64,000 nt of DNA from NCBI GenBank assembly GCA_017510405.1, contig JAFWNG010000040.1, forward strand, positions 62,001 to 126,000. The letters run 5' to 3'. Numbering within the stretch: position 1 is the stretch's first letter; every line of letters starts with the position of its first letter. Positions 1-64,000 of this stretch are shown piece by piece. This stretch comes from Solobacterium sp. Its GTDB lineage: Bacteria; Bacillota_I; Bacilli_A; Erysipelotrichales; Erysipelotrichaceae. The notes under the pieces were generated by a model, which made no database searches, was not told the origin of the DNA, and saw only the letters and a program-made list of their open reading frames with translations. The translations under genes were made by a program, and so were the position numbers.

Positions 1-527
1 GATACCAGTCCGATAAACATGGCGACCATGGCAGTATCGCCAAAGCTTTTCTTGCCGTCTTTTTTCTCTTTCGGGTCTCCGGACAGCTTCTGCAGATAGG
101 CCTTGTTGAAGAAGAAGGACAGTACCATTCCCCACATGATGCATACGCTCATTAACAGAGCAATGGTAGAGAAGGCGACCGGAGTCATCTCAGCAGCGCT
201 GAGTGTGGTCAGTCCGACGCGTTCTGCCGCAGCCTGCGCCACCTGTGTTTCATAGTGCAGAGCACCGATGACGGAAAGCCGCAGCCACGGCCACGGTGTA
301 CCGAGACTGCCGGACAGCGCGATTACACCGAGAAGAATACCGACACTCGGCAGGATGGAAAATGTCACGCTGGATGTCAGCGTCCGTTTCAGCTTCACCG
401 GATCCATTCCAATGGCGATCCCTGCTTTGTACGCACGGACCATGAATACGATGCATACCGCTGCCACAAAAGCTACGATACTTCCGCAGATCAAATACAG
501 CGGCGCACTGTTTAACTGTGAGAGCAT
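1..527 (-). CDS. DUF5058 family membrane protein (partial, C-terminus outside window)
   Basis: Reading the minus strand from an ATG at 527 gives an open frame to the window edge (175 residues). It is hydrophobic, with a first membrane span at about residues 13-31, a second around 60-75 ending in the signature GVIALSGSLGTPWPWLRLSV, and a third at about 125-145 followed by a charged Lys/Glu loop. This pattern is what I recall of DUF5058, an uncharacterised family of multi-span proteins thought to be transporters. A very strong ribosome site, AGGAGGGG, sits 5 bases before the ATG and fixes the start. It is divergent from the tubulin-like gene. Function and substrate are unknown; the family assignment is from memory of its motif. 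Confidence 0.75.
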   Translation of the reverse strand, partial: MLSQLNSAPLYLICGSIVAFVAAVCIVFMVRAYKAGIAIGMDPVKLKRTLTSSVTFSILPSVGILLGVIALSGSLGTPWPWLRLSVIGALHYETQVAQAAAERVGLTTLSAAEMTPVAFSTIALLMSVCIMWGMVLSFFFNKAYLQKLSGDPKEKKDGKKSFGDTAMVAMFIGLV

Positions 528-615
528 ACTTCACCCCTCCTGATTACTTTCTTAATGAAATGTTACCATTATCGTACAGACAATTGCGTAATAAAGAACA
601 CCAGGAGGCAGGTAT

Positions 616-1602
616 ATGAAGGAAAAGACATTGATCATCGGACTCGGCGGATCCGGTTTAAGAATTGCAGAAATGATTTCAGACAAACTGTCCGGAGAAG
701 ACAGAGAAAACTGTATATTCATGGGATTCGACAGCGAGGATAACGGACAGAAGCATCGACTACAGAAGAAACTGCCTGTTCATACGTTTCTGGAAAACCC
801 AAAAGACGACTGGTTTCCACTCGTCCCATTCCCGTATGACGATGGAATTGACAGCCGCGTTGGGATAAGGCTGTCACTGAATTATTCCATTTATTGGGGT
901 TACTTAAATGACCTGACTTCGATTCTTATGGATGAGCAGCCGCAGCGGGTCATCCTGACAGGTTCCTTTTTCGGAGATGCCGGTTCTGCTCTGATCGTGC
1001 CGCTCAGTTTCTATATCCGTAATACTCTGAAAAATCCTGTTCATATCTGCGGTCTCTTCCTTCTTCCGGAAGTATTTGACCCGATATTCCTTTCTGAAAG
1101 AGAACAGGAATATGCCCGTGCCAAAGCGTATGTTGTCATGCGGGAACTGCATGCCTATACAGCCGATGAAGCCGGTCTATTAAAGAAAAAGTATCGTATC
1201 CGCATGGCATTGCCTCGATACCAGTCACGGGAATCTGATATCTGTCAGGGAAGACCGCTGGATCTGTGTTTTCTGATGGATGCCAATGCAGAACAGAATG
1301 CTTCTATGCAGGAAACAATGGAATCGGCAGCTCACTTCATTCGTGATCTGGTTCATGAATCTTTCCCGGATCTCGAGGAGAGACTTGGTGCGGACGGAGT
1401 ATGCAGATTCGCTGTGATAAACAGCAGCCGTACGATGACTGCCTGCAGAAAGCCGGTACAGATCCCGCTCTTTGCAAAGAACGGTCCCTATGAACAGGCG
1501 TTTTATCAATACAAATATCATGTTGTTTCATCCAATTTTGATAAGTATAAACATTATCACAGTCATAACTCTGTTGACTTTCCTGATCTGGATGAATCGT
1601 GA
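616..1602 (+). CDS. Short tubulin-like (Tubulin_2-type) protein
   Basis: The 328-residue protein opens with LIIGLGGSGLRIAEMI, the glycine-rich first nucleotide loop of tubulin/FtsZ-like proteins. A second glycine segment, LTGSFFGDAGSAL (residues about 114-126), sits where tubulins have the GGGTGSG signature but is quite divergent. Tubulin_2-type proteins that I know of are usually far longer, so this one is either a minimal form or has lost its C-terminal region; no broken continuation is obvious downstream. AGGAGGCA lies 9 bases before the ATG. Related proteins occur beside vWA and MoxR-type modules in conflict systems, but no such partner is next to it here. GTP binding is inferred only from the loops. 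Confidence 0.55.
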   Translation: MKEKTLIIGLGGSGLRIAEMISDKLSGEDRENCIFMGFDSEDNGQKHRLQKKLPVHTFLENPKDDWFPLVPFPYDDGIDSRVGIRLSLNYSIYWGYLNDLTSILMDEQPQRVILTGSFFGDAGSALIVPLSFYIRNTLKNPVHICGLFLLPEVFDPIFLSEREQEYARAKAYVVMRELHAYTADEAGLLKKKYRIRMALPRYQSRESDICQGRPLDLCFLMDANAEQNASMQETMESAAHFIRDLVHESFPDLEERLGADGVCRFAVINSSRTMTACRKPVQIPLFAKNGPYEQAFYQYKYHVVSSNFDKYKHYHSHNSVDFPDLDES

Positions 1603-1644
1603 CCGCCGCAGGATCCCATACTGCAAAGCATTACAAATCGTCAG

Positions 1645-1692
1645 AAAAACAGTACAGCCGCAGTCCTGGGGGAGGAGCTGCGGCTGTACTGT
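1645..1692 (-). terminator. Intrinsic terminator of the 1721-3664 reductase gene
   Basis: A perfect 15-bp stem (1649-1663 with 1678-1692) is followed, in the minus direction, by a T run. It lies just past the stop of the reductase and points away from it. In the plus direction there is no T run, so it serves the minus gene. Confidence 0.85.
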
Positions 1693-1720
1693 GTTGCATA
1701 ATCAGCGGGGAGGCTGAGAA

Positions 1721-3664
1721 TCAGAATTCAAATGCTCTGGCGTTGATGTAGCCGTCAAACATGGACGTTGCGATCCTGCCGGGGTTCTTCGCGGTCTGGC
1801 CGAGAACAAGGACACGGTCAAACGCATCTTCAAAGTCTTTGATCAGAGCAGTATTTGGTCTAGTACCCATAGCGAGGACGACATTGTCTGCGGTAATGAA
1901 CGCTTCAGACTGGTCGTCTGTTTTTGTGACTTTGACACCGTTGTCAGTGACTTCCTTCAGCATATAGCCCGGGCATAGAGTGAGTGCTTTGCCATTCATC
2001 TGTTTGACGACATCGTCATAGATCGGCGGATACATGGTCATGCCGATCTTCGGCAGCATATCCACTACGGTAATGTCCATATCGGGGTCCTCACGGAAGA
2101 GAACTTCTGCCGTCTCCAGACCGGTTAGTCCGCCACCTACGATGACCGTCTTGCCGGTGAGCTTTCTGCCGCGGATGACATCTGCCGCAAGGCATGCTTT
2201 TTCAATACCCGGTAACGGCGGTACGATCGGCTTTCCGCCGGCAGCCAGGAAGACTGCAATCGGAGCACCTTCTTTGACCAGAGCAGGTGTTGCCTCGGTA
2301 TTGAGGCATACTTTTACATTGCCTTTTTCCATGGCTTTCGTAAGGGTGGTGGTGAGCCATCCGACTTTGTCTTTGTACGGGGCAGTGGCTGCCGCGAGAT
2401 TCACTTCGCCGCCCAGCTTACTGTCTTTTTCATACAGAGTGACGTCGAAGCCTCTCTGTCCGAGAACAGCCGCAGCTTCCATACCGGCAACACCGCCGCC
2501 GACAACAGCGACTTTGCGGCCGTTTCCGTCCTTGACCGGATCATCGTGGAAGATGCCTTCTCTGCCCATCTTCGGATTAACAGAGCAGCGGGCATAGCCG
2601 ACAGTCATGAGGGATTCGAAGCAGTACAGACAGCCGATGCAGTGTGCGATCTCTTCCGGTCTGCCTTCTGCTGTCTTTTTGATCCATTCCGGATCAGCGA
2701 TGTGCTGACGGCCGATACCGACAAAGTCACATGCACCGTCCTGCAGCAGTTTCTCAGCAACTTCCGGCGACTTGATGTTGGATACGCCGATGACCGGTAC
2801 ACTGACCGCATCTTTGATCGCTTTGGTCTCTGCTTCACGGCATCCCTGAGCATAGGAGTACGGTTCTTCGTTCTCGCTGTGCGGGCAGAAGTAGTTGCCG
2901 TTGGAAACATCCAGGAAGTCCGCACCGCCGGCTTCCAGGCACTTGGCAATTTCAATACCGTCGTTCAGTTTGAGAGAATCTTCATGGAACGGATCGTGTT
3001 CATCGCAGCTGAAACGTACGCCGACCGGGAAGTCCTTTCCGCAGACTGCTTTGATGCCCTGTACGATCTCATTGATCAGACGGCAGCGGTTCTCCAGTGA
3101 GCCGCCGTACTGGTCTTCGCGCTTATTGAAAGCAGGCGACAGGAACTCACAGAGCAGATAGCCGTGCGCGCCGTGGATCTCCACGCCGTCAAAGTCCGCT
3201 GCCTTGCACGCTGCGGCAGTACCGATGAACTGCTGCTTGAGTTCCTCGATTTCTTCCAGTGTGAGCGGATCCGGCATGATGCCGCTGACATTCGGCACAG
3301 CACTCGGTGCAACGATGCGCCCGTTGTTCATTTCCGGTGCGTTCGTGGAGCCGCCGTGGTGGATCTGCGCAAAGATCTTGGCGCCGTGCTGGTGAACACG
3401 GGCAGTCATCTGTGCCAGTGGCTGTACGTTCATCGGATTGAGTGCATACATCTGACGCGGGAAGGCAACACCGTGCACATTATTCACACGGAAGATCTCT
3501 GTAACGATCAGACCTACGCCTCCCTTTGCCCGTTCTTCATAGTAGCGGGTAAGCTGTTCTGTCGGTGCGCCGTCAAGACCGGCAAATCCGGTCGTCATAG
3601 CTGTCATAACAGAACGGTTGCGAATCTGGCATGTCCCCAGATAACCTTTCTCAAGTAATTTCAT
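1721..3664 (-). CDS. Old-yellow-enzyme type NADH:flavin oxidoreductase with 4Fe-4S and FAD/NAD(P) domains
   Basis: The 647-residue protein has the full enoate / 2,4-dienoyl-CoA reductase layout: an FMN TIM barrel (about 1-330), a 4Fe-4S cluster site CIGCLYCFESLMTVGYARC, then two dinucleotide folds (VAVVGGGVAGMEAAAVLG for FAD, TVIVGGGLTGLETAEVL for NAD(P)H). Family members reduce activated double bonds, for example unsaturated acids or bile-acid intermediates (BaiCD/BaiH relatives) or cinnamate (FldZ); the substrate cannot be read from sequence. The gene is divergent from a TetR-type regulator and has a near-consensus promoter in the shared region, so it is probably that regulator's target. 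GGAGG lies about 11 bases upstream of the ATG. A second, separate member of the family is at 32725-34650. Confidence 0.9.
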   Translation of the reverse strand: MKLLEKGYLGTCQIRNRSVMTAMTTGFAGLDGAPTEQLTRYYEERAKGGVGLIVTEIFRVNNVHGVAFPRQMYALNPMNVQPLAQMTARVHQHGAKIFAQIHHGGSTNAPEMNNGRIVAPSAVPNVSGIMPDPLTLEEIEELKQQFIGTAAACKAADFDGVEIHGAHGYLLCEFLSPAFNKREDQYGGSLENRCRLINEIVQGIKAVCGKDFPVGVRFSCDEHDPFHEDSLKLNDGIEIAKCLEAGGADFLDVSNGNYFCPHSENEEPYSYAQGCREAETKAIKDAVSVPVIGVSNIKSPEVAEKLLQDGACDFVGIGRQHIADPEWIKKTAEGRPEEIAHCIGCLYCFESLMTVGYARCSVNPKMGREGIFHDDPVKDGNGRKVAVVGGGVAGMEAAAVLGQRGFDVTLYEKDSKLGGEVNLAAATAPYKDKVGWLTTTLTKAMEKGNVKVCLNTEATPALVKEGAPIAVFLAAGGKPIVPPLPGIEKACLAADVIRGRKLTGKTVIVGGGLTGLETAEVLFREDPDMDITVVDMLPKIGMTMYPPIYDDVVKQMNGKALTLCPGYMLKEVTDNGVKVTKTDDQSEAFITADNVVLAMGTRPNTALIKDFEDAFDRVLVLGQTAKNPGRIATSMFDGYINARAFEF

Positions 3665-3685
3665 TATGTTGAAGCCTCCAATTTA

Positions 3686-3763
3686 TGCACACTTGTGCAC
3701 CTCTTACTGTTATGATAAAAATGAATAAAAGATGCGTCAATAAAGTACGTACATGTTGCGCAT
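3686..3763. promoter_or_regulatory. Candidate TetR operators in the divergent promoter region
   Basis: Two dyads bracket the promoter. TGCACACTTGTGCA (3686-3699) is a perfect inverted repeat just downstream of the -10 box. A wider dyad has ATGCG at 3732-3736 and CGCAT at 3759-3763, with the palindrome GTACGTAC (3745-3752) near its centre, and overlaps the -35 box. Either could be bound by the divergently encoded TetR-type protein; that link is inference from position. Confidence 0.5.
3712..3740 (-). promoter_or_regulatory. Sigma-A type promoter of the reductase gene
   Basis: On the minus strand TTGACG (3740-3735) is separated by exactly 17 bases from TATCAT (3717-3712), a near-consensus vegetative promoter about 50 bases before the start codon. 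Confidence 0.8.
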
Positions 3764-3786
3764 ATTTGAGAAAGTGAGAATTATTC

Positions 3787-4332
3787 ATGAAACCAACCAA
3801 TGATGCCTACAGGAACCTGTCCTGCCAGTATATTACCGAAGCCCTGTTCCGCCTGATGGAGAAAGAGAATTTCAGTGATATTACCATCTCTGAGATCACC
3901 CAGGAAGCCGGTGTCGCCAGGCGTACGTTCTATCTGAACTACACGTCCAAAGAGGATATCCTGGACCAGCACTATGAAACGCTGATACGGGAGTATGATT
4001 CAAATTTCACGGAAGAACTGCAGAATGATCTGCTGAAGCACTCCGCCTACTTCTTTACGTTCTGGAAGAACCACCGGGACTATGCGCTTCTGCTGGAAAA
4101 GAACGGAATGCTGCATATGCTGATCCGCCGTTTCCATTACTACCTCGACCGCACCGGTACCGGGGCACCGGATCTCTCCTCTGATCCGATACAGAAATAT
4201 GCCAGTTCTTACTTTGCCGGCGGACTGTTCATGATACTGCAGACATGGCTTCAGAGGGACTACACAGAAACACCGGAACAGCTGGCAGAATACTTCTGCA
4301 TACTGTCGAATCAAAGAAGTGCATCCGAATGA
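3787..4332 (+). CDS. TetR/AcrR family transcriptional regulator
   Basis: The 181-residue protein has an N-terminal TetR helix-turn-helix, with ITEALFRLMEKENFSDITIS followed by EITQEAGVARRTFYLNY (residues about 15-55), and an all-helical ligand-binding C-terminal half. The recognition helix ARRTFYLNYTSKEDIL is typical of the family. It is transcribed away from the reductase at 1721-3664 and likely represses that gene and itself until an effector binds. The shared region carries two dyads (see the operator entry). Start chosen at the first ATG; the ribosome site is weak. Confidence 0.9.
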   Translation: MKPTNDAYRNLSCQYITEALFRLMEKENFSDITISEITQEAGVARRTFYLNYTSKEDILDQHYETLIREYDSNFTEELQNDLLKHSAYFFTFWKNHRDYALLLEKNGMLHMLIRRFHYYLDRTGTGAPDLSSDPIQKYASSYFAGGLFMILQTWLQRDYTETPEQLAEYFCILSNQRSASE

Positions 4333-4423
4333 ATTGTTTCTCCGGAACCTGTATATTTGTCATATATTGTAAGTAGAAAGTTTCAGATGCCGTTATGGAC
4401 TGAAAAACGGGGGAATATCCGCT

Positions 4424-4915
4424 ATGGATGAGATCATTACAAAAGTGAAATATATAACTGTTGAGCAGTTCATTGATCATGTTGAACAGGAAACAGGCCA
4501 TCGATTTAATGAGAGAACAGTTAAAAAATGGTTTGATGACGGACTGATCCTTGGCGCTGTAAAGAACGATGTTACCGGTGAAATTGAAATACCTGAGGAT
4601 ACACTTGCGCCATATACGCAGCGCAGAAGAGGGGAAGGCATCAGTTACTTCAGCAGCGCTCTGAGCGGAATGAAAAAGCACTATGAAGTCTTTGGCAGAG
4701 TATACGGGCAGTCAGAAGAAATGTTCCGTATCTCGGTTATGTTAGTTCTGATTGAGAACGGACTGGTCAAGGAAATCAAGGTTAAGGACAAAGACTATGT
4801 ATACTACCGGCCGACGGTAATACTGGAAAATATGGCGTTAAAGGAAGTAGTGAGATATGTGAAGCAGCTGACAGTTTCCTTATCCGCTTCAGCAAGTCTT
4901 ACGAATCTTAAGTGA
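4424..4915 (+). CDS. Hypothetical protein with MerR/excisionase-like N-terminal HTH
   Basis: The 163-residue protein begins with YITVEQFIDHVEQETG and RTVKKWFDDGLILGAV, which reads like a winged-helix of the MerR/excisionase type (helix, turn, recognition helix, then the GEIEIPEDTL wing). The C-terminal half is basic and hydrophobic with no motif I recognise. It is followed after 22 bases by a 55-residue protein and then YciI, so the three may form an operon. A regulatory role is only inferred from the putative HTH. Confidence 0.6.
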   Translation: MDEIITKVKYITVEQFIDHVEQETGHRFNERTVKKWFDDGLILGAVKNDVTGEIEIPEDTLAPYTQRRRGEGISYFSSALSGMKKHYEVFGRVYGQSEEMFRISVMLVLIENGLVKEIKVKDKDYVYYRPTVILENMALKEVVRYVKQLTVSLSASASLTNLK

Positions 4916-4937
4916 CTGAGTACGAAGGAGGAAAACA

Positions 4938-5105
4938 ATGTATCCGGAATATGACGAAACAGAAGAATTACGTGAAAAGCTGAAAGATTACTACGGAACA
5001 GCTATGGTATCCGGAAATCCCATGGCAGTCATTGATCTTTCACGTGTAGAAAACATGGATGAAGACGAGCTTCGCAGAGAAGCGGAAAAGAATCATATTC
5101 AGTAA
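4938..5105 (+). CDS. Small conserved protein with YYGTAM...NPMAVIDL motif (55 residues)
   Basis: ATG at 4938 follows AAGGAGG by 8 bases and gives 55 residues ending at TAA 5103-5105. The core YYGTAMVSGNPMAVIDLSRV and following ENMDEDEL are repeated almost exactly in a second small protein of this window (43981-44139, minus strand), so this is a real family, not chance. It has no cysteines, no signal peptide and no membrane span. Function unknown. It sits between an HTH protein and YciI with short gaps. Confidence 0.8.
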   Translation: MYPEYDETEELREKLKDYYGTAMVSGNPMAVIDLSRVENMDEDELRREAEKNHIQ

Positions 5106-5123
5106 GTATCAGGAGGAAAGAAT

Positions 5124-5420
5124 ATGCAGTTTGTTATCACAGCGTACGATGGACCGAACATGCTGGAGAAGCGTATGGAAGTACGTCCCCAGCATCTCGC
5201 CAACATGGCACAGATCAAAGGCAAAGTAGTATGTGCCGGCGGTCTTCTGGATGAAGAAGGTAAGATGAAAGGCTCCGTCATGGTCATGGAGTTCCCTTCC
5301 AAAGAACTCTTTGATGAGTATCTGGCATCCGAACCATATGTAGTTGCCGGCGTATGGCAGGATATCAAAGTGGAACGAATGAACGTCGTTCTGCTGAATG
5401 GCGAAAAGTACGTAAATTAG
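5124..5420 (+). CDS. YciI-family protein
   Basis: The 98-residue protein shows the YCII ferredoxin-like fold pattern: FVITAYDGPNMLEKRMEVRPQHL at the start, then GKVVCAGGLLDEEGKMKGSVMVMEF and a final PYVVAGVWQDIKVERMNVV. The His of the RPQHL segment is at the position usually conserved in the family. Most YciI proteins have no proven role; some act in dehalogenation or small-molecule turnover. AGGAGG precedes the ATG. It is the last gene before a strong terminator. Confidence 0.85.
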   Translation: MQFVITAYDGPNMLEKRMEVRPQHLANMAQIKGKVVCAGGLLDEEGKMKGSVMVMEFPSKELFDEYLASEPYVVAGVWQDIKVERMNVVLLNGEKYVN

Positions 5421-5473
5421 TATTGGCAGTTTCTTAGCCGGTATATATCTTCAAAGATCAATACACCGAATGT

Positions 5474-5501
5474 CCTCCATGGTTGTCATGGAGGCTTTTT
5501 T
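5474..5501 (+). terminator. Intrinsic terminator after the YciI gene
   Basis: An 8-bp perfect stem CCTCCATG / CATGGAGG with a 5-base loop is followed by C and six Ts. Confidence 0.9.
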
Positions 5502-5641
5502 ACCTATAAAAACAAAATGATAGATTCCGCTTGTTGTGTAACAGAATCAATATATGCGAATAGAGAAAGAGAAACTTTTGAAGTGAAGTGCTCAAAAACT
5601 GTTATTTGTCATAAAATAGATGTTGGAAACTTTGGAAGGGG

Positions 5642-5710
5642 GCAAAGTAAACAAACAGGTGTTTTTATATTCTGAAAAATGTTTATAGCATTAGTGTTTG
5701 TTTACTTTGC
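5642..5710. repeat. 16-bp perfect inverted repeat in AT-rich spacer
   Basis: GCAAAGTAAACAAACA (5642-5657) and its exact complement (5695-5710) flank a 37-base loop, with a T run after the right arm. It may be a terminator-like hairpin, a protein-binding dyad, or the scar of a small mobile element at the border of the accessory stretch. Confidence 0.6.
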
Positions 5711-5813
5711 TTTTTATTATCTTCACGGCAAATAGTTTTCAGAAATAAGAGAATGGGAAGAATAAATGAGTTGGGACCTCAAACAGGTCTTATGTACAAA
5801 ACTGAGGTTGAAT

Positions 5814-7289
5814 ATGATTGATTTCAATATAAAAAAGAGAATTGAAGAAAAGAGTATTGTTCTGGAAGGACTGATACAGCAGTGTGATAAAGAAAAAAGT
5901 AAGTTGTTTTTGTTTAAAAATGACAAAAAAATCAGCGAACTGGAAAAACAAATTACTGCACTGGATAAAGAAATACAAGAGTTGGAAATAAAGTATAATG
6001 CCCAGCTTGAATTGAAAAAATCTACAGGCACTTCAATGAGCAACTTCGCTATATTTGCAAAGAAACATGGGCTGAAAACCTGCATTGGATGTGCTGCAGC
6101 ATTTATGACTTACTGTGGATATTTGTATTTTAAACCGATGAATATCAACGGTAATCAGATAACTTACCGTTCAATGATCGAATCCTATGAAGACAAAGTG
6201 ATCAATTCTGCTGATTATACTCCTGAAACGTATGAACGGTATATGAATGATTTAGAAGATGCCGAAGCACGTAAAAATGACATATTCATGAGTGATGAGG
6301 AAAAGTTAGCTTATGTTGATGCTTTACTATCGGCATATAACGGGTTGGAACCAATACCTGATAAAACAGCTTTATTATCTGCTTTGAACGAAGCAAATAA
6401 ATATGATATTTCTGCGTATACCCCCGTTTCTGCAGAAGTCTTTAAATCTGTCATTTCAGAAATGCGAGAGATCTATAATGATTCAAATGCAACCAGAAAA
6501 GAAGTGGCTGAAGCTGAGACCAGTATTGCTGCTGCTTATCGTAAATTGATTCTGAAAGCTGATAAAACAGGATTGGTTGAATTATATAACAAGTATTCCG
6601 GTTTTGCGCTCGATGATTATACGCCTTCATCCGTCAAAAGTTTTAATAAGGAAATTGAGAGTACAAAAAAACTGATCGATGACGAAAATGCATCGCAGAA
6701 TAACGTGGATAAACAGATCCAGACAATGCAGTCAGTTGAAACTCTTCTGGTCAAAAAGGCAGATACAACTTCTTTACAGAGTCTGATTGATGAGTGCAAT
6801 AGTTTGGATGGAAGTAAATACAAGGAAGGATATAGTGACCTGGTATCCGAAGTCAAATTAGTGACACCAATCCTTGCCAATGCTGACGTTACTCAGGAAG
6901 AAGTTGATTCGGCTGTTTCTCGTTTGCAAACAGCAAAAAGCAATATGGTCGAATATGTTATAAATCTGTACCGCATCAATATGAGAGCGGTAATGCAAAG
7001 TAATAACCATGTAGGTAATGACTGGAGTTATGCTCGTTATTATAACGGTGAATCTGTACATGATGGTTTCCAGGTTTCCGGTGAACCAGGCAGTTCTGTT
7101 TCAGTTGAAATGGAGATCACTGAAAGGGATAAGTCACCGGATTCAAATTCTGGAACAGCAACAATAACCTTAGAAAACGGATATCAGACTTCCTTCGATA
7201 TCACAGTAAGAGAAAACCGTGGACGATATTCCGGCAATACAGCAACATTTACTGTATATGTAACTGTGACTTACCTCGGAAGAGAATAA
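5814..7289 (+). CDS. Membrane-anchored FIVAR-repeat protein
   Basis: From the ATG at 5814, chosen because GAGGT lies 6 bases before it (the in-frame ATG at 5766 has no good site), this gives 491 residues. Residues 1-75 are a charged coiled coil. One membrane span follows at about 92-108, around CAAAFMTYCGYLYF. Three FIVAR-type helical modules come next, each beginning DKT/DTT-(A/G/S)-L. The last ~100 residues are a beta-rich domain with no name I know. FIVAR modules are usually found in cell-surface adhesins or wall-binding proteins, but there is no signal peptide or LPXTG motif here. Base composition is AT-rich compared with the flanks, suggesting acquisition. Role unknown. Confidence 0.65.
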   Translation: MIDFNIKKRIEEKSIVLEGLIQQCDKEKSKLFLFKNDKKISELEKQITALDKEIQELEIKYNAQLELKKSTGTSMSNFAIFAKKHGLKTCIGCAAAFMTYCGYLYFKPMNINGNQITYRSMIESYEDKVINSADYTPETYERYMNDLEDAEARKNDIFMSDEEKLAYVDALLSAYNGLEPIPDKTALLSALNEANKYDISAYTPVSAEVFKSVISEMREIYNDSNATRKEVAEAETSIAAAYRKLILKADKTGLVELYNKYSGFALDDYTPSSVKSFNKEIESTKKLIDDENASQNNVDKQIQTMQSVETLLVKKADTTSLQSLIDECNSLDGSKYKEGYSDLVSEVKLVTPILANADVTQEEVDSAVSRLQTAKSNMVEYVINLYRINMRAVMQSNNHVGNDWSYARYYNGESVHDGFQVSGEPGSSVSVEMEITERDKSPDSNSGTATITLENGYQTSFDITVRENRGRYSGNTATFTVYVTVTYLGRE

Positions 7290-7458
7290 GGTAAAACCAG
7301 ACTCAATCGCTCTTCGAAAAAACAGTATATTGGGAAAAGCAAGAGTAAGAGTGTAGGGATCGTTGTTCGACGGTCTGAAAAGAAGAGATTATAATTAGTG
7401 AAATTAGTACATCTATGTAATAGTTGATTATTTCACTTCAGGTATTACAGAAATAGAG

Positions 7459-7491
7459 GCAGTGAACGGAAAATCTAATTCACTGCTTTTA
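7459..7491 (+). terminator. Intrinsic terminator after the FIVAR gene
   Basis: GCAGTGAA / TTCACTGC forms an 8-bp stem followed by TTTTA, 170 bases past the stop. The rest of the 7290-7631 gap shows no further gene. Confidence 0.7.
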
Positions 7492-7631
7492 TGTTGGTTT
7501 CTTTTTGAATATACTCACTAATTCTAGGTTTTTTCCAGAAAGCTACCATTGTTAAAATCTTCTGAGTTTTTGTGACGGAGATTGCCAGAGACCGGTAATA
7601 GAATAATTGAGCAAGTTTTAGCATCTTCAGA

Positions 7632-7693
7632 ATGTACGGTATTTATCAAAAACCGTACATTGAAACGATAAAACCGTACATAGATGCTATACT
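7632..7693 (+). promoter_or_regulatory. Fic gene promoter with three copies of the word ACCGTACAT
   Basis: ATGTACGGT (7632-7640) and two copies of its complement ACCGTACAT (7652-7660, 7673-7681) lie just before a TATACT -10 box (7688-7693). The first two form an inverted pair and the last two are 21 bp apart, two helical turns. This looks like an operator for cooperative repression. The repressor is not encoded next to it. Confidence 0.6.
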
Positions 7694-7725
7694 GAGATTA
7701 AATGAAGATATCAGAGGTTACAGTA

Positions 7726-8460
7726 ATGGACGAAATAAGAGAAGATCCGTTTAAGGAGTATATCCAGGAAAAGGAACCGACAAAAAAGAAACTGGGATAT
7801 TCATGGTTTATTGCTATTGGATTGCAGAATGTTGATGGACTGCAGACTTCCGACTATCTGAACGCAACAGCACAATCCAATATCAACGGTGAGATTACTT
7901 TGGAAGATGCCAATCGAATGATCGAAACCTATTATGCAGAAAACTCAGATAGCAAAGCCGACAGTTATAAAGAAGCGGATCTTGTTTCCGCAAGAATAGC
8001 AGCAATACTTTCCGAGAATTCTTTTACGTTTTCTGTTCCTCAGTATATTGGTATTCATAAACGTTTATTTTCCGGTATTTATAAACACGCCGGAAAACTT
8101 CGGGACTATAACATTTCCAAAAAGGAGTGGGTACTGGATGGCGCTTCTGTCATTTACGGAAATGCTTTGGAATTGAAGGATATGCTGGAATATGACATTA
8201 ATTCAGAAAGGCATTTTAACTATGCTTTGTATGATATACCGGATATGATACCTCATCTTGCAGATTTTATATCCCGCCTGTGGCAGATCCATGCTTTTGC
8301 GGAAGGCAACACCAGAACAACAGCAGTGTTCTTATTGAAATATCTTCAAACGATGGGATTCGATGTGAATAATGATACATTTGCCAGGAATGCCTGGTAT
8401 TTCCGGAATATGGCACAAGTGATGATACAGAATGTAAAGCAAATACATTGGATATATTGA
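7726..8460 (+). CDS. Fic-domain protein, C-terminally shortened
   Basis: The start at 7726 is preferred over an ATG 24 bases upstream because AGAGG sits 8 bases before it; the result is 244 residues. The Fic active loop reads HAFAEGNTRT (residues 189-198) against the usual HPFxxGNGRxxR. The catalytic His and the GN are kept, but the final Arg is missing. Fic proteins transfer AMP or other nucleotide groups to proteins. The frame stops soon after ARNAWYFRN, where longer relatives continue for some 50 residues, and the last 15 residues do not look like the family, so a frameshift or deletion near 8410 is likely. Clustered operator words lie upstream. It may be inactive. Confidence 0.7.
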   Translation: MDEIREDPFKEYIQEKEPTKKKLGYSWFIAIGLQNVDGLQTSDYLNATAQSNINGEITLEDANRMIETYYAENSDSKADSYKEADLVSARIAAILSENSFTFSVPQYIGIHKRLFSGIYKHAGKLRDYNISKKEWVLDGASVIYGNALELKDMLEYDINSERHFNYALYDIPDMIPHLADFISRLWQIHAFAEGNTRTTAVFLLKYLQTMGFDVNNDTFARNAWYFRNMAQVMIQNVKQIHWIY

Positions 8461-8883
8461 GCAAGAGTGATCAGTCAATGTAAAAGAGACCGAATCGAAA
8501 AGGTGGTACGGGCACCCAGTGGTGTGTCAATCATGGAATTGAGTATTCCGTTGTGGCGGTGCCATCCAATCCGGACAATGGTACCACTGTGATTCCAGTG
8601 GTGGGACCCACCAATTTCGTAAATGGGTATTAGTAGAAAAAGAACTGAACAGATCTAAGTTAATGATATAATCGGCTCCGGATGAAGCATAAACAGCACC
8701 TTTGATACGATTCTGCTTGTATAGTAACCGCACCAACCGAAATGTGACAAACCCTTTATCTGTCACTTCCTAAGCTGATAATTATCCATTCGAATTTATG
8801 ATCTCTGTATCATCTTTGTGAATTCGGGTCTCTTTTTTTTGAACTATAGGTTTCCATCAGAATGCCCAAAATTCCATCTATGC
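8461..8883. other. Intergenic stretch without a supported gene
   Basis: No convincing gene was found on either strand. The stretch holds short repeated GGTGG and CCAGTGGTG words (around 8510-8610) and AT-rich sequence. It may include decayed sequence left from the end of the Fic gene. Confidence 0.4.
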
Positions 8884-9807
8884 TCAATCGATTTTCTGAA
8901 ACAATAAACCCCTTTCAATTTCTCGCTCAATATGTCGTTTGATATTATCAAATTCATCTTCGTATGTGAACAAATAGGAAGCTATATCATGTTCATCATA
9001 TATACGATCAGAAAACATCAAATAGTCGTGATTATTCCCGTTTTCAATTCCATACGTAGAGTCATTAAAAAGAGTGTAAGCATATTTATAATCTATCTCA
9101 TCTTCCAATAATTGCTTTATATCATACTCTGTTGGTGAAATAACTAGCATTCCCGAATAGTAGCAAAATACACCCGGAAAGACTTTGTAATATTCATTAT
9201 GTTGGATATTCATGACATCCTTATACTGAATGTGCAAAAAATATATTCCAAATATGCTCATAACTGAATCATTTTCGTTTATATTGAGATCAAGATCTTT
9301 AAATAGTAAAAGCTTATTTTTTGTTTGAATTGGATCCGTTGTTACCACATTTGCTATTTCACCTGTTTTAGCACCCGTTCTTTGTACAGTTATCATATTT
9401 ATTAGAATACTATTGTTAAGAGGAACTAAAACATTTAAAACCTCTGCATCATGAGAATCATCTGATATAGAATAGTTTCTCGAAACATAAGCGTCAAAAC
9501 AAGGTATTACATCTATCTTAAGTTCTAATAGCGCATTTCCGCTATTTGTAATTAATACACCATTTAAGTATTTAGAATTTTCTGTAAATGATCCAGTAAC
9601 ATTAATTATCGGTTTTGAAATATTCTCTTCAACTTTTAGCTGTCTTTTAGCGGTACTATTTGCGCACATAGAAAGAAAAACTGCAAATATAGATAAAATA
9701 ATCGAAAGCCAGCTTTTTATTTCAATAGTTTTTTTTGTTTTTTCAGACTTTTCGTTCTTCTCAGATTTTTTAGCCTCTAAATTATTATCAGTTTTGGGTT
9801 CTGACAT
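8884..9807 (-). CDS. Membrane-anchored protein of unknown function, AT-rich
   Basis: The 307-residue protein has a lysine/glutamate-rich cytoplasmic start (1-30), one membrane span at about 33-50 (SWLSIILSIFAVFLSMC), and a long domain outside the membrane core with alternating beta pattern. The orientation is typical of a signal anchor. AAGGAGG stands 6 bases before the ATG. Codon use is strongly AT-biased, unlike the TIR gene that follows on the opposite strand, so it may be recently acquired. I do not recognise the family. Its divergent position next to a TIR-PP2C protein leaves open a link to defence, without direct support. Confidence 0.6.
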   Translation of the reverse strand: MSEPKTDNNLEAKKSEKNEKSEKTKKTIEIKSWLSIILSIFAVFLSMCANSTAKRQLKVEENISKPIINVTGSFTENSKYLNGVLITNSGNALLELKIDVIPCFDAYVSRNYSISDDSHDAEVLNVLVPLNNSILINMITVQRTGAKTGEIANVVTTDPIQTKNKLLLFKDLDLNINENDSVMSIFGIYFLHIQYKDVMNIQHNEYYKVFPGVFCYYSGMLVISPTEYDIKQLLEDEIDYKYAYTLFNDSTYGIENGNNHDYLMFSDRIYDEHDIASYLFTYEDEFDNIKRHIEREIERGLLFQKID

Positions 9808-10072
9808 AGAAGCCTCCTTTCCTTCTTTTTTTTAAGTTATATGAACCATCAAAGTTGCGCACTGAAGGTTATCGTAATTGTTCAGCAGGGTTTTAAAACT
9901 TAACTTCAGTATAACATTTCCTTTCTTCATGCATGTAGTAAAACTCCGGTTAGTCGCTGAATCATAACTTGTGACAATCTCCTTTTACATAGCCATAAGG
10001 TCATGTGGAAAGGAGAATTTTCTATTCCAATCAGATATATAATGTTCATAGATTTGATATGGAGGCATACCT

Positions 10073-12418
10073 ATGGCAATCTTTATCAGTTACAGTACTG
10101 CAGATGAGAAGTATGCAGAACAGTTAAATCAGATATTAACAGCGAATCACTATGAGACGTGGTTTGCACCAAAGAATATTGGAAGCAGTGAAAGTTTCTC
10201 GGTAAAGATTGGGAAGGAACTGACAGCGCATAAATCAGAAGATGAAATGACAAGGATACTGGAAGATGCGGATCATCTGAAGATATCGAACTTCTTTATA
10301 CTGCTGCTGTCGGGAAACTCCATGAAATCCAAGTGGGTGGCGAAGGAAGTGACGATGGCTGCCAGCAACGATATACCGATGCTGGTGCTGAAAATCGACC
10401 ATTCTGTGATCACTCCTGCTTTTGAATTCCTGCTTTCGGACTGCCAGTATGTGGAAGCGTACCGGCTGAATACGGCGGTCATTCAGACGATTCTGGAAAA
10501 ACTGGAAGAAGAGATGCCGATGGACCGGGAAACAGTACAGGAACAGCTGAAGAAACACCGGTATACCTACGAAGAGATCGGAATCGAATCCATTGCGTCC
10601 GGAGATCCGTACTTTACCGAAGGAGAAACACTTAAGATCACACTGGGAAAAGATGTGTTCTATCTGGCGCCTCCGGCAGAGTGTCTGGAAGAGGAAGAAG
10701 TACAGGAATATCTGAAAGATCACACGTTCCAGATGACAGACACCGTCTTTGATACGACATTGCAGGAGATCTGCAGCCGTATCGAAGTGGATCACCTGTA
10801 CGAAATGATCGAAGAAAGCAGAAGAAAAATCTTCCTGCAGTTCCTCCACCAGGAGAATGGGTGCTACTTCAATAATCATAAGTACGGTATCAGTAAGATC
10901 TCACGGTTTGAACGTACAGAGACGATGGCGGAACTGCCGGTGCTCCGCATAGAAATGTTTGAGACGGACTACTTCACACACCGTGTCATGAAGGATGTGT
11001 GTAAAACACTGGCGAAGACGAATCGCAGATTCATACGTTCTCTGGACTTCAACAGGATCAATGATACGAAGATCCTGTTCACGTCACTGGGTGTGAATCT
11101 GATCCTGAGCGACAGTGAACGGAATATACTGCTGACAAGCCGCAGCACGAATGCGGCAGAGACATATAAGCGCCACAGTTATTCGCTTTCTGTGGTCGAA
11201 GGCGTATCCATCAGTGACTACGATACATTCAACCGGACAGTAAATGTGCGGTATACGGCATTGCGCGGGCTCCAGGAAGAACTGGGAGTAGATGAATCAT
11301 ATCTGAAACTGGATTCACTGAAGTTCTATGATCTGTTTGTCAATCCGATGAATCTGGAGATGGGATTATCGTGTTCGGTTGAAGTAAAGAAAGAATATCA
11401 TCTGGAGCAGGATATCATTCCTCTGCACGGGAAAGATGAACAGCTGGAAGTCTCTTCCAAGACGATCATCGACAGCAGGAATCTGGAACAGTTCATCTAT
11501 AACAATGAAGCTGCGCTGATGCCGCAGTCGCTGTATACACTGTGCGTGTATATGGAAGCACAGGGCGTATTCATGCTGAACAGGATGCGCAGGTCACTGA
11601 TCCGGGATATGACGTCAGTCATTGCCAAAGACGGCTCACATGGTCCGTGCGGCGATACGTATGTGTGGAGTGATCATTATATTGCTGTGATCGACGGAGC
11701 GACGCCGAAGGGAGAAATGCTTTGGGACGGTCAGAAAGGGGATGTCTATGTATCCCATCTGGCCGCAGATGCCATAGTAAATATGAACCCGGACTTCTCT
11801 GCGGAAGAGGCAATATCCTATATCAACCAGGTCATCCGCAGTGAATATACGAAGCGCGGTATTGACTTCAAGGCACTGATGCCGGCAGAGCGCCTGCAGT
11901 GTTCGCTGCTTCTGTACAGTGTGAATAAGCATGAGATCTGGAGCTTCGGCGACTGCATGCTTCGAATCAACCAGAGAGACTTCGTAAATCTCAAGGAAGG
12001 CGATCAGCTGCTGGCGTCACTGCGTGCCTTCTGCATCCAGATCGAACGCGACCGCAGAGGCAAAGACGTCACAGAGCAGGAATTATCCGACTTTGGCAGA
12101 CAGATGATCCTGCCGTATCTGAAGGAATACATATCACTGGCAAACCGGAAGGTACCGTTTGGATACGATGTACTGGACGGCGGCGATATCATTCCTTCCC
12201 ATGTAAAGATCTACTCCGTACAGAAGGACGATACTGTCGTTATGGCATCGGACGGGTATCCAAGACTCTTCGATACATTTGAAGAGACTGAAGAGTACCT
12301 GAAAAAAGCACTGGAACTGGATCCCACCTGTATCGATCTTTTACGCGGTACAAAGGGAATCGACAAAGGAAATGAAAGCTACGACGACCGTACTTACGTA
12401 TCGTTCGTCGTAGCCTGA
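10073..12418 (+). CDS. TIR / degenerate-Nudix-like / PP2C phosphatase fusion
   Basis: The 781-residue protein has three parts. Residues 1-~125 are a TIR domain: FISYSTADEKYAEQL, then WFAPKNI, and WVAKEVTMAA with a Glu at 92 where NAD-cleaving TIRs have the catalytic Glu. The central part (~150-510) includes RGLQEELGV (about 398-406), which matches the end of a Nudix box but lacks its earlier Gly and Glu, so it would bind rather than hydrolyse if truly Nudix-like. Residues ~513-781 read as a PP2C phosphatase: VIDGATPK, FGDCML, MASDGYPRLF and a final DDRTYVSF keep the metal-binding Asps. GGAGG precedes the ATG. A decayed copy of the PP2C end lies at 13279-13363. A defence role (NAD depletion controlled by nucleotide sensing or dephosphorylation) is inference. 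Confidence 0.75.
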   Translation: MAIFISYSTADEKYAEQLNQILTANHYETWFAPKNIGSSESFSVKIGKELTAHKSEDEMTRILEDADHLKISNFFILLLSGNSMKSKWVAKEVTMAASNDIPMLVLKIDHSVITPAFEFLLSDCQYVEAYRLNTAVIQTILEKLEEEMPMDRETVQEQLKKHRYTYEEIGIESIASGDPYFTEGETLKITLGKDVFYLAPPAECLEEEEVQEYLKDHTFQMTDTVFDTTLQEICSRIEVDHLYEMIEESRRKIFLQFLHQENGCYFNNHKYGISKISRFERTETMAELPVLRIEMFETDYFTHRVMKDVCKTLAKTNRRFIRSLDFNRINDTKILFTSLGVNLILSDSERNILLTSRSTNAAETYKRHSYSLSVVEGVSISDYDTFNRTVNVRYTALRGLQEELGVDESYLKLDSLKFYDLFVNPMNLEMGLSCSVEVKKEYHLEQDIIPLHGKDEQLEVSSKTIIDSRNLEQFIYNNEAALMPQSLYTLCVYMEAQGVFMLNRMRRSLIRDMTSVIAKDGSHGPCGDTYVWSDHYIAVIDGATPKGEMLWDGQKGDVYVSHLAADAIVNMNPDFSAEEAISYINQVIRSEYTKRGIDFKALMPAERLQCSLLLYSVNKHEIWSFGDCMLRINQRDFVNLKEGDQLLASLRAFCIQIERDRRGKDVTEQELSDFGRQMILPYLKEYISLANRKVPFGYDVLDGGDIIPSHVKIYSVQKDDTVVMASDGYPRLFDTFEETEEYLKKALELDPTCIDLLRGTKGIDKGNESYDDRTYVSFVVA

Positions 12419-12466
12419 TACACTTAATAATCCACCAGACAGATGGAAAGACTCACTTTGCGGAAG

Positions 12467-12487
12467 CCCTGCATCTGTTATGCAGGG
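12467..12487. terminator. Hairpin between convergent genes
   Basis: CCCTGCAT / ATGCAGGG forms an 8-bp stem between the ends of the TIR-PP2C gene and the lipoprotein gene. No T run follows on either side, so it is only a weak terminator candidate. Confidence 0.4.
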
Positions 12488-12503
12488 TCGGAATGATCAG
12501 ATA

Positions 12504-13172
12504 TCATTCACTGATTTCAATGTTATATTTCTTGATTGTAACGGTGACCGTTCCGTCATTAAGCAGGTCTTTCTTTACAGAAATAATACCGCGTGCCTGA
12601 TACTTCTGATCAGAAGGCTGATATTCATATTCCTCCTGTCTTTCGCAGCCGGAACTCGTCGCGATCGATACAAGCAGCGGATCCTGCATGACGGCAGATA
12701 TCATCCAGGGTTCACCGGTCTTTCGGAAGGCTGCCATTCCATTCGCTCTGTAGGTCGTATTCCCTGCCAGGATATCTTCGGCAAGGAACGTCCAGTAGTC
12801 TGTATCCGCAAAAGAACCGGTATACTGATAATCCACCGTATAATACACGAACCGGAAATCTTCACCGGCAGGCACATTCCCGCTGTCTGATTTCGTAAGG
12901 AAACTGTCATCCGGTGTGCCTGAAACAGCATCCGCGAAGCCGGCATCCGTAATGGTGAAGACGAAATCATCCGCAGTGATCGTATCGCCAACGTGATAAA
13001 CCTGATCTCTCGGGGAAATCTCCGAAGCGGGGGATGGTTCTGTTTCCTGTGAAGGTTTTTCTTCTTTCTCTGATTTGGCAGATGAACCGGATCCTGCTGA
13101 TGAACTGCATCCGGCCAGTGAGGCTGTCAGGAAGACTGACAGGAGTAATTTGAATGACTTCTTCTGTGACAT
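12504..13172 (-). CDS. Lipoprotein of unknown function
   Basis: The start at 13172 is set by AGGAG about 10 bases upstream; the frame is open further but without a site. The 222-residue product begins MSQKKSFKLLLSVFLTASL and continues to a lipobox LAGC, then a Ser/Glu/Pro linker and a beta-rich domain of about 160 residues resembling DUF4352/DUF5067-type extracellular domains (YHVGDTITADDFVFTITDAG is the typical opening). It should be lipid-anchored on the outer face of the membrane. It lies between two TIR genes, convergent with the first; there is no sequence reason to tie it to them. Confidence 0.8.
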   Translation of the reverse strand: MSQKKSFKLLLSVFLTASLAGCSSSAGSGSSAKSEKEEKPSQETEPSPASEISPRDQVYHVGDTITADDFVFTITDAGFADAVSGTPDDSFLTKSDSGNVPAGEDFRFVYYTVDYQYTGSFADTDYWTFLAEDILAGNTTYRANGMAAFRKTGEPWMISAVMQDPLLVSIATSSGCERQEEYEYQPSDQKYQARGIISVKKDLLNDGTVTVTIKKYNIEISE

Positions 13173-13278
13173 ATATAGGATCTCCTGTTCTTTATCTTTT
13201 TCAGTTAATATTGTAAGCCTCAGAAGACATTCTCTCAAGAATGTATCGCAGGTTCCGGGAAAACGGTACGCTCTTATC

Positions 13279-13363
13279 AAAGCACTGGAACCGGACCACC
13301 TGTATCGATCTGCTGCACGGTGCGAAGGGAATCGGCAGGGAAATGAAAGCTGCGACGACAGCG
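13279..13363 (+). pseudogene. Remnant of a second TIR-PP2C C-terminus
   Basis: This stretch aligns base by base with 12305-12390 in the TIR-PP2C gene: AAGCACTGGAAC, CACCTGTATCGATCT, AAGGGAATCG and GGAAATGAAAGCT occur in the same order and spacing. The reading frame is disturbed, and no start or upstream domain remains. It is a decayed duplicate lying upstream of the 13433 gene. Confidence 0.8.
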
Positions 13364-13432
13364 TAAATATCTCCCCTGGAAGAGGCATTCAGACGGTCTT
13401 GTATATACTATTCACAGGGAGGAACAAACAGT

Positions 13433-13855
13433 ATGAATAACAAAACAGCAGAACAGATGAATGAAGAACTCAAAAAGGAACTCTGGGAGATCTACAGAAG
13501 AAGACTTGCTCTGGATGCTTTCCTGGCACAGCCCTTTGATCTGCAGAACGATAACGAAGACTATCGTATGAACCTGCGTGATACTTTGCGGGAACTGTAC
13601 AGAGGCCTGAAAAATGCCTGCGATCCGGAAGAATATAAGAAATGGAAAGAGAAATTCTTCGATTATTACGCGATGCACTGCGATGCGAAAGAGTGGACGA
13701 CATACCGTTATGAAATCGCAGAGAATCCCTGTTCCATGACGGTTCCGACAGAACTGTGCAGATCCGCAGAGAATAACTTCGATGTCCTGAAGATCGACTG
13801 GGAAGCAAGCACAGCGACCGAGGATGAAGTCCGCGCTGTTCTGACGGCGGAATGA
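13433..13855 (+). CDS. Hypothetical helical protein (140 residues)
   Basis: The product is rich in charged helices (NEELKKELWEIYRRRLALDA, LRDTLRELYRGLKNACDPEE) with no signal or membrane span. A GGGAGG site precedes the ATG. It follows the PP2C remnant directly and ends before a terminator. I do not recognise the family. Given its place between two TIR genes it could be a partner of either, but nothing in the sequence shows this. Confidence 0.6.
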   Translation: MNNKTAEQMNEELKKELWEIYRRRLALDAFLAQPFDLQNDNEDYRMNLRDTLRELYRGLKNACDPEEYKKWKEKFFDYYAMHCDAKEWTTYRYEIAENPCSMTVPTELCRSAENNFDVLKIDWEASTATEDEVRAVLTAE

Positions 13856-13932
13856 CGTTCCTGTATCACAAGCGGAAACAAACATATAATTGACGCAAGG
13901 CACGGAGAATACCAATGACTGTATTGCAGTAC

Positions 13933-13978
13933 AAGACACGCGGCATTCCCTGGGGGATGGCATTCCACGTGTCTTTTT
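13933..13978 (+). terminator. Terminator-like hairpin after the 13433 gene
   Basis: AAGACACG / CGTGTCTT arms surround a GC-rich loop holding GGCATTCC twice, followed by TTTTTC. Confidence 0.6.
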
Positions 13979-14037
13979 CTGTTGTCATCCGGATGATGAT
14001 CTCACCGACTGTACTTATACCGTACTAAAAAGGCAGA

Positions 14038-16506
14038 TCACTCTGCCTTCGTGGATAAGCTGATCAGGTTTTTCAGCCGGGGAGAATCTTCAGAAAAGAT
14101 CTTATATCCGGTGTTCAGTGCGGTTTGTCTGGCTTCTTCTGCCTGTTCTGTAAGACCAAGCCTGGCACAGCAGGATACCTTCAGTACAAGCTGATCAAAA
14201 TAGGAAAGATTGGATTCATTATAGAACTGCAGATAGGCGGAAAGATTGAGGTCGATCTCCGCAAGTGCTTCTCTGTACTTACCCTCGGCATACAGGATCT
14301 TTGCACGGCGTGAGGTGGCACGCAGGATATCCGGATTTCGTTCACCCCATGTTGCTGCGCCGCGCTGAACAAGAAGATCATATGCTTCATCTACCAGTGC
14401 TTTGGCCTTCGCATAGTCCTGCATTGTCATGCAGATGTCTGCGTAACGCAGAAGACTGCCGGCACAGCGGAATCTGGTTTCGGGATCTGTGAAATGTGCG
14501 CGGGCATATTCTACTGCGCTTTCTGCATATTCCTTCGCACGTGCAAAATCTTCCGGATCTGAGGAGGTATCATAGCGCATGGAATAATACTTGGAGATAT
14601 TTTCCTGCAGACCGCCATATGTGACACAGGCATTGTAATCTGACGGATCGATCTTTCTGTAAAGCCGAAGAGCACGCATCAGCCACTCTTCTGCACGGTC
14701 CATGGCGTTTTCCACGGACGGATTGAACAGCAGAGTCCAGCCGATGCCGTAGCAGAGACTTGCTGTATCCAGTGCGTATTCACCAATTGTATCCAGATAA
14801 TACCGGTAGATCTCTTCACTGAGACGGACGGATTTCTCTGCCTGTCCCGCAAAACCGTAAATATTTCTTGCGGAACGGCATAATGCGACCGTATCCTCAC
14901 TGACCGGACCGACGGCAGAAAGAATGCTTTCCAGGATCATGCTGTACTGCTCTTTCTGTGCCTGCGTCAGGAACCAGGAAACTTTCAGATCCTCTGCGGC
15001 GTTGTCAAGAAATGAGCGGATCTCACTGGCATGGACAGGCAGCTGGTACTGGATGACTTTGCGGACGACCGGATGAAGCGTGATACCGCCGGCATTGCGC
15101 ATGATCCAGCCGCGCATTTCCAGGCGATGCAGTATACGCGTGTCTTTCAGGTCTGCCCACTTTTTGAACTTCATTGCCGGAATACCGCATAAGGGGATCA
15201 GAGACAGAAGCTTCAGAACAGCCTGTTCCTCGCTGCTGAGGGAAAAGACTTTGAACATGCGTACGAGGTTTTCATACGCGGTATCCGCAGACGCACCGGA
15301 CACATGTACTGTTTCATTCAGGGAAGTGATTCCTTCTGTCTGCAGTGCATCGATCATTTGCCGGACGTTCTGTCCGCTGTTTTCCATGTGATGTGCCAGT
15401 AATATGACGGTGTAGGTATGACAATTGACCAGACGGATCAGAGCAGGCAGATCCGGATCATCCGGTTCTACGTCAAATCCCTGGTAATTCTGCGTAAAGA
15501 CTGTGATGAGATCGTTCATATCTTCGATCTCTTTTACCGGTATCGCTGTATATTCACGGGAACAGTTGATCCGTGTTGTCGCAAGGATCTGCCATGGTCC
15601 ATCCAGGATACGGGGCAGGTCCGGATCCTGCAGGTTATCCAGATTATCCAGGATAAGAAGTGTCTGCGGTGTTGCGGTACGGCGCAGTTCCTGCAGCTTG
15701 CGTTCAAAGTATGATCCATCTTCTTCCGGTGCCGTATCGATGATCTTTCGAGGAAGCGGCGGACGCAGTTCAAAGGGCTGTTCCGCAATGACAAGATCAC
15801 GAAGGGAATTCTCACATACGGCGTGAATGATCACATCATATTCATTTCTGTGCGCCAGAGCATACTGGAGGGCGATCTCTGTTTTTCCGATACCGCCGAT
15901 ACCGTAGAGGAATACTGCCTTTCTTCCGGCACGGTACTTCTGTTCGATCTCATCCAGAATGTTCTGTCTGCCGCAGAAATAAGGCTTTACCGGCAGATAA
16001 CCGGAAGACAGCAGATGTCTGTTCTGTGTTTGCTGGCTTGCTTCTCTGGCTGCAGAACTGCCGATGCGTTCTATGATCTGCTCGACCAGTTTTGACAAAT
16101 CGGTAATATTGCGTACATCAATGGCCTGACGGTCATTCATATCGACCCACCACAGTACCTTATCCTCCGGTATATCCCGGTTATCGATCTGATCCATCAT
16201 GACGATATAGAGGGGACGGTCATAGTGGCTGGCAGCGATCGTATATTCTTTTTTTACGAAGGAATCTTTCTTTGGAAGAATTCCGCGCGTAAAAAACAGG
16301 ATCACACCCTTTGCACTGCGGATCTTCTCCGCAATAGTCTTCTCCCACAGATCACCGGCTTCGATTCCCCGGTCATACCACAGGTGAAAACCATTGTCAC
16401 GAAGCGCACGTGCGATCGCAGCGACTCTGTCAGTATCTTCTGAGTTGTAACTGATGAAATAATAATCCGCGTCTTCCGTCGGAATAAAACCGAAATCATT
16501 TGCCAT
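14038..16506 (-). CDS. TIR / NB-ARC (STAND) / TPR protein, bacterial NLR-like
   Basis: The 822-residue protein has an N-terminal TIR domain (YYFISYNSEDTDRVAAIARA at 15-34; FVKKEYTIAA with Glu87 in the catalytic position). An NB-ARC type ATPase follows: Walker A YGIGGIGKTE at 201-210, Walker B TLLILDNLDN at about 282-291, sensor ATTR at 309-312, then a winged helix. From about 480 on there are TPR-like helical repeats. This is the layout of prokaryotic NLR-type sensors: the repeats recognise a trigger, the ATPase oligomerises, and TIR cleaves NAD to stop growth. Those roles are family knowledge. All key motifs look intact. A GGGGGA site precedes the ATG. Its trigger is unknown. Confidence 0.9.
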   Translation of the reverse strand: MANDFGFIPTEDADYYFISYNSEDTDRVAAIARALRDNGFHLWYDRGIEAGDLWEKTIAEKIRSAKGVILFFTRGILPKKDSFVKKEYTIAASHYDRPLYIVMMDQIDNRDIPEDKVLWWVDMNDRQAIDVRNITDLSKLVEQIIERIGSSAAREASQQTQNRHLLSSGYLPVKPYFCGRQNILDEIEQKYRAGRKAVFLYGIGGIGKTEIALQYALAHRNEYDVIIHAVCENSLRDLVIAEQPFELRPPLPRKIIDTAPEEDGSYFERKLQELRRTATPQTLLILDNLDNLQDPDLPRILDGPWQILATTRINCSREYTAIPVKEIEDMNDLITVFTQNYQGFDVEPDDPDLPALIRLVNCHTYTVILLAHHMENSGQNVRQMIDALQTEGITSLNETVHVSGASADTAYENLVRMFKVFSLSSEEQAVLKLLSLIPLCGIPAMKFKKWADLKDTRILHRLEMRGWIMRNAGGITLHPVVRKVIQYQLPVHASEIRSFLDNAAEDLKVSWFLTQAQKEQYSMILESILSAVGPVSEDTVALCRSARNIYGFAGQAEKSVRLSEEIYRYYLDTIGEYALDTASLCYGIGWTLLFNPSVENAMDRAEEWLMRALRLYRKIDPSDYNACVTYGGLQENISKYYSMRYDTSSDPEDFARAKEYAESAVEYARAHFTDPETRFRCAGSLLRYADICMTMQDYAKAKALVDEAYDLLVQRGAATWGERNPDILRATSRRAKILYAEGKYREALAEIDLNLSAYLQFYNESNLSYFDQLVLKVSCCARLGLTEQAEEARQTALNTGYKIFSEDSPRLKNLISLSTKAE

Positions 16507-16642
16507 ACTTCCCCCTGTGAATGAATATGTCTGTCATTACAGACATTTTACTGCATACTTGTTTTACAGGAATACAGGAAACATAGACAAACATCCATTT
16601 CTCTAATATGATTCCTAGGTGCGACACAAGGAGAAACAGAAT

Positions 16643-17506
16643 ATGAAAGTAGCAGTTACATATGATAACGGAAATGTATTCCAGCACTTTGGAAGAACAG
16701 AGTCCTTCAAGGTATATGAAGTGGAAAATAAAGAGATCGTATCCTCGAAAGTGGTATCTTCCAACGGACAGGGACACGGCGCTCTGGCAGGAGTACTGGG
16801 CGGATACGATGTGGATGTGCTGATCTGCGGCGGAATCGGCGGCGGTGCAAGAGCTGCGCTGGCTTCCTGCGGCATCGAAGTATGCGCAGGTGCTTCCGGT
16901 GATGCGGACGAAGCAGTAAAGGCATATCTGAACGGCACCCTGGTACCGTCGGATGAGACATGCGATCACCACGATCATCACGAAGACGGCGGATGCTGCG
17001 GACATCATGACCATGAGGAAGATCATGAGTGCTGCGGACACCATGATGACGGGAACTGCTGCTGCGGCAATGAAGCGGCAGGAAAGAATATCGGCAAGAC
17101 TGTTAAAGTACACTACCGCGGTACATTCAATGACGGCACACAGTTTGATTCCTCGTATGACAGAGGCAAAACACTGGACTTCGTATGCGGCGCGCACATG
17201 ATGATCCAGGGATTTGACGCGGCAGTTGCCAATATGGAAGTCGGTGAATCTGTGGATATCCACCTGATGCCGGAAGAAGCTTACGGCATGCCGGATCCGC
17301 GTCTGATCTTCCAGGTACCGTTAGCACAGCTGCCGGGCTCTGAACAGCTGGAGACAGGCATGCGTGTATATCTGGAAAACGAAATGGGCCAGCAGTTCGG
17401 CGTGACCGTCGTCGGAAAAGATGATGCGATGATCACATTCGACGGCAACCACGAGATGGCAGGCAAGGAGCTCAACTTCCACATCGAACTGATCGAAGTG
17501 CTCTGA
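16643..17506 (+). CDS. NifX/NifB-type domain fused through a His/Cys-rich linker to SlyD-like FKBP prolyl isomerase
   Basis: AGGAGA before the ATG at 16643 sets the start (287 residues). Residues 1-100 are a dinitrogenase-cofactor (NifX/NafY) type fold: MKVAVTYDNGNVFQHFGRTE, then ICGGIGGGARAAL. Residues 107-141 hold a metal-binding stretch with about eight Cys and more than ten His (CDHHDHHEDGGCCGHHDHEE...). Residues 150-287 are an FKBP/SlyD isomerase (VKVHYRGTFNDGTQFDSSYD, MIQGFDAAVANMEVGE, PEEAYGMPDPRLI). SlyD helps nickel insertion and normally carries its metal tail at the C-terminus; here the metal stretch is internal. A metallochaperone role is a reasonable inference; the metal is unknown. 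Confidence 0.85.
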   Translation: MKVAVTYDNGNVFQHFGRTESFKVYEVENKEIVSSKVVSSNGQGHGALAGVLGGYDVDVLICGGIGGGARAALASCGIEVCAGASGDADEAVKAYLNGTLVPSDETCDHHDHHEDGGCCGHHDHEEDHECCGHHDDGNCCCGNEAAGKNIGKTVKVHYRGTFNDGTQFDSSYDRGKTLDFVCGAHMMIQGFDAAVANMEVGESVDIHLMPEEAYGMPDPRLIFQVPLAQLPGSEQLETGMRVYLENEMGQQFGVTVVGKDDAMITFDGNHEMAGKELNFHIELIEVL

Positions 17507-17643
17507 TCTGCAGGAAAAGAATATACCCGTACCGTGCTGAATATGCAGGATCTAAATGACAGATCTCATAAAAGCATTCATAATATAGATGAAGAAACGA
17601 TCTGTGATCCATAATACATGCTTGGAAGCGACAGGAGGGTATC

Positions 17644-17862
17644 ATGCTGTTCCGTAAGAAAAAGAAAGAAGTAAAGAGCTACGACAAAGAGAACTACGAA
17701 CCGGTGCTTCGCAGCAGTATCTGCACCGGTGAAACAACGGCCGGCTTCCGTCACCGTGTGAGCGGCAAATTCCTGGAAGAACGGCTGATCATGAGTTCCA
17801 GGGATATCGAAGAGTTCAAGGAACTCTACGGGATCACCGAAGAGCTGAAAACGATCTACTGA
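17644..17862 (+). CDS. Small conserved protein (72 residues)
   Basis: The protein begins MLFRKKKKEVKSYD and has VLRSSICTGETTAGF and LIMSSRDIEEFKELYGI segments. I recall near-identical short proteins in many Firmicutes, sometimes mislabelled as aspartate dehydrogenase; no function is known. AGGAGG stands before the ATG and a compact terminator follows, so it is a single-gene unit. Confidence 0.8.
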   Translation: MLFRKKKKEVKSYDKENYEPVLRSSICTGETTAGFRHRVSGKFLEERLIMSSRDIEEFKELYGITEELKTIY

Positions 17863-17883
17863 AGCAGGGAAACCTGCTTTTTT
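17862..17883 (+). terminator. Intrinsic terminator
   Basis: AAGCAGG, GAAA loop, CCTGCTT, then T run. Confidence 0.9.
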
Positions 17884-17984
17884 CTATTCCGAATACACTG
17901 CAGCAGTGCGTATGCTTGGAAATTTGCGGGTGACCGGAGTATCTTATAGACAGCAGTTATACAGCGTGCAGGAGGAACAGCAGA

Positions 17985-18782
17985 ATGAATACAATGGAAG
18001 TGATCCGCACAAGAAGAAGTGTGCGTACATTTGACGGCAGAGCACTCACGATGGAAGATCTGGGAAAGCTCGCCGATTATATCGAATCGATCAGTAACCC
18101 GTACCGGATCCCGGTGGAATTTGTATTCCTGGATACCGAGGAATACGGACTGAGTACACCGGTGATCAAAGGGGAGAAAATGTATATTGCCGCGAAGGCG
18201 CCGGCTGTGAAGCATGCGGAAGAAGCGTACGGCTACGCGTTTGAAAAGATGGTGCTGTATGCATGGTCGCTGGGAATCGGAACAACGTGGATCGGCGGCA
18301 CGATGAAGCGGGAACTGTTCGAAAAGGCAGCGTACACGGCAGAAGGCGAACATATGTTCTGCATCAGTCCGCTGGGCTATCCGGCTGCGAAGATGGGACT
18401 GCGGGAAGCCGCCATGCGCAAAGGTGTGCGGGCAGACAAGAGAAAGCCGGCAAAAGACCTGTTCTTTGAGAGTGATTTCAGCACACCGCTGGATGTCGAA
18501 AACTCACCGGTGAAAGACGCACTGGAGGCAGTACGCCTCGCACCGTCTGCCGTCAATAAACAGCCGTGGCGCATTGTCCGCGACGGCCGTAAGTATCATT
18601 TCTATCTGAAACATGACAAAGGATATGCGGACGGCGCATGGGATATCCAGAAAATCGATATGGGCATTGCGCTGTGCCACTTCATGACCATGACAGAAGG
18701 TACGTTCCTGCTGGAAGATCCGTTATATCCGCTGGACAGTGAACTCGAATACATCGCAACTGTAGAAATACCGGAGGAGTAA
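17985..18782 (+). CDS. Nitroreductase family protein (TM1586-like)
   Basis: The 265-residue protein starts with the FMN-binding segment MEVIRTRRSVRTFDGRAL, has ALEAVRLAPSAVNKQPWRIV (about 180-200), and a central AWSLGIGTTWIGGT. The tandem layout with a second half-domain fits the TM1586-type nitroreductases, which use FMN and NAD(P)H to reduce nitro or quinone groups. Its real substrate is unknown. The next gene, a flavodoxin-fold reductase, starts 4 bases after its stop, so they are one operon and may act together in flavin redox chemistry. AGGAGG precedes the ATG. Confidence 0.88.
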   Translation: MNTMEVIRTRRSVRTFDGRALTMEDLGKLADYIESISNPYRIPVEFVFLDTEEYGLSTPVIKGEKMYIAAKAPAVKHAEEAYGYAFEKMVLYAWSLGIGTTWIGGTMKRELFEKAAYTAEGEHMFCISPLGYPAAKMGLREAAMRKGVRADKRKPAKDLFFESDFSTPLDVENSPVKDALEAVRLAPSAVNKQPWRIVRDGRKYHFYLKHDKGYADGAWDIQKIDMGIALCHFMTMTEGTFLLEDPLYPLDSELEYIATVEIPEE

Positions 18783-18786
18783 GCAG

Positions 18787-19425
18787 ATGGCAAAAAAGAT
18801 CGTAGCGGTCAACGCAAGTCCGCGCAAAGGCTGGAATACCGACATTCTGGTAAACGAAGCGGCACGCGGCGCAGCAGAGGCAGGTGCGGAGATCATTCAC
18901 TTTGACCTGTATAAACTGGATAAATACACCGGCTGTATTTCCTGCTTCGGCTGTAAGAAAGAGAAATTCAAGGGACACTGTATCTGCCGGGACGGACTGA
19001 CGCCGGTCCTGGACGCGATCCGGGAATCGGACGGTCTGATCATCGGTTCACCGAATTATCTGGGTGAAATGAGCGCCGGGTTCCGTGCCCTGTATGAACG
19101 TCTGATCTTCCAGAATCTTACGTACAACAAAGAGAATCCCTGCTGCAACGAGCATCCGGTACCGGTACTGTTCATCCATACAAGCAACGCGCCGGATCTC
19201 ATGTACGGCGGACTGGTCAAAGACTATAAGAATACGCTGAGCCGGTTTGTCGGCCCGACGAAGACATTCCGCTGCGGCAATACACTGCAGCTGAAGGACT
19301 ATTCCAAAACAGACTGGGAATGGTCGATGTTTGATCCGGAAGCCAAACAGAAACGCCGGGAAACGGTATTCCCGAAGGAATGCGAAAAAGCGTATCAGCT
19401 TGGCGCAGAACTGGTAAACAAGTAA
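18787..19425 (+). CDS. NADPH-dependent FMN reductase / iron-sulfur flavoprotein-like
   Basis: The 212-residue product has the flavodoxin-fold phosphate loop VAVNASPRKGWNTDILV (about 6-22), a cysteine motif GCISCFGCKKEKFKGHCIC (about 49-67) typical of iron-sulfur flavoproteins, and GSPNYLGEMSAGFRALYER for FMN. Such proteins pass electrons from NAD(P)H. It is coupled to the nitroreductase upstream and ends at a two-way terminator. Confidence 0.88.
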   Translation: MAKKIVAVNASPRKGWNTDILVNEAARGAAEAGAEIIHFDLYKLDKYTGCISCFGCKKEKFKGHCICRDGLTPVLDAIRESDGLIIGSPNYLGEMSAGFRALYERLIFQNLTYNKENPCCNEHPVPVLFIHTSNAPDLMYGGLVKDYKNTLSRFVGPTKTFRCGNTLQLKDYSKTDWEWSMFDPEAKQKRRETVFPKECEKAYQLGAELVNK

Positions 19426-19460
19426 AAAAACAGTGTGCTCACACAGGTGAACACACTTTT
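19425..19460. terminator. Bidirectional terminator between convergent genes
   Basis: AGTGTG-C-TCAC and GTGA-A-CACACT form a stem with one mismatch (19432-19457). There is a T run in each direction, serving the FMN reductase gene and the anti-sigma-like gene. Confidence 0.85.
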
Positions 19461-19468
19461 CTTATGGC

Positions 19469-20059
19469 TCAGCGGATCGAATCGATGAGAAGATCTGCTT
19501 CTTCCGGTGAGATGCCTGCGCTGACGGATACGGAGTAACTGTATCCGTCTGCTGTCCAGGTCATTACGTGACAGAGACCGTTATCGCCTCTGGCAGTGAT
19601 CACGAACTCATCTTTCCGGATCACAGTCTCTTCAGCATACGTATTGTAGTCGCCGCTGATGTCATCGCTTCCTTTCGCCTTGCGGACAGTAAGCACTGTT
19701 TCATTTTCCGCATTCATATATACCGCTTCCAGCATGCCGGCGGTATATACGCGGTATTCCGAAACCGTGCAGTCATGCCATGTATCCGGACATGTGAGCG
19801 CAAGACCTGCTTTCTGTTCCGCTTCGCTCTTTTCTGCAAAAGAAGTATACGGTCTGGTGATCTGGACCGGTTCAGACGGTCTGTTCAGGAACAGCGGGGA
19901 CAGAAGGGCAATGAGCAGAACGGCCATGGCGCCGGCCAGCACACGCGTATTCAGCCACGCAAACGGGCTTTCTTTCGGCTTCAGGGAACGTGGCGCCGCT
20001 TCGGCGATAAAGTCATCATTCAGATCGTTGAATACTCTGAGCATGTTTTCTTTTTTCAT
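19469..20059 (-). CDS. Membrane anti-sigma-like protein with DUF4367-type extracellular domain
   Basis: The 196-residue protein has a short cytoplasmic N-terminus (MLRVFNDLNDDFIAEAAPRS), one membrane span at about 40-58 (AGAMAVLLIALLSPLFL) and an outside domain ending SYSVSVSAGISPEEADLL. Its ATG overlaps the stop of the ECF sigma factor by 4 bases, the usual arrangement for a sigma/anti-sigma pair, so it probably holds that sigma factor at the membrane. The outside domain is homologous to the C-terminal part of the lipoprotein at 20658-21419 (shared core DDISGDYN). Confidence 0.8.
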   Translation of the reverse strand: MKKENMLRVFNDLNDDFIAEAAPRSLKPKESPFAWLNTRVLAGAMAVLLIALLSPLFLNRPSEPVQITRPYTSFAEKSEAEQKAGLALTCPDTWHDCTVSEYRVYTAGMLEAVYMNAENETVLTVRKAKGSDDISGDYNTYAEETVIRKDEFVITARGDNGLCHVMTWTADGYSYSVSVSAGISPEEADLLIDSIR

Positions 20060-20616
20060 ACTTCGTATCCCTCCTTCTGAAGATACTCTCTCAGCTTTTC
20101 CCGTGTACGCAGAAGCGACATTTTGACTTTGCTTTCACTCATTCGGTTTTCCCGGGCAATATCTTTTACGGACATCATGTACCAGTATCTCTGTACGAAC
20201 AGGATCCGGGACTGTTTATCGCTGCGGGCAAGAAATGTATTGATCGTATCCGTCAGGAAATGCAGGTCTGCCTGCTCTTCCGCTTCCGAAGGCGCACCCA
20301 GTACGTTCTCCAGTTCCTCCAGACATGCGTCGCTTTCCGCGCCGCCGCGCTTTGCGGCAGTGTTTTTCTCATAGAGATTGATTGCGAGATTGCGGCAGAT
20401 CTTTCCGACATACGTGCTCAGGCACTCCGGATTGTGCGGGGGAATGGTATTCCATGTCTGCAGATACGTATCATTAGTGCATTCTTCGGTATCTTCCCGG
20501 TCAAAGAGAATGTTATACGCGATCTTGCGGCAGTATTTTCCGTATTTCCGGTCTGTCTCTGCAATGGCGTTCTCATCTCTGTTCCAATATAATTCGATGA
20601 TCTGATAATCTTCCAT
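20056..20616 (-). CDS. ECF-type RNA polymerase sigma-70 factor
   Basis: From MEDYQIIELYWNRDENAIAE this 186-residue protein shows region 2 (YGKYCRKIAYNILFDREDTEE, then DTYLQTWNTIPP) and region 4 (QRYWYMMSVKDIARENRMSE, SKVKMSLLRTREKLREYL), with nothing between, as in ECF sigmas. The upstream in-frame extension has no ribosome site. It forms an operon with the anti-sigma-like gene after it; the cystatin-like lipoprotein gene upstream on the same strand may be part of the same unit or regulon. Confidence 0.92.
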   Translation of the reverse strand: MEDYQIIELYWNRDENAIAETDRKYGKYCRKIAYNILFDREDTEECTNDTYLQTWNTIPPHNPECLSTYVGKICRNLAINLYEKNTAAKRGGAESDACLEELENVLGAPSEAEEQADLHFLTDTINTFLARSDKQSRILFVQRYWYMMSVKDIARENRMSESKVKMSLLRTREKLREYLQKEGYEV

Positions 20617-20657
20617 ATTCTGATTATATATGAAGACAGCCGCAGAGAACCGCAAAC

Positions 20658-21419
20658 CTACTGCATGGCGCCGGCAATCGCTGTAAGGATCTCCGCGCTC
20701 ATCGGCTGATCGGCAGTGATGGAATAGGTGTATGTGCCGTCGTTCCAGGTCACGCAGCTGTACGCGCCGTCATTGCCTTTGATGGTCAGAGTATTACCGC
20801 TGACGGTCTGTTCCTGAATGTCTGTGTACACGTTGTAGTCACCGGAAATATCATCGGTTCCTGTGCCTTTGCGGATCATGACGGTATCGTCTTCACTGTG
20901 TGCGTAAACGACCTGGATCAGGGTATCCGGGATATAGGATATTCTCTCAAGCGCATAGCCGTCGATCATGTCCGGAATGATGAAGGAGAATCCCGCACCG
21001 GTCTCTGCATCTTCGATCGTCTCAGCACCGCGGAACGGATTTGGGATCTGCGTATTGCCGGTCATTTCCGGTGCGTCTTCGATATCCAGGACTTCCGCAT
21101 TGCCTTTCAGATCTACATAGATGGTAACGATCTTCTGCTCAGTCTTTGCGCCGGGAGTGACCGCCGCTGCTTCACAGAGGAACTTATAGTTTGTGCCGTT
21201 AACGAGCTGTGTTTCCAGCAGTTTTACCGGTGTATAGGACATGCCGAGCTTGGACTGCATCGCCTTGTTGAAGAGTTCAAGCATTTCATCAGTTACCGTG
21301 CCGTCTTCTGCTTCGGTCCAGCCGCCCACGATGGAGTGTTCTTCGGATTTCTGTGCGGAACATCCCGCTGTCAGTATCAGTGCAAGAGCAGCCGATGCTG
21401 CGAATGTTTTCTTTAACAT
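20658..21419 (-). CDS. Lipoprotein with cystatin-like domain and DUF4367-type domain
   Basis: The start at 21419 follows GGAGGTG. The 253-residue protein has a lipoprotein signal MLKKTFAASAALALILTAGC. A cystatin-like domain follows (IVGGWTEAEDGT..., then LLETQLVNGTNYKFLCEA), where QLVNG matches the QxVxG inhibitory loop of cystatins. The C-terminal domain shares TGTDDISGDYN and the SYSV/TYSI ending with the anti-sigma-like protein two genes away. It should sit outside the cell, lipid anchored. A protease-inhibitor role is possible but rests on one loop. The shared domain suggests both respond to the same surface cue. Confidence 0.75.
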   Translation of the reverse strand: MLKKTFAASAALALILTAGCSAQKSEEHSIVGGWTEAEDGTVTDEMLELFNKAMQSKLGMSYTPVKLLETQLVNGTNYKFLCEAAAVTPGAKTEQKIVTIYVDLKGNAEVLDIEDAPEMTGNTQIPNPFRGAETIEDAETGAGFSFIIPDMIDGYALERISYIPDTLIQVVYAHSEDDTVMIRKGTGTDDISGDYNVYTDIQEQTVSGNTLTIKGNDGAYSCVTWNDGTYTYSITADQPMSAEILTAIAGAMQ

Positions 21420-21508
21420 ATATTCACCTCCGGCATTCTCATGATGCCTTACACACTTATACACAGGAAAGAAATTAGGTCGGTCACAATTTATTTGAAA
21501 TATTTTGA

Positions 21509-22957
<1,449 letters not shown>

Positions 22958-23011
22958 GCCTCTTTTCGTGTACGGCTGATACAGTAAAATAAAGACAGGA
23001 GGACATGCATC

Positions 23012-23971
23012 ATGATCATTAAGGCTATTAATTTCCGGAAAAACGGCTTCTCCACACAGCCCTTCGCATTCGGCGGTGAAGAGGGAATGGACAAGTTTGA
23101 TTTTTCTGTACGTTACCGCAGCGGTCTGACCAACTACCTGATCGATACCGGGGATGAGGTCATACTGGTCGATACCGGACTGCCGGCAGGCACACCGGAA
23201 GAAGTACCGGATGAGAAGACACTCATCTATACCGGCAGAGATATCTCCAGTTATATGGATGCGTTTCAAGCACTGGGCTACAGACCGGAACAGGTTACCA
23301 GGATCCTTCTGACGCATAAGCACGCGGATCATTCCGGTGAGCTTCGCTCTTTCCCGAATGCAAAGATCTATGTCAATGAGGAAGAACTGTCCGCGGAGGA
23401 ACTGAAGGGGATCGATAATATCGTTCCGGTGAAGTTCACGGATGGCGCGTATTACAACTTCCCGGCATGTCAGAAGATCACGGACGGCATTTACTTCATC
23501 AAGGCAAAAGGACATACGAAGGGCAACAGTATCATCGTTGCTGAGAACGACGGTCTTTTCTACATGATGCACGGAGATATCACTTATACAGACGAAGCGC
23601 TGTATGCCAACAAGCTGTCGGTCGTCTTTGAGGATATCCAGGCAGCCCGTGAGACGATGGACCGCATTCGTGCGTTCATTACCGCGCATCCGACTGTCTA
23701 CCTGTCCACGCATACACCGCTTGGTGCAGAAAATCTGGAAGCGAAGAAAGTCATTGATCTGAACGATCCGCCGGCATCGATCCCGGTCGGTGAGATCACC
23801 TTCAAGACCGCTTCAGGCAAATATGTATGTTCCGTATGCGGCTATGTCTATGATCCGGAAAAAGGAGATGACAAGCAGGGGATCCCGGCCGGTACACCGT
23901 TCGAGGAACTTCCGGATGACTGGCACTGTCCGCGCTGCCGCAAGGGCAAGGAAAAGTTCAACAGAGCATAA
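23012..23971 (+). CDS. Metallo-beta-lactamase-fold hydrolase fused to rubredoxin
   Basis: Residues 1-~250 are a metallo-beta-lactamase fold with [10 protein letters not shown] (His102, His104, Asp106, His107), [13 protein letters not shown] and [10 protein letters not shown]. Residues ~271-319 are a complete rubredoxin (CSVCGY ... [10 protein letters not shown]) with four cysteines. MBL-type diiron proteins with rubredoxin normally act in oxygen or NO reduction, but those carry a flavodoxin domain that is missing here, and the hydrolase part is more lactonase-like. So the rubredoxin may supply electrons or be a redox sensor. AGGAGG precedes the ATG. Single-gene unit with its own terminator. 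Confidence 0.85.
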
Positions 23972-23983
23972 TATGCATTCACA

Positions 23984-24010
23984 AAGCAGGCATTCACTTG
24001 CCTGTTTTTC
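23984..24010 (+). terminator. Terminator after the MBL-rubredoxin gene
   Basis: CAGGC / GCCTG stem, extended by a G-U and three A-T pairs, runs into TTTTT. Confidence 0.75.
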
Positions 24011-24020
24011 TTATACGCAA

Positions 24021-24043
24021 TGAAAAAGCCTCCCGCGGGAGGC
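24021..24043 (-). terminator. Terminator of the MscS-like gene
   Basis: GCCTCCCGCGGGAGGC is a 16-base palindrome followed in the minus direction by five Ts. Confidence 0.85.
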
Positions 24044-24053
24044 ATATTTCGTA

Positions 24054-27000
24054 CTACTGGCTGTCTTTCGGCGTATCGCCGTTGTCCCAGTTGGAGATGG
24101 TGACGTGCGGGAACGGTACGCTGATATTGTTTTCGCGGAAGATGCGCAGCAGTTCCTTGTTCATGAAGCGGGATACGCCGCCGACATTGAGCTCCTTGCA
24201 GCGGGCTATGAACATCAGGATCACAGCACTGTCGGAAAGCTCTGAAACACCGAGGTACGTCGGTCCTTCCAGGATCCGTTCGTCCTTGTCCTTGAGAAGC
24301 GGCAGTTCACGCTCCAGCACTTCTTCCACATAACTCAGATCCTGTCCGTATTCAATGCCGATCTTAGCTATCGATACGGAGGATTCCTTCGTCATATTCA
24401 GCACGCCGGAGACTTCGGAGTTATTGAAAATCTTGATATTGCGGTCCATACCCATGATCTTGGTGGTGCGCAGGCCGATATCCATGACGGTGCCGCGGTA
24501 ACCGGCGACCGTAACGATATCGCCGACGCGGAATTCTCCTTCGAAGATAATGAAGAAGCCGGCCAGGATATCCTTGATCAGACTCTGGGCGCCAAGACCG
24601 ATGACCAGCGACAGGATGCCGGCGCTGGCAAGCAGGTTCGGCGCGTCCACGCCGAGCAGATACAGGGAATAGAACAGAGAACCGATCACGCTGCCGTAGC
24701 GGACGACGGAAAGCAGCAGATGGGCGATCGTTTCGCCGCGTGCCCCGAACAGGGATGACAGCATATTCATCGGTATGCGGAACAGGGAAGCAGCGGTACC
24801 CACCAGCATAATCACGATCATGCACTGTGTGACAGCGAAGATATTCACTCCCTTATCCCAGTTCCCGTGTAGGATATACTGCATGACGGAGTCTTCTTCA
24901 AAGAAGCGGTCAACTCCGAGAACGGAAATGATCACATACAGGATGAGCAGCTCACCGGCAATACGGATCAGCGTCAGCAGTTTCTTTTCCGGTGTTTTTT
25001 CATCCCACGGAATGTGCCGGTTGTCCCAGCGCGCCGCCGCCATGACGGTCGCCGCCAGACGGCCGGACGGCAGGGTAATATTGAAGATCGATGCTTCGCG
25101 TGCTTTCTGTGCCTGTTCCGGACTCATGGAAGCGTAGAGCAGCTCATCCTCATCCCGTGTCAGAGTAACGGTCAACGAGAGGATCAGCGTCAGGAAGAGA
25201 CTGGTAAGAACTGTCAGAAGCGCAATGCGGAATCGTGCGGAATACAGCTGGTCATAGGGGGAAGCCATACCGATGTATGTCTTCTCCTGCGGACGCACAT
25301 ACAGGAACCAGGTGTGTCCGCCCAGTTTTGTATAGCCGAAATATTCTTCGCCGCGGAAAGCATTCGACGAAATGCCGAGCGCGGAGGCGGTGCGTGAAAT
25401 ATAGGTGGAACCCGGTGCGTACAGACATACCGGATCTTCGTCATTGCTGAAGAGCATGACCAGGCTGTCACCACCGGCGGAACCCAGGATCGTTTCATCC
25501 GAGGATGCTTTGATCAGCTTTTCGGAAAGCGAGGTATCCAGGCTGATCTGCAGCATGCCGCGGTGCTTGTGGATCTCACCGTACGAAGATTCTCCGGGAT
25601 CGTTCTGAGAAATTGTGTAATCGCGTTCGGAAACATACGTTGTTTCACCGGCGTCACTGACCGTCGTGTAATAGTTCATCGCAACGCCGATATACTGGTA
25701 TGTACTGCCGTTTTCATCCTTCAGCATTTCCTGTACGAAGATATCTTTCTCTCCGTCAAGAACCTGTCGGAAATCCCCGGAAGGATCTTCCGGATCACGA
25801 CTGATCGTGCGATACCATCCGTCTGTGCTGGATGCGATGACATGTCCGTTTTCTTCAAACAGTGCGATTTCCCGGACATCATCGCCCTGTGCGACAGACT
25901 GCAGCATTTCACTGGAAGCGATCGAGCGGAGCCGGTTTCCTTCATCATCCAGAACATACTTCCGGTTGTTGTCCTTGTCGTAATACACATGGAAGTGATC
26001 CGTCGGAAGGTTGAGGAAATACGGCTGCTGTTCGAACCACTGGGCCATCAGCTGTGCCTTGGCTGTGAAGTTTTTGGTGTAATAGTCGGTAAAGACTTTC
26101 CGCTGCAGTGTTCCGGTATCGTAACGGGTGGAGATCTCATTGATCTTCTCACGGCTTTCCTGCATGGCCGCGGAGACTTCCAGAAGGGACTGGGTGTAGA
26201 ACGAGATCGAGAAGACCGTCAGGACGCCGATCATCATCAGCGGGAATACCCGGCCGAAGATCGATTCGTTGAAGTATACCGGCCGGCCGCGGAACGTTCC
26301 GATCTTTTTCTTCGTGGTTTCCACTGCCCTGCGTACAAGATCGTTCCGTATGATGACCGCATAGGTCAGACACAGGATCATGATCAGGATGAATCCGGTA
26401 TTGGACCAGATCAGTACATATTTGTCGTTATAGTAGATTTTGTCTGTTTCTGCGGCGGAGCACAGCAGGATATCGTCACTGACAGCACGGGTGACAACAT
26501 AGCAGGATCTGCCGGATATTGTCTGGGTACCGCTGTATCCGTTTTTCAGCGCTTCTGCGTGCAGGCCGGCACTCAGTACGTTTTCCCCGGTGAGATCGGT
26601 CTCCCCGTTATTGAAATACAGGAAAGTACCGGAAGAAAGATCCACGGCAAACAGTGTGCCGGTACTTCCGGCATCGGTCGTTTCCAGAACGGACTGAAGA
26701 TCTTTGATCCGGCTGATCTGTACATCCAGGATGCCGGAATCCGCGCTCATAAGGATCGTGACCGGATCGGTGCTTCTTCTGGCAACGGCAGAATAGAAAT
26801 ATTTGAAATAGTCGGTACCGGGAATGCTCTGTTCGACCGGGACAGGATCGCCTGTCGTACGCGTGTCCGTATTTATGAGCGTTTTCAGATTCCCGCTGTC
26901 CAGAATGCCGAGGGCTGCCGGATCTTTTCCAATCTGGTCCCAGTCAGCGGAATACAGGATCTTTCCGGAAGAATCGACCAGCAGAAGATCTTCGATATCT

Positions 27001-27356
27001 GCCCGTTCTTTGATCTCATTCAGGGTGTCTGCGGCGTATACAGGATTTTCTTCAAAGATCTCATACATGCCGCTGTCAAGGAGGTCACGCATTTCATCCA
27101 GAATATCCTGGTTTCCGTCATGGAAGAAACGGGTCAGTTCTTCGGTCTCCTGCTGCCCCTCGCTGATCGTCATTTCTGTCTTCAGCAGGACAGTTTCTGC
27201 CGCATTCCGGTGTTTGGCGAGCACTGTGCTTCTCTGGATCTGTCCCAGGAGTACAGAGATCAGTACTGCGCCTATGATGATCAGAACGGCATTCCATGCC
27301 AGTTTTGAAAAAAATGTCTTATTTGCCTTTTTGCGTGTCTCTTCCGTTACAGTCAT
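24054..27356 (-). CDS. Very large MscS-type channel with two extracytoplasmic sensor modules
   Basis: The 1100-residue protein has an N-terminal span (~20-40), then a Cache-like extracytoplasmic region (~45-320, with LLLVDSSGKILYSADW), two spans (~325-350 and ~375-395), a second sensor-like region (~400-690, with IALFEENGHVIASS), further spans, and an MscS core: SAGILSLVIGLGAQSLIKD is the pore helix (~905-925), then IFEGEFRVGDIVTVAGYRG of the beta domain. MscS channels open under membrane tension to release solutes; sensor modules of this size suggest ligand gating as well. GGTGACG-type C-terminal residues show no extra catalytic domain. Single-gene unit. Confidence 0.85.
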   Translation of the reverse strand: MTVTEETRKKANKTFFSKLAWNAVLIIIGAVLISVLLGQIQRSTVLAKHRNAAETVLLKTEMTISEGQQETEELTRFFHDGNQDILDEMRDLLDSGMYEIFEENPVYAADTLNEIKERADIEDLLLVDSSGKILYSADWDQIGKDPAALGILDSGNLKTLINTDTRTTGDPVPVEQSIPGTDYFKYFYSAVARRSTDPVTILMSADSGILDVQISRIKDLQSVLETTDAGSTGTLFAVDLSSGTFLYFNNGETDLTGENVLSAGLHAEALKNGYSGTQTISGRSCYVVTRAVSDDILLCSAAETDKIYYNDKYVLIWSNTGFILIMILCLTYAVIIRNDLVRRAVETTKKKIGTFRGRPVYFNESIFGRVFPLMMIGVLTVFSISFYTQSLLEVSAAMQESREKINEISTRYDTGTLQRKVFTDYYTKNFTAKAQLMAQWFEQQPYFLNLPTDHFHVYYDKDNNRKYVLDDEGNRLRSIASSEMLQSVAQGDDVREIALFEENGHVIASSTDGWYRTISRDPEDPSGDFRQVLDGEKDIFVQEMLKDENGSTYQYIGVAMNYYTTVSDAGETTYVSERDYTISQNDPGESSYGEIHKHRGMLQISLDTSLSEKLIKASSDETILGSAGGDSLVMLFSNDEDPVCLYAPGSTYISRTASALGISSNAFRGEEYFGYTKLGGHTWFLYVRPQEKTYIGMASPYDQLYSARFRIALLTVLTSLFLTLILSLTVTLTRDEDELLYASMSPEQAQKAREASIFNITLPSGRLAATVMAAARWDNRHIPWDEKTPEKKLLTLIRIAGELLILYVIISVLGVDRFFEEDSVMQYILHGNWDKGVNIFAVTQCMIVIMLVGTAASLFRIPMNMLSSLFGARGETIAHLLLSVVRYGSVIGSLFYSLYLLGVDAPNLLASAGILSLVIGLGAQSLIKDILAGFFIIFEGEFRVGDIVTVAGYRGTVMDIGLRTTKIMGMDRNIKIFNNSEVSGVLNMTKESSVSIAKIGIEYGQDLSYVEEVLERELPLLKDKDERILEGPTYLGVSELSDSAVILMFIARCKELNVGGVSRFMNKELLRIFRENNISVPFPHVTISNWDNGDTPKDSQ

Positions 27357-27410
27357 GATTTTGCCTCTGCAGTCTGTTAATGAAACAATTATATACTGAT
27401 TTGAAACATG

Positions 27411-27440
27411 AAAAAACCGGTTCTCCTTTCGGAAAACCGG
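27411..27440 (-). terminator. Terminator of the DUF2500 gene
   Basis: CCGGTT / AACCGG stem with inner pairs and a GAAA loop; a run of six Ts follows in the minus direction. Confidence 0.85.
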
Positions 27441-27449
27441 CAGAAATAT

Positions 27450-27809
27450 TTAATCTCTTTCAAAACCAAGATAGCGTGTGCCCTGGAATGTCAGCCGTCC
27501 GTAGTCTCCTTCCGCCAGCATTCCGAATTCCGGACCGTCGACCGCAAACTCCATGCGGTCCCCGCTGTCCACCTGGAAGGTCACATAATACCAGGTGCTG
27601 GCGGAATAGTGGTGGTGTCCGGTGCTGTGCATGCCGGACGATACTTCCTGGCGCTTTGCCACGACTGCCGCGTCAACCGTCAGGATGGGCTGATGGTTGT
27701 TGTGATTCCACTGCATGATGGCGCGGACGATTACAAACAGGATGATGCATGAGACGAGTCCGAAGATAACGAAGAACATTCCCTCAAAGGCCATAAATCC
27801 AAAAGTCAT
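27450..27809 (-). CDS. DUF2500-type membrane protein
   Basis: The 119-residue protein has one membrane span at about 10-30 (FFVIFGLVSCIILFVIVRAI). Its soluble domain opens VDAAVVAKRQEVS and has STWYYVTFQVDSGDRMEFAV, the usual DUF2500 core. AAGGAT lies before the ATG. It is 21 bases after the DUF975 gene on the same strand and ends at a terminator, so both are likely under the leader RNA at 28601-28756. Confidence 0.8.
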   Translation of the reverse strand: MTFGFMAFEGMFFVIFGLVSCIILFVIVRAIMQWNHNNHQPILTVDAAVVAKRQEVSSGMHSTGHHHYSASTWYYVTFQVDSGDRMEFAVDGPEFGMLAEGDYGRLTFQGTRYLGFERD

Positions 27810-27830
27810 ATGTATTGTTTATCCTTTCTT

Positions 27831-28580
27831 TTAAATCATTCCGTCCTGAAACGGATCATATTCGGGTGCGAACATCGGATCCAGTCCGTTTGCCTGCCAG
27901 TCCAGATACAGCAGCTGTGTGCTCATATATTTATATGGATAACTGAACAGGATACCGGAGATCCCGCGTGTGAGTCCTTCCAGCAGATACCAGCCGAAGA
28001 AGGACAGATCAAACTCAAACAGTGATGCTTTTCTTCCATAGGTCATATCGGAAGAAAGTGCGAGGATCTCTTCCGCTGTCATGTCCGGGTGATCTTCCAG
28101 CAGCTGCGGTACGAAGTAGTATTCATAGTGCTTCACAAAGCCGGGGATCACAAACAGCAGACTCCATACGAATACATGTACATCCCGCAGGAACATCGTC
28201 TTGACGATCCGGTGATAATCCGGGGAACCGAATGCCCCAAACACTCTGCCTTCCTCGGTGCCGTCGGTCACATGGCGGAACCAGGATTTTGCGCCGTATT
28301 CGATCGGATTCTTGATATAGACAGCCACCAGGATCACAAGAACCAGTGTGATGACGGAAAGCAGTGCCTTGATCGGCATTCCGATCATATCCGGAAGTTT
28401 CCATGTAAAACTGCCGAAATGGAACAGGATACCTTCTGAATACGGGGTATCTGCGGAATTGGAACGCAGCAGGGCACCGCCCGCCAGCGCCATCACAATG
28501 CCGACGCATACCATAGGCATATACATGGAACGAAGATAGAATTTTGCGTGTTCTTTGATTTCCGCTCTTGTACGCAGCAT
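27831..28580 (-). CDS. DUF975 family membrane protein
   Basis: The 249-residue polytopic protein has spans around 20-37, 68-90, 130-150 and 190-215 and the DUF975 feature EGRVFGAF...MFLRDVHVFVWSLLFVIPG. The YEYYFVPQLLEDHPDMTAEEIL segment is the family's conserved cytoplasmic motif. Function is unknown. AAGGAGGG precedes the ATG. Its 5' leader is long and structured and resembles a yybP-ykoY (manganese) riboswitch with a terminator, which would link this gene to metal balance or envelope stress. Confidence 0.88.
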   Translation of the reverse strand: MLRTRAEIKEHAKFYLRSMYMPMVCVGIVMALAGGALLRSNSADTPYSEGILFHFGSFTWKLPDMIGMPIKALLSVITLVLVILVAVYIKNPIEYGAKSWFRHVTDGTEEGRVFGAFGSPDYHRIVKTMFLRDVHVFVWSLLFVIPGFVKHYEYYFVPQLLEDHPDMTAEEILALSSDMTYGRKASLFEFDLSFFGWYLLEGLTRGISGILFSYPYKYMSTQLLYLDWQANGLDPMFAPEYDPFQDGMI

Positions 28581-28600
28581 ATTTTTCTCCCTCCTTTAAC

Positions 28601-28756
28601 AAAAAACGGATACATCACATACTGTATCCGGGTATTTATACGCTTATGCCCACACACAGTATGATTCTGTGTGTGAGTCTCACATTTCGGGATGACCAGG
28701 CGTTTGCCGTGATGATGATCATTCCCGACAGAAGGATCTGTCTGTTACTCCCTCAC
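28601..28756 (-). ncRNA. Structured leader (copy A): yybP-ykoY-like aptamer plus terminator before DUF975
   Basis: In the minus direction P1 GTGAG (28756-28752) pairs with CTCAC (28677-28673), enclosing GGAGTAACAG, a GACAGA/TCTGTC hairpin, a CGGGA...TCCCG arm and TGTGAGA. The P1 - GGAGUA ... GAGA - P1' frame is the core of the manganese-sensing yybP-ykoY class. Next comes CACACACAG/CTGTGTGTG (28675-28651), which overlaps P1' by 3 bases, then a terminator CGGATACA/TGTATCCG with six Ts (28630-28601). CATACTGT in the second hairpin can pair with ACAGTATG of the terminator, forming an antiterminator. The same parts recur at 38050-38198 with compensating changes. Class assignment is from memory of the consensus. 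Confidence 0.7.
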
Positions 28757-28764
28757 CTGAGTAC

Positions 28765-28792
28765 ATCATAGCACTTCCCCGGCGTTTGTAAA
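28765..28792 (-). promoter_or_regulatory. Promoter of leader copy A
   Basis: On the minus strand TTTACA (28792-28787), 16 bases, then TATGAT (28770-28765) with an extended TGC before it. It starts transcription just before P1. The 38.2 kb copy has the same -10 TGCTATGAT. Confidence 0.75.
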
Positions 28793-28865
28793 GAATTCTC
28801 ACTGTACACGGACACGCACAGTGCAGACGGCGGAACATGTCATGATACGTACAGAGGAGGACAGT

Positions 28866-30068
28866 ATGATGAGAGGAAGCTGGTGGAAGACATTTGACCC
28901 GGAGATCCCGCGCAGGGCAGAGCAGTATATCGATCATTTTGTCCGGCAGCTTCAGGAGGATATCCGCGTATATCTGCAGAAGGACGATGTTTTCGGCGCG
29001 TTTGCGGCTTTCCGCAGTGCCTTTTCCGTCATGGAAGAGGCGGATCTTCATGAGGAAGAACTGCAGGAGGAACGGGATCATGCGCTGACAGAATGCCTGA
29101 TGAAGATACTGGGCAGGGCGTCCGGATCCGAAACAGAGATGATCCGGATATGGGTCTGTGCCCTGCACGAAGAGATCGATACGGTTGCCTGCCGGGAAGT
29201 GATCGAATATGTATACGAACACGGCTTTAATGATCCCGGGCATCTGCGCCGTCTGTACGAAGAAATACACGTTCTGCTCGATGATCCTTCCCGCATTCAT
29301 ACGGTCAGCGCGGATGACCTGTACCTGTACAGGGATATACTGATGCGTATGGGCAGCGATACGGAAGAATACGAAGCGTGGCTGGAAAGTCACGGGGAAC
29401 TGGATGCGGTATGCGCAGCCCGCCTCCGTGACGCGGAAGAGAAGGAAGAGTGGGACGCCGTATACTTTCTGATGAAACTGGAATATAACCGCTGTGATCC
29501 GGGGCGGAAAGACCGCTATGTGTACCGGCTGTATGATCTGTGCCGGAAACGGAATGATCAGGAGGGGATGAAGTACTGGCTGTCCCTCTATGTACAGCAG
29601 AAGGCCGATCCTTCCGAAACCGATGTCCTTGTGCTCCGTTCCTTATGCACACCGGCGGAGTGGGCGCAGATACGTACAAATCTTCTGGAACGATGTGTGT
29701 ATCTGCGGGCAGCGATCTGCTTCGAAGACGGCATGTACGCACAGCTCCTGGAGACACTGCGTCAGTGCCGGATCAGCGTTACCGACCGGTACGCTTCGGC
29801 GCTCAGGGAAATATGTCCGGCAGAGCTGGCGGAACTGTATGCGGACCATCTCAGGAAACTGCAGGACAGATATCCGAACAAGGCACTGTATGAAGAAATG
29901 CGGAAATACCTGAAGATCCTCGCCGGGATCCCGGGCGGCCAGAAAAAAGCGGAAGAATTCATGATGGACTGGCTGACGCGCTATCCGAAGCGCAGAGCAA
30001 TGCAGGAAATGATCCGGGAAGTGAATATACAGATCCACGGGAATGTCGTATATATGGCAAATATATGA
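28866..30068 (+). CDS. Helical-repeat protein of unknown function
   Basis: GAGGAGGACAGT before ATGATG at 28866 sets the start (400 residues). The whole protein is helical and charged, with many Arg/Glu pairs and hydrophobic spacing typical of TPR/HEAT-like repeats (for example EYEAWLESHGELDAVCAARL, then DAVYFLMKLEYNRC). It resembles the helical part seen downstream of SWIM zinc fingers in some Firmicute proteins, but no CxCxnCxH motif is present. No signal or membrane span. Role unknown. Confidence 0.65.
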   Translation: MMRGSWWKTFDPEIPRRAEQYIDHFVRQLQEDIRVYLQKDDVFGAFAAFRSAFSVMEEADLHEEELQEERDHALTECLMKILGRASGSETEMIRIWVCALHEEIDTVACREVIEYVYEHGFNDPGHLRRLYEEIHVLLDDPSRIHTVSADDLYLYRDILMRMGSDTEEYEAWLESHGELDAVCAARLRDAEEKEEWDAVYFLMKLEYNRCDPGRKDRYVYRLYDLCRKRNDQEGMKYWLSLYVQQKADPSETDVLVLRSLCTPAEWAQIRTNLLERCVYLRAAICFEDGMYAQLLETLRQCRISVTDRYASALREICPAELAELYADHLRKLQDRYPNKALYEEMRKYLKILAGIPGGQKKAEEFMMDWLTRYPKRRAMQEMIREVNIQIHGNVVYMANI

Positions 30069-30158
30069 GCCGTGATCGGAAAAGAATATAAAACACGAAA
30101 GTAAAACTGTGGTATACTGCCGGCATCCTGTATAAAATACTTGGGATAGGAGGCGACT

Positions 30159-30707
30159 ATGAATTTCTATGATTTTAAAGTAACAGACCGCAAAGGCAAT
30201 GAAGTTTCACTGAGTGATTACAAGGGAAAAGTTGTTCTGGTGGTAAATACAGCGACCGGCTGCGGATTTACACCGCAGTATGAAGCAATCGAACGCATCT
30301 ATGAAACATATCGTGACAAAGGTTTTGAAGTGCTGGATATTCCGTGCAACCAGTTTGGCGCACAGGCACCGGGCACCGATGACGAGATCACGCAGTTCTG
30401 CTCGCTGCGCTACAATACGCAGTTCCCGCAGATGCATAAGTCTGAAGTGAACGGGGAAAATGAACTGCCTCTGTACACATGGCTGAAGAGCGAACAGGGC
30501 TTCTCCGGATTTACCGGCGGTGAACTTGTACCGGTGGAATTCATGGAAAAGCATCTTGCAAAGAGAGATCCGGACTATGCGTCCAAACCGGATATCAAGT
30601 GGAACTTCACAAAGTTTGTGATCGACCGCGAAGGCAATGCCGTGAAGCGTTTTGAACCGACTGCGAACATGGCAGATGTCGAAGCATTTATTCAGGAGGT
30701 CTTATGA
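30159..30707 (+). CDS. Glutathione peroxidase family protein (Cys type)
   Basis: The 182-residue protein has NTATGCGFTPQY with the peroxidatic Cys (about residue 36), LDIPCNQFGAQAPG with the Gln, and WNFTKFVIDREG with the Trp/Asn of the catalytic tetrad. Bacterial members mostly use thioredoxin to reduce peroxides. GGAGG precedes the ATG, and a TGGTATACT -10 box lies around 30111-30119. Its stop overlaps the start of the pyridoxamine kinase gene by 4 bases. Confidence 0.95.
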   Translation: MNFYDFKVTDRKGNEVSLSDYKGKVVLVVNTATGCGFTPQYEAIERIYETYRDKGFEVLDIPCNQFGAQAPGTDDEITQFCSLRYNTQFPQMHKSEVNGENELPLYTWLKSEQGFSGFTGGELVPVEFMEKHLAKRDPDYASKPDIKWNFTKFVIDREGNAVKRFEPTANMADVEAFIQEVL

Positions 30708-31522
30708 AACGTGTCGTAACGATGCAGGATATATCCTGTGCCGGCAAGTGCTCCCTGACCGTAGCACTTCCGATCCTTTCCGCGCTCGGCTCTGAGGCAG
30801 TCATCCTGCCGACAGCTGTACTGTCCACCCATACGATGTTCCAGGGATTTACATTCCGTGATCTGACCGGCGATCTGCGTCCGATCATCGCGCACTGGAA
30901 GAAGGAAGGCTTTACGTTTGATGCGGTATATACCGGTTATCTGGGTTCCTTCGAACAGCTGGACATCGCAGCAGAACTGATCGATACATTCGGCCAGGGA
31001 AAGCCGGTCGTCATCGATCCGTGCATGGCAGACAACGGCAAGCTGTATCCGGGCTTCACACCGGAATTTGCCAAAGGCATGGCAAAGCTGTGCGGCAAGG
31101 CAAATATTATCTGCCCGAATCTTACCGAAGCATCCTTCCTGCTGGATATCCCGTACGCCGAGACCTATGATGAAGCATATGTCAAAGACGTACTGAAGAA
31201 ACTGGCAGACCTCGGTCCGGAGACAGCCATCCTGACAGGCATCTCCTTCCGGGAAGGCACACTGGGTGCCTATGGCTACAATCGTAAAACAGATACGTAC
31301 TTCTACCGTTATACGGAAGAGCAGATCGAGCACTTCCACGGTACCGGCGATATCTGGGCAAGCACACTGACCGGCGCGCTCGTACAGGGACGTTCCCTGG
31401 AAGACGCAGTGCAGCTGGCATGCGACTATGTATGTGAAAGCATCCGCCTCACACTGGCAGAAGAAAACCACAATACCTATGGCGTCAACTTTGAACAGGC
31501 CATGGGCATGTTGACGAAGTAA
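30704..31522 (+). CDS. pdxY: Pyridoxamine/pyridoxal kinase family protein
   Basis: The 272-residue protein opens MKRVVTMQDISCAGKCSLTVALPIL, characteristic of PdxK/PdxY kinases. It has VVIDPCMADNGKLY, ICPNLTEASFLL and the anion-hole/catalytic segment HGTGDIWASTLTGAL with the Asp base. It phosphorylates B6 vitamers to salvage PLP. It overlaps the GPx gene and ends with a terminator. I use pdxY because the pyridoxamine-kinase branch looks closest; pdxK is equally possible. Confidence 0.88.
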   Translation: MKRVVTMQDISCAGKCSLTVALPILSALGSEAVILPTAVLSTHTMFQGFTFRDLTGDLRPIIAHWKKEGFTFDAVYTGYLGSFEQLDIAAELIDTFGQGKPVVIDPCMADNGKLYPGFTPEFAKGMAKLCGKANIICPNLTEASFLLDIPYAETYDEAYVKDVLKKLADLGPETAILTGISFREGTLGAYGYNRKTDTYFYRYTEEQIEHFHGTGDIWASTLTGALVQGRSLEDAVQLACDYVCESIRLTLAEENHNTYGVNFEQAMGMLTK

Positions 31523-31530
31523 GGAAAACG

Positions 31531-31563
31531 ATCCCGCATACTGTTTTGCATGCGGGATTTTTT
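31531..31563 (+). terminator. Terminator after the kinase gene
   Basis: ATCCCGCAT / ATGCGGGAT with a 10-base loop runs into six Ts, ending just before the next gene's ribosome site. Confidence 0.9.
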
Positions 31564-31575
31564 ACGGGGGAACGT

Positions 31576-32673
31576 ATGGAATATATACTTCAGGTATTTA
31601 CCGGCGGATGGCATACGCAGAACTATACCGCCGAAGCGATCATTGAGCGTCTCGGTACTGTTGCGGACACTATCCCGGTAAAAGCTGTGCTGATCGGCTG
31701 GAACCTCAACACCGCTCTGTACCGTGCAGTCGGGGAATTCCTGCACAGCCGTCATATCAATATGATCCTGTGGCTGCCGGTATTCTCTGAGACCGGTGAG
31801 CTTCTTCCATCCGACGAAGCACTGGATCTCAATGGGGAACCGGTCGGCAGCCTTGCCCTGCAGGAAGGCGAGAATTTCGCCTTCAGCTGTCCGGTCAGCC
31901 CGCGGAATCTGCATAATGTGCAGCAGATCTATGAGACATATTTTGAGGACTGCGGCTTTGACGGTGTCTTCCTCGATAAGATCCGCACCCAGTCATTTGT
32001 CGGAGGTATCTCCGGTGTGCTCAGCTGCGGCTGCCCGGGATGTCAGAATGTATATGCTGTACGCGGTCTTTCGCTGTCACAGGTCTCTGCGGCATACGCG
32101 GAAAAAGGGGATGCGTTCCTGGAAACTTCCGGATATATTCCGGGCAGCGGCTTTGCGTTTGCCGATCCGCTGGCAGAGCAGTTCTTTGCGCTGAAAGGCA
32201 CACTCATTGCGGAGAGTATTACGGAACTGTGCCGCTATTTCCATGCCAGAGGATTATCCGTGGGACTGGATCTCTACGCACCTCTGCTCAGCCGCTTTGT
32301 CGGCCAGTCTTACCGGGCAATCGCAAAAGAAGCGGACTTCATCAAGCCGATGCTCTACCGTAAAACCGAAGCACCGGCCGGCATCGGCTATGAGTACCGG
32401 CTTCTGAAGCAGAGTCTGCCGCATACGCAAAACTACCCGGATATCATTACAGATGATGAATTCCTGCGCAGACAGCTGGCGGAATTCCGTGACCTGCCAT
32501 GTAAAAAATATCCCGGCATTGAAGTCAATTACCGGGAAGATATCGCCAGAACAGATCCTGCGTATATCCGCGGATCCATGAAGATCCTGGAAGAAAGCGG
32601 AATGGACGGCGCAGTGCTGGCATGGGATGTCATGCTGGCACCGGATGAACATATTAAAGCAGTAAAAGAATAG
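31576..32673 (+). CDS. TIM-barrel glycoside-hydrolase-like protein
   Basis: The start at 31576 follows GGGGGAA; an ATG 30 bases upstream lies in the terminator. The 365-residue cytoplasmic protein reads like a beta/alpha barrel: VKAVLIGWNLNTALYRAV, INMILWLPVFSETGEL, DGVFLDKIRTQSFVGG with Asp residues at strand ends, and VGLDLYAPLLSRFVGQSY, then DFIKPMLYRKTEAP. The pattern is that of putative glycosidases. A CGCPGC pair (about residues 151-156) is unusual. Substrate unknown. Confidence 0.65.
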   Translation: MEYILQVFTGGWHTQNYTAEAIIERLGTVADTIPVKAVLIGWNLNTALYRAVGEFLHSRHINMILWLPVFSETGELLPSDEALDLNGEPVGSLALQEGENFAFSCPVSPRNLHNVQQIYETYFEDCGFDGVFLDKIRTQSFVGGISGVLSCGCPGCQNVYAVRGLSLSQVSAAYAEKGDAFLETSGYIPGSGFAFADPLAEQFFALKGTLIAESITELCRYFHARGLSVGLDLYAPLLSRFVGQSYRAIAKEADFIKPMLYRKTEAPAGIGYEYRLLKQSLPHTQNYPDIITDDEFLRRQLAEFRDLPCKKYPGIEVNYREDIARTDPAYIRGSMKILEESGMDGAVLAWDVMLAPDEHIKAVKE

Positions 32674-32677
32674 AAAG

Positions 32678-32709
32678 AACGGGATGATCGTGATGACCAT
32701 CCCGTTTTT
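32678..32709. terminator. Terminator between convergent genes
   Basis: AACGGGATG / CATCCCGTT is a 9-bp stem with a T run in the plus direction. It can also serve the minus reductase gene, whose flank is A-rich only weakly. Confidence 0.85.
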
Positions 32710-32724
32710 ACGTAAGTGAATGTA

Positions 32725-34650
32725 TTACAGTTCCAGGACACGCATGCTGTTGTAGCCCTGATGGATCGCGTCGATGATCTTGCCCATGCGGACATTGTCT
32801 CCGATCTGTATACATTCCAGACCGGCATCGGCGATGGATTCGTACAGACGCTGGTCCGGACGGAAGCCTGCCGCAAAGACCACATTGTCGCAGTGCAGCG
32901 TAACTTCCTGATCGTCCTTGATATACTTTACGCCGTCATCCAGGATCTCCGTCAGTCTCGCGCTGCAGATGATCTCCGTACCGGAGTTCTTCAGCAGATA
33001 TTTGAGATTCTGTTCATTCGCCACAAACGAACCGCCTCTGGCCATGACTCTGTCCAGCATCTCCACGATCGTTACTTTCTTTCCTTTCATGGAAAGGTCG
33101 CAGGCAAGCTCACAACCGACATCCCCGCCGCCGATGATCACAACACGGTCGCCGACAGTCTCTTCTCCGAGGAATACCGGGATCGCAGTACGGACGATCG
33201 GCTTGTCTCTGCCCGGTACCGGAATGATGATCGGATCACATCCGGATGCCACAACGGTATAATCCGGCGCAAAGTCCTGTACATCTTGGAGGGACGCTTC
33301 TTTTCCAAGGACGACATGAACACCGTATTTGTCCATCTGGCGGATCAGATAGCCGACCTGATCTCGTACGTCTTTCTTGAACTCCGGCGCACCTGCCGCA
33401 GCCATGGCACCGCCGAGCCGGTTCTTCTTTTCCCAGAGCGTAACGTCGAAGCCGCGCTGTGCAGCTGTAGCGGCTGCCTTCATACCGCCCGGACCGCCGC
33501 CGATGACCAGGATCTTTTTTGGCTCTTTGACCGGTTCCAGCGTATATTCCGTTTCATGCATCGCTTCCGGATTGACCGCACATGGACGCGGCCATCCTTT
33601 CATGGAATTGAAATGGCATTCCCCGCATCCAATGCACGGGTTGATTTCATCCAGCAGTCCTTTTTTTACCTTGTTCGGCCAGTATGGATCTGCGATCAGT
33701 CCGTGACCGATGGCAATCAGATCCATGGCGCCGCTTTCCAGTGCTTCCTCTGCTGTTTCCACATGATTCAGCTTGCCGTGTGCCATCAGCGGAACATTTC
33801 CGGTGACTGCACGGATCGAATTCGCTGCTTCGATATCAAAACCAGGGGACTGATACACACTGGAGACCATGCGCCACCGGCACGAATACGCGCCTCTTCC
33901 GTAATGGATCAGATCCACAAGACCGGAATCCGCCAGTGTTTTCGCAATATGCAGTCCTTCTTCGATCGGACGCTCCGGATCATCCACGCTGTCCAGCGTC
34001 ATTTTTACCGCAATCGGATAGAATCTGCCGCATACACGGCGCACTTCCTGGATGATCTCCATCATGAAACGCATGCGGTTCTCCAGACTGCCGCCGTATT
34101 CATCTGTCCGGTGATTCCACCTGGAAGAATTGAACTGATCGATCAGGTATCCGCCATAGGCATGGATCTCAATGATATCCACTCCGGCATCCATTGCAAA
34201 CTTCGCAGAAACGCCCATTGCCTTGACAAGACGCTTTACGCCGTCTGTCGGCAGTTCGCGGCAGATGAGCTCCGGCTTATAGTAATTCGGACACGGGCTT
34301 GCGGAATACGGCGGTGTATTCGGGTCGATCCAGTTCATGCGGCCGATGCCGGGGGAAAGCTGAATGCCGAATTTCGCACCGTAATTGTGTACTTTCTCCG
34401 CGACCTGATGCAGCATATACACATCTTTGATGCTGGTCAGTTTCTGGCAGGGTGCCGGTTCGAATTCTTCTGAACATACGACCGCACCAGTCAGAATGAG
34501 GCCGGCGCCTCCCTTTGCCCGTTCGCCGTAGTAATTGACATCCCGCATGTTGAATCCATAGGTATGATCTGTGGTAGTCCCCATCGGGGCAAGCACGATG
34601 CGGTTTTTCAGCTGCATCGTTCCGATCTTTGTACGTTCAAACAGTTTCAT
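32725..34650 (-). CDS. Old-yellow-enzyme type FMN / 4Fe-4S / FAD oxidoreductase (second copy)
   Basis: The second ATG (34650) is preferred, with AGGATGG about 9 bases before it; the product is 641 residues. The layout matches the reductase at 1721: an FMN barrel (MKLFERTKIGTMQLKNRIVL, IIEIHAYGGYLIDQFNSSRWN), cluster site CIGCGECHFNSMKGWPRPC, ILVIGGGPGGMKAAATAAQR, and VVIIGGGDVGCELACDLSMK. It would reduce an enoate or enone. The two proteins are clearly different in sequence and so probably in substrate. A nitroreductase gene lies just upstream on the same strand. Confidence 0.9.
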   Translation of the reverse strand: MKLFERTKIGTMQLKNRIVLAPMGTTTDHTYGFNMRDVNYYGERAKGGAGLILTGAVVCSEEFEPAPCQKLTSIKDVYMLHQVAEKVHNYGAKFGIQLSPGIGRMNWIDPNTPPYSASPCPNYYKPELICRELPTDGVKRLVKAMGVSAKFAMDAGVDIIEIHAYGGYLIDQFNSSRWNHRTDEYGGSLENRMRFMMEIIQEVRRVCGRFYPIAVKMTLDSVDDPERPIEEGLHIAKTLADSGLVDLIHYGRGAYSCRWRMVSSVYQSPGFDIEAANSIRAVTGNVPLMAHGKLNHVETAEEALESGAMDLIAIGHGLIADPYWPNKVKKGLLDEINPCIGCGECHFNSMKGWPRPCAVNPEAMHETEYTLEPVKEPKKILVIGGGPGGMKAAATAAQRGFDVTLWEKKNRLGGAMAAAGAPEFKKDVRDQVGYLIRQMDKYGVHVVLGKEASLQDVQDFAPDYTVVASGCDPIIIPVPGRDKPIVRTAIPVFLGEETVGDRVVIIGGGDVGCELACDLSMKGKKVTIVEMLDRVMARGGSFVANEQNLKYLLKNSGTEIICSARLTEILDDGVKYIKDDQEVTLHCDNVVFAAGFRPDQRLYESIADAGLECIQIGDNVRMGKIIDAIHQGYNSMRVLEL

Positions 34651-34707
34651 TATTGTTACCATCCTGTATTTTCTTATATACAGTATACAGTCAGAACTGC
34701 CAGCCCG

Positions 34708-35301
34708 TCATCCGATCCTTGTGACAGTATTTCCTTTGCGCGGCAGGGGAGTCCGGTCCGGAAGCCCGTTTTCGCTGTCCGCATAGCCCAGTGCCAGCGC
34801 GCCGTAGATGCGTTCGTTTTCTTCCAGGCCGAATCCACGGAACAGTTCCAGAACGGCAGGATCTTCATTCAGCCATTTCAGCTGGTTGATCCAGCAGGAC
34901 CCCAGGTCCAGCGCATTTGCCATGATCATCATATTTTCCAGTGCGCATGCGCAGTCCGCAATATTGTTTCCGTAATCTTTCTGATTTGCCAGTACGATCA
35001 GCACCGGAGCGTTGTAATGGAAGCGATAGCTGCCGTTCTTCGACTGAAAGATAGAAGACGCAAGCGACCGGTACATGCCTTCTTTCAGTTCCATTGCCGC
35101 AAAGACTTTCTGGGCGGTCTCTGCCAGTGTATTCAGCACTGCAGGATCGGTGATGACAAAGAAATGCGTTGTCTGGGAATTCCCGCCGGAGGGGGCATAC
35201 CGTCCTGCTTCAATGATCTGTTCCAGCAGTTCTTCCGGTACTGACCGGTTCTGAAAGCGCCGTGTGCTGCGGCGTGTTGTGATCAATTCATATGCATTCA
35301 T
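34708..35301 (-). CDS. Nitroreductase family protein
   Basis: The 197-residue protein has the FMN-phosphate motif TTRRSTRRFQNRSV, then GRYAPSGGNSQTTHFFVI and a C-terminal ALALGYADSENGLP, the standard single-domain nitroreductase pattern. It lies 57 bases upstream of the old-yellow-enzyme gene, so the two are possibly cotranscribed. The physiological substrate is unknown. Confidence 0.92.
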   Translation of the reverse strand: MNAYELITTRRSTRRFQNRSVPEELLEQIIEAGRYAPSGGNSQTTHFFVITDPAVLNTLAETAQKVFAAMELKEGMYRSLASSIFQSKNGSYRFHYNAPVLIVLANQKDYGNNIADCACALENMMIMANALDLGSCWINQLKWLNEDPAVLELFRGFGLEENERIYGALALGYADSENGLPDRTPLPRKGNTVTRIG

Positions 35302-35465
35302 ATTTACTGCTCCTGTTTCTTTTTATCATCATAGCGTTAATGGATCACTGGTGTATGGAATATGCTCTGTCATCCATAAGTAATACTGATGAATAACGCC
35401 GGAAACGGAAATTGATGCAGGCTCCTGCCTGTTTTTACTATATAGATAGGTAAACGGAGGATGAA

Positions 35466-36329
35466 ATGATGGCAAAAGATGTATTACTGATGACAGGTGC
35501 AGGACAGATCGGTCTTGCAATCGTACGCAGAATGGGATATGGCAAGAAAATCGTTCTCGCAACACGTAATGTGAAGAAAGCACAGACAACACTGGATACA
35601 CTGATCGGTGCTGGCTTTGACGCCGTTGTCATCCAGATGGACATGGCAGACCGGGATTCGATCGTGAATGCAGTAAAAGAAGCATGTTCGTACGGACCGT
35701 TAAAGATGCTGGTAAACGCAGCCGGTGTATCGCCGTCGCAGGCATCGATCGAACAGATTCTGAAAGTTGACCTGCTTGGTACAGCGATCCTGCTGGAAGA
35801 AGTACGCAAAGTGATCGCAGAAGGCGGCGTCGGCGTGACGATCTCCAGTCAGTCCGGATTCCGTATGAAGCAGCTGACACCGGAAGAAGACCGTGCTCTG
35901 GCAATGACACCGACCGAAGAACTTCTGGATCTCGAAATCCTGAAGCCTGAGAATATTGAAAACACGCTGAAGGCATACCAGCTGGCAAAACGCTGCAATG
36001 AAAAGAGAACGATGTATGAAGCCATCGAATGGGGAAAGCGCGGAGCACGCATCAACTGCATCGCTCCGGGCATTATCGTCACGCCGCTTGCAATTGATGA
36101 ATTCAACGGTATCCGCGGTGATTTCTACAAGAACATGTTTGCCAAGTGCCCGGCAGGACGCCCGGGAACGACGGATGAGATTGCAGATGTCGCTGAACTG
36201 ATCATGAGCGAACGTGCACAGTTTATTACCGGATCCACGTTCCTGATCGACGGCGGTGCAACAGCATCTTATTTCTACGGGCCGCTCCAGCCTGGTCTGG
36301 AAACCGGTATGGAAGAAGGAAAACAGTAG
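35466..36329 (+). CDS. Short-chain dehydrogenase/reductase
   Basis: The 287-residue SDR has MTGAGQIGLAIVRRM (NAD(P) loop), VNAAGVSPSQ (NAG-like), a catalytic YQLAK (Tyr and Lys) with Ser in VTISSQSG, and ARINCIAPGIIVTPL. The substrate is unknown; close relatives include hydroxysteroid-type enzymes, which would fit the two OYE enzymes in the window, but that is speculation. GGAGG precedes the ATG by 6 bases. An extra segment (about residues 135-160, EEDRALAMTPTEELLDL) sits before the catalytic Tyr, longer than in classical SDRs. Confidence 0.9.
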   Translation: MMAKDVLLMTGAGQIGLAIVRRMGYGKKIVLATRNVKKAQTTLDTLIGAGFDAVVIQMDMADRDSIVNAVKEACSYGPLKMLVNAAGVSPSQASIEQILKVDLLGTAILLEEVRKVIAEGGVGVTISSQSGFRMKQLTPEEDRALAMTPTEELLDLEILKPENIENTLKAYQLAKRCNEKRTMYEAIEWGKRGARINCIAPGIIVTPLAIDEFNGIRGDFYKNMFAKCPAGRPGTTDEIADVAELIMSERAQFITGSTFLIDGGATASYFYGPLQPGLETGMEEGKQ

Positions 36330-36333
36330 GCAT

Positions 36334-36364
36334 GAAAAAAGGCGGGGTGTGTGAACCTCGCCTT
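36334..36364 (-). terminator. Terminator of the 36371-38035 gene
   Basis: AAGGCG...CGCCTT stem with inner GGT/ACC pairs; in the minus direction a run of six Ts follows. Confidence 0.8.
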
Positions 36365-36370
36365 TGCGAT

Positions 36371-38035
36371 TTACTTCAGCAGGAAGTACGTGCCGTCTGT
36401 CTGGATCGTGATCGTATCGCCTGCTTCATGCAGGATCATATCGATGACGTCAGTATACAGCGCCTTGTAGATATGGCTGTCTGTATCTGCGATATAGATC
36501 CATGTGTTTCCGTCGATATCGATGGTCTGGATCTTCTGGATCGTTACCGTCCTGGTTTCATAGCCGGAAGTATCGGTCTCCGTACCGGACTCGATATGCA
36601 GCAGAGTGCGGTACTTTTCAATGCATTCCGCCTGTGTGGAAGCCGTTGCGACCAGGTTGTACTGCTCGACGTTGACGGCCGCGTACATCTTGACCAGTCC
36701 GTTGGCATCCTTCAGTACCATGATATACGTCGGCGTACCTTCGACATTGATCAGGCTCGGGAAGCTCGCTACGTAGCCTTTCTCCTGCACTTCGCCTTCG
36801 GCACTCTTCATGCCTGAGAATTCATCCGCACCGGCACACGGGATGAACCGTGTTTCCGATGTACGCTCGTTGGCAAGAATGAAGCCGATATTGGAACTGT
36901 CTCCGTTCAGCGATGTAATGCCGGTGTAGATCCATACGTCTCCGTCCTTGGCAATATAGCCGTAGTCCGGATAGCTGTGGGAATCACCGTCTTCATCTTC
37001 TGTCTCCATGGATGTGACCTGACGGCAGTCGGTCTGGGAGAATACGCTGTTCCAGAAACCGTGGCGCAGCTGTGCATAGTCGTTGTACTGGGTGCAGATC
37101 AGGTCTCCCTCGAATACGACGTCGACCCATACCGGGATCTCTCCGGTATTGTATTTCTCGATCTTTCCGCTGACCGGATCAATGATCAGCGCACCGGTCA
37201 CGGTCGTGCCGCCGAAGAGGCCGACGGAATGATCGTAGATGGACGCAACGTACCACGGCTTTCCTTCTTCATCGATCTCAAAGTGGACATTTCCGAACAT
37301 CACTCCCGGATACGCAAAGCGGATATGACGGTAAAGGTCTTCCTGGAAGTATGCGGACGATACATACCGGAGTCCTTCATTCAGCGCCACATATTCGGCA
37401 GACATATCCACCGGGTCAACGATGACATATCCCGGCGTTCCTTTCTTGTGATTGCTTGTCCATTTGAAGAATCCGTCATAATCCAGCGGCGCGATCTTGT
37501 ACGGAGCGTCCTGCCAGTTGATCTGCATGTAGTCACCGACATTGAACTGGGAAACGACCTGCGACAGGGAACCGATCCTTCGGTCGCCAAGCCGCTCAGC
37601 CGAAGAGGTATCCATCAGCGCGATGGAAGAAGAACCTGTTACCGACGGAATCAGATCTGCGGTGTCTTCCGTTACCGTCAGGATGCGGCTGTAGCGCTTT
37701 GCCTGGAACAGGCGTGACCCTTCGACCACGGCCAGCAGGAATGCCAGCAGTGTGCAGGCAAAGATCATACTGATGCGGCGGATCGTAAACTCTGTACGTT
37801 TGATCGTATTCCAGAGTACTTTTGTAAAGAAGTACACGATCATCAGGAACATGACAAACGCCCAGAATCCCGGACTCTTCAGATTGATCGCCGGCAGCAG
37901 GAAGTACCAGAGCACTGCGCCGATACCCAGTGTTACAAGTGCAGGTCCGAGGATCTTTCCTTTCTCCGGTGTGCCTTTGGCAAATATTCTCCGGAGTCTG
38001 CCGGTGCTTTCAGCATTGATAATGACTTTTTTCAT
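36371..38035 (-). CDS. Large membrane protein of unknown function under a riboswitch-like leader
   Basis: The start at 38035 follows GGAGGG; product 554 residues. Three membrane spans lie in the first ~100 residues (LGPALVTLGIGAVLWYFLL, AFVMFLMIVYFFTKVLW, MIFACTLLAFLLAVVEG). A ~450-residue beta-rich domain follows with repeated NDY/DGY and WYVASI, VWIYTG, TWIYIADTD elements, reminiscent of PepSY-like or propeller folds. I do not recognise the family. It shares the leader architecture and promoter with the DUF975 gene at 27831, so both probably answer to the same signal, likely Mn2+. Confidence 0.7.
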   Translation of the reverse strand: MKKVIINAESTGRLRRIFAKGTPEKGKILGPALVTLGIGAVLWYFLLPAINLKSPGFWAFVMFLMIVYFFTKVLWNTIKRTEFTIRRISMIFACTLLAFLLAVVEGSRLFQAKRYSRILTVTEDTADLIPSVTGSSSIALMDTSSAERLGDRRIGSLSQVVSQFNVGDYMQINWQDAPYKIAPLDYDGFFKWTSNHKKGTPGYVIVDPVDMSAEYVALNEGLRYVSSAYFQEDLYRHIRFAYPGVMFGNVHFEIDEEGKPWYVASIYDHSVGLFGGTTVTGALIIDPVSGKIEKYNTGEIPVWVDVVFEGDLICTQYNDYAQLRHGFWNSVFSQTDCRQVTSMETEDEDGDSHSYPDYGYIAKDGDVWIYTGITSLNGDSSNIGFILANERTSETRFIPCAGADEFSGMKSAEGEVQEKGYVASFPSLINVEGTPTYIMVLKDANGLVKMYAAVNVEQYNLVATASTQAECIEKYRTLLHIESGTETDTSGYETRTVTIQKIQTIDIDGNTWIYIADTDSHIYKALYTDVIDMILHEAGDTITIQTDGTYFLLK

Positions 38036-38049
38036 AAACGTCCCTCCAT

Positions 38050-38198
38050 AAAAAATGAACACATTGGCTGTGTCCGGGCTCGTCCTTCCCATACACAGCT
38101 CCAAAAACTCTGTGTATGAGTCTCACATTCGGGAAACGTACCGGATGATCCATCGTGCTGACGATACGTTTCGGCAGTACTGCCTGTTACTCCCTCAT
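38050..38198 (-). ncRNA. Structured leader (copy B): yybP-ykoY-like aptamer plus terminator
   Basis: P1 is ATGAG (38198-38194) with CTCAT (38120-38116); it encloses GGAGTAACAG, GGCAG/CTGCC, a long GAAACGTA...TACGTTTC arm and TGTGAGA. The second hairpin CATACACAG/CTGTGTATG (38118-38090) overlaps P1' by 3 bases. A terminator GGACACA/TGTGTTC with six Ts ends at 38050. Compared with copy A, P1 changes G-C to A-T, and the second hairpin changes C-G to T-A, both compensated. GCTGTGT can pair with ACACAGC of the terminator as an antiterminator. Confidence 0.72.
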
Positions 38199-38205
38199 CA
38201 AGAGA

Positions 38206-38233
38206 ATCATAGCATATCCTGACCGGCGGTCAA
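38206..38233 (-). promoter_or_regulatory. Promoter of leader copy B
   Basis: On the minus strand TTGACC (38233-38228), 16 bases, then TATGAT (38211-38206) preceded by TGC. Confidence 0.78.
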
Positions 38234-38266
38234 GAGAAAACGTACCAGATGAGTGTTATCATTTTC

Positions 38267-38416
38267 CAATTTACTCTTGCTCAGGAATGCCATATGAATG
38301 CAGTTTTCATACAATTAATTCTTGCCCAGAGTTTTTGAGGTCAGAAATTCGTCAATAAACCTATTTCAATTTATTATTGCCCAAAGCAAGTTTTCATCCA
38401 ATTTAGTCTTGCCCAA
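38267..38416. repeat. Four copies of an 18-base word CAATTTAnTCTTGCCCAR
   Basis: Copies start at 38267, 38312, 38367 and 38399, each with 1-3 differences and mostly preceded by TTTTC. Spacing is irregular (45, 55, 32). They mark the left edge of the AT-rich accessory zone. They could be binding sites for a regulator or recombinase; the spacing does not fit CRISPR. Confidence 0.7.
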
Positions 38417-38442
38417 GCCGGACACTTTAAGTCCGGCTTTTA
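38415..38442 (+). terminator. Hairpin after the 18-base repeats
   Basis: AAGCCGGAC / GTCCGGCTT is a 9-bp stem running into TTTT. It would stop any transcript entering from the left; the gene it once served is not evident. Confidence 0.75.
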
Positions 38443-38552
38443 ATGGAAGGCATAGAGAAAAATGAAGTGTTCGCGCATTACGGGAGTCTTGAAATTATAT
38501 ATATATATAATTCCCCTTGGATTGTTAAAAAACTATTTTTGGGGGTTCATTA

Positions 38553-40292
38553 ATGAATAATGACGTCAAGACCGGGTATCCGTCTATCGATAAACCATGG
38601 GAGAATTTCTATACCAAGGAAGCTCCGGCTACTCCTGATCCCAACTGCAGTATGTATGAGTTTTTACAAAAATGTAACTACAATAGTATGGCGAATACAG
38701 CATTGAATTATTATGGCAAAAAGATCACGTATGATGAACTGTTCAAGAATATTAACAGGACTGCTAATGCACTTCACGCCATCGGTGTCAAACAAGGAGA
38801 TATTGTCAGCGTTTGTCCATTAAATACACCGGAGTTCATTTATCTTTTATATGCGATCAATAAAGTCGGCGCCACTAGTAATTGGATAGGTCTGACATCA
38901 CCTGTATCGGATTTGCATACACAGTTGACATCCACAAAAACTCGTATCATTTTCACTGTCAACATCGCTTATGATCAGATTTCCGCTGCCGCAAAGAACA
39001 GTGAAGTCGAAAAGATCATAACTGTCCCAATAGAGTATTCGATGCCGATTCATCTAAAACCGATCCTTTCCTATAAAAACCGAAAGAATAATAAACAGGG
39101 AACACCATGGAAAGAGTTTATAAAACAAGCTTCTTATACGATACCTACGCGTAGTTTCAAAGCAGACGAAGCAGCAATTATTGAATACACCGGAGGTTCT
39201 ACCGGTGTGCCCAAAGGTGTTGTGTTAAGTAATACAGCAATAAACACCCATTATATTGACTTTTTCATCACTAATTACAATGACATTTTCAACTTTGAAG
39301 CAACAGACAGAATGATCAGCGGTGTCCCTTTTTTTCTTGTGTTTGGAATGTGCGCATGTTGCCATGCTCCGTTGTGTCATGGAATGGAGCTTGTGTTGGC
39401 ACCCGATCCCAGTCCAAACGTAGGAGTTAAAATAATACAGAAATATAAAATTAATCATGTAATGGCAGGAAGATTATTGATAGAGGAGTTGTTAAAAGCA
39501 ACCCAAAAAGGCAAATGGAACTTGTCATATATAAAATCAATTATGTATGGTGGAGAAGAAACCAATAAAGTTTGGGAAAACAGTATAAGAAACGAGCTGA
39601 AAAAGTATCATTTAAATGCTCCAATCCTTAATAGTTACGGAATGTCAGAATCTTCAGCTGGAGTTTTAACTGCCCCTGATGATGATACGGATGGCTTGAT
39701 TCCTTGTGCAGGTGTAGTGGTAAAAATTGTCAACCCCGAAAACCATTGCGATGAATACTCCTATGACAAAGAAGGTGAATTATGTGTATCTACAAATCAA
39801 ATAATGATGGGATATTTTAATCATCCAGCAGATACACAAGCTGTTATTTTTGAAAACAACGGGGTTCGATGGCTTAAGACTCATGATCTGGCGACAATAT
39901 CCCGCGACGGAATAATAAAAATAACAGGAAGAATTAAACGAATATACTCAAAGTTGACTGATGACGGCATTCAGGTAAGGGTATATCCGATGAGAATTGA
40001 GGAAACTTTGATAAGAAATGAGTTGGTACAAGAATGCGCTGTTTTAGGGATAAAAGACGATTTGTTTGCATATCGTTCAGTAGCATACATCGTTTTGACT
40101 GATCAAAATATGCGTTCAAATGATGCAAAAGAGATGCTTCAGGCATATTGCAAAAGCAACCTTCCAGAAAGTCACTGGCCAGATGAATATGTTTTCGTAA
40201 AAAGCTTCCCCGTTACCAGGGCAGGCAAAGTCGATTACCGTGCATTAGAAGAAATATATAAAAATTGTGAAAATGCTGGTCAGGCTTCTTGA
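38553..40292 (+). CDS. AMP-forming acyl-CoA synthetase / ligase family protein
   Basis: The 579-residue protein has the ANL-family core: phosphate loop IIEYTGGSTGVPKGVVLS (about 210-227), NSYGMSESSAG, and hinge ITGRIKRIYSK with the C-terminal catalytic Lys in FPVTRAGKVDYRALEE. It would adenylate a carboxylic acid and pass it to CoA or a carrier thiol. The adjoining sequence is AT-rich with codon use unlike the flanks, and an insertion sequence follows, so the gene was probably acquired. GGGGG stands before the ATG. No carrier protein or partner gene is near, so the substrate stays open. Confidence 0.85.
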   Translation: MNNDVKTGYPSIDKPWENFYTKEAPATPDPNCSMYEFLQKCNYNSMANTALNYYGKKITYDELFKNINRTANALHAIGVKQGDIVSVCPLNTPEFIYLLYAINKVGATSNWIGLTSPVSDLHTQLTSTKTRIIFTVNIAYDQISAAAKNSEVEKIITVPIEYSMPIHLKPILSYKNRKNNKQGTPWKEFIKQASYTIPTRSFKADEAAIIEYTGGSTGVPKGVVLSNTAINTHYIDFFITNYNDIFNFEATDRMISGVPFFLVFGMCACCHAPLCHGMELVLAPDPSPNVGVKIIQKYKINHVMAGRLLIEELLKATQKGKWNLSYIKSIMYGGEETNKVWENSIRNELKKYHLNAPILNSYGMSESSAGVLTAPDDDTDGLIPCAGVVVKIVNPENHCDEYSYDKEGELCVSTNQIMMGYFNHPADTQAVIFENNGVRWLKTHDLATISRDGIIKITGRIKRIYSKLTDDGIQVRVYPMRIEETLIRNELVQECAVLGIKDDLFAYRSVAYIVLTDQNMRSNDAKEMLQAYCKSNLPESHWPDEYVFVKSFPVTRAGKVDYRALEEIYKNCENAGQAS

Positions 40293-40320
40293 AAATGAAG
40301 ATGAGTCATCATTAATCTTA

Positions 40321-41535
40321 TAGAAACGCTATGTTCATGAAATAAGTTGATAACTGTACTTAGCGAGGTACAGAGCTGTGATTCCTGGCGGGATAAGATT
40401 TGTTCAGGTGAGGTAAAACACAATGCTGAACAAAGAATTCCTGGAGACTCTGACACCAGTGGAAATCCAAATGGTCCACCAGTATATCAACATCCTCTTC
40501 AAAAATAAGGTCACATCAACAACTACGAATTACGGGAATCTCGAGACATCGGTTGATGAATGTCCTTACTGTCACTGTAAGCATATAGTCAGAAACGGTC
40601 ATAACAACAAAACCGGAAGACAGCGGTATCTCTGCAAGAATAAGGAATGCGGCCATACCTTTGAAGCCACAACCAATACATTCTTTTCACATTCAAAGGC
40701 AAAATACCAGACATGGCTGACCTTCATCGGCTGTGAAGTTGTCGGTCTGTCATTAAGACAGGAATCTGTTATTACCGGTGTATCGGTGACCGGCTGTTTC
40801 AATATGAGGCATAAACTCTATAACGCACTCCGTGATTATCAGCAGAGTCAGAAACTGAAAGGTACATGCGAAGTGGATGCCACATATGTCTCCATTAATC
40901 TGAAGGGATGGAATCCGGATGATATGCCAAGATTCAGTAAGCGACGGGGAAAGCATAAACCTGATTCTCAGCATCCTAACCTGCGCGGTATCAGTCACCA
41001 TAAGATCTGTATCGTCTCAGCAGTTGATGAATATGATCATATCCTTTTCAGGATTGCCGGATTAGGACAGGAAACATTTGAAATGTATAACAAGTTCAAG
41101 GATCATTTCAGCGAAAAATGTATGATCGTAGCTGACAGTAAACCCTGTATCGCCGAATTCGCATCTGCCAATCATTTAGAGGCAGATATTATTCCCTCCG
41201 GTGAGTTCAAGTCGTCAAAGCTGAATACATTGGCAGCCTTAAACCAGCTTCATCAGGAGTTCTCCGAACTGATCCGAAGAAAGCATGGAGTTGGAACCAG
41301 ACATTTGCAGGCATATATCGACTGGCTGGTAATGACCAAGAGACTCCGTTACAGAACAGATGCCAAAAAGATGAATACAGAGATCTACATGAATATCATG
41401 AAGAACAGTGTCAACTGGACGACAGATGATATCTGTCATATTCCAATGCCCATTGATCTGGATGAGGCATATTACGAGTTTATGACTGATGTAAATCAGT
41501 TACATCAACACATTTCATGAACATAGCGTTTTCTA
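40321..41535 (+). mobile_element. IS1595/ISXO2-type insertion sequence
   Basis: Near-perfect terminal inverted repeats flank the transposase: AAACGCTATGTTCATGAAAT at 40324-40343 and its exact complement at 41512-41531. A further TAGA/TCTA lies outside, with one base inserted. I could not define a clear target duplication (the 8 bases on each side differ), so one end may have been rearranged. Confidence 0.85.
40423..41520 (+). CDS. IS1595-family (ISXO2-like) transposase
   Basis: The 365-residue protein has an N-terminal zinc ribbon (CPYCHCKHIVRNGHN, then YLCKNKECGHTF), a helix region, and a DDE-type core with CEVDATYV, MIVADSKPC and a C-terminal GTRHLQAYIDWL motif as in IS1595 transposases. 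It appears complete, and its stop codon lies inside the right inverted repeat. GTTCAGGTGAGG precedes the ATG. Confidence 0.9.
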   Translation: MLNKEFLETLTPVEIQMVHQYINILFKNKVTSTTTNYGNLETSVDECPYCHCKHIVRNGHNNKTGRQRYLCKNKECGHTFEATTNTFFSHSKAKYQTWLTFIGCEVVGLSLRQESVITGVSVTGCFNMRHKLYNALRDYQQSQKLKGTCEVDATYVSINLKGWNPDDMPRFSKRRGKHKPDSQHPNLRGISHHKICIVSAVDEYDHILFRIAGLGQETFEMYNKFKDHFSEKCMIVADSKPCIAEFASANHLEADIIPSGEFKSSKLNTLAALNQLHQEFSELIRRKHGVGTRHLQAYIDWLVMTKRLRYRTDAKKMNTEIYMNIMKNSVNWTTDDICHIPMPIDLDEAYYEFMTDVNQLHQHIS

Positions 41536-41606
41536 TTATAACAATCAGTATCGGGATTCTCTATCGAACGTTTTTTCCTATAACAGTCTTCTCTCGTACA
41601 AAGTCG

Positions 41607-41759
41607 TTAATCTTCCCCCACCTGTGCTTTCGCGTTGAGGGGGCTTCCGAAGTAGTCCGGCGGTATCTCGAACTTCCGTAATGACCTGACCCCATTCCTC
41701 CCTAAGTTCTCCAAAAACTATACCAGGGTTTCCAGGTCCACGTTATTTGGCGTTTTGGT
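41607..41759 (-). pseudogene. Remnant coding sequence with internal stop
   Basis: The minus strand reads TKTPNNVDLETLV, stop (TAG), then FLENLGRNGVRSLRKFEIPP and DYFGSPLNAKAQVGED, stop. Removing the TAG gives a smooth protein C-terminus, probably of a transposase or similar mobile gene. It lies between the IS and the next gene. I cannot name the family. Confidence 0.5.
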
Positions 41760-41774
41760 ATTACCTACCGTGTT

Positions 41775-41800
41775 AAAAAAGCAACTCCGATGATGGAGTT
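41775..41800 (-). terminator. Terminator of the zinc-ribbon/DUF6273 gene
   Basis: AACTCC / GGAGTT stem followed in the minus direction by GC and six Ts. Confidence 0.75.
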
Positions 41801-41830
41801 CCCAGAAAAACTAAGTTCCCAGAAAAACTA
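41797..41830. repeat. 17-bp perfect tandem duplication at a gene end
   Basis: AGTTCCCAGAAAAACTA occurs twice in direct succession (41797-41813, 41814-41830). It includes the stop codon of the next gene, so the event copied the gene's last bases without altering the protein. Confidence 0.9.
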
Positions 41831-43630
41831 TTGAGAAATATCGATCCACATGGCAGGACGAACACCACAAACATCTCTGCCACTTTGACCATGCAAGATA
41901 ATTGAACCATCTGTATCAATATATGCAAAACTTGAAGAACCGGCACCAGGTGTTCTCAACCACCAGGAATACTGACATTCCCTGCTTCCTTCATTTGGCA
42001 TGTATGTATTTGCTTCTGTGATACTTAGGAGGAAAATTCTGTCTTCCGTATCATTGCCTGGATTAGTAGCATAGGAAGGATTTCCAGTAGCTTTTACATT
42101 AACATTTTGAATCATATTATGTTCTTTATCTGAGAATGATTCTGATAAAAAATCAGAGTTTAACCAAGTACGAAGAATGCTGTTTTGCCATGTTATTAAA
42201 TGGGCAGATGTCTTTATATTGTCATATTGTTCAAGTTTTAAAACAGATTTACTAATAACTAAAACTCTTGAGTTTTCTTTGGCGAGAACCACCCATTCAA
42301 TATCTTCCGATCCATTAGTGAGATCTCCATCCTGTTCATATTCACCGAATAAAACGATATCTCCTACTTCCGGATTGTGAAGAGTCTGTATTCGTACTTC
42401 AGCTCTCTTCTCCATTTCTTCATTCCTAATTCTTTCTTCTTCAATTCTTTTGTTTTCTTCAATTCTTTTGTTTTCTTCAATTCTTTTGTTTTCTTCAATT
42501 CTTTTGTTTTCTTCAATTCTTGGAATTATTACTTTAACTATAATTAAAACACTGATAACAATAACAGAGACAGTGGCAAGAACTGCTGTGATTGTTCTTC
42601 TGGTCTTTTTCTTTTTGAACTCTTCTTCATCCTTCTTGGCTTGAAGAAGCTGTTGAACACGTTTTTCTGCTTTTTGCAGGCTGGCATCATAATCGCCGTA
42701 TTTTTTCTGGTCTTGAAGTTTGTTTGCTGCAGACTTGATTAAGTCGATATCATCTGTATCTATTGCCCTCAGCAGATCATCATTTGCTTTTTCGGCTGCT
42801 TTTCGCAGGTTTGCAGTTAATGATGCTATCTTATTGTTTGCTCTCTCGATCAAAGCTGAAAGATCTCTGTTCTTCTGAATTTCAAATTGCTTTATCTCTG
42901 CGATAGTCCATTCAAGTTTTGATATATCATTGACACTTAGAATCTTTTGTTCAAATCTTAATGCAGTTTCATTATCTTTTCTTTGTTCTTCAAGTCTTTT
43001 TTCAGCTTCAATGTTGTTCCGGATACTGTTTTCAATGTTTTGAACACGATCTTTCAATTCAGGATCTGCATATTTTTCGATATACCGGTAATTAGGATCA
43101 TCAGTAATATGGATCCTCTTTGCAATCAGTTCTTCATCATTCCTGCATTTGCTGTTTATAAGAGTGCGAAGATAATATACATACCCGTTCTTTGGATTCA
43201 TATCCAAAACATGATCTGAATATGCCTGAGCTGTTTCCCAGTCACTTTCTTCAATGAAGTTTTCAATACGAACGATCAGCGCTTCTTCTGATGCATTTGA
43301 ATTAATAGAAATAGATTTCTGAATAACAGGCTGTATAACAGCAGGCTGATTCGCTTTCTTCATTTCTTCGACATATTGTTCATAAGTGAGTGTTGTCAAA
43401 TCAGCCGATTTACAATTGGGGCAGTGATCAAAATCCTTTATTTCTTTTTCTGTGTTTTTGGCAATATTGTTCGTTGCGGCCATCTCATAAACATTGCCGC
43501 CTAATGCAGCCGCAATCTGCCCTATTCCCAAAAAGATGTTTGAAACACTATTGACCTTGTTATCCTTGATGTCCTGGTCTGTATAGCAAAAAATCTTGCC
43601 GCAGACATTACATTTTTTCCTATATTCCAT
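41828..43630 (-). CDS. Zinc-ribbon / coiled-coil / membrane / DUF6273 protein
   Basis: The 600-residue protein starts with a zinc ribbon (CNVCGK at 8-13, CPNC at about 70-73), then helical and coiled-coil segments (100-340), one membrane span near 345-370 (ITAVLATVSVIVISVLIIVKVII), a tandem RIEENK stalk, and a C-terminal DUF6273-type domain (VGDIVLFGEYEQDGD, then WLRTPGAGSSSFAYID, CGVRPAMWI). DUF6273 domains are common on surface or membrane proteins of gut Firmicutes; their role is unknown. The stalk is coded by an 18-bp tandem repeat that could vary in number. AT-rich; likely acquired. Confidence 0.75.
   Translation of the reverse strand: MEYRKKCNVCGKIFCYTDQDIKDNKVNSVSNIFLGIGQIAAALGGNVYEMAATNNIAKNTEKEIKDFDHCPNCKSADLTTLTYEQYVEEMKKANQPAVIQPVIQKSISINSNASEEALIVRIENFIEESDWETAQAYSDHVLDMNPKNGYVYYLRTLINSKCRNDEELIAKRIHITDDPNYRYIEKYADPELKDRVQNIENSIRNNIEAEKRLEEQRKDNETALRFEQKILSVNDISKLEWTIAEIKQFEIQKNRDLSALIERANNKIASLTANLRKAAEKANDDLLRAIDTDDIDLIKSAANKLQDQKKYGDYDASLQKAEKRVQQLLQAKKDEEEFKKKKTRRTITAVLATVSVIVISVLIIVKVIIPRIEENKRIEENKRIEENKRIEENKRIEEERIRNEEMEKRAEVRIQTLHNPEVGDIVLFGEYEQDGDLTNGSEDIEWVVLAKENSRVLVISKSVLKLEQYDNIKTSAHLITWQNSILRTWLNSDFLSESFSDKEHNMIQNVNVKATGNPSYATNPGNDTEDRIFLLSITEANTYMPNEGSRECQYSWWLRTPGAGSSSFAYIDTDGSIILHGQSGRDVCGVRPAMWIDISQ
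42437..42522 (-). repeat. 18-bp in-frame tandem repeat coding RIEENK
   Basis: Four full units of TTCTTCAATTCTTTTGTT (plus strand) and a partial fifth. The unit length is a multiple of three, so slippage would change stalk length without frameshift. Confidence 0.9.
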
Positions 43631-43695
43631 GAATTATATTCTCCCCTTCAAAATCGGTCTCTATACCGAAAATTATATACTTTGGTGAACAAGTG

Positions 43696-43977
43696 TCACA
43701 ACAGTTCCTTTGGCATAATTGGCGTTACATCCAGGCCTTTAACTGCGACAGCATAATCACATATTTTATTTAGTTTAAATGAATCTATTACCTTTTCTTC
43801 AACCCAATAGGCAATAGGAGATCCCGGGATATTTAATAATTTGTCTTGATTGATTGAATATTTCCCTTTCCTCTGATGAAACCATTCTTCTTTTTGTTCA
43901 ATTGAATCTACTGAGCCTTGTCTATCAAATAGTCTCAAATATGTGCCCTTGAATCCGTCAATTAATCCTTTCTGTAT
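43696..43977 (-). pseudogene. Fragment of a BREX-type PglX adenine methylase
   Basis: The minus frame reads QKGLIDGFKGTYLRLFDRQG, then KGKYSINQDKLLNIPGSPIA and YWVEEKVIDSF, which I recognise as the middle of PglX-like DNA methyltransferases of BREX systems (GTYLRLFD and IPGSPIAYW are hallmarks). Nothing of the N-terminal methylase motifs or the long C-terminal region remains. The frame ends at GLDVTPIMPKELL. No other BREX gene is in the window. Confidence 0.7.
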
Positions 43978-43980
43978 TCC

Positions 43981-44139
43981 TTACTCCGACTCTAATAACT
44001 CCAGTATCTCGTCATCACTCATATTCTCTATTTTTGCAAGCTCTATCACAGCCATCGGCATGCCGGAAGCCATTGCGGTTCCGTAATAATCCATTAACTG
44101 CTCTCTCATCTCTTTCGCTTTTTCATCATCCGGACGCAT
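43981..44139 (-). CDS. Small conserved protein with YYGTAM...MPMAVIEL motif (52 residues)
   Basis: The ATG at 44139 follows AAGGAGA. The product MRPDDEKAKEMREQLMDYYG continues with TAMASGMPMAVIELAKIENM and a Glu/Asp-rich end. It is clearly homologous to the 55-residue protein at 4938-5105. Function unknown. It is followed in the same frame by the PglX fragment, so the pair was joined by a rearrangement. Confidence 0.75.
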   Translation of the reverse strand: MRPDDEKAKEMREQLMDYYGTAMASGMPMAVIELAKIENMSDDEILELLESE

Positions 44140-44180
44140 ATCTTTTCTCCTTATACGCCTCAATTATAAGAAAAAAAAAG

Positions 44181-44378
44181 TTATACAAAAACCGCCATGT
44201 TCAACGCTTCGGATGTAACCTGTACCTCTTCCTCTGTTTCTTTTTGCTCTTGCTCTTCAACTTCCTGTACTTCTTCTACCGGTTTTTCCGTTTCTATTTC
44301 TTCTTCCGCTTTTACGGGAACCGAAACAGATGAAAAGGCCATGAACAGAGCGCACAGCATTAACAAATTCTTTTTCAT
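44181..44378 (-). CDS. Small secreted acidic peptide
   Basis: AAGGAAAAG precedes the ATG. The 65-residue product has a signal peptide (MKKNLLMLCALFMAFSSVSV, cleavage likely after VKA) and a mature part made almost wholly of Glu, Val, Gln and Lys (EEEIETEKPVEEVQEVEEQE). It may be the remaining N-terminus of a longer surface protein, or a short exported peptide. No family recognised. Confidence 0.5.
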   Translation of the reverse strand: MKKNLLMLCALFMAFSSVSVPVKAEEEIETEKPVEEVQEVEEQEQKETEEEVQVTSEALNMAVFV

Positions 44379-44654
44379 ACTCTTTTCCTTTCATTTCCAG
44401 AGGGAAAAGAACAAAGAAGATGATCGGAATTATACTTCATGTCCTGTCCCCCTTGATCTGGACTGCATGTATGGATCTTCAGATAACCGAATTATATTAA
44501 TAAATACCTGCACATTCAAGGCGGTCACCCGGCGCATGAACCGAATTTTGAGAAGAAGACCGTATATGCTAATATTTTTGATGTAAGTCTGGTACAGCTG
44601 TTCCGGTGATGAATGACTCGTATGACCGGGATGGTGAACAGACAGGAAAACGCC

Positions 44655-45935
44655 ATGAACCAGAAAGTACTTCTTATCACTCCGGCTATGCCCCAGTCAA
44701 AATACAGTATCTTCCGTCAGTCTGAGACCGAATGCACTGATGCAGAGGTCTGGATGGCGGTACTGAAACAGTACGGATATTCCGTATCGTATTATGACGG
44801 GCAGTTCAGCACAGAAACTATCGAAGAGGAACTTCAGCAGAAGGATCCTGCTTTTGTCGTGGTTTTTGGAAAACTGTGCCAGGAGACAGCCATGCTGGAG
44901 TGCTGTGTGAAGGCGAAGAAACAGGATCCGTCGATCGTGACGGTCATTGCCGGTGAACACGCACAGCTTGCTTACCGGCGTATGTATCAGGATGGCGTCG
45001 ACTATATTCTGAACGGATATGACCCGGTATCCCTGATCTATGTGCTTGGCGGAAGTACCGGCCGGTGGCAGCCCAACGGCATCTGTCACAAAGTAGACGG
45101 CGTCTGGCAGCAGATTCCCGCAAAGCCGTATGATATCCGGAAACTGCCGCATGCGGACAGAACCGTCTTCGATGCGAACAGAGACCGTTATCGTTTTCTC
45201 GGACTTGCGCATACCGCGTCTGTGCGCACGGCTTTCGGCTGTCCGCATCGCTGTACTTTCTGCTCTGTGCCGTATCTCAACAAAGGCATCGTATCCCGAA
45301 GAGACATCGTGGATATCGTACAGGAGATCGTCTCCCTGCAGACAGACAATATCTATATCACCGATGATGATTTTATGACGGATGAAGAACGGGTGCGGGA
45401 ATTCCTTGCGGCAGTAAAAGAAGCAGGTCTGCACAAACAGTATATCTGTCACGGCCGCCCGGACTTCATTGCGTCTCATGCGGAACTGATCCGGGAAATG
45501 AAAGAAGCCGGCTTTGCATATATCCTTAGCGGACTGGAATATATCAGTGACAGTATGCTTGCGGCATATGGCAAAGGATTTACTGCCGGTGTAAATGAAG
45601 AGTGCATACGTGTGTGTAAAGATGCCGGCATCCGGCTGGCAGCCTCATTTATCGTCGGACCGGATTACCGTGCAATGGACTTCCGTGACCTGCTTCGGTA
45701 TATCACGGATCATGATCTGAAATACGCGGATATATCCATTCTGACTCCGGAACCGGGCACACCGCTGTATGAACAGTACAAGGAACGCCGCATGACCGAG
45801 GACGCATCACAGTACGACCGCTGTCATCTGACAGTCCGTCCGATGCATATGCCTGCGCCGGTGTGGGAGATGCTGTACAGCATGCTTTCCCGCAGACTGG
45901 CGCAGAGAGCAAAGAAATCCGGTATCATCGTATAA
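44655..45935 (+). CDS. B12-binding-type radical SAM protein
   Basis: The start at 44655 follows AGGAAAAC. The 426-residue protein has an N-terminal Rossmann-like half (KVLLITPAMPQSKYSIFRQS; VVFGKLCQETAMLE) as in cobalamin-binding radical SAM enzymes, then the cluster motif FGCPHRCTFCSVPYL (CX3CX2C), and YITDDDFMTDEERVREFLAA of the barrel. Without the DxHxxG motif I cannot confirm that B12 is bound. Members carry out methylations and rearrangements of many substrates. Not near any pathway genes, so the role is open. Confidence 0.88.
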   Translation: MNQKVLLITPAMPQSKYSIFRQSETECTDAEVWMAVLKQYGYSVSYYDGQFSTETIEEELQQKDPAFVVVFGKLCQETAMLECCVKAKKQDPSIVTVIAGEHAQLAYRRMYQDGVDYILNGYDPVSLIYVLGGSTGRWQPNGICHKVDGVWQQIPAKPYDIRKLPHADRTVFDANRDRYRFLGLAHTASVRTAFGCPHRCTFCSVPYLNKGIVSRRDIVDIVQEIVSLQTDNIYITDDDFMTDEERVREFLAAVKEAGLHKQYICHGRPDFIASHAELIREMKEAGFAYILSGLEYISDSMLAAYGKGFTAGVNEECIRVCKDAGIRLAASFIVGPDYRAMDFRDLLRYITDHDLKYADISILTPEPGTPLYEQYKERRMTEDASQYDRCHLTVRPMHMPAPVWEMLYSMLSRRLAQRAKKSGIIV

Positions 45936-45936
45936 G

Positions 45937-45960
45937 CGGGCAGGACTTTCTGCCCGTTTT
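45937..45960 (+). terminator. Terminator after the radical SAM gene
   Basis: CGGGCAG / CTGCCCG stem, then TTTT. Confidence 0.9.
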
Positions 45961-46011
45961 CATGTGCGTCATGATATAATCGCTAATGAACGTACGAGAG
46001 GTATGCGTATG

Positions 46012-47913
46012 AAGAAGGGGATAAAAAGAATACTCGCTCTGTTCGCCTGTCTTACAGTGCTTGCGGGCAGCGGTAATATACATAAAGTACAGGCAGAAGG
46101 AGAGACTGTCCGGATCCTGTTTACCAGTGATCTGAACGACCATATACTCAATTCCGGTTCTGTGATCGCATCTGTGGATGCGGAGGGAAAAGTAACGCGT
46201 GAGACCGTGGCTGCGGGCGGCTATGCCTTCCTGGCCAAGGTCATTGCCAACAACAGAACAGATAACAGTGTACTGGTCGACGCCGGAAACTTCTCCAACG
46301 GTCAGGGCTTTGACTTCCTGAATACTGAGAAGGCACCGGATCTTACTCTGCTTGGTCTTATGGGATATGACGCATGCACCCTTGGCAGACAGGAATTCCT
46401 GTCCGGTGTACAGGCAATGACATACATGCTGCGGGCGGCCGAAAAAACGCCGCAGATCGTCATGGCAAATATCACTGCGGAAGAAACAGAAGCCGGCCAG
46501 CTGTACGGCGCCGCGGTAAACGACGGCCTTATCAGCAGCTATACGATCGTGGAAAAGGGCGGCATTAAGATCGGTATCTTCGGCATTATGGATGAAGCGG
46601 AAGGACAGACACTCCGCAGTGACGGCAATGTTTCCGTAGGTGATGCGGAGCACGCTGCCCGTGAGACGGTCGAAGCACTGAAGAAGGAAGGCGCCCAGGT
46701 CATCATCTGTCTGGATCACGGCGCAGATCCTGCTTCACAGATCGCATCCAAAGTATCCGGCATCGATGTACTGGTTTGTTCCAATCACTATGCAAAGACG
46801 GAAGAACCGGTCAAAGCCGGTGACACGCTTGTTGTATCCGCCGGATTCAACGGCTGGTATCTGGGTGTTCTGGATATCGATGTAAATACCAAAGAAGCAG
46901 TCAGCTATAAGCTGGATCCGGTTACCAAAGATTCCGGATATATCCCTGCAGTCTCAAATAAGGCAGTGGAATACTGGAACAATATGAATGACGATTACCT
47001 GAAAGGCTCCGGTTACGGTAATGCCTCGGTTGTTGCCGTTAATGCCATTAAGTTCCAGGACATCCGTGAGAATTATACCGAGTTCGGCAATAACAATACG
47101 GCAGATATCATTACGGATTCCTATGTACGTGCCCTGAACTATGTATCCGACAACTATTCGTTCGCAATCGGAATCACGGACAAGGCAAATGTCGGCGATG
47201 CGCTTCCGGAGGGCAATATTACGATCCGTGAGATCATGGAAACAATTGCATCCGGCCGCGGCTATGACGGCGATCCCGGTGTTTCGCTTCTGCAGGTCTA
47301 TATGACCGGCAAGGATCTCCGCGCACTGTGTGAATACGATGTATCGATCGCCCGTGATAATTACCCGGATGAACAGATGTATTTCAGCGGTATGAAATAT
47401 GTCTACAGTGATAAACGTTCCGACCTCAACAAAGTGGAGGAAGTCTACGCACAGGAAGCGAAGGGATACTGGGTTCCCGTAACGAATTCCAAGTATTACC
47501 GGGTCGTTCTCAATCGTGAGATCGCGGAACGGAAAGATCTTATCAAAGAGCGTTCTGACGGCTATCTGGATGTAAATTTCTATTATGCCAATCATGCCCC
47601 GATTACCCAGTTTGAGACAGCAGTCCTGCAGGTCGATCAGAAGGAATGCAAGCCGTGGGTCGGCATGGTCATGGAACTGGAAGAAGCTTACCGCACTGAC
47701 AGCGGTCAGCCGTTCATTATCTCCGCATACAGATATGCACGTGACTGCAAGAAAGAAGATGTTGATCCGGAACTCTGGGACCGCTTTAAGAATCCTTCTG
47801 ACCGTGCCATTGAAACATACAAGAACTGGTGCATCGGTATTATCGCAGCCTGGGCAGCCTGGAAGACCGCAGCATTTATCTGGAACAGATATAAGCTCAA
47901 AAAGTCAGTTTAG
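46012..47913 (+). CDS. Exported metallophosphatase/5'-nucleotidase relative with altered active site
   Basis: The start at 46012 follows GAGAGG. The 633-residue protein has a signal peptide (KRILALFACLTVLAGSG) and a two-domain 5'-nucleotidase layout: a calcineurin-like N-terminal half and a C-terminal nucleotidase domain (ENYTEFGNNNTADIITDSYV, then ANVGDALPEGNITIREIMET). A hydrophobic segment near the end (WCIGIIAAWAAWKTAAFIW) anchors it. Metal motifs are changed: TSDLNDH for TNDxHG, VDAGNF for DAGD, LGRQEF for GNHEFD. Phosphatase activity is therefore doubtful; a binding or surface role is more likely. Confidence 0.8.
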   Translation, partial: KKGIKRILALFACLTVLAGSGNIHKVQAEGETVRILFTSDLNDHILNSGSVIASVDAEGKVTRETVAAGGYAFLAKVIANNRTDNSVLVDAGNFSNGQGFDFLNTEKAPDLTLLGLMGYDACTLGRQEFLSGVQAMTYMLRAAEKTPQIVMANITAEETEAGQLYGAAVNDGLISSYTIVEKGGIKIGIFGIMDEAEGQTLRSDGNVSVGDAEHAARETVEALKKEGAQVIICLDHGADPASQIASKVSGIDVLVCSNHYAKTEEPVKAGDTLVVSAGFNGWYLGVLDIDVNTKEAVSYKLDPVTKDSGYIPAVSNKAVEYWNNMNDDYLKGSGYGNASVVAVNAIKFQDIRENYTEFGNNNTADIITDSYVRALNYVSDNYSFAIGITDKANVGDALPEGNITIREIMETIASGRGYDGDPGVSLLQVYMTGKDLRALCEYDVSIARDNYPDEQMYFSGMKYVYSDKRSDLNKVEEVYAQEAKGYWVPVTNSKYYRVVLNREIAERKDLIKERSDGYLDVNFYYANHAPITQFETAVLQVDQKECKPWVGMVMELEEAYRTDSGQPFIISAYRYARDCKKEDVDPELWDRFKNPSDRAIETYKNWCIGIIAAWAAWKTAAFIWNRYKLKKSV

Positions 47914-47921
47914 TATCTAAA

Positions 47922-47986
47922 AAGAAAACCTTCTGTATTTCATCATTACTGATCTGTCAATGATGAGGATACAGAAGGTTTTTCTT
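47922..47986. terminator. Strong hairpin terminator before the CRISPR array
   Basis: AACCTTCTGTAT / ATACAGAAGGTT arms with further inner pairs; T run on the plus side and A run on the other, so it can work both ways: after the nucleotidase gene and at the distal end of the minus-strand array. Confidence 0.85.
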
Positions 47987-48039
47987 TGTCTCAAAGATAA
48001 AAGAGTATTTCCTGCATAGAAGAATACTGTACCTTAAGG

Positions 48040-48293
48040 TATTCAATTCCTTATAGGAAAGCGTGGACTAATCCTAGTGATTGTACTGATTATAAGTATG
48101 TTCAGCAACCTGTTTCAATTCCTTATAGGAAAGCGTGGACTGGAAGTGGTGAGAGTCCACTACTACGCTTTGGGCCCAAACAAGAGGTTTCAATTCCTTA
48201 TAGGAAAGCGTGGACACGAATACACCATCTACGAAGACGAGCGTGAGGTCCTCGGCGAGGGCTGGTTTCAATTCCTTATAGGAAAGCGTGGAC
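48040..48293 (-). CRISPR. Three-spacer CRISPR array, transcribed from the minus strand
   Basis: Four 29-base repeats at 48040-48068, 48112-48140, 48187-48215 and 48265-48293; spacers of 43, 46 and 49 bases. In the plus sense the repeat is GTTTCAATTCCTTATAGG plus AAAGCGTGGAC. On the minus strand it ends in ATTGAAAC, the standard 8-base crRNA handle, after a TTCCT-ATA-AGGAA hairpin suited to Cas6. The leftmost repeat differs at its two minus-strand 3' bases, as expected at the leader-distal end. A promoter on the right side supports the same direction. Long spacers are usual for type III. Confidence 0.95.
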
Positions 48294-48320
48294 TAAGGTA
48301 AAAAGCTTACCTTTAAGAAC

Positions 48321-48329
48321 AGTATAACA
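48321..48329 (-). promoter_or_regulatory. Extended -10 promoter of the CRISPR array
   Basis: On the minus strand TGTTATACT (48329-48321) lies about 28 bases before the first repeat. The next bases form an AAGGTAA/TTACCTT hairpin that would begin the pre-crRNA. The same 10-base ATGTTATACT precedes cas10. Confidence 0.6.
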
Positions 48330-48425
48330 TAAAGAGTTACGATAAAAATCATTAGATACCATAGACAGAACTGCAGATATTCCTTGATGTTAAGATACAT
48401 GGCTCAGTAATAGTATTCAAATAAA

Positions 48426-48575
48426 GGGTGGTTATGTACGCCGGAAAGGGAACTGCTTGAATATCAAAACCTGTATGCAGAGTATTCTGACATGTTGGCG
48501 TTTATTCGCCGATATGGACAGAACGAAACTGCGAAAAAGCACATAGATATGATAATATCTCCGCCCTTTATGTGA
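48426..48575 (+). pseudogene. Possible small-gene remnant between array and cas10
   Basis: The frame reads ELLEYQNLYAEYSDMLAFIR, then RYGQNETAKKHIDMIISPPF, which looks protein-like. It has no start codon in frame; an ATG at 48434 with a GGGTGG before it is one base out of frame. A single-base shift would join them. The rest of the 48294-48737 gap holds promoters only. Confidence 0.35.
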
Positions 48576-48589
48576 TAAAGCCTATTCAA

Positions 48590-48598
48590 TGTTATACT
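48590..48598 (+). promoter_or_regulatory. Extended -10 promoter of the cas operon
   Basis: TGTTATACT at 48590-48598, with no clear -35 box; it leaves a leader of about 135 bases before cas10. It matches the array promoter over ATGTTATACT. Confidence 0.5.
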
Positions 48599-48737
48599 TA
48601 TTATTGTTTATAAGAATACCACCAAGTGTCATGGTTTCATTCATTACATCACAACGTATTACATTGAAAATTATTGAGAAACAGAGCAGTACAGAATAAT
48701 GAAAAAACAGAATAATCGGGAAACGGGGGAGTAACAA

Positions 48738-50258
48738 ATGGACAGGTATCTCGCAATCATTGAGGTGTCTCAGAAACAGCGGTTTATTTTTTCTTCGAAT
48801 AAGCTGTCACAGAATATTGGGGCATCGATCATCATCCGTGAAATAACGGAGATGATTCCCAGAAAACACTGTACGGACGAAGAAGTTTTCTTCGTTGGCG
48901 GCGGTAAGTCCGTTTATGAATTTGACTCGGAAGAGCGGGCAAAAGAGTTCATTTCATGTGTCAGCGAAGAGGCAATTGAACAGTATCCGGGTGTGGAAGT
49001 CTTTATGGCTTTGCAGAAATACGAAGCAGAGAAAGAAAGAGTGCTGGATGCAGTAAACAAACTGTATTCCAATCTTGAGAAAAAGAAGAGCATCCGGAAA
49101 AGCAGTTTTGTCATCCAGAGTATGGGCATCACACAGCTGAGTGAGAACACAAATAAACCGGTCATTGTCGGGACAGACGGGTTGTCTGCGGAAGAATTTG
49201 CGAAAGAAAAGGCCGCCCGTAGCAAACGCCAGAAAGCAGCGTATGCGGATCTTCTTCCGGAAGATGAAAAATACGAGTTTGCCATGGAATTTGAAGATCT
49301 TGGCGGAACGAAGCACACCAAGAGTTATATCGGTGTTATTGCTCTGGACGGAAACCGGATGGACAAGAAGTTTACGCATTTCCGAAATGCATATGAAAAG
49401 AGATATGAAAAGGCGTCTGCGGCAGATGACATATATGCATTGAACTGTGAGTATAAAAAAGCATACAGAAATCTGAGTGAAACCATTGAACGGGTCTACC
49501 GTCTTGCCGTCAGGGCGACCAATACAGAAATTGCATCACGGCTGGATGAAATGTATGAAAACAAGAAACTGACAAAGAATAAGAAAGACGGAAAAGTGAT
49601 ACTTCCGTTCCGGCCTCTGATCGCGGCCGGCGACGATATCTGCATCGTGACCGACGGAAGAATTGCTCTGCTGTATACAGAGATCCTGCTGAACAACATA
49701 AAAACGATCGGTGACCGGGAACTTGCGCAGATACCGGGCTTCCGGTTTGAAATGCGCGCCTGTGCAGGCATCACGCTGATTTCGGGACACTATCCGTTCT
49801 TCCGGGCACATGAACTGGCGGAAGAACTTGCTTCGAACGCAAAGAAACAGCTGCCGGACGATGACGCTTCAGATACGTGCGTTATGGACTTCCATATCGT
49901 GCAGGGAGAGATCGAAGGATCTCTGTCAGAGATTCGGAAGACGAAATACGATTCTTCCCGGATGACCGCAAAGCCGTACTTCATCGAATTCCCCAGTACA
50001 TTTAACGAAAAGCAGAAGAATGAGGCGCATACGCTGGAACAGCTCAAAGCGTGTATTCGCTATCTGAAAAAAGCAGATGTCGGCAGAGGAATACTGAAAG
50101 AGTACAGAGATGCATTGACCAGTGGTGAACAGGCAATGCGGGCATATCTGAATGAGAAGAGAATGACGAAGATCCTCGGCAAATACGAAAGAGGACTTGC
50201 ATTCGACGCAATTGAAACGATGGATATCTATTACGGCGTGGAGGATATACGGAAATGA
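48738..50258 (+). CDS. cas10: Cas10 of type III-D, without HD domain, AGDD cyclase motif
   Basis: The 506-residue protein has two palm-like halves: FFVGGGKSVYEF (about 51-62), then YIGVIALDGNRMDK (197-210) and PLIAAGDDICIVTDG (293-307). The last is the cyclase GGDD motif with the first Gly changed to Ala; both Asps are kept, so cyclic oligoadenylate synthesis is likely. There is no N-terminal HD nuclease (no HD motif in the first 150 residues), which shortens it compared with the usual 700-900. So target DNA cutting is not expected and signalling should be the main output. GGGGGAG precedes the ATG. It overlaps the next gene by 4 bases. Confidence 0.85.
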   Translation: MDRYLAIIEVSQKQRFIFSSNKLSQNIGASIIIREITEMIPRKHCTDEEVFFVGGGKSVYEFDSEERAKEFISCVSEEAIEQYPGVEVFMALQKYEAEKERVLDAVNKLYSNLEKKKSIRKSSFVIQSMGITQLSENTNKPVIVGTDGLSAEEFAKEKAARSKRQKAAYADLLPEDEKYEFAMEFEDLGGTKHTKSYIGVIALDGNRMDKKFTHFRNAYEKRYEKASAADDIYALNCEYKKAYRNLSETIERVYRLAVRATNTEIASRLDEMYENKKLTKNKKDGKVILPFRPLIAAGDDICIVTDGRIALLYTEILLNNIKTIGDRELAQIPGFRFEMRACAGITLISGHYPFFRAHELAEELASNAKKQLPDDDASDTCVMDFHIVQGEIEGSLSEIRKTKYDSSRMTAKPYFIEFPSTFNEKQKNEAHTLEQLKACIRYLKKADVGRGILKEYRDALTSGEQAMRAYLNEKRMTKILGKYERGLAFDAIETMDIYYGVEDIRK

Positions 50259-50920
50259 GAGAATATCAGATCTCCATAGAATTACTGTCAGATACAATGC
50301 CCGGAAGCGGTGAATCTGTTCCGGGTACGATCGACAGTGATATTCGTTACGATTCCTATGGAATACCCTATATGAACGCAAAAACACTGAAAGGACATCT
50401 CCGGGAACAGATGGAGATGATCACAGCGTATGCCGCAGATATGAAAGACTATCCGGTCCGTGAACTGCTTGGTTCCTCTGATAAGGAGGCTGAAAAGAAA
50501 CAGGGACGTCTGAAATTTACCGATGTCACGCTGGGCAGAGGGATCCGCTCAGCGATACAGAATGCGATCGATACAGCTGAGCAGGATGCACGTGCGCACA
50601 AAAAAGAAAATACGATCGTGACAGCGAACGATATTATCAACGCACTGACGCTGACCGCTTCGTATACCAGCATCGAACGGAAAACAGGTATCGTAAAAGC
50701 ACATTCCTTACGCAGAGAACGGATCCTGCAGAAAGGGCTCACGTTATATTCGACGCTGTATTTCGATACAGATGGAATGATGGAAGAAGAAATCAACAGA
50801 GCAGAGACACTGCTGGATATGTCTGTGCGTGCCATCCAGCATATCGGAACACATAAATCAAAAGGAATGGGACATGTGCGCTGCCGTCTGAAGTCAGCCG
50901 GGGAGGAACAGAACGTATGA
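50255..50920 (+). CDS. Cas7 (Csm3-like) backbone RAMP, single domain
   Basis: The 221-residue protein has the Cas7-type opening with GSGES (about 17-21), then GTIDSDIRYDSYGIPYMNAK, where the Asp before the GxPY segment (27 or 29) is in the position of the RNA-cutting Asp of Csm3. The Gly-rich loop HIGTHKSKGMGHVR (about 195-208) binds crRNA. It should coat the guide and may cut target RNA at 6-base steps. ATGA overlaps on both sides show tight coupling. Confidence 0.8.
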   Translation: MREYQISIELLSDTMPGSGESVPGTIDSDIRYDSYGIPYMNAKTLKGHLREQMEMITAYAADMKDYPVRELLGSSDKEAEKKQGRLKFTDVTLGRGIRSAIQNAIDTAEQDARAHKKENTIVTANDIINALTLTASYTSIERKTGIVKAHSLRRERILQKGLTLYSTLYFDTDGMMEEEINRAETLLDMSVRAIQHIGTHKSKGMGHVRCRLKSAGEEQNV

Positions 50921-52530
50921 CGTTATATATCCGTTATCAGCTCAGTCTGAATGAACCGGTGCGCATGGGAATGGCCGGAAATCAGGAAGGAACAGCAGCG
51001 ATGCCGTACATCGCCGGTTCCTCGGTCCGTGGTGCGCTTATAGGCCAATATATCCGGGAGTACTATCCGGAACGTACGGATGATCTCAGTAAAGATGCGG
51101 CTGTACGGAAGGAATTATTTACCGGTACACGCTTTACGGATGCGTATCTCCACGCGGAGGGAAGAGATCTGATTCCTGTTCCAAATGTCTACTATGTGGA
51201 TAAGCACAGAAAACGTGAGGCAGAGAAGAAGAAAGCAGACCGTTTCCCGGTACATTCCTGTATCCGTGATATTCCTGCGGAAGGCGAACAGAGGCAGGGA
51301 GCCGGCGGTTTCTGCCTTCTGAATGGAAATGAATTCACTGTTATACCGGTACGGAAATGCGCAAATCTGCATATCGGGACCGAAGAGAAAACGATGTTCC
51401 GCTATGAAGCAATTGACCGGGACCAGATCTTTACCGGTTATATACAGTGTGAGAATGACATGATCAAAGACCGGTGGATGAAAGTGCTGGATAACTGCGT
51501 CCTCTATGTCGGCGGCTCGAAAGGCAGCGGATATGGACGCTGTCATATCCAATGCGGCGAAGTCTGTTCGTATGACCGTATGCTGGAACAGTACGGAATC
51601 AAACGGAAGCCGCAGAAAAACACGTTTACCGTATATGCCTTATCACGGCTGGCGCTTCTGGATCCGTCCGGCAGCCCGGCAGGAGAGATCGATACCGGGT
51701 ATCTGGAAGAAATGCTGGGCGTACGAAATGTGCGTCTGGAACAGGCATCGGTATCTTCCGAGATCGTTACTTCGTTCAATCATACATGGAAAGCAGGGCA
51801 GGTCCTGCAGAGTACGGTTTCCCCGGGCACGCATTATCTCTATTCCTGTGAGGGAGAGGTCAGTGCGGACGCAGCCCGGAAGCTGGAAGAACGCGGCGTA
51901 GGAATGCGTAAAGAAGAGGGATTCGGACGAATTCTGATCAATGCGGACTTCTCACAGAACATGTGCGCAGTATATGAAGCCGGAAAAACAGTCACAAAGA
52001 GAGAACCGATGACGGCAGAAGAGGAAGCGCTGTACCATCTCATTCAGCAGCGTGTCAACCGGCGCAGGATCCTGACCCGGATCAATACCGCAGCCATGGA
52101 CTGCATGGAACATTCTCCGAAACTTGCCAGAACAGTGAGCCGGACGCAGATCAGCGGTCTGTATTCCGCATTGGAAAAAGCACTGCTCTGCAGTGATGAC
52201 CGACAGGGAATTCGGATCCTGAATACTTACATGCGTTCCCTGAAAATGGAGGATAATGAGGAACGGTTTAAGAATAAAAATGTTGAACAGACTTACACAC
52301 AGCCGGTCTTCAATATTGCATATCAGAACTATTCACTTCAGCAGCTGATCACCAGTGTCTGCTCTGACAAAGACCGCTACAGTCAGTGGGATTCCGGAAT
52401 CGCTTCACTGCCTCTGTGGCAGGATTCGAAAAAAGAAGATAATACACTGTCGGAATTCCGTAAGAAAGCAGTCTATTTATCCGATATCCTGTATACACTT
52501 CTCCGGAAAGAAGGAGGGAAAAAGGCATGA
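50917..52530 (+). CDS. csx10: Csx10-type RAMP (Cas5-like), type III-D marker
   Basis: The 537-residue protein opens with IRYQLSLNEPVRMG, followed by MPYIAGSSVRGALIGQYI, a pattern of Csx10. Two glycine loops are visible: YVGGSKGSGYGRCHI (about 197-211) and VGMRKEEGFGRILI (about 327-340), so it has two RAMP-like folds plus a helical C-terminus. In III-D it holds the 5' handle of the crRNA in the place of Cas5/Csm4. Its stop overlaps the next start. Confidence 0.8.
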   Translation: MTLYIRYQLSLNEPVRMGMAGNQEGTAAMPYIAGSSVRGALIGQYIREYYPERTDDLSKDAAVRKELFTGTRFTDAYLHAEGRDLIPVPNVYYVDKHRKREAEKKKADRFPVHSCIRDIPAEGEQRQGAGGFCLLNGNEFTVIPVRKCANLHIGTEEKTMFRYEAIDRDQIFTGYIQCENDMIKDRWMKVLDNCVLYVGGSKGSGYGRCHIQCGEVCSYDRMLEQYGIKRKPQKNTFTVYALSRLALLDPSGSPAGEIDTGYLEEMLGVRNVRLEQASVSSEIVTSFNHTWKAGQVLQSTVSPGTHYLYSCEGEVSADAARKLEERGVGMRKEEGFGRILINADFSQNMCAVYEAGKTVTKREPMTAEEEALYHLIQQRVNRRRILTRINTAAMDCMEHSPKLARTVSRTQISGLYSALEKALLCSDDRQGIRILNTYMRSLKMEDNEERFKNKNVEQTYTQPVFNIAYQNYSLQQLITSVCSDKDRYSQWDSGIASLPLWQDSKKEDNTLSEFRKKAVYLSDILYTLLRKEGGKKA

Positions 52531-53813
52531 TGTACCCATTCGTCTTTTATGGAAGAATTCATATGACTTCCGTCAGTATCCTTCATATCGGCGGTGATTC
52601 CGAAGAGAATTTTGAACTGGCAGTAAACGGCGACAGGCAGTTCATCATTCCGGCTTCCGGTCTTGTGGGATGTATCCGGCATTATCTGGAATCAGAGAAT
52701 AAAACAGCCGCGAATAGTTTCTTCGGCGACCAGGATCATATCGGCAGGGCATATGTATATGACGCAGTCCTGAATCAGTATTCCGGTCTTGAAACAAGAA
52801 ACGGTATTGAGATCGACCGGAAATACGGTACTGCCAAAAAGGGAAAACTCTATACAAGATACTATCTTGCGGAAGGAACGAAGACCTGCATCGAGATGAA
52901 AGTCTACTGCAGGTCCCGGGAAGAGTTCAAAAACCTGTTCTGTAAGATCGCTGACGGGATCGAAGCAGGAGGCATTGCTTTCGGCGCAAACCGTTCAAAC
53001 GGCGCCGGCTGCTTCAAAGTGGATTCCGCGGAATACCGGATCCTGGATCTGCAGAAAGCAGAGGATCTGGAAACATATCTGGCAGATGATCCGAAATGGA
53101 AAGGCAGTTCCTATACTCCTGTCTCAGCATCCCCGTCCCTGAACAATACATTTGTACTGGAAGCGGAAATACCAAACGGACTTCTGGTCAAAGACGGTGA
53201 GAAGCACCGCGGCATCAACAGTATGAATATCGTACGGATCGTGAACGGCAAAGAACAGGCGTACATTCCGGGCACGACGATCAAGGGACTCATGAAAGCA
53301 CAGGCAGACCGGATCCTGAAATACTACGGATGGGAGCCGTCTCTGCTGGCATCGATCTTTGGAAGTGATCCGCAGGGGACGCCGACAAAAGGACATGTTT
53401 TTGTGAGCGATGTTGATATTACATCTGCCTGTAAAAGAATCTATACCCGCAATAAGATCGACCGTCTGAAGGGTTCCGGCATCAACGGCGGTCTGATCAT
53501 GGAGGAAGTACTGTCCACAAAAGAAGGAAAGACGATATCCATCGCTGTCCGGATCGATCCGTATATGGAACCGGAACTGCAGAGGATCGCCCGCATCCTT
53601 GTTTATCTGGCATTACGGGACCTTGGCGCAGGCTACCTTTCCATCGGAAGCGGAAATAACGTCGGTTACGGACGGCTGCGCGGAACGAAGCTTTCCGTCG
53701 GCGAACAGGTCTGCACATTCAAATACAATGAAGACCAGGTCAGTATCGACATTCCAAACGGTCTGAAGGAAGAACTGGAACAGGATATTAATATCCTCCG
53801 GGGAGGCAAATAA
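52527..53813 (+). CDS. Tandem Cas7-Cas7 (Csm3-like) fusion
   Basis: The 428-residue protein carries two RAMP domains. The first has IIPASGLVGCIRHYLES and loop FGANRSNGAGCF (about 151-162); the second has YIPGTTIKGLMKAQADRIL, FVSDVDI and SIGSGNNVGYGRLRG (about 371-385). In the second half the segment INSMNIVRIVNGKEQAYIPG has Asn where Csm3 has its catalytic Asp, and the first half has no Asp at that site either, so one or both may not cut RNA. Fused Cas7 units are a known III-D/III-E trend. Overlaps csx10. Confidence 0.78.
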   Translation: MMYPFVFYGRIHMTSVSILHIGGDSEENFELAVNGDRQFIIPASGLVGCIRHYLESENKTAANSFFGDQDHIGRAYVYDAVLNQYSGLETRNGIEIDRKYGTAKKGKLYTRYYLAEGTKTCIEMKVYCRSREEFKNLFCKIADGIEAGGIAFGANRSNGAGCFKVDSAEYRILDLQKAEDLETYLADDPKWKGSSYTPVSASPSLNNTFVLEAEIPNGLLVKDGEKHRGINSMNIVRIVNGKEQAYIPGTTIKGLMKAQADRILKYYGWEPSLLASIFGSDPQGTPTKGHVFVSDVDITSACKRIYTRNKIDRLKGSGINGGLIMEEVLSTKEGKTISIAVRIDPYMEPELQRIARILVYLALRDLGAGYLSIGSGNNVGYGRLRGTKLSVGEQVCTFKYNEDQVSIDIPNGLKEELEQDINILRGGK

Positions 53814-53814
53814 A

Positions 53815-54204
53815 ATGAAACAGGTGTCAGTTAAGATCGAAGATGCACTCAATACGGAATACCTCTCTCAGGAGGGATATCAGTACGCATGGATCATGTC
53901 GGTCGGTTCTGTGGTGCTGAAGCCGGTCGAAGCAGTCATTTTCCCAGATCCGGATGAAATACTTGAAGCACGTATATTCACAAAGCAGAAAGAACTGCAT
54001 CTGTTCCGGTATGAAGAGGAACTGAAGTGCATCTGCACAATTACAGAAGATACCGATACTCTGTATACCGAAGAAGAACAGAAGCTGAGAAAACGCTTTG
54101 GGAAAAGCATTGTTCTGCGTCGCTTTATTACGCATGACGAAGACGGACTGGCGTATTTTGGAACGACCGTTCTTTGCGGCGCGGATCTTGGAGGTGAAAA
54201 ATGA
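53815..54204 (+). CDS. Csx19-like type III-D accessory protein
   Basis: The 129-residue protein has YAWIMSVGSVVLKPVEAVIF, EARIFTKQKELHLFRYEEEL and RRFITHDEDGLAYFGTTVLCG. The order of an EAR(L/I)F...LxLxR strand and a final DexGLxY strand matches what I recall of Csx19 (TIGR03984), found only in III-D loci. It is shorter than usual. It could bind the complex as a small subunit substitute, since no Cas11 is visible. It overlaps the next gene by 4 bases. Confidence 0.6.
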   Translation: MKQVSVKIEDALNTEYLSQEGYQYAWIMSVGSVVLKPVEAVIFPDPDEILEARIFTKQKELHLFRYEEELKCICTITEDTDTLYTEEEQKLRKRFGKSIVLRRFITHDEDGLAYFGTTVLCGADLGGEK

Positions 54205-56438
54205 GCAGCTATGGACCATATACATTCCTTCCATTCGAAAAGGATCCGGCGGTAAAAGATCCGTATGCGTCCAGAGAAGATCTTCCCGGGTTTGATACGA
54301 TCTCTCCCGAACGGATCAGCGGTTATATTTCGTACGAAGTTGAAAACCTGACGCCGATCGCTGTCGGCGCCGGCAGTAAAACCAGAGATAAAGACGATCC
54401 GGTACCGTTTTTTAAGGACGGACGCGGAAGATATGCGATTCCCGGAAGCACGATGCGCGGATTTACAAGGAATCACAGTGAGATCCTCAGTTTTTCCGAC
54501 CCGTCGGATAATATTGAAGATTCCCATCTGATGTACCGTTCTTTCGCCACGAATAATACTGACGCGCGAAAGGATGAATACCTGAAAGAAACAAAAGACG
54601 GCGTAAAAGTCGGTTTGATCCGTCTCGTTCAGGACAGCTCCGGTGAACATTATGAAATACAGCCTGTGAAAGAGTTCAAAGGTACAAAGGAAACGTATTT
54701 CTCTGTGCATGAGGCGGATATTCCCAGAAATATCCTTTCCGATCCTCTGCACTATATGTACAGTACTGTCATTCGCAGAAAAAAAGAACAAGAGCGCAAA
54801 GAGGATTATTTTGATTATCTGGATGATCTGAAAGAAGACAGATACAGACCATACCGGGAAAAGACTCCGGTAACGTTTGATATCGTGGATAATAAGCCTT
54901 GTCATTTCGGCAGCGGCAGTCTGAAGGGCTATTTCCTGAACTCTGAACATATCAGCGGAAAACAGCACCACTATCTCGTTTCCAAAGCGCCTGCCGAAGG
55001 AAAGCCTGTTTATATTCCCAGAGAGTATGCGAATGCCTACAATGCAGATTATGATGCAAACTGTATCCAGAACAGAAAGCTGAAGAATAACGGTTTCTTT
55101 TATGCCCTGCCGAGAAGAGGGGAAGAGAAGATCTTCTTCTATAAGACAGACGGCAGCCGGCTGGTAGGATTCGGACCGACCAGACATTTCCGCATCTTTT
55201 ACCGGAATACGGTTCATGACGGTATTCCAAAGAATTACCGCCGGCAGTCGATCGACTATGTCAAGGCTATGTACGGCATGACCGGCAGTGACGGAAGTTA
55301 CCGCAGCAGACTGTCTTTCCAGAATGCGGTATGTTACGCTCCGTCCGGCAGGGAATCGCTTGAAGAGCGAGTACTGCTTTCTCCGAAAGCGACGGCTGTT
55401 CAGATGTATCTGGATCAGTCTGCGTTTACAAACGGTGCGCCGAAACTTGCCATGTACAATTCCGCGGGAATGCGTCTGAACGGGTATAAATTCTACTGGA
55501 AACGGAAAGAAACCCAGCCGGATATCAATGCAAGCCTGGTTTCAAAGTTTTATGTATTGCCGCCTCACAGCGTATTCAAGGGAAAGATCTGCTTTGAGAA
55601 TCTTTCCGAAGATGAACTGGGTCTGCTTCTGCTGTCCCTGCGGTACAGCGATACCGACGAAAAAGAGACCTTCATGCTGGGAAAAGGCAAGCCGTACGGC
55701 TTTGGTACAGTGACGCTGAAGAACATCCGTCTCTTTCAGCTGGATCCTGAAAAAAGATTCGGCTCACCGGAACTGAATGCGGAAAAAGAACTGACAGATC
55801 AGATCGTACGTCTGAAGAAAGCTTTCCGTGAGACCATCGTTTCAGAAGGACGCAGATACGAGGATTTCAGTACACCTGCACTCTATGGCAAATACGCCCG
55901 GTACGATGATCTGGAGGATTACCGGCAGGGCGGCAATTCGATGTATATGAATCTGAGAGGCTATAGGTCCCTGGCACCGCTGGAAACACTTGCGGACGTT
56001 ATAGAGCAGAAAGAAGAATCCGAACAGCGCGCCGCTGCCAGAAAACGGGAAGAAGCCCGCAGGGAAGAGGAACGGCAGAGAGCAGCTGAGAAGGAAGAAC
56101 GAAAGAGACTGGAAAAGGCGGCGAAGGAAGAACAGAAAAAAGCGGAGATCGCCGGTCTTGACCGCTCCATGCGCGTTATTTATTACGGTACAGATGCATT
56201 GCCGGCTAATCTGAAAGACTCTCTGAAGAGCAGGATCGGAGCCCGCTGCCATATAGAAGAAGGCGAAAAGGGCAAAAGGATCGAAGAAGCTGTCATGAAG
56301 CAGGACAGCGAAACAAATGGGATCGCGGCTTTCGGCTTCAAAATGAACAACACGGATATAGCAAAAGCAAAAGAGATCTTTGACGACGTCTACTACGTGG
56401 ACAAAAAAGCCGGGAAAATGACCTGGATGAAAAAATAG
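54201..56438 (+). CDS. TIGR03986-type long RAMP with coiled coil and extra C-terminal domain
   Basis: The 745-residue protein begins as a Cas7-like RAMP: SPERISGYISYEVENLTPIA, VGAGSKTRDKDD, RYAIPGSTMRGFTRN. A later RAMP part contains MLGKGKPYGFGTVTLKN (about 492-508). This is the layout of TIGR03986 proteins of III-D. After about 600 come a charged coiled coil (to about 650) and a ~90-residue globular end (SMRVIYYGTDALPANLKDSL through YYVDKKAGKMTWM), not part of the usual family as far as I know. The gene is coupled upstream (ATGA) and followed after 9 bases by the CARF-HEPN gene. Confidence 0.8.
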   Translation: MSSYGPYTFLPFEKDPAVKDPYASREDLPGFDTISPERISGYISYEVENLTPIAVGAGSKTRDKDDPVPFFKDGRGRYAIPGSTMRGFTRNHSEILSFSDPSDNIEDSHLMYRSFATNNTDARKDEYLKETKDGVKVGLIRLVQDSSGEHYEIQPVKEFKGTKETYFSVHEADIPRNILSDPLHYMYSTVIRRKKEQERKEDYFDYLDDLKEDRYRPYREKTPVTFDIVDNKPCHFGSGSLKGYFLNSEHISGKQHHYLVSKAPAEGKPVYIPREYANAYNADYDANCIQNRKLKNNGFFYALPRRGEEKIFFYKTDGSRLVGFGPTRHFRIFYRNTVHDGIPKNYRRQSIDYVKAMYGMTGSDGSYRSRLSFQNAVCYAPSGRESLEERVLLSPKATAVQMYLDQSAFTNGAPKLAMYNSAGMRLNGYKFYWKRKETQPDINASLVSKFYVLPPHSVFKGKICFENLSEDELGLLLLSLRYSDTDEKETFMLGKGKPYGFGTVTLKNIRLFQLDPEKRFGSPELNAEKELTDQIVRLKKAFRETIVSEGRRYEDFSTPALYGKYARYDDLEDYRQGGNSMYMNLRGYRSLAPLETLADVIEQKEESEQRAAARKREEARREEERQRAAEKEERKRLEKAAKEEQKKAEIAGLDRSMRVIYYGTDALPANLKDSLKSRIGARCHIEEGEKGKRIEEAVMKQDSETNGIAAFGFKMNNTDIAKAKEIFDDVYYVDKKAGKMTWMKK

Positions 56439-56447
56439 GCACTGCAT

Positions 56448-58337
56448 ATGACAAGAGCAAACGCATCCCTTTTATTGTTTCTGAGCAAGGCAAGAGACCT
56501 GCCTTCTGCCGTATATACCTTTCCGCCGACCGGAGAGGTATTTAACGGTGTTCAGACAAATGACGCACCGGTCGAATGTCTGATGAAAAAGGCAAAAGAG
56601 AACGGTACCGAGATCGGCAGTATCTTCTGCATTACTACGAAAGAAGCCAAGAGCGACATCGTACTGAATGGGAAAACATCCATTCAGATCTTCGAAGAAA
56701 CTGTACTGGCTGCCGGCATAAGACTGGGCTACCAGGATGTGCCGACGATCTATGAGATTCCGTATCAGGACTTTGAGAATGGTACGCTGCATAAAAGACA
56801 GATCGCTTACCGGATCTTCAACATGATCCACAGCCGTACCGGCAGTGACTCGGATATTTATATTGACTATACCGGCGGGTATCGTGATATCTGTCTGTTA
56901 ATGACCTCCATCATCCGGTATATGGAATTTCAGAATATCCGCTGCCGCATGATCCTGTTCAGTGATCCGTACGGAAAGGTCCTGCATGAGATCCACTTCA
57001 TGTACGATATGTTCGAACTTGTGAACAGCGTCGATCAGTTTGTCACGACCGGCAGTGCTTCGAAACTGAATGATTTTTATCAGGAACACGAAGCCAGTGC
57101 GGACATACAGAAGGTCACAAAGGCGATCACTGACTTTTCGAACAACATCCGTCTGTGCTCATTAAGCAAACTGGATAAGTCTGTGATCCGTCTTGCGGAT
57201 GCACTGAATACTTTTGAATCTGCGGAAGATGACCTGAATTACTACACAGCACTGTTCCAGAGCCTCATCCCGATGATCCGCAGAAAAATGTATCTGGATG
57301 ATCTGATTACAGAGATAAACGGAAAACGCGGATTGAATTATCCGGTACTGATCCAGTGGTGCCTGGATCACGATCTGCTGCAGCAGGCACTGACGCTGTA
57401 TGTGGAGAAACTGCCGATCTACTATTATCAGAAAGAGTATATCCCGCATGTTTTATCCGACTATGATCCGTCCGATCCAGCGCTGGCAGGCAAGGCTGCG
57501 TCCCTGTTCTATGATGTATACGATGTGATCGCGGACATGCCGCAGACACGGCTTTTAGCGGAAGATATGAAGCGGACCGGTGAGACCTGGGATGACAGCA
57601 GGACACTGGAAGAGCGGCTGGAGAACATCGTAAATACCGATCGTCCGGTCGCTTTCCGAAGAGCTTACCAGCGTCTTCTGAATACGGTAAGGGAACAGAA
57701 AACGCCGGCCGGAGTAACTCTGCAGTATTACGGCAGATCCACTTCCATACCGATCCCTGTGGAAAGTACTTATAATACGATCCTGAATAACGGGAAAGAA
57801 GGCTGTCATTATCTTCTGTTTGATGATCAAGAGGCATTCAGGAAGATCCCCCAGCGTGATAAATCGAATGACAACAGGAATAATTATCGGAAAAAGGAAT
57901 ATGCGGCAGAACTGCTGGCAGAGAAAACAGAAATGACAGCTGTGCAGAAAGAGACCGTCGAACTTCTGGAAAACCGGGAATACCTGAAAGATATTCTTCT
58001 GTATTATCTGATCGTCAAGATGGTGCGGAATCATACCAATCACGCGACCGAGACGCTGCAGTCCCCGGATGAAGCAGGCACATGGAAAAAACTGAGAAAC
58101 AGTTTCTCGATCCGGTATGACGGTTCCTTCCAGAGTGTCAAAGACCTGGTGCAGGAAGGACTTACCTGCAGTATCCGCCGGGCAGATCCTCCGGAACGCT
58201 GTACAGCAGACGTCCGCAGACGTTATGAAAAGTACTATTGCATCGAAACCGTTAAAGACGGAGAGATCACTGCGCCGCCGATCGATGAAGAAGAAGCCAT
58301 TTCAAGACTTCTGAGCAGGTACGGAAAGGAATCGTAG
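56448..58337 (+). CDS. CARF-HEPN ribonuclease (Csx1/Csm6-like effector)
   Basis: The 629-residue protein has an N-terminal CARF domain of TM1812 type, with SIFCITTKEAKSD, and the motif IYIDYTGGYRDICLLMTSII (about 137-156) that binds the cyclic oligoadenylate. The C-terminal helical part contains VRNHTNH: Arg527-Asn-x3-His532, an R-x4-H HEPN active site with the expected polar residue after Arg. It should become an RNase when Cas10 makes cyclic oligoadenylate. The ring size cannot be read. A weak ribosome site suggests coupling with the RAMP gene upstream. Confidence 0.85.
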   Translation: MTRANASLLLFLSKARDLPSAVYTFPPTGEVFNGVQTNDAPVECLMKKAKENGTEIGSIFCITTKEAKSDIVLNGKTSIQIFEETVLAAGIRLGYQDVPTIYEIPYQDFENGTLHKRQIAYRIFNMIHSRTGSDSDIYIDYTGGYRDICLLMTSIIRYMEFQNIRCRMILFSDPYGKVLHEIHFMYDMFELVNSVDQFVTTGSASKLNDFYQEHEASADIQKVTKAITDFSNNIRLCSLSKLDKSVIRLADALNTFESAEDDLNYYTALFQSLIPMIRRKMYLDDLITEINGKRGLNYPVLIQWCLDHDLLQQALTLYVEKLPIYYYQKEYIPHVLSDYDPSDPALAGKAASLFYDVYDVIADMPQTRLLAEDMKRTGETWDDSRTLEERLENIVNTDRPVAFRRAYQRLLNTVREQKTPAGVTLQYYGRSTSIPIPVESTYNTILNNGKEGCHYLLFDDQEAFRKIPQRDKSNDNRNNYRKKEYAAELLAEKTEMTAVQKETVELLENREYLKDILLYYLIVKMVRNHTNHATETLQSPDEAGTWKKLRNSFSIRYDGSFQSVKDLVQEGLTCSIRRADPPERCTADVRRRYEKYYCIETVKDGEITAPPIDEEEAISRLLSRYGKES

Positions 58338-58345
58338 AGAATGCA

Positions 58346-59995
58346 ATGAAAGCGTATCATGTTCTGGTTCTGGCAATGAGTGACCTGCGGGATCCGATCG
58401 TCCGCAGAAAGAACGGAGAAGAAGCAGTATCCGAAAACATATACCGGTACGGATCCGAAACAGAGAAAGAGTATAGAGGCATCGGTCAGCTGGAAGTCAT
58501 TCCCCGCTTTATTGCGGATCATTATGATACAGAGATCACGCATTATATTATTCTTGAGACACCGGAAACAACGAAAAAACTGGATCATGACTTTCAGAAG
58601 TTCAATACACTCTGTCCGGAGAAGATCGATCTGGAGCCGGGAGAAAAGTTATCGGCTGTGGAGTTCTTTCGAAGAAGAGTAACTTCTTTCGGCCTGTCCG
58701 GGGATGTTCCGCCGGTATTTATTGATGTGCCGCTGGACATCGAACATCCGGAAAACGGAATTCAGGAAGTACTGGATCATATACGGTCACTGTATCAGAA
58801 CTGCATGGATGAACAGGGAGACTGGAAACTGTGGCTGGATACACACGGCGGTTTCCGGGAGATCTCAATGGCAATGTTCTCACTGATGCAGGTCCTTTCC
58901 GCTACGGCGATCGACGGTGTGCCGAAAATCGCAGACGGGCAGAAGATCATCGAAGTTGACGGAGTATATACCGTCCGTTTCAACGCAGTTGCGTCCTGTC
59001 AGATCATCAAGGATCTGACGAAGTTTTATCGTTTATTCACTCTGCCGGTCTTCAAAGCCTATATGAACTACGGCCAGTATTTCCTGGACGTGATCGCACC
59101 GGATGAAAGCGGGAAGCCGTATGCTTTCGTCAGTTATCGTTCTTCCGATGCGGAAAAAGAACGCTATATGATACTGGCGATGCTGAAAAAAGCAGAGCTG
59201 CTGTACTGGTACGACGACGGCATTCATCTGTACGATGACTGGGCAGAAACACTGGAACGGAAAAATGAAGGCTGTACGGTTTTCATCGCTCTTCTTTCCC
59301 GGGATTATTTCAGTTCACCCCAGTGTCTGAAAGAACTGCGGAAAGCGATTGCCATGCAGAAACCGATCATCTTTATTTCGCTGGACGATACACTTCCCTA
59401 TATTTCCGGTGATGTTGCGGATCCGGATCACCCGGACACGATTCTGTTTACAAAAGAGGAAATGGAAGCACTGTCCCACAGACAGCAGGTCTATATGTAT
59501 AGGAAATATGTGAAGAATGATGTACTGCAGGAACATCACCTGCTGTCTGAACTGATGCGGGAAACCGGCTTCCTTCACCGGATCCATGACAGCGGAGAGG
59601 ACGCCGGCGGTCAGTATGACGGTGATCCTGTGTTTGTAAACTGTACCAATCATCCTTCTCAGAAATGGAGCAGAGAACAGTATTCCGCCGCTGCTGAAAT
59701 GGGCAGAGTTGTGGACGTTGCGTTCCCCAATGTCGATCCGTACGCCACAGCGGAAGATGTACAGAAACTGGCAGATGAGACCGTGCAGAAGATCCTGCAG
59801 GAAAGACCGGCTGCGGTGCTCTGCCAGGGAGAGTTCACGTTAACGTATGCGATCGCCGCAAAGCTGCACGAAGCGGGCATCGATACGTATGCGGCCTGTT
59901 CCGAAAGAAATGTCATTGAGGAAACCGATGAACAGGGAAATACGGTAAAGAAGACCATCTTTGCTTTTGCCGGCTTCCGGAAATACATTTCATGA
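58346..59995 (+). CDS. CARF-TIR-(Csx20-like) triple fusion effector
   Basis: The 549-residue protein has three parts. Residues 1-230: TM1812-type CARF with LWLDTHGGFREISMAMFSL (162-180). Residues 257-350: TIR domain, with YAFVSYRSSDAEKERYMILA, LLYWYDDGI and SSPQCLKELRKAI; Glu330 is in the NAD-cleaving position. Residues ~427-549: PVFVNCTNHPSQKWSREQYS, VLCQGEFTLTYAIAAKL, TYAACSERNV, KKTIFAFAGFRKY, which resembles small type III proteins of the Csx20 kind reported as ring nucleases (from memory). So the ligand should switch on NAD cleavage, and the C-terminal part may destroy the ligand. CARF-TIR effectors are known; I do not know of this three-part fusion. Confidence 0.82.
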   Translation: MKAYHVLVLAMSDLRDPIVRRKNGEEAVSENIYRYGSETEKEYRGIGQLEVIPRFIADHYDTEITHYIILETPETTKKLDHDFQKFNTLCPEKIDLEPGEKLSAVEFFRRRVTSFGLSGDVPPVFIDVPLDIEHPENGIQEVLDHIRSLYQNCMDEQGDWKLWLDTHGGFREISMAMFSLMQVLSATAIDGVPKIADGQKIIEVDGVYTVRFNAVASCQIIKDLTKFYRLFTLPVFKAYMNYGQYFLDVIAPDESGKPYAFVSYRSSDAEKERYMILAMLKKAELLYWYDDGIHLYDDWAETLERKNEGCTVFIALLSRDYFSSPQCLKELRKAIAMQKPIIFISLDDTLPYISGDVADPDHPDTILFTKEEMEALSHRQQVYMYRKYVKNDVLQEHHLLSELMRETGFLHRIHDSGEDAGGQYDGDPVFVNCTNHPSQKWSREQYSAAAEMGRVVDVAFPNVDPYATAEDVQKLADETVQKILQERPAAVLCQGEFTLTYAIAAKLHEAGIDTYAACSERNVIEETDEQGNTVKKTIFAFAGFRKYIS

Positions 59996-60029
59996 GAGAA
60001 CGGACGCAGGAACGGTCTGGAGAAACCAT

Positions 60030-60740
60030 ATGAGAATATGTCTGAAATTACAGATGAACGGAACACATCTGCCGTATGATTACCGCCGCGGGATACAGGC
60101 ATTCATTTATTCCGCAATGGATCCTGAGACGGGAAGACTTCTGCATGACGGCGGTCAGGGAGTGATCAAGCTGTTTACCTTTTCACGGATCCTCGGACCG
60201 TGTACTTCGGATGCGTCCGGCATCACCTTTCCGAAAGACGCTTCCCTGTGGATCGCTTCACCAAGCGTCAGTCTTCTGAAGCAGATCTATGCCATGATCG
60301 AAATGACGCATCATATCGAACTGTTCGGAAACTTTATACCGGTCACGGAAATGCACGCCGAAGAAAACAGGGAATACCGCGGAACGGTTCGCTATCAGAC
60401 ACTGTCCCCGGTAACCATGTATACGACCGGGGAGAACGGATACCACACCTACTATTCTCCGGATGACGCGGATTACCGTGAGCGTCTCCGGATGAATATT
60501 GCCCGGAAATATGAGCAGTTAACCGGTGCGCCGATGGAGGAATATTTCAATTTCTACCGGCCGGAACAGATCCGGAAGCGTGTGTGCACATTTAAGGGTT
60601 TTCGCTACACCGCATATGATTTCACCTGTTCGATCGATACCGTGCCGCTGGTCCACAATATAATACTGGACTGCGGTCTCGGAGCGAGAAATCCGGCCGG
60701 CTTCGGTATGGTAAGAAGACTGGGATCCGGAAAACAATAA
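60030..60740 (+). CDS. cas6: Cas6 CRISPR RNA endoribonuclease
   Basis: The 236-residue protein opens MRICLKLQMNGTHLPYDYRR and has IKLFTFSRIL (about 45-54), typical for Cas6, and ends in the Gly-rich loop DCGLGARNPAGFGMVRR (about 214-230). It should cut the repeat hairpin to leave the ATTGAAAC handle. The start at 60030 is preferred because the longer frame overlaps the effector gene. Last gene of the cas operon; a terminator follows at once. Confidence 0.88.
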   Translation: MRICLKLQMNGTHLPYDYRRGIQAFIYSAMDPETGRLLHDGGQGVIKLFTFSRILGPCTSDASGITFPKDASLWIASPSVSLLKQIYAMIEMTHHIELFGNFIPVTEMHAEENREYRGTVRYQTLSPVTMYTTGENGYHTYYSPDDADYRERLRMNIARKYEQLTGAPMEEYFNFYRPEQIRKRVCTFKGFRYTAYDFTCSIDTVPLVHNIILDCGLGARNPAGFGMVRRLGSGKQ

Positions 60741-60746
60741 ATACAT

Positions 60747-60782
60747 CTGCAGCGTCTTCCTGACGGGAGGTGCTGCAGTTTT
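60747..60782 (+). terminator. Terminator of the cas operon
   Basis: CTGCAGC / GCTGCAG with an 18-base loop, then TTTT. Confidence 0.75.
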
Positions 60783-60786
60783 CGTA

Positions 60787-60795
60787 TGGTATAAT
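60787..60795 (+). promoter_or_regulatory. Extended -10 promoter of the RyR-type gene
   Basis: TGGTATAAT at 60787-60795 with no clear -35 box, about 40 bases before the start codon. Confidence 0.6.
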
Positions 60796-60836
60796 CTTTT
60801 TCAGTAAGGATCCTGCACATTTTCGGAGGAATGGAT

Positions 60837-63152
60837 ATGCCGCTTGTATTTCATTTGCTGGTTTTCGGCTGGCTGGGCATTCTGGGCACTGGTCTTCTGA
60901 TGCTCTATTTCACGTTCAGAAAGAAAACGGTCTGGAAAAAGAAAGTAATACTGCTTCTGATTCTCTTTTTACTGATCCTCATTTCCCGTGCGGCAGTAAA
61001 CCTGTACGGCGTCAATGAGGCTGCGGCAGACCCGGATCCGCTTGTGCTCCTCAGTCCGCTGGAAAGAATACTGGACAGTGTCGTTCATGCCCTTCAGAGT
61101 TTCAGCATGGATGAAAACTATACGGATTATATCGTGAAGGGAAAACAGCTGTTCTCCGAAGTGTACGGTCCGGTCTGGGGCACTGCCTATGCTGTAATCA
61201 TTTCTCTTTTGAATATACTGGCACCGGTCACCGGAGGTGCTGTGCTGCTGGATATACTGATCGGTATTTTCCCGCAGTTCAGGATTCGGATCAGTCCCTG
61301 GTGCCGTAAGGTCGTGTTTTCCGAACTGAATGAACAGTCTGTCACACTGGCGGAAGACATATTTCAGAATTATCAGAAACTCTTTCCCGAGGAAGAGAAC
61401 GACGACGACCGGAGACCGCTGATCATTTTTACGGACGCATATCTGGATCAGAAATCCGAAGAAAGCACTGAGGTATATGAACGTGCGAGACGGATCAATG
61501 CGGTATGCATCAAAACAGATCTGGAGCAGCTGTCATTAAAACACTCGAAAAGCATTCACTATATCCTCGTCGATAACGACGAACAGAGCAATATCAAAAC
61601 ACTGGTCGGCCTGCTGGATGTCATCCCGGAAGAAAAAGCGGATAAGAAGGAAAAGACAAACTGGTTCCGGAATCTTTTCGGAAAAGAAGAGAACGGGTTC
61701 CGCAGGATCCGGATCTATGTCATTTTCCACAGCGAAGAGGCATGCAAACTGGCAGACAACATCTGCCGGAAAAAGAATACGCAGAACAGGTGCCTGGTCC
61801 GTACGATCAATGACTATGCGCATGCGGCTGCGGCATTAATGGCAGATATGCCTCTTTTCGTACCTCTGCTGGAATCCAAACAGGCTGCCTCTATACCGGA
61901 AGTGACCGGCAAAACGGTATCGTTCGGACAGTTTAGAACACAGTATGATGATGTCGGACGGATCGGCGGAGTCATTCCGGAAAGAGAATTGCGGGTAACG
62001 ATCCTTGGCAGCGGAAATATTGCGGAAGAAGTGTTTAAGACTGTGTTCTGGTGCGGACAGATGAGCGGGATCCAGCTGGTTATGAATATCATTTCGATGG
62101 ATACGACACAGATGATGCGGAGAATGCGTTCCCGCTGTCCGGAAATATTCCGAACATGCGTCCTGCAGAAAAACGGGGCATGCAGTGATGCAAAAAAGAA
62201 ACCGAAAGAATTACTGAAGATCTACCGGAATTCCGAACTGACAAATCCCCCGTATGCCGTGATCAACTGGTGGAATCGTTATAACGCTGAGAACATAAAG
62301 GAATATCCACCCGGCATACTGAAGAATACCCATTACTATGTTGTTGCCCTGGGAGAAGATAAAAAGAACAGTGAAGTTACACTCATGCTGAAAAGAGAAC
62401 TGTCCCGGCTCATGCTGGAACAGGAGCCGGGTTTACGCCCCGTCATAACGACTCCTGTATATGATAACCGTCTGGCAGATTCCCTGCTGTCAGCGGACAT
62501 AACAAAAGTATATGAGCCGTATGTATTTCCGTTCGCAACATTAAAAAAACGGTATTCCTGCAGTAATATATTCTTTTCGGATTTCTACAGGGAGGCGGAA
62601 AAGACGGAAGAATTATACGGTGAAAAACAGCAGGAGGAATATTATAAGGACAGCTATAATTACTGGTCAAATATCGCCAAAGTGATCCACGCGCCTTATA
62701 AAATGTACGGACTCGGCCGTATCACGAAATACACGGAGGGGGGAACTGACAGATATTCCTTTGAATATAAAAAAGGCAGCCTGGACGAACACGAACAAAC
62801 GGTGTTCCGGTGGATGGAAAAAAGAAGATGGAACGCATATATGCGGACGCGCGGATTTATCAGAATGACAGACACACAGCATAAACAGCTGTATGCTTCT
62901 CAGGAACTGCATAAAGACCTGGAAAACAAACTGCACAACTGCCTTGTGGAATGCAGTCTGAAGAAAGTGATGGATCCGCAGACATATCCGCAGGACTTTG
63001 ATATGTTCGATAATCTGGATATGGTTGCTGTACGGGTCTATGAGATGGAAACAGAAAGCAGATGCCGGAGTGGGAAAGGTCTGAAGGAAAAAGACTATAA
63101 GAAATACGACGGCATCGGATATGATCCGGCCGCCGAAAAACTGATATCCTGA
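60837..63152 (+). CDS. Membrane protein with Rossmann (TrkA-N-like) and RyR-type domains
   Basis: The second ATG (60837) is preferred, 7 bases after GGAGG. The 771-residue protein has spans at about 3-27, 35-57 and 115-140; a first nucleotide-fold region follows (LIIFTDAYLDQ... SIHYILVDND); then a Rossmann motif LRVTILGSGNIAEEVFKTVF (about 384-403) as in TrkA-N domains; the last ~120 residues contain MEKRRWNAYMRTRGF and DMFDNLDMVAVRVYE, as in RyR-type domains of prokaryotic conflict proteins. These are thought to sense a nucleotide-like ligand. It has its own promoter right after the cas operon; membrane-effector status is inference. Confidence 0.7.
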   Translation: MPLVFHLLVFGWLGILGTGLLMLYFTFRKKTVWKKKVILLLILFLLILISRAAVNLYGVNEAAADPDPLVLLSPLERILDSVVHALQSFSMDENYTDYIVKGKQLFSEVYGPVWGTAYAVIISLLNILAPVTGGAVLLDILIGIFPQFRIRISPWCRKVVFSELNEQSVTLAEDIFQNYQKLFPEEENDDDRRPLIIFTDAYLDQKSEESTEVYERARRINAVCIKTDLEQLSLKHSKSIHYILVDNDEQSNIKTLVGLLDVIPEEKADKKEKTNWFRNLFGKEENGFRRIRIYVIFHSEEACKLADNICRKKNTQNRCLVRTINDYAHAAAALMADMPLFVPLLESKQAASIPEVTGKTVSFGQFRTQYDDVGRIGGVIPERELRVTILGSGNIAEEVFKTVFWCGQMSGIQLVMNIISMDTTQMMRRMRSRCPEIFRTCVLQKNGACSDAKKKPKELLKIYRNSELTNPPYAVINWWNRYNAENIKEYPPGILKNTHYYVVALGEDKKNSEVTLMLKRELSRLMLEQEPGLRPVITTPVYDNRLADSLLSADITKVYEPYVFPFATLKKRYSCSNIFFSDFYREAEKTEELYGEKQQEEYYKDSYNYWSNIAKVIHAPYKMYGLGRITKYTEGGTDRYSFEYKKGSLDEHEQTVFRWMEKRRWNAYMRTRGFIRMTDTQHKQLYASQELHKDLENKLHNCLVECSLKKVMDPQTYPQDFDMFDNLDMVAVRVYEMETESRCRSGKGLKEKDYKKYDGIGYDPAAEKLIS

Positions 63153-63202
63153 TCCTGCTGAATATGGTTTATACCGGGGCTCTGAGGAGCGGACAGCCGG
63201 TG

Positions 63203-63211
63203 TGGTATGAT
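63203..63211 (+). promoter_or_regulatory. Extended -10 promoter of the DUF2201-like gene
   Basis: TGGTATGAT at 63203-63211. It overlaps an in-frame ATG at 63207, which argues that translation starts later, at 63240. Confidence 0.6.
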
Positions 63212-63239
63212 ATATGTGATTGAAAACAGTGTGAGAAAT

Positions 63240-64000
63240 ATGAACGTAAAGCAGAAAAAAATATCAAAACTGGCAAGGGAAGTATTAACACTGAGCAGAA
63301 ACACATTACTCATTAATCTTCGTTTTATGGATCTGGCCCTCAGCCGGTTCAAATATGTGGAGTTTAATGAATTAACACTGGCCACGGACGGACAGTACCT
63401 GATCTATAACCCGATGCATATTCTGAATGTTTTCAAGGGCGAGCAGGAAGCTGTCGTACGGGATTATCTGCATGTTGTTTTTCACTGCGTCTACCGGCAT
63501 ATGTTCCTGCATTCACTGAAGGATCAGGATCTGTGGAATCTGGCCTGTGATATTGCCGTGGAAAAAACGATCACGGATCTGGGAATACGGTCAACGAACG
63601 CACTTCGCACCAAACAGCAGATCCATGTACTCAGAGAACTTGAGAATCATCTGAAGATCATAACAGCCGATAAGATCTATAACTATTACCTTGAGAAAGG
63701 TCTTTCCGTAGACGATACGAAAGAACTGGCAAAACTGTTCTGTGCGGACGATCATACGATCTGGTATATGAGCTCAGAACAGAAACAGAAGATGGGGATC
63801 GGCAGCGGTTCCGGTGATTCCGAAGATGATGATCAGGATGGAGACGGCGGCGGATCATCGCAGGAAGACGGCGAAAGCTCCGGTACGGGCGGATTGTCTG
63901 CGGCTGAACTGGAACAGGACTGGAAGGACATTTCCGAACATATGCAGATGGATCTTGATACGTTTTCAAAAAAACAGGGCACCGCTGCGGGCAGTCTCAT
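63240..64000 (+). CDS. DUF2201 metallopeptidase-like protein (partial, runs off the window)
   Basis: From ATG 63240 the frame is open to the edge (253 residues). It follows the N-terminal DUF2201 pattern: FMDLALSRFKYVEFNELTLA, TDGQYLIYNPMHILNVF, DYLHVVFHCVYRHMFLHSL, QDLWNLACDIAVEKTI. The zinc-peptidase HExxH is HVVFH here, so the catalytic Glu is Val and peptidase action is doubtful. An acidic, Gly-rich linker (SGDSEDDDQDGDGGG) follows. Relatives end in a vWA domain and pair with a MoxR ATPase; neither can be seen in this window. Confidence 0.7.
   Translation, partial: MNVKQKKISKLAREVLTLSRNTLLINLRFMDLALSRFKYVEFNELTLATDGQYLIYNPMHILNVFKGEQEAVVRDYLHVVFHCVYRHMFLHSLKDQDLWNLACDIAVEKTITDLGIRSTNALRTKQQIHVLRELENHLKIITADKIYNYYLEKGLSVDDTKELAKLFCADDHTIWYMSSEQKQKMGIGSGSGDSEDDDQDGDGGGSSQEDGESSGTGGLSAAELEQDWKDISEHMQMDLDTFSKKQGTAAGSL

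Follow-up and report, generated by a model that had tools for sequence, protein, structure and literature searches.

A single-chain TIR–Nudix-like–PP2C protein of Solobacterium and its relatives encoded as separate genes

In the gut bacterium Solobacterium sp., a protein of 781 amino acids encoded in a single frame combines a TIR domain, a central Nudix-like domain and a PP2C phosphatase domain. This fusion may be the single-chain form of a modular conflict system centred on PP2C, probably one acting against phages or mobile elements, in which TIR would serve as the effector, the Nudix-like domain as the sensor and PP2C as the regulator. The reading is favored tentatively and falls somewhat short of probable. 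That the fusion is functional is argued mainly from PP2C domains of the same family, which recurrently pair with nucleotide-handling partners. Defence-type surroundings lend it further support, namely a TIR-NB-ARC-TPR gene, a Fic gene matching PDC-S72 and a genome-wide total of about 20 TIR domains. Counted against it are the occurrence of the triple fusion in two species only, a stand-alone homologue of the Nudix-like part (L021) that lacks a PP2C neighbour, the absence from PADLOC of a model covering the Nudix or PP2C parts, and the fact that most members of the PP2C family have no TIR or Nudix partner.

In the proposed mechanism, a clustered TIR effector would cleave NAD+. The Nudix-like domain, no longer hydrolysing its substrate, would bind a nucleoside-diphosphate ligand resembling a UDP-sugar or ADP-ribose and, with this ligand bound, would report the state of the cell. 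PP2C would set the on or off state by dephosphorylating its own chain or a partner, or would act in the manner of SpoIIE and RsbU, and any kinase would act in trans. In SpoIIE and RsbU the PP2C domain is C-terminal and under the control of a sensor domain. The fusion likewise places its putative sensor N-terminal to a C-terminal PP2C but differs from these proteins in having an N-terminal TIR domain and another type of sensor. Ligand or protein sensing is the usual gate of TIR effectors, and control of an NADase by a phosphatase in the same chain would be new. On the broader reading of a system spanning phyla, given below as possible rather than probable, the fusion would also be the first case of a TIR effector under the control of a phosphatase fused to it and a dead Nudix sensor. 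An initial reading of the sequence alone knew of no described system with this domain order, and none appeared in Pfam, NCBIfam, PADLOC or the available text of the literature searched, a statement confined to these sources. TIR, Nudix and PP2C all appear in a survey of conflict systems published in eLife in 2020 (PMC7159879), each separately in the available text.

The fusion gene and its TIR domain

The window, which is the whole stretch of 64,000 nucleotides that was analysed, contains the complete open reading frame at 10073..12418 (ATG at 10073, stop at 12418), and this frame and all of its features given below are on the + strand. The order of TIR, Nudix-like and PP2C domains proposed by the sequence-only reading held up, with TIR identified by Pfam, PP2C by a structural model and the Nudix-like part through homology. 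TIR is the sole domain that Pfam recognises in the window protein. It occupies residues 1-135 (10073..10477), and the Pfam models TIR_2 (E 3.5e-12) and ThsB_TIR (1.3e-8), both over the curated cut-off, span residues 3-130. The conserved Glu attributed to this domain is indeed present as Glu92 (codon at 10346..10348), a catalytic-type residue within the motif WVAKE according to the alignment, and the equivalent Glu is kept in the ortholog described below (L031) and in two TIR genes that are paired with PP2C genes (L023 and L048). TIR is the likely effector, with a predicted NADase activity. It is followed by a linker at residues 136-190 (10478..10642) that is partly helical in a low-confidence model (low pLDDT).

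A second Solobacterium metagenome-assembled genome carries a full-length ortholog (L031/L030) with the same 781-residue frame and 83% identity, with the same NifX-FKBP gene next to it. Comparison of the two genes gave a dN/dS of 0.095 overall. Since the value is 0.08-0.11 in each of the TIR, Nudix-like and PP2C parts, all three domains are, on this sequence comparison, under purifying selection. The 83% identical ortholog with its shared frame, together with these ratios, also led to rejection of an assembly artefact or gene decay as the origin of the fusion. Neither evidence for a lack of the Nudix fold in the central region nor homologues lacking the TIR Glu or the PP2C metal-binding Asp residues were encountered. 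Annotated plasmid relatives contained no additional TIR or PP2C fusion. Viral sequences were scanned with three queries, the fusion protein, the PP2C alignment and an alignment of the two-transmembrane (2TM) Nudix family described below, and no relatives were found with any of them, leaving carriage of these genes by phages unsupported; a piece of PP2C is present in one short phage record.

The central Nudix-like domain and the two-transmembrane Nudix family

Residues 191-505 (10643..11587) form a NUDT22-type Nudix-like domain with an N-terminal extension, an assignment based on the homologue L021, a profile match and the model of a related family. The sequence-only reading had described a degenerate Nudix box, and a remnant was found as RGLQEELGV at residues 398-406 (11264..11290). 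The canonical box GX5EX7REUXEEXGU is reduced to this stretch, without the upstream G and E and with RE changed to RG, such that Gly399 replaces the first Glu of the helix while Glu402 and Glu403 are kept. The same Gly is found in L031 and in L021, a stand-alone homologue of the Nudix-like part with 30% identity and an N-terminal TM-like helix.

The relatives that connect this region to a known fold belong to a family of Nudix proteins with two transmembrane helices (L024, L045, L049, L052, L084, L112, L113 and L114). Comparison of the window's Nudix-like part with this family by hhalign gave a P of 6e-4, whereas controls with unrelated or reversed families scored 0.21-0.57; the link relies on these two kinds of control, as column-shuffled controls gave no hit line. 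The two align collinearly, and it is profile-profile comparison alone that links them, since plain hmmsearch gave no match of the 2TM-Nudix profile to the window protein or in the reverse direction. The central region appears to be a distant homologue of the 2TM-Nudix family. The fold model of this region, built with almost no relatives aligned there, has a pLDDT of about 25-50, and the Nudix fold is therefore assigned through homology.

For the 2TM-Nudix family, human NUDT22 (PDB 5lf9, 5r50) is the best structural match. A search of the PDB with the family profile matched NUDT22 only, at a marginal E of 0.07-0.17, and the absence of other folds from these structure searches carries no evidential weight. 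A model of the soluble part of L045, with a mean pLDDT of 52 and a better core, retrieved six NUDT22 chains with Foldseek at 6e-9 to 6e-8, followed by other Nudix proteins, and superimposed on NUDT22 with a Z of 14.7 and an rmsd of 3.2 over 162 aligned residues. Two Glu residues four positions apart in the helix (E-x3-E), which we take to be catalytic in NUDT22, are both kept in L045, L049, L052 and L084, whereas the window protein has Gly399 and Glu403 at these positions. Because Gly399 stands where the 2TM family keeps Glu, the window's Nudix-like domain is probably a non-hydrolysing relative. Neither a TIR nor a PP2C domain is fused to NUDT22 itself.

The sequence-only reading took the central domain for a reader of ADP-ribose-like products, a view that the nearest fold does not favor. 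NUDT22 turns UDP-glucose into glucose-1-phosphate and UMP (PMC10101856), and since the nearest fold is that of a UDP-glucose hydrolase, a nucleotide-sugar ligand would be at least as likely as ADP-ribose. This relationship also bears on the possibility that the fusion functions in housekeeping or envelope-stress signalling unrelated to phage, in which TIR and PP2C would be coupled to a sensor of nucleotide sugars. Consistent with such a role, 2TM-Nudix genes adjoin what was judged by eye to be a Gfo/Idh-like oxidoreductase gene in five loci, directly following it in L133, L135 and L138 and also, on the other strand, in L134 and L137. Such signalling is nevertheless unlikely, as both the patchy distribution (8 of 315 genomes of the order) and the TIR partners are untypical of housekeeping. 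The 2TM-Nudix genes of L133-L138, most of which have the oxidoreductase neighbour, are without PP2C.

The PP2C family and its partners

The PP2C domain spans residues 508-781 (11594..12415) and is defined by a model, by fold matches and by its relatives, which number at least 488. In a first full-length fold model the Nudix and TIR helper rows were misaligned into PP2C, and only the PP2C part of that model was used; its region of about 512-780 is a PP2C fold with pLDDT mostly >90. This model matches PstP, tPphA and RsbX (Foldseek 7e-8), with Z values of 16.6-17.6, the alignment with 1txo by VIA-align having a Z of 17.6 and an rmsd of 4.5 over 193 residues, and the PP2C of SpoIIE is also among the fold matches. 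The metal-binding Asp residues, said by the sequence-only reading to be intact, are the same in all 54 members of the alignment, these being Asp528 (11654..11656), Asp541 in IDG (11693..11695), Asp627 in GDC (11951..11953), Asp727 in SDGYP (12251..12253) and Asp771-Asp772 in DDR (12383..12388). Just before Asp528, at a position generally taken by Glu, four of the 54 aligned sequences have Gly, including the window protein. The domain is predicted to be catalytically active. While the fold and the metal Asp residues are common to PstP, tPphA, RsbX and the window protein, the latter differs in having further invariants specific to its family (K519, R651, D673, N691 and DGYP in the 54 members), no linked kinase and no recognition as PP2C by Pfam.

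Homologues of residues 510-780 occur in at least 488 places in a species-level collection of public genomes, from which 80 loci were taken. The family is thus large, and it is mostly missed by Pfam, whose PP2C_2 model matches few members and those weakly; together with the bacterial relatives of NUDT22, it is what this analysis has uncovered. A paralogue with 59% identity is present in the same genome, and other relatives are scattered within the order. The spread over phyla is patchy, which suggests horizontal transfer. The family extends beyond defence, because most of its members lack a TIR or Nudix partner and some adjoin housekeeping-type genes or are fused to GDPD.

Because the parts of the fusion exist elsewhere as separate operon genes, the system appears to be modular and wider than the window protein. 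The PP2C gene directly adjoins a 2TM-Nudix gene in six loci (L024, L045, L049, L052, L084 and L113) and overlaps a TPR-TIR gene in two (L023 and L048); the first kind of pair is found for instance in Planococcus, the second in Lachnoclostridium. In five further loci (L054, L062, L085, L093 and L109) the partner, whose gene overlaps that of PP2C, is an uncharacterised small protein with a GCHTYGT-type motif. All of these small proteins except the short L085 fragment have an N-terminal TM-like helix, and some contain GGPKNN. It is possible rather than probable that these arrangements represent an undescribed immune or stress-signalling system spanning phyla, in which the PP2C family is constant and nucleotide-handling partners are swapped (the 2TM NUDT22-like Nudix, TPR-TIR, or a TM protein bearing a GGPKNN/GCHTYGT domain). 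Its single-chain form would then be the window protein. The conserved gene pairs allow direct testing in laboratory strains.

A further partner is found in five Bacteroides-type loci (L102, L104, L105, L107 and L108), where PP2C is fused to a GDPD domain with an apparent signal peptide. These fusions suggest small-molecule substrates for the family and so lend something to the idea of a metabolite-processing chain, in which TIR would make an ADP-ribose-type product, the Nudix-like domain would hold or trim it and PP2C would dephosphorylate a small molecule rather than a protein. The family's own invariants beside the metal Asp residues and the lack of kinase neighbours in the loci examined agree with this idea as well. 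It is distinctly unlikely, however, as one Glu of the helix pair is missing from the fused Nudix-like domain, making a hydrolytic middle step improbable, and as PP2C folds are mostly protein phosphatases.

The sequence-only reading had instead suggested a switch in which PP2C opposes a dedicated Ser/Thr kinase. An intact PP2C implies phosphorylated substrates, and four Pkinase-domain matches occur elsewhere in the genome. A conserved kinase neighbour was nonetheless sought in vain, as a narrow search for the catalytic-loop motif (H-x-D-x-x-P-x-N type) gave no open reading frame in the loci examined and Pfam found no kinase among the immediate neighbours of the window gene, which makes such a switch very improbable.

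Known defence systems and the genomic surroundings

The ThsB_TIR match raises the possibility of Thoeris-like signalling, in which TIR would make cyclic ADP-ribose for a separate effector while the other domains regulate, but this is highly unlikely given that neither Pfam nor PADLOC found a ThsA-type gene among the neighbours within 5766-17506 and that the PADLOC ThsB matches are weak and partial. The fusion shares a TIR domain with ThsB and differs from it in its additional Nudix-like and PP2C domains. A comparison can also be made with Cap16 of CBASS, which consists of TM and NUDIX parts (PMC10419184). The operonic relatives of the window protein likewise combine TM helices and Nudix, whereas the window protein has TIR in place of TM helices ahead of Nudix. 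Neither the scanned window neighbours nor the Nudix relatives had a Pfam or PADLOC match to the CD-NTase-associated NUDIX, and no CD-NTase was seen in the subset of genes scanned beside the 2TM-Nudix relatives.

As for the surroundings on which the conflict-system reading draws, the TIR-NB-ARC-TPR gene lies at 14038-16506 of the window, and the G004 locus lacks it between the fusion gene and the gene for NifX-FKBP. The Fic protein (7702-8460) matches the candidate defence family PADLOC PDC-S72 (E 1.9e-114) and is encoded in a stretch of low GC at 5.5-10.3 kb, a composition that suggests recent import. The approximately 20 TIR_2 domains over cut-off in the source genome (3.27 Mb) include eight on one contig (C15), and genomes of the same genus mostly have 0-5, with 47 in one of them (G015).

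Other features of the region were noted as well. A tubulin-like gene (PF13809) lies at 616-1602 of the window. In another part of the genome, a protein that combines a tubulin-like part, identified by eye, with TIR is encoded near a PP2C paralogue (L028, 7176-8258). A CRISPR-like array of four 34-nt repeats (48040-48298) is located upstream of RAMP-domain genes and a further TIR protein (48738-59995, with the TIR protein at 58346-59995), and this region resembles a type III CRISPR locus that has TIR as its effector.

Follow-up and report, generated by a model that had tools for sequence, protein, structure and literature searches.

The stretch of DNA analysed here (the window; 64,000 nt of Solobacterium sp., positions 62,001 to 126,000 of contig JAFWNG010000040.1, GenBank assembly GCA_017510405.1) harbours a gene whose product joins a NifX-type domain to a SlyD-type FKBP through a segment rich in histidine and cysteine. 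What does such a fusion protein do, and to which of its two halves does the His/Cys-rich segment belong? The open reading frame starts with the ATG at 16643 and stops at 17506 on the + strand; an in-frame GTG at 16619 would extend it by 8 amino acids, and the alignments of homologues begin at the ATG. The features of the locus are as follows.

16643..17506, + strand: fusion gene, NifX/orange protein (ORP)-type domain, His/Cys-rich segment and SlyD-type FKBP, 287 aa
16584..16612, + strand: promoter-like site, TAGACA-17-TATGAT; the region has no more sites of this kind than chance would give
16643..16951, + strand: Nitro_FeMo-Co (NifX/orange-protein type) domain, residues 1-103, from Pfam and model matches, with the invariants H15-F16-G17, H45 and C62
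16952..17080, + strand: His/Cys-rich segment, residues 104-146, predicted disorder at 107-143; probably what was once the C-terminus of the NifX half; 62/62 fusions keep C107 and H109 unchanged
17081..17503, + strand: SlyD-type FKBP with insert-in-flap domain, residues 147-287, presumed prolyl-isomerase site residues retained

Pfam analysis placed Nitro_FeMo-Co (PF02579) at residues 9-96 (E 8.8e-21; 74.5 bits against a curated cut-off of 26.3) and FKBP_C at residues 150-224 (E 5.5e-20). No second Nitro_FeMo-Co domain was found in the host genome. An AlphaFold model built from the window protein and 39 homologues had a mean pLDDT of 81, with both domains confident and residues 107-143 below 50; its pTM of 0.44 says nothing firm on the mutual placement of the halves. 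The NifX half of the model matched PH0822 with a Z-score of 17.3, TM1816 with 16.9 and the D. gigas orange protein ORP (2wfb) with 17.0, the last of which has the same fold but carries no chaperone domain; the structures 2yx6, 2wfb and 1o13 all match with Z of about 17. The C-terminal half matched FKBP12-SlyD chimeras and SlyD with Z of about 14-17, which are the best matches by Foldseek as well, and it was superposed over its full length on SlyD and FKBP12-IF(SlyD) with an rmsd of about 2 A over 133-138 residues. In a search of solved structures an FKBP12-SlyD insert chimera ranked top (residues 150-285, E 1.8e-25), with SlyD of E. coli and other species below it. The FKBP domain with an insert-in-flap domain that marks a SlyD is therefore present, and the domains named by an earlier sequence-only reading, a NifX-type domain, a His/Cys-rich segment and an FKBP, are confirmed by Pfam and structure matches.

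The fusion scored 18.8 bits with the model of NifX proper (TIGR02663), under the 112-bit equivalog cut-off. With the MrpORP model (NF041136) it scored 77.3 bits against a cut-off of 450 that applies to the whole two-domain protein; only the C-terminal domain of the model was matched (residues 1-100 of the fusion, E 1.4e-21), and the Mrp P-loop NTPase is absent.

The 43 residues of the segment (104-146) contain 10 His and 8 Cys, against 7 His and 4 Cys in the other 244 residues, an enrichment with a hypergeometric P of about 5e-10. Two alignments were made, A1 with 62 of 110 fusions and A2 with 40, near-copies being dropped, and the homologue sets exclude L001 and L082, both of which are copies of the gene in the window. 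The domain arrangement is retained in all of the 62 aligned fusions, so neither the fusion nor the segment is a chance product. Among them the segment is 28 to 73 residues long and contains 3-17 His and 4-9 Cys. H15, F16, G17, H45, C62, C107 and H109 are invariant in the 62 fusions, which were chosen from the 110 by identity. The same holds for Y158, F168, D169, F180, M187, I188 and Y214, which by alignment lie at the FKBP12 positions that we take to form the prolyl-isomerase site.

A scan of one genome per species yielded 290 related stretches, the best 80 of which all match the fusion over essentially its whole length, with 61-68% identity in the best segment; these 80 come mostly from Lachnospiraceae (Blautia, Mediterraneibacter, Anaerostipes, Roseburia), with a few from Solobacterium and others. 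The fusion is present in 39 of 272 genomes of the host family and 35 of 70 of the host genus, one copy ending at a contig edge, and, in the family of Blautia massiliensis, in 43 of the 250 genomes sampled. These results indicate a widespread protein. The sequence-only reading had named a widespread fusion with a known role as what would speak against its proposal: the first part of this was observed, whereas for the second a search of open-licence PMC papers for the fusion, for its parts together or for DUF134 listed no paper that describes it. We consider the protein a new variant, that is, two known families in a combination without description in the literature searched.

To which half the segment belongs can be judged from relatives in which the halves are not joined. 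A His/Cys-rich tail, in most cases with C-x-H at its beginning, closes each of 29 unfused NifX relatives picked from match lists. Each of seven unfused relatives of the SlyD half (60-73% identical) is tail-less and has its C-terminus directly behind the FKBP. Since the NifX relatives are tailed and the lone SlyDs tail-less, the internal segment is best read, from sequence comparison, as the original C-terminus of the NifX half, to which a SlyD lacking a tail became joined. The same observations contradict the view that the segment is a SlyD metal tail moved inwards and shared between the two domains. The fusion itself ends in IELIEVL without a C-terminal metal-binding tail. Among the 29 relatives some are stand-alone, many lie behind an N-terminal DUF134 domain (Pfam was run on one of them), and two (L128 and L129) lie behind a long part that is Mrp/ParA-like as judged by length and sequence. 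That the tailed NifX domain occurs with such different partners suggests a self-standing cargo-binding module.

Both halves occur as separate genes in three genomes (G312, G508 and G452), which makes the fusion itself an argument for a shared task. In three of the seven lone-SlyD genomes (G407, G463 and G333), the same search gave no second match, so that one half may occur without the other. The FKBP tree, weakly supported and poorly resolved, places three of the seven lone SlyDs among fused ones; these three may be later splits in which the fusion was undone, and the other four cluster together (SH-aLRT 95). A single origin of the fusion was not rejected (p-AU 0.55, from 100 poorly resolved columns of the NifX half).

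The DUF134 plus Nitro_FeMo-Co proteins of the same bacteria share with the fusion the NifX-type domain and a similar His/Cys tail, but have a DNA-binding-like domain in front where the fusion has SlyD behind. Upstream of 13 of 14 DUF134-NifX genes (L112, L113, L116, L117, L121, L122, L123, L125, L131, L143, L144, L146 and L150) a CATATG-centred palindrome of at least 8 bp was observed within 100 nt, against 0.9% of shuffles and 2 of 109 fusions. In 11 of these genes it lies about 20-28 nt before the start. The palindrome resembles an operator through which a DUF134 repressor would control its own gene, with the tailed NifX domain perhaps acting as the sensor.

Described carriers provide the closest comparison for the NifX half. 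According to the available part of its description (PMC6345978), MrpORP is an Fe-S carrier of anaerobes whose Di-Nase/ORP domain binds a [3Fe-4S] cluster, proposed to be held by the conserved motifs CXHFGHCE and, at the domain end, CDH; transfer of the cluster of this C-terminal domain to apo-aconitase was not efficient. HFG and C-x-H stand at the corresponding places in 62/62 fusions, whereas the two cysteines of CXHFGHCE are replaced by other residues, and because both are missing the cluster site of the fusion cannot equal that of MrpORP. MrpORP and the fusion both join this cargo domain to a delivery partner, which in MrpORP is an Mrp/NBP35 ATPase, a P-loop NTPase, and in the fusion a SlyD; the long His/Cys tail is a further difference. 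In IssA, as given in the accessible part of its report (PMC5524996), an ORP-fold NifX-type domain with a flexible C-terminal tail that helps hold the cargo is loaded with iron-sulfur and able to reconstitute a [4Fe-4S] ferredoxin. This tail of IssA is cationic, Gly/aromatic-rich and has one Cys, unlike the His/Cys-rich tail of the fusion, and IssA has no chaperone domain. SlyD likewise combines on one chain an FKBP with an insert-in-flap domain and a flexible segment rich in His, Cys and acidic residues. However, the metal tail that some members possess follows the FKBP, whereas the segment of the fusion precedes it and comes from another protein, and SlyD has no NifX-type domain ahead of it.

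Our preferred reading of the fusion, with a probability of about 0.45, is a folding helper to which a carrier of an Fe-S cluster or of metal-sulfur cargo is tethered; a one-chain metallochaperone is our best guess. The NifX/orange-protein-type domain and its His/Cys tail would bind an Fe-S cluster or, loosely, a metal, the SlyD-type half, being an insert-in-flap chaperone and prolyl isomerase, would hold unfolded apo-protein clients, and the flexible tail between them would let the cargo reach the client during folding. What we observed in support of this reading is the combination of domains, the flexible linker, halves that occur unfused, a tail that originates on the NifX side, and the conservation of the isomerase site, H15-F16-G17 and C107-x-H109. 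Fe-S or metal binding by the fusion, the kind of metal and the passing of cargo to SlyD-held clients are what we infer. Candidate clients are FeFe-hydrogenases and other Fe-S enzymes. FeFe-hydrogenase-type domains were found in 70/70 genomes of the genus, and their presence is thus uninformative.

A nickel role was also considered. The fusion could be a nickel store and delivery chaperone like SlyD of E. coli, with the segment buffering nickel for HypA/HypB and a nickel enzyme. The His/Cys tails of SlyD bind nickel, as stated in the part of a review at hand (PMC7055735), the host carries two HypA genes and, adjacent, two HypB genes, and HypA scored over its cut-off in 35 of 39 fusion genomes of the family against 78 of 233 others (in the genus, 32/35 with the fusion against 18/35 without). 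However, fusion genomes are larger (about 3.1 vs 2.3 Mb, corrected for completeness), and when the model also includes genome size and completeness, the link between the fusion and HypA has a p of only 0.14. Of 16 fusion-bearing isolates, chosen from the best 80 of the 290 loci, only 4 have HypA over the cut-off. The large subunit of [NiFe]-hydrogenase was found in 0/70 genomes of the genus by PF00374 and 0/70 by PF00346, and LarC occurs in 32/35 genomes with the fusion and 28/35 without (p 0.31). The search for hydrogenase or other nickel enzymes that the sequence-only reading proposed therefore gave a nickel link no support beyond the uncorrected HypA counts. As the tail is derived from NifX and the lone SlyD relatives have none, we regard a nickel role as improbable. 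The HypA genes of the host lie outside the window (L132:5300-9774 and L133:9089-12176), where they adjoin genes for GltD-like Fe-S flavoenzymes of about 920 aa; the two HypB genes are beside HypA at L132:5300-9774.

The name NifX suggests yet another role, that of a cofactor carrier for nitrogenase-like enzymes. The host genome does contain, outside the window (L151:5172-9554), a nitrogenase-like set of co-oriented genes, which encode Fer4_NifH, two PF00148 proteins and a periplasmic binding protein. But PF00148 is over its cut-off in 11/35 genomes with the fusion and 10/35 without, and PF06463, for molybdenum-cofactor synthesis, is absent from the host and present in 7/70 genomes of the genus; neither link shows association with the fusion, and such a role appears very improbable.

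The surroundings of the gene were compared among the fusion loci. No shared operon was found, the commonest neighbour cluster besides the fusion itself being present in 16 of 110 loci. The picking of ORFs was crude (the longest frame wins, some are antisense, and no more than 89 loci had the fusion itself in a cluster), so that weak sharing of neighbours may have escaped it. No Rfam element was found in the window or in 11 fusion loci, and 107 upstream stretches gave no shared motif or operator beyond A-rich and promoter-like words. With neither conserved neighbours nor an RNA element or operator, no pathway is pointed to.

In the window, the gene divergent from the fusion (14038-16506, - strand) encodes a defence-like protein in which a TIR domain is followed by an AAA ATPase match below threshold and a long C-terminal region. 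Between the two genes lies a perfect inverted repeat at 16527-16546, ATGTCTGT-CATT-ACAGACAT, which did not appear among the repeats listed for 10 other fusions. Downstream (17985-19425, + strand) are a putative TM nitroreductase (PF14512) gene and an FMN-reductase-like gene, a pair that did not emerge as frequent neighbours in the comparison of fusion loci.

The lack of an operon or regulatory RNA would suit a housekeeping or metal-switched foldase, in which the SlyD half folds proteins while the NifX half and tail only buffer zinc, copper or iron or switch the isomerase off with metal. In 16 isolates the other FKBP-domain genes are mostly of trigger-factor size or larger, which, as judged by size, makes the fusion the main SlyD-like protein. 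Nickel is also stated to inhibit the isomerase of E. coli SlyD in the available part of the review (PMC7055735). A foldase alone leaves unexplained why a full NifX/ORP domain with invariant H15, H45 and C62 is kept in 62/62 fusions, and we hold it to be unlikely, though plausible.

The tethered carrier that we prefer may be taken one step further. We know of no described carrier that couples chaperone holding with cluster loading. The fusion might be a co-folding cofactor inserter, in which unfolded apo-enzymes are held by the SlyD arm and receive an Fe-S or mixed metal-sulfur cluster from the NifX/ORP arm tethered to it, in use among common Lachnospiraceae of the gut and their neighbours; so specific a version is rather unlikely. 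If true, the delivery of Fe-S or metal would be coupled to protein folding directly and physically in common gut anaerobes, and a single chain that is easy to clone would offer a test case. Should the function prove duller, His/Cys segments of this kind should still be annotated as the tail of NifX and not as that of SlyD.
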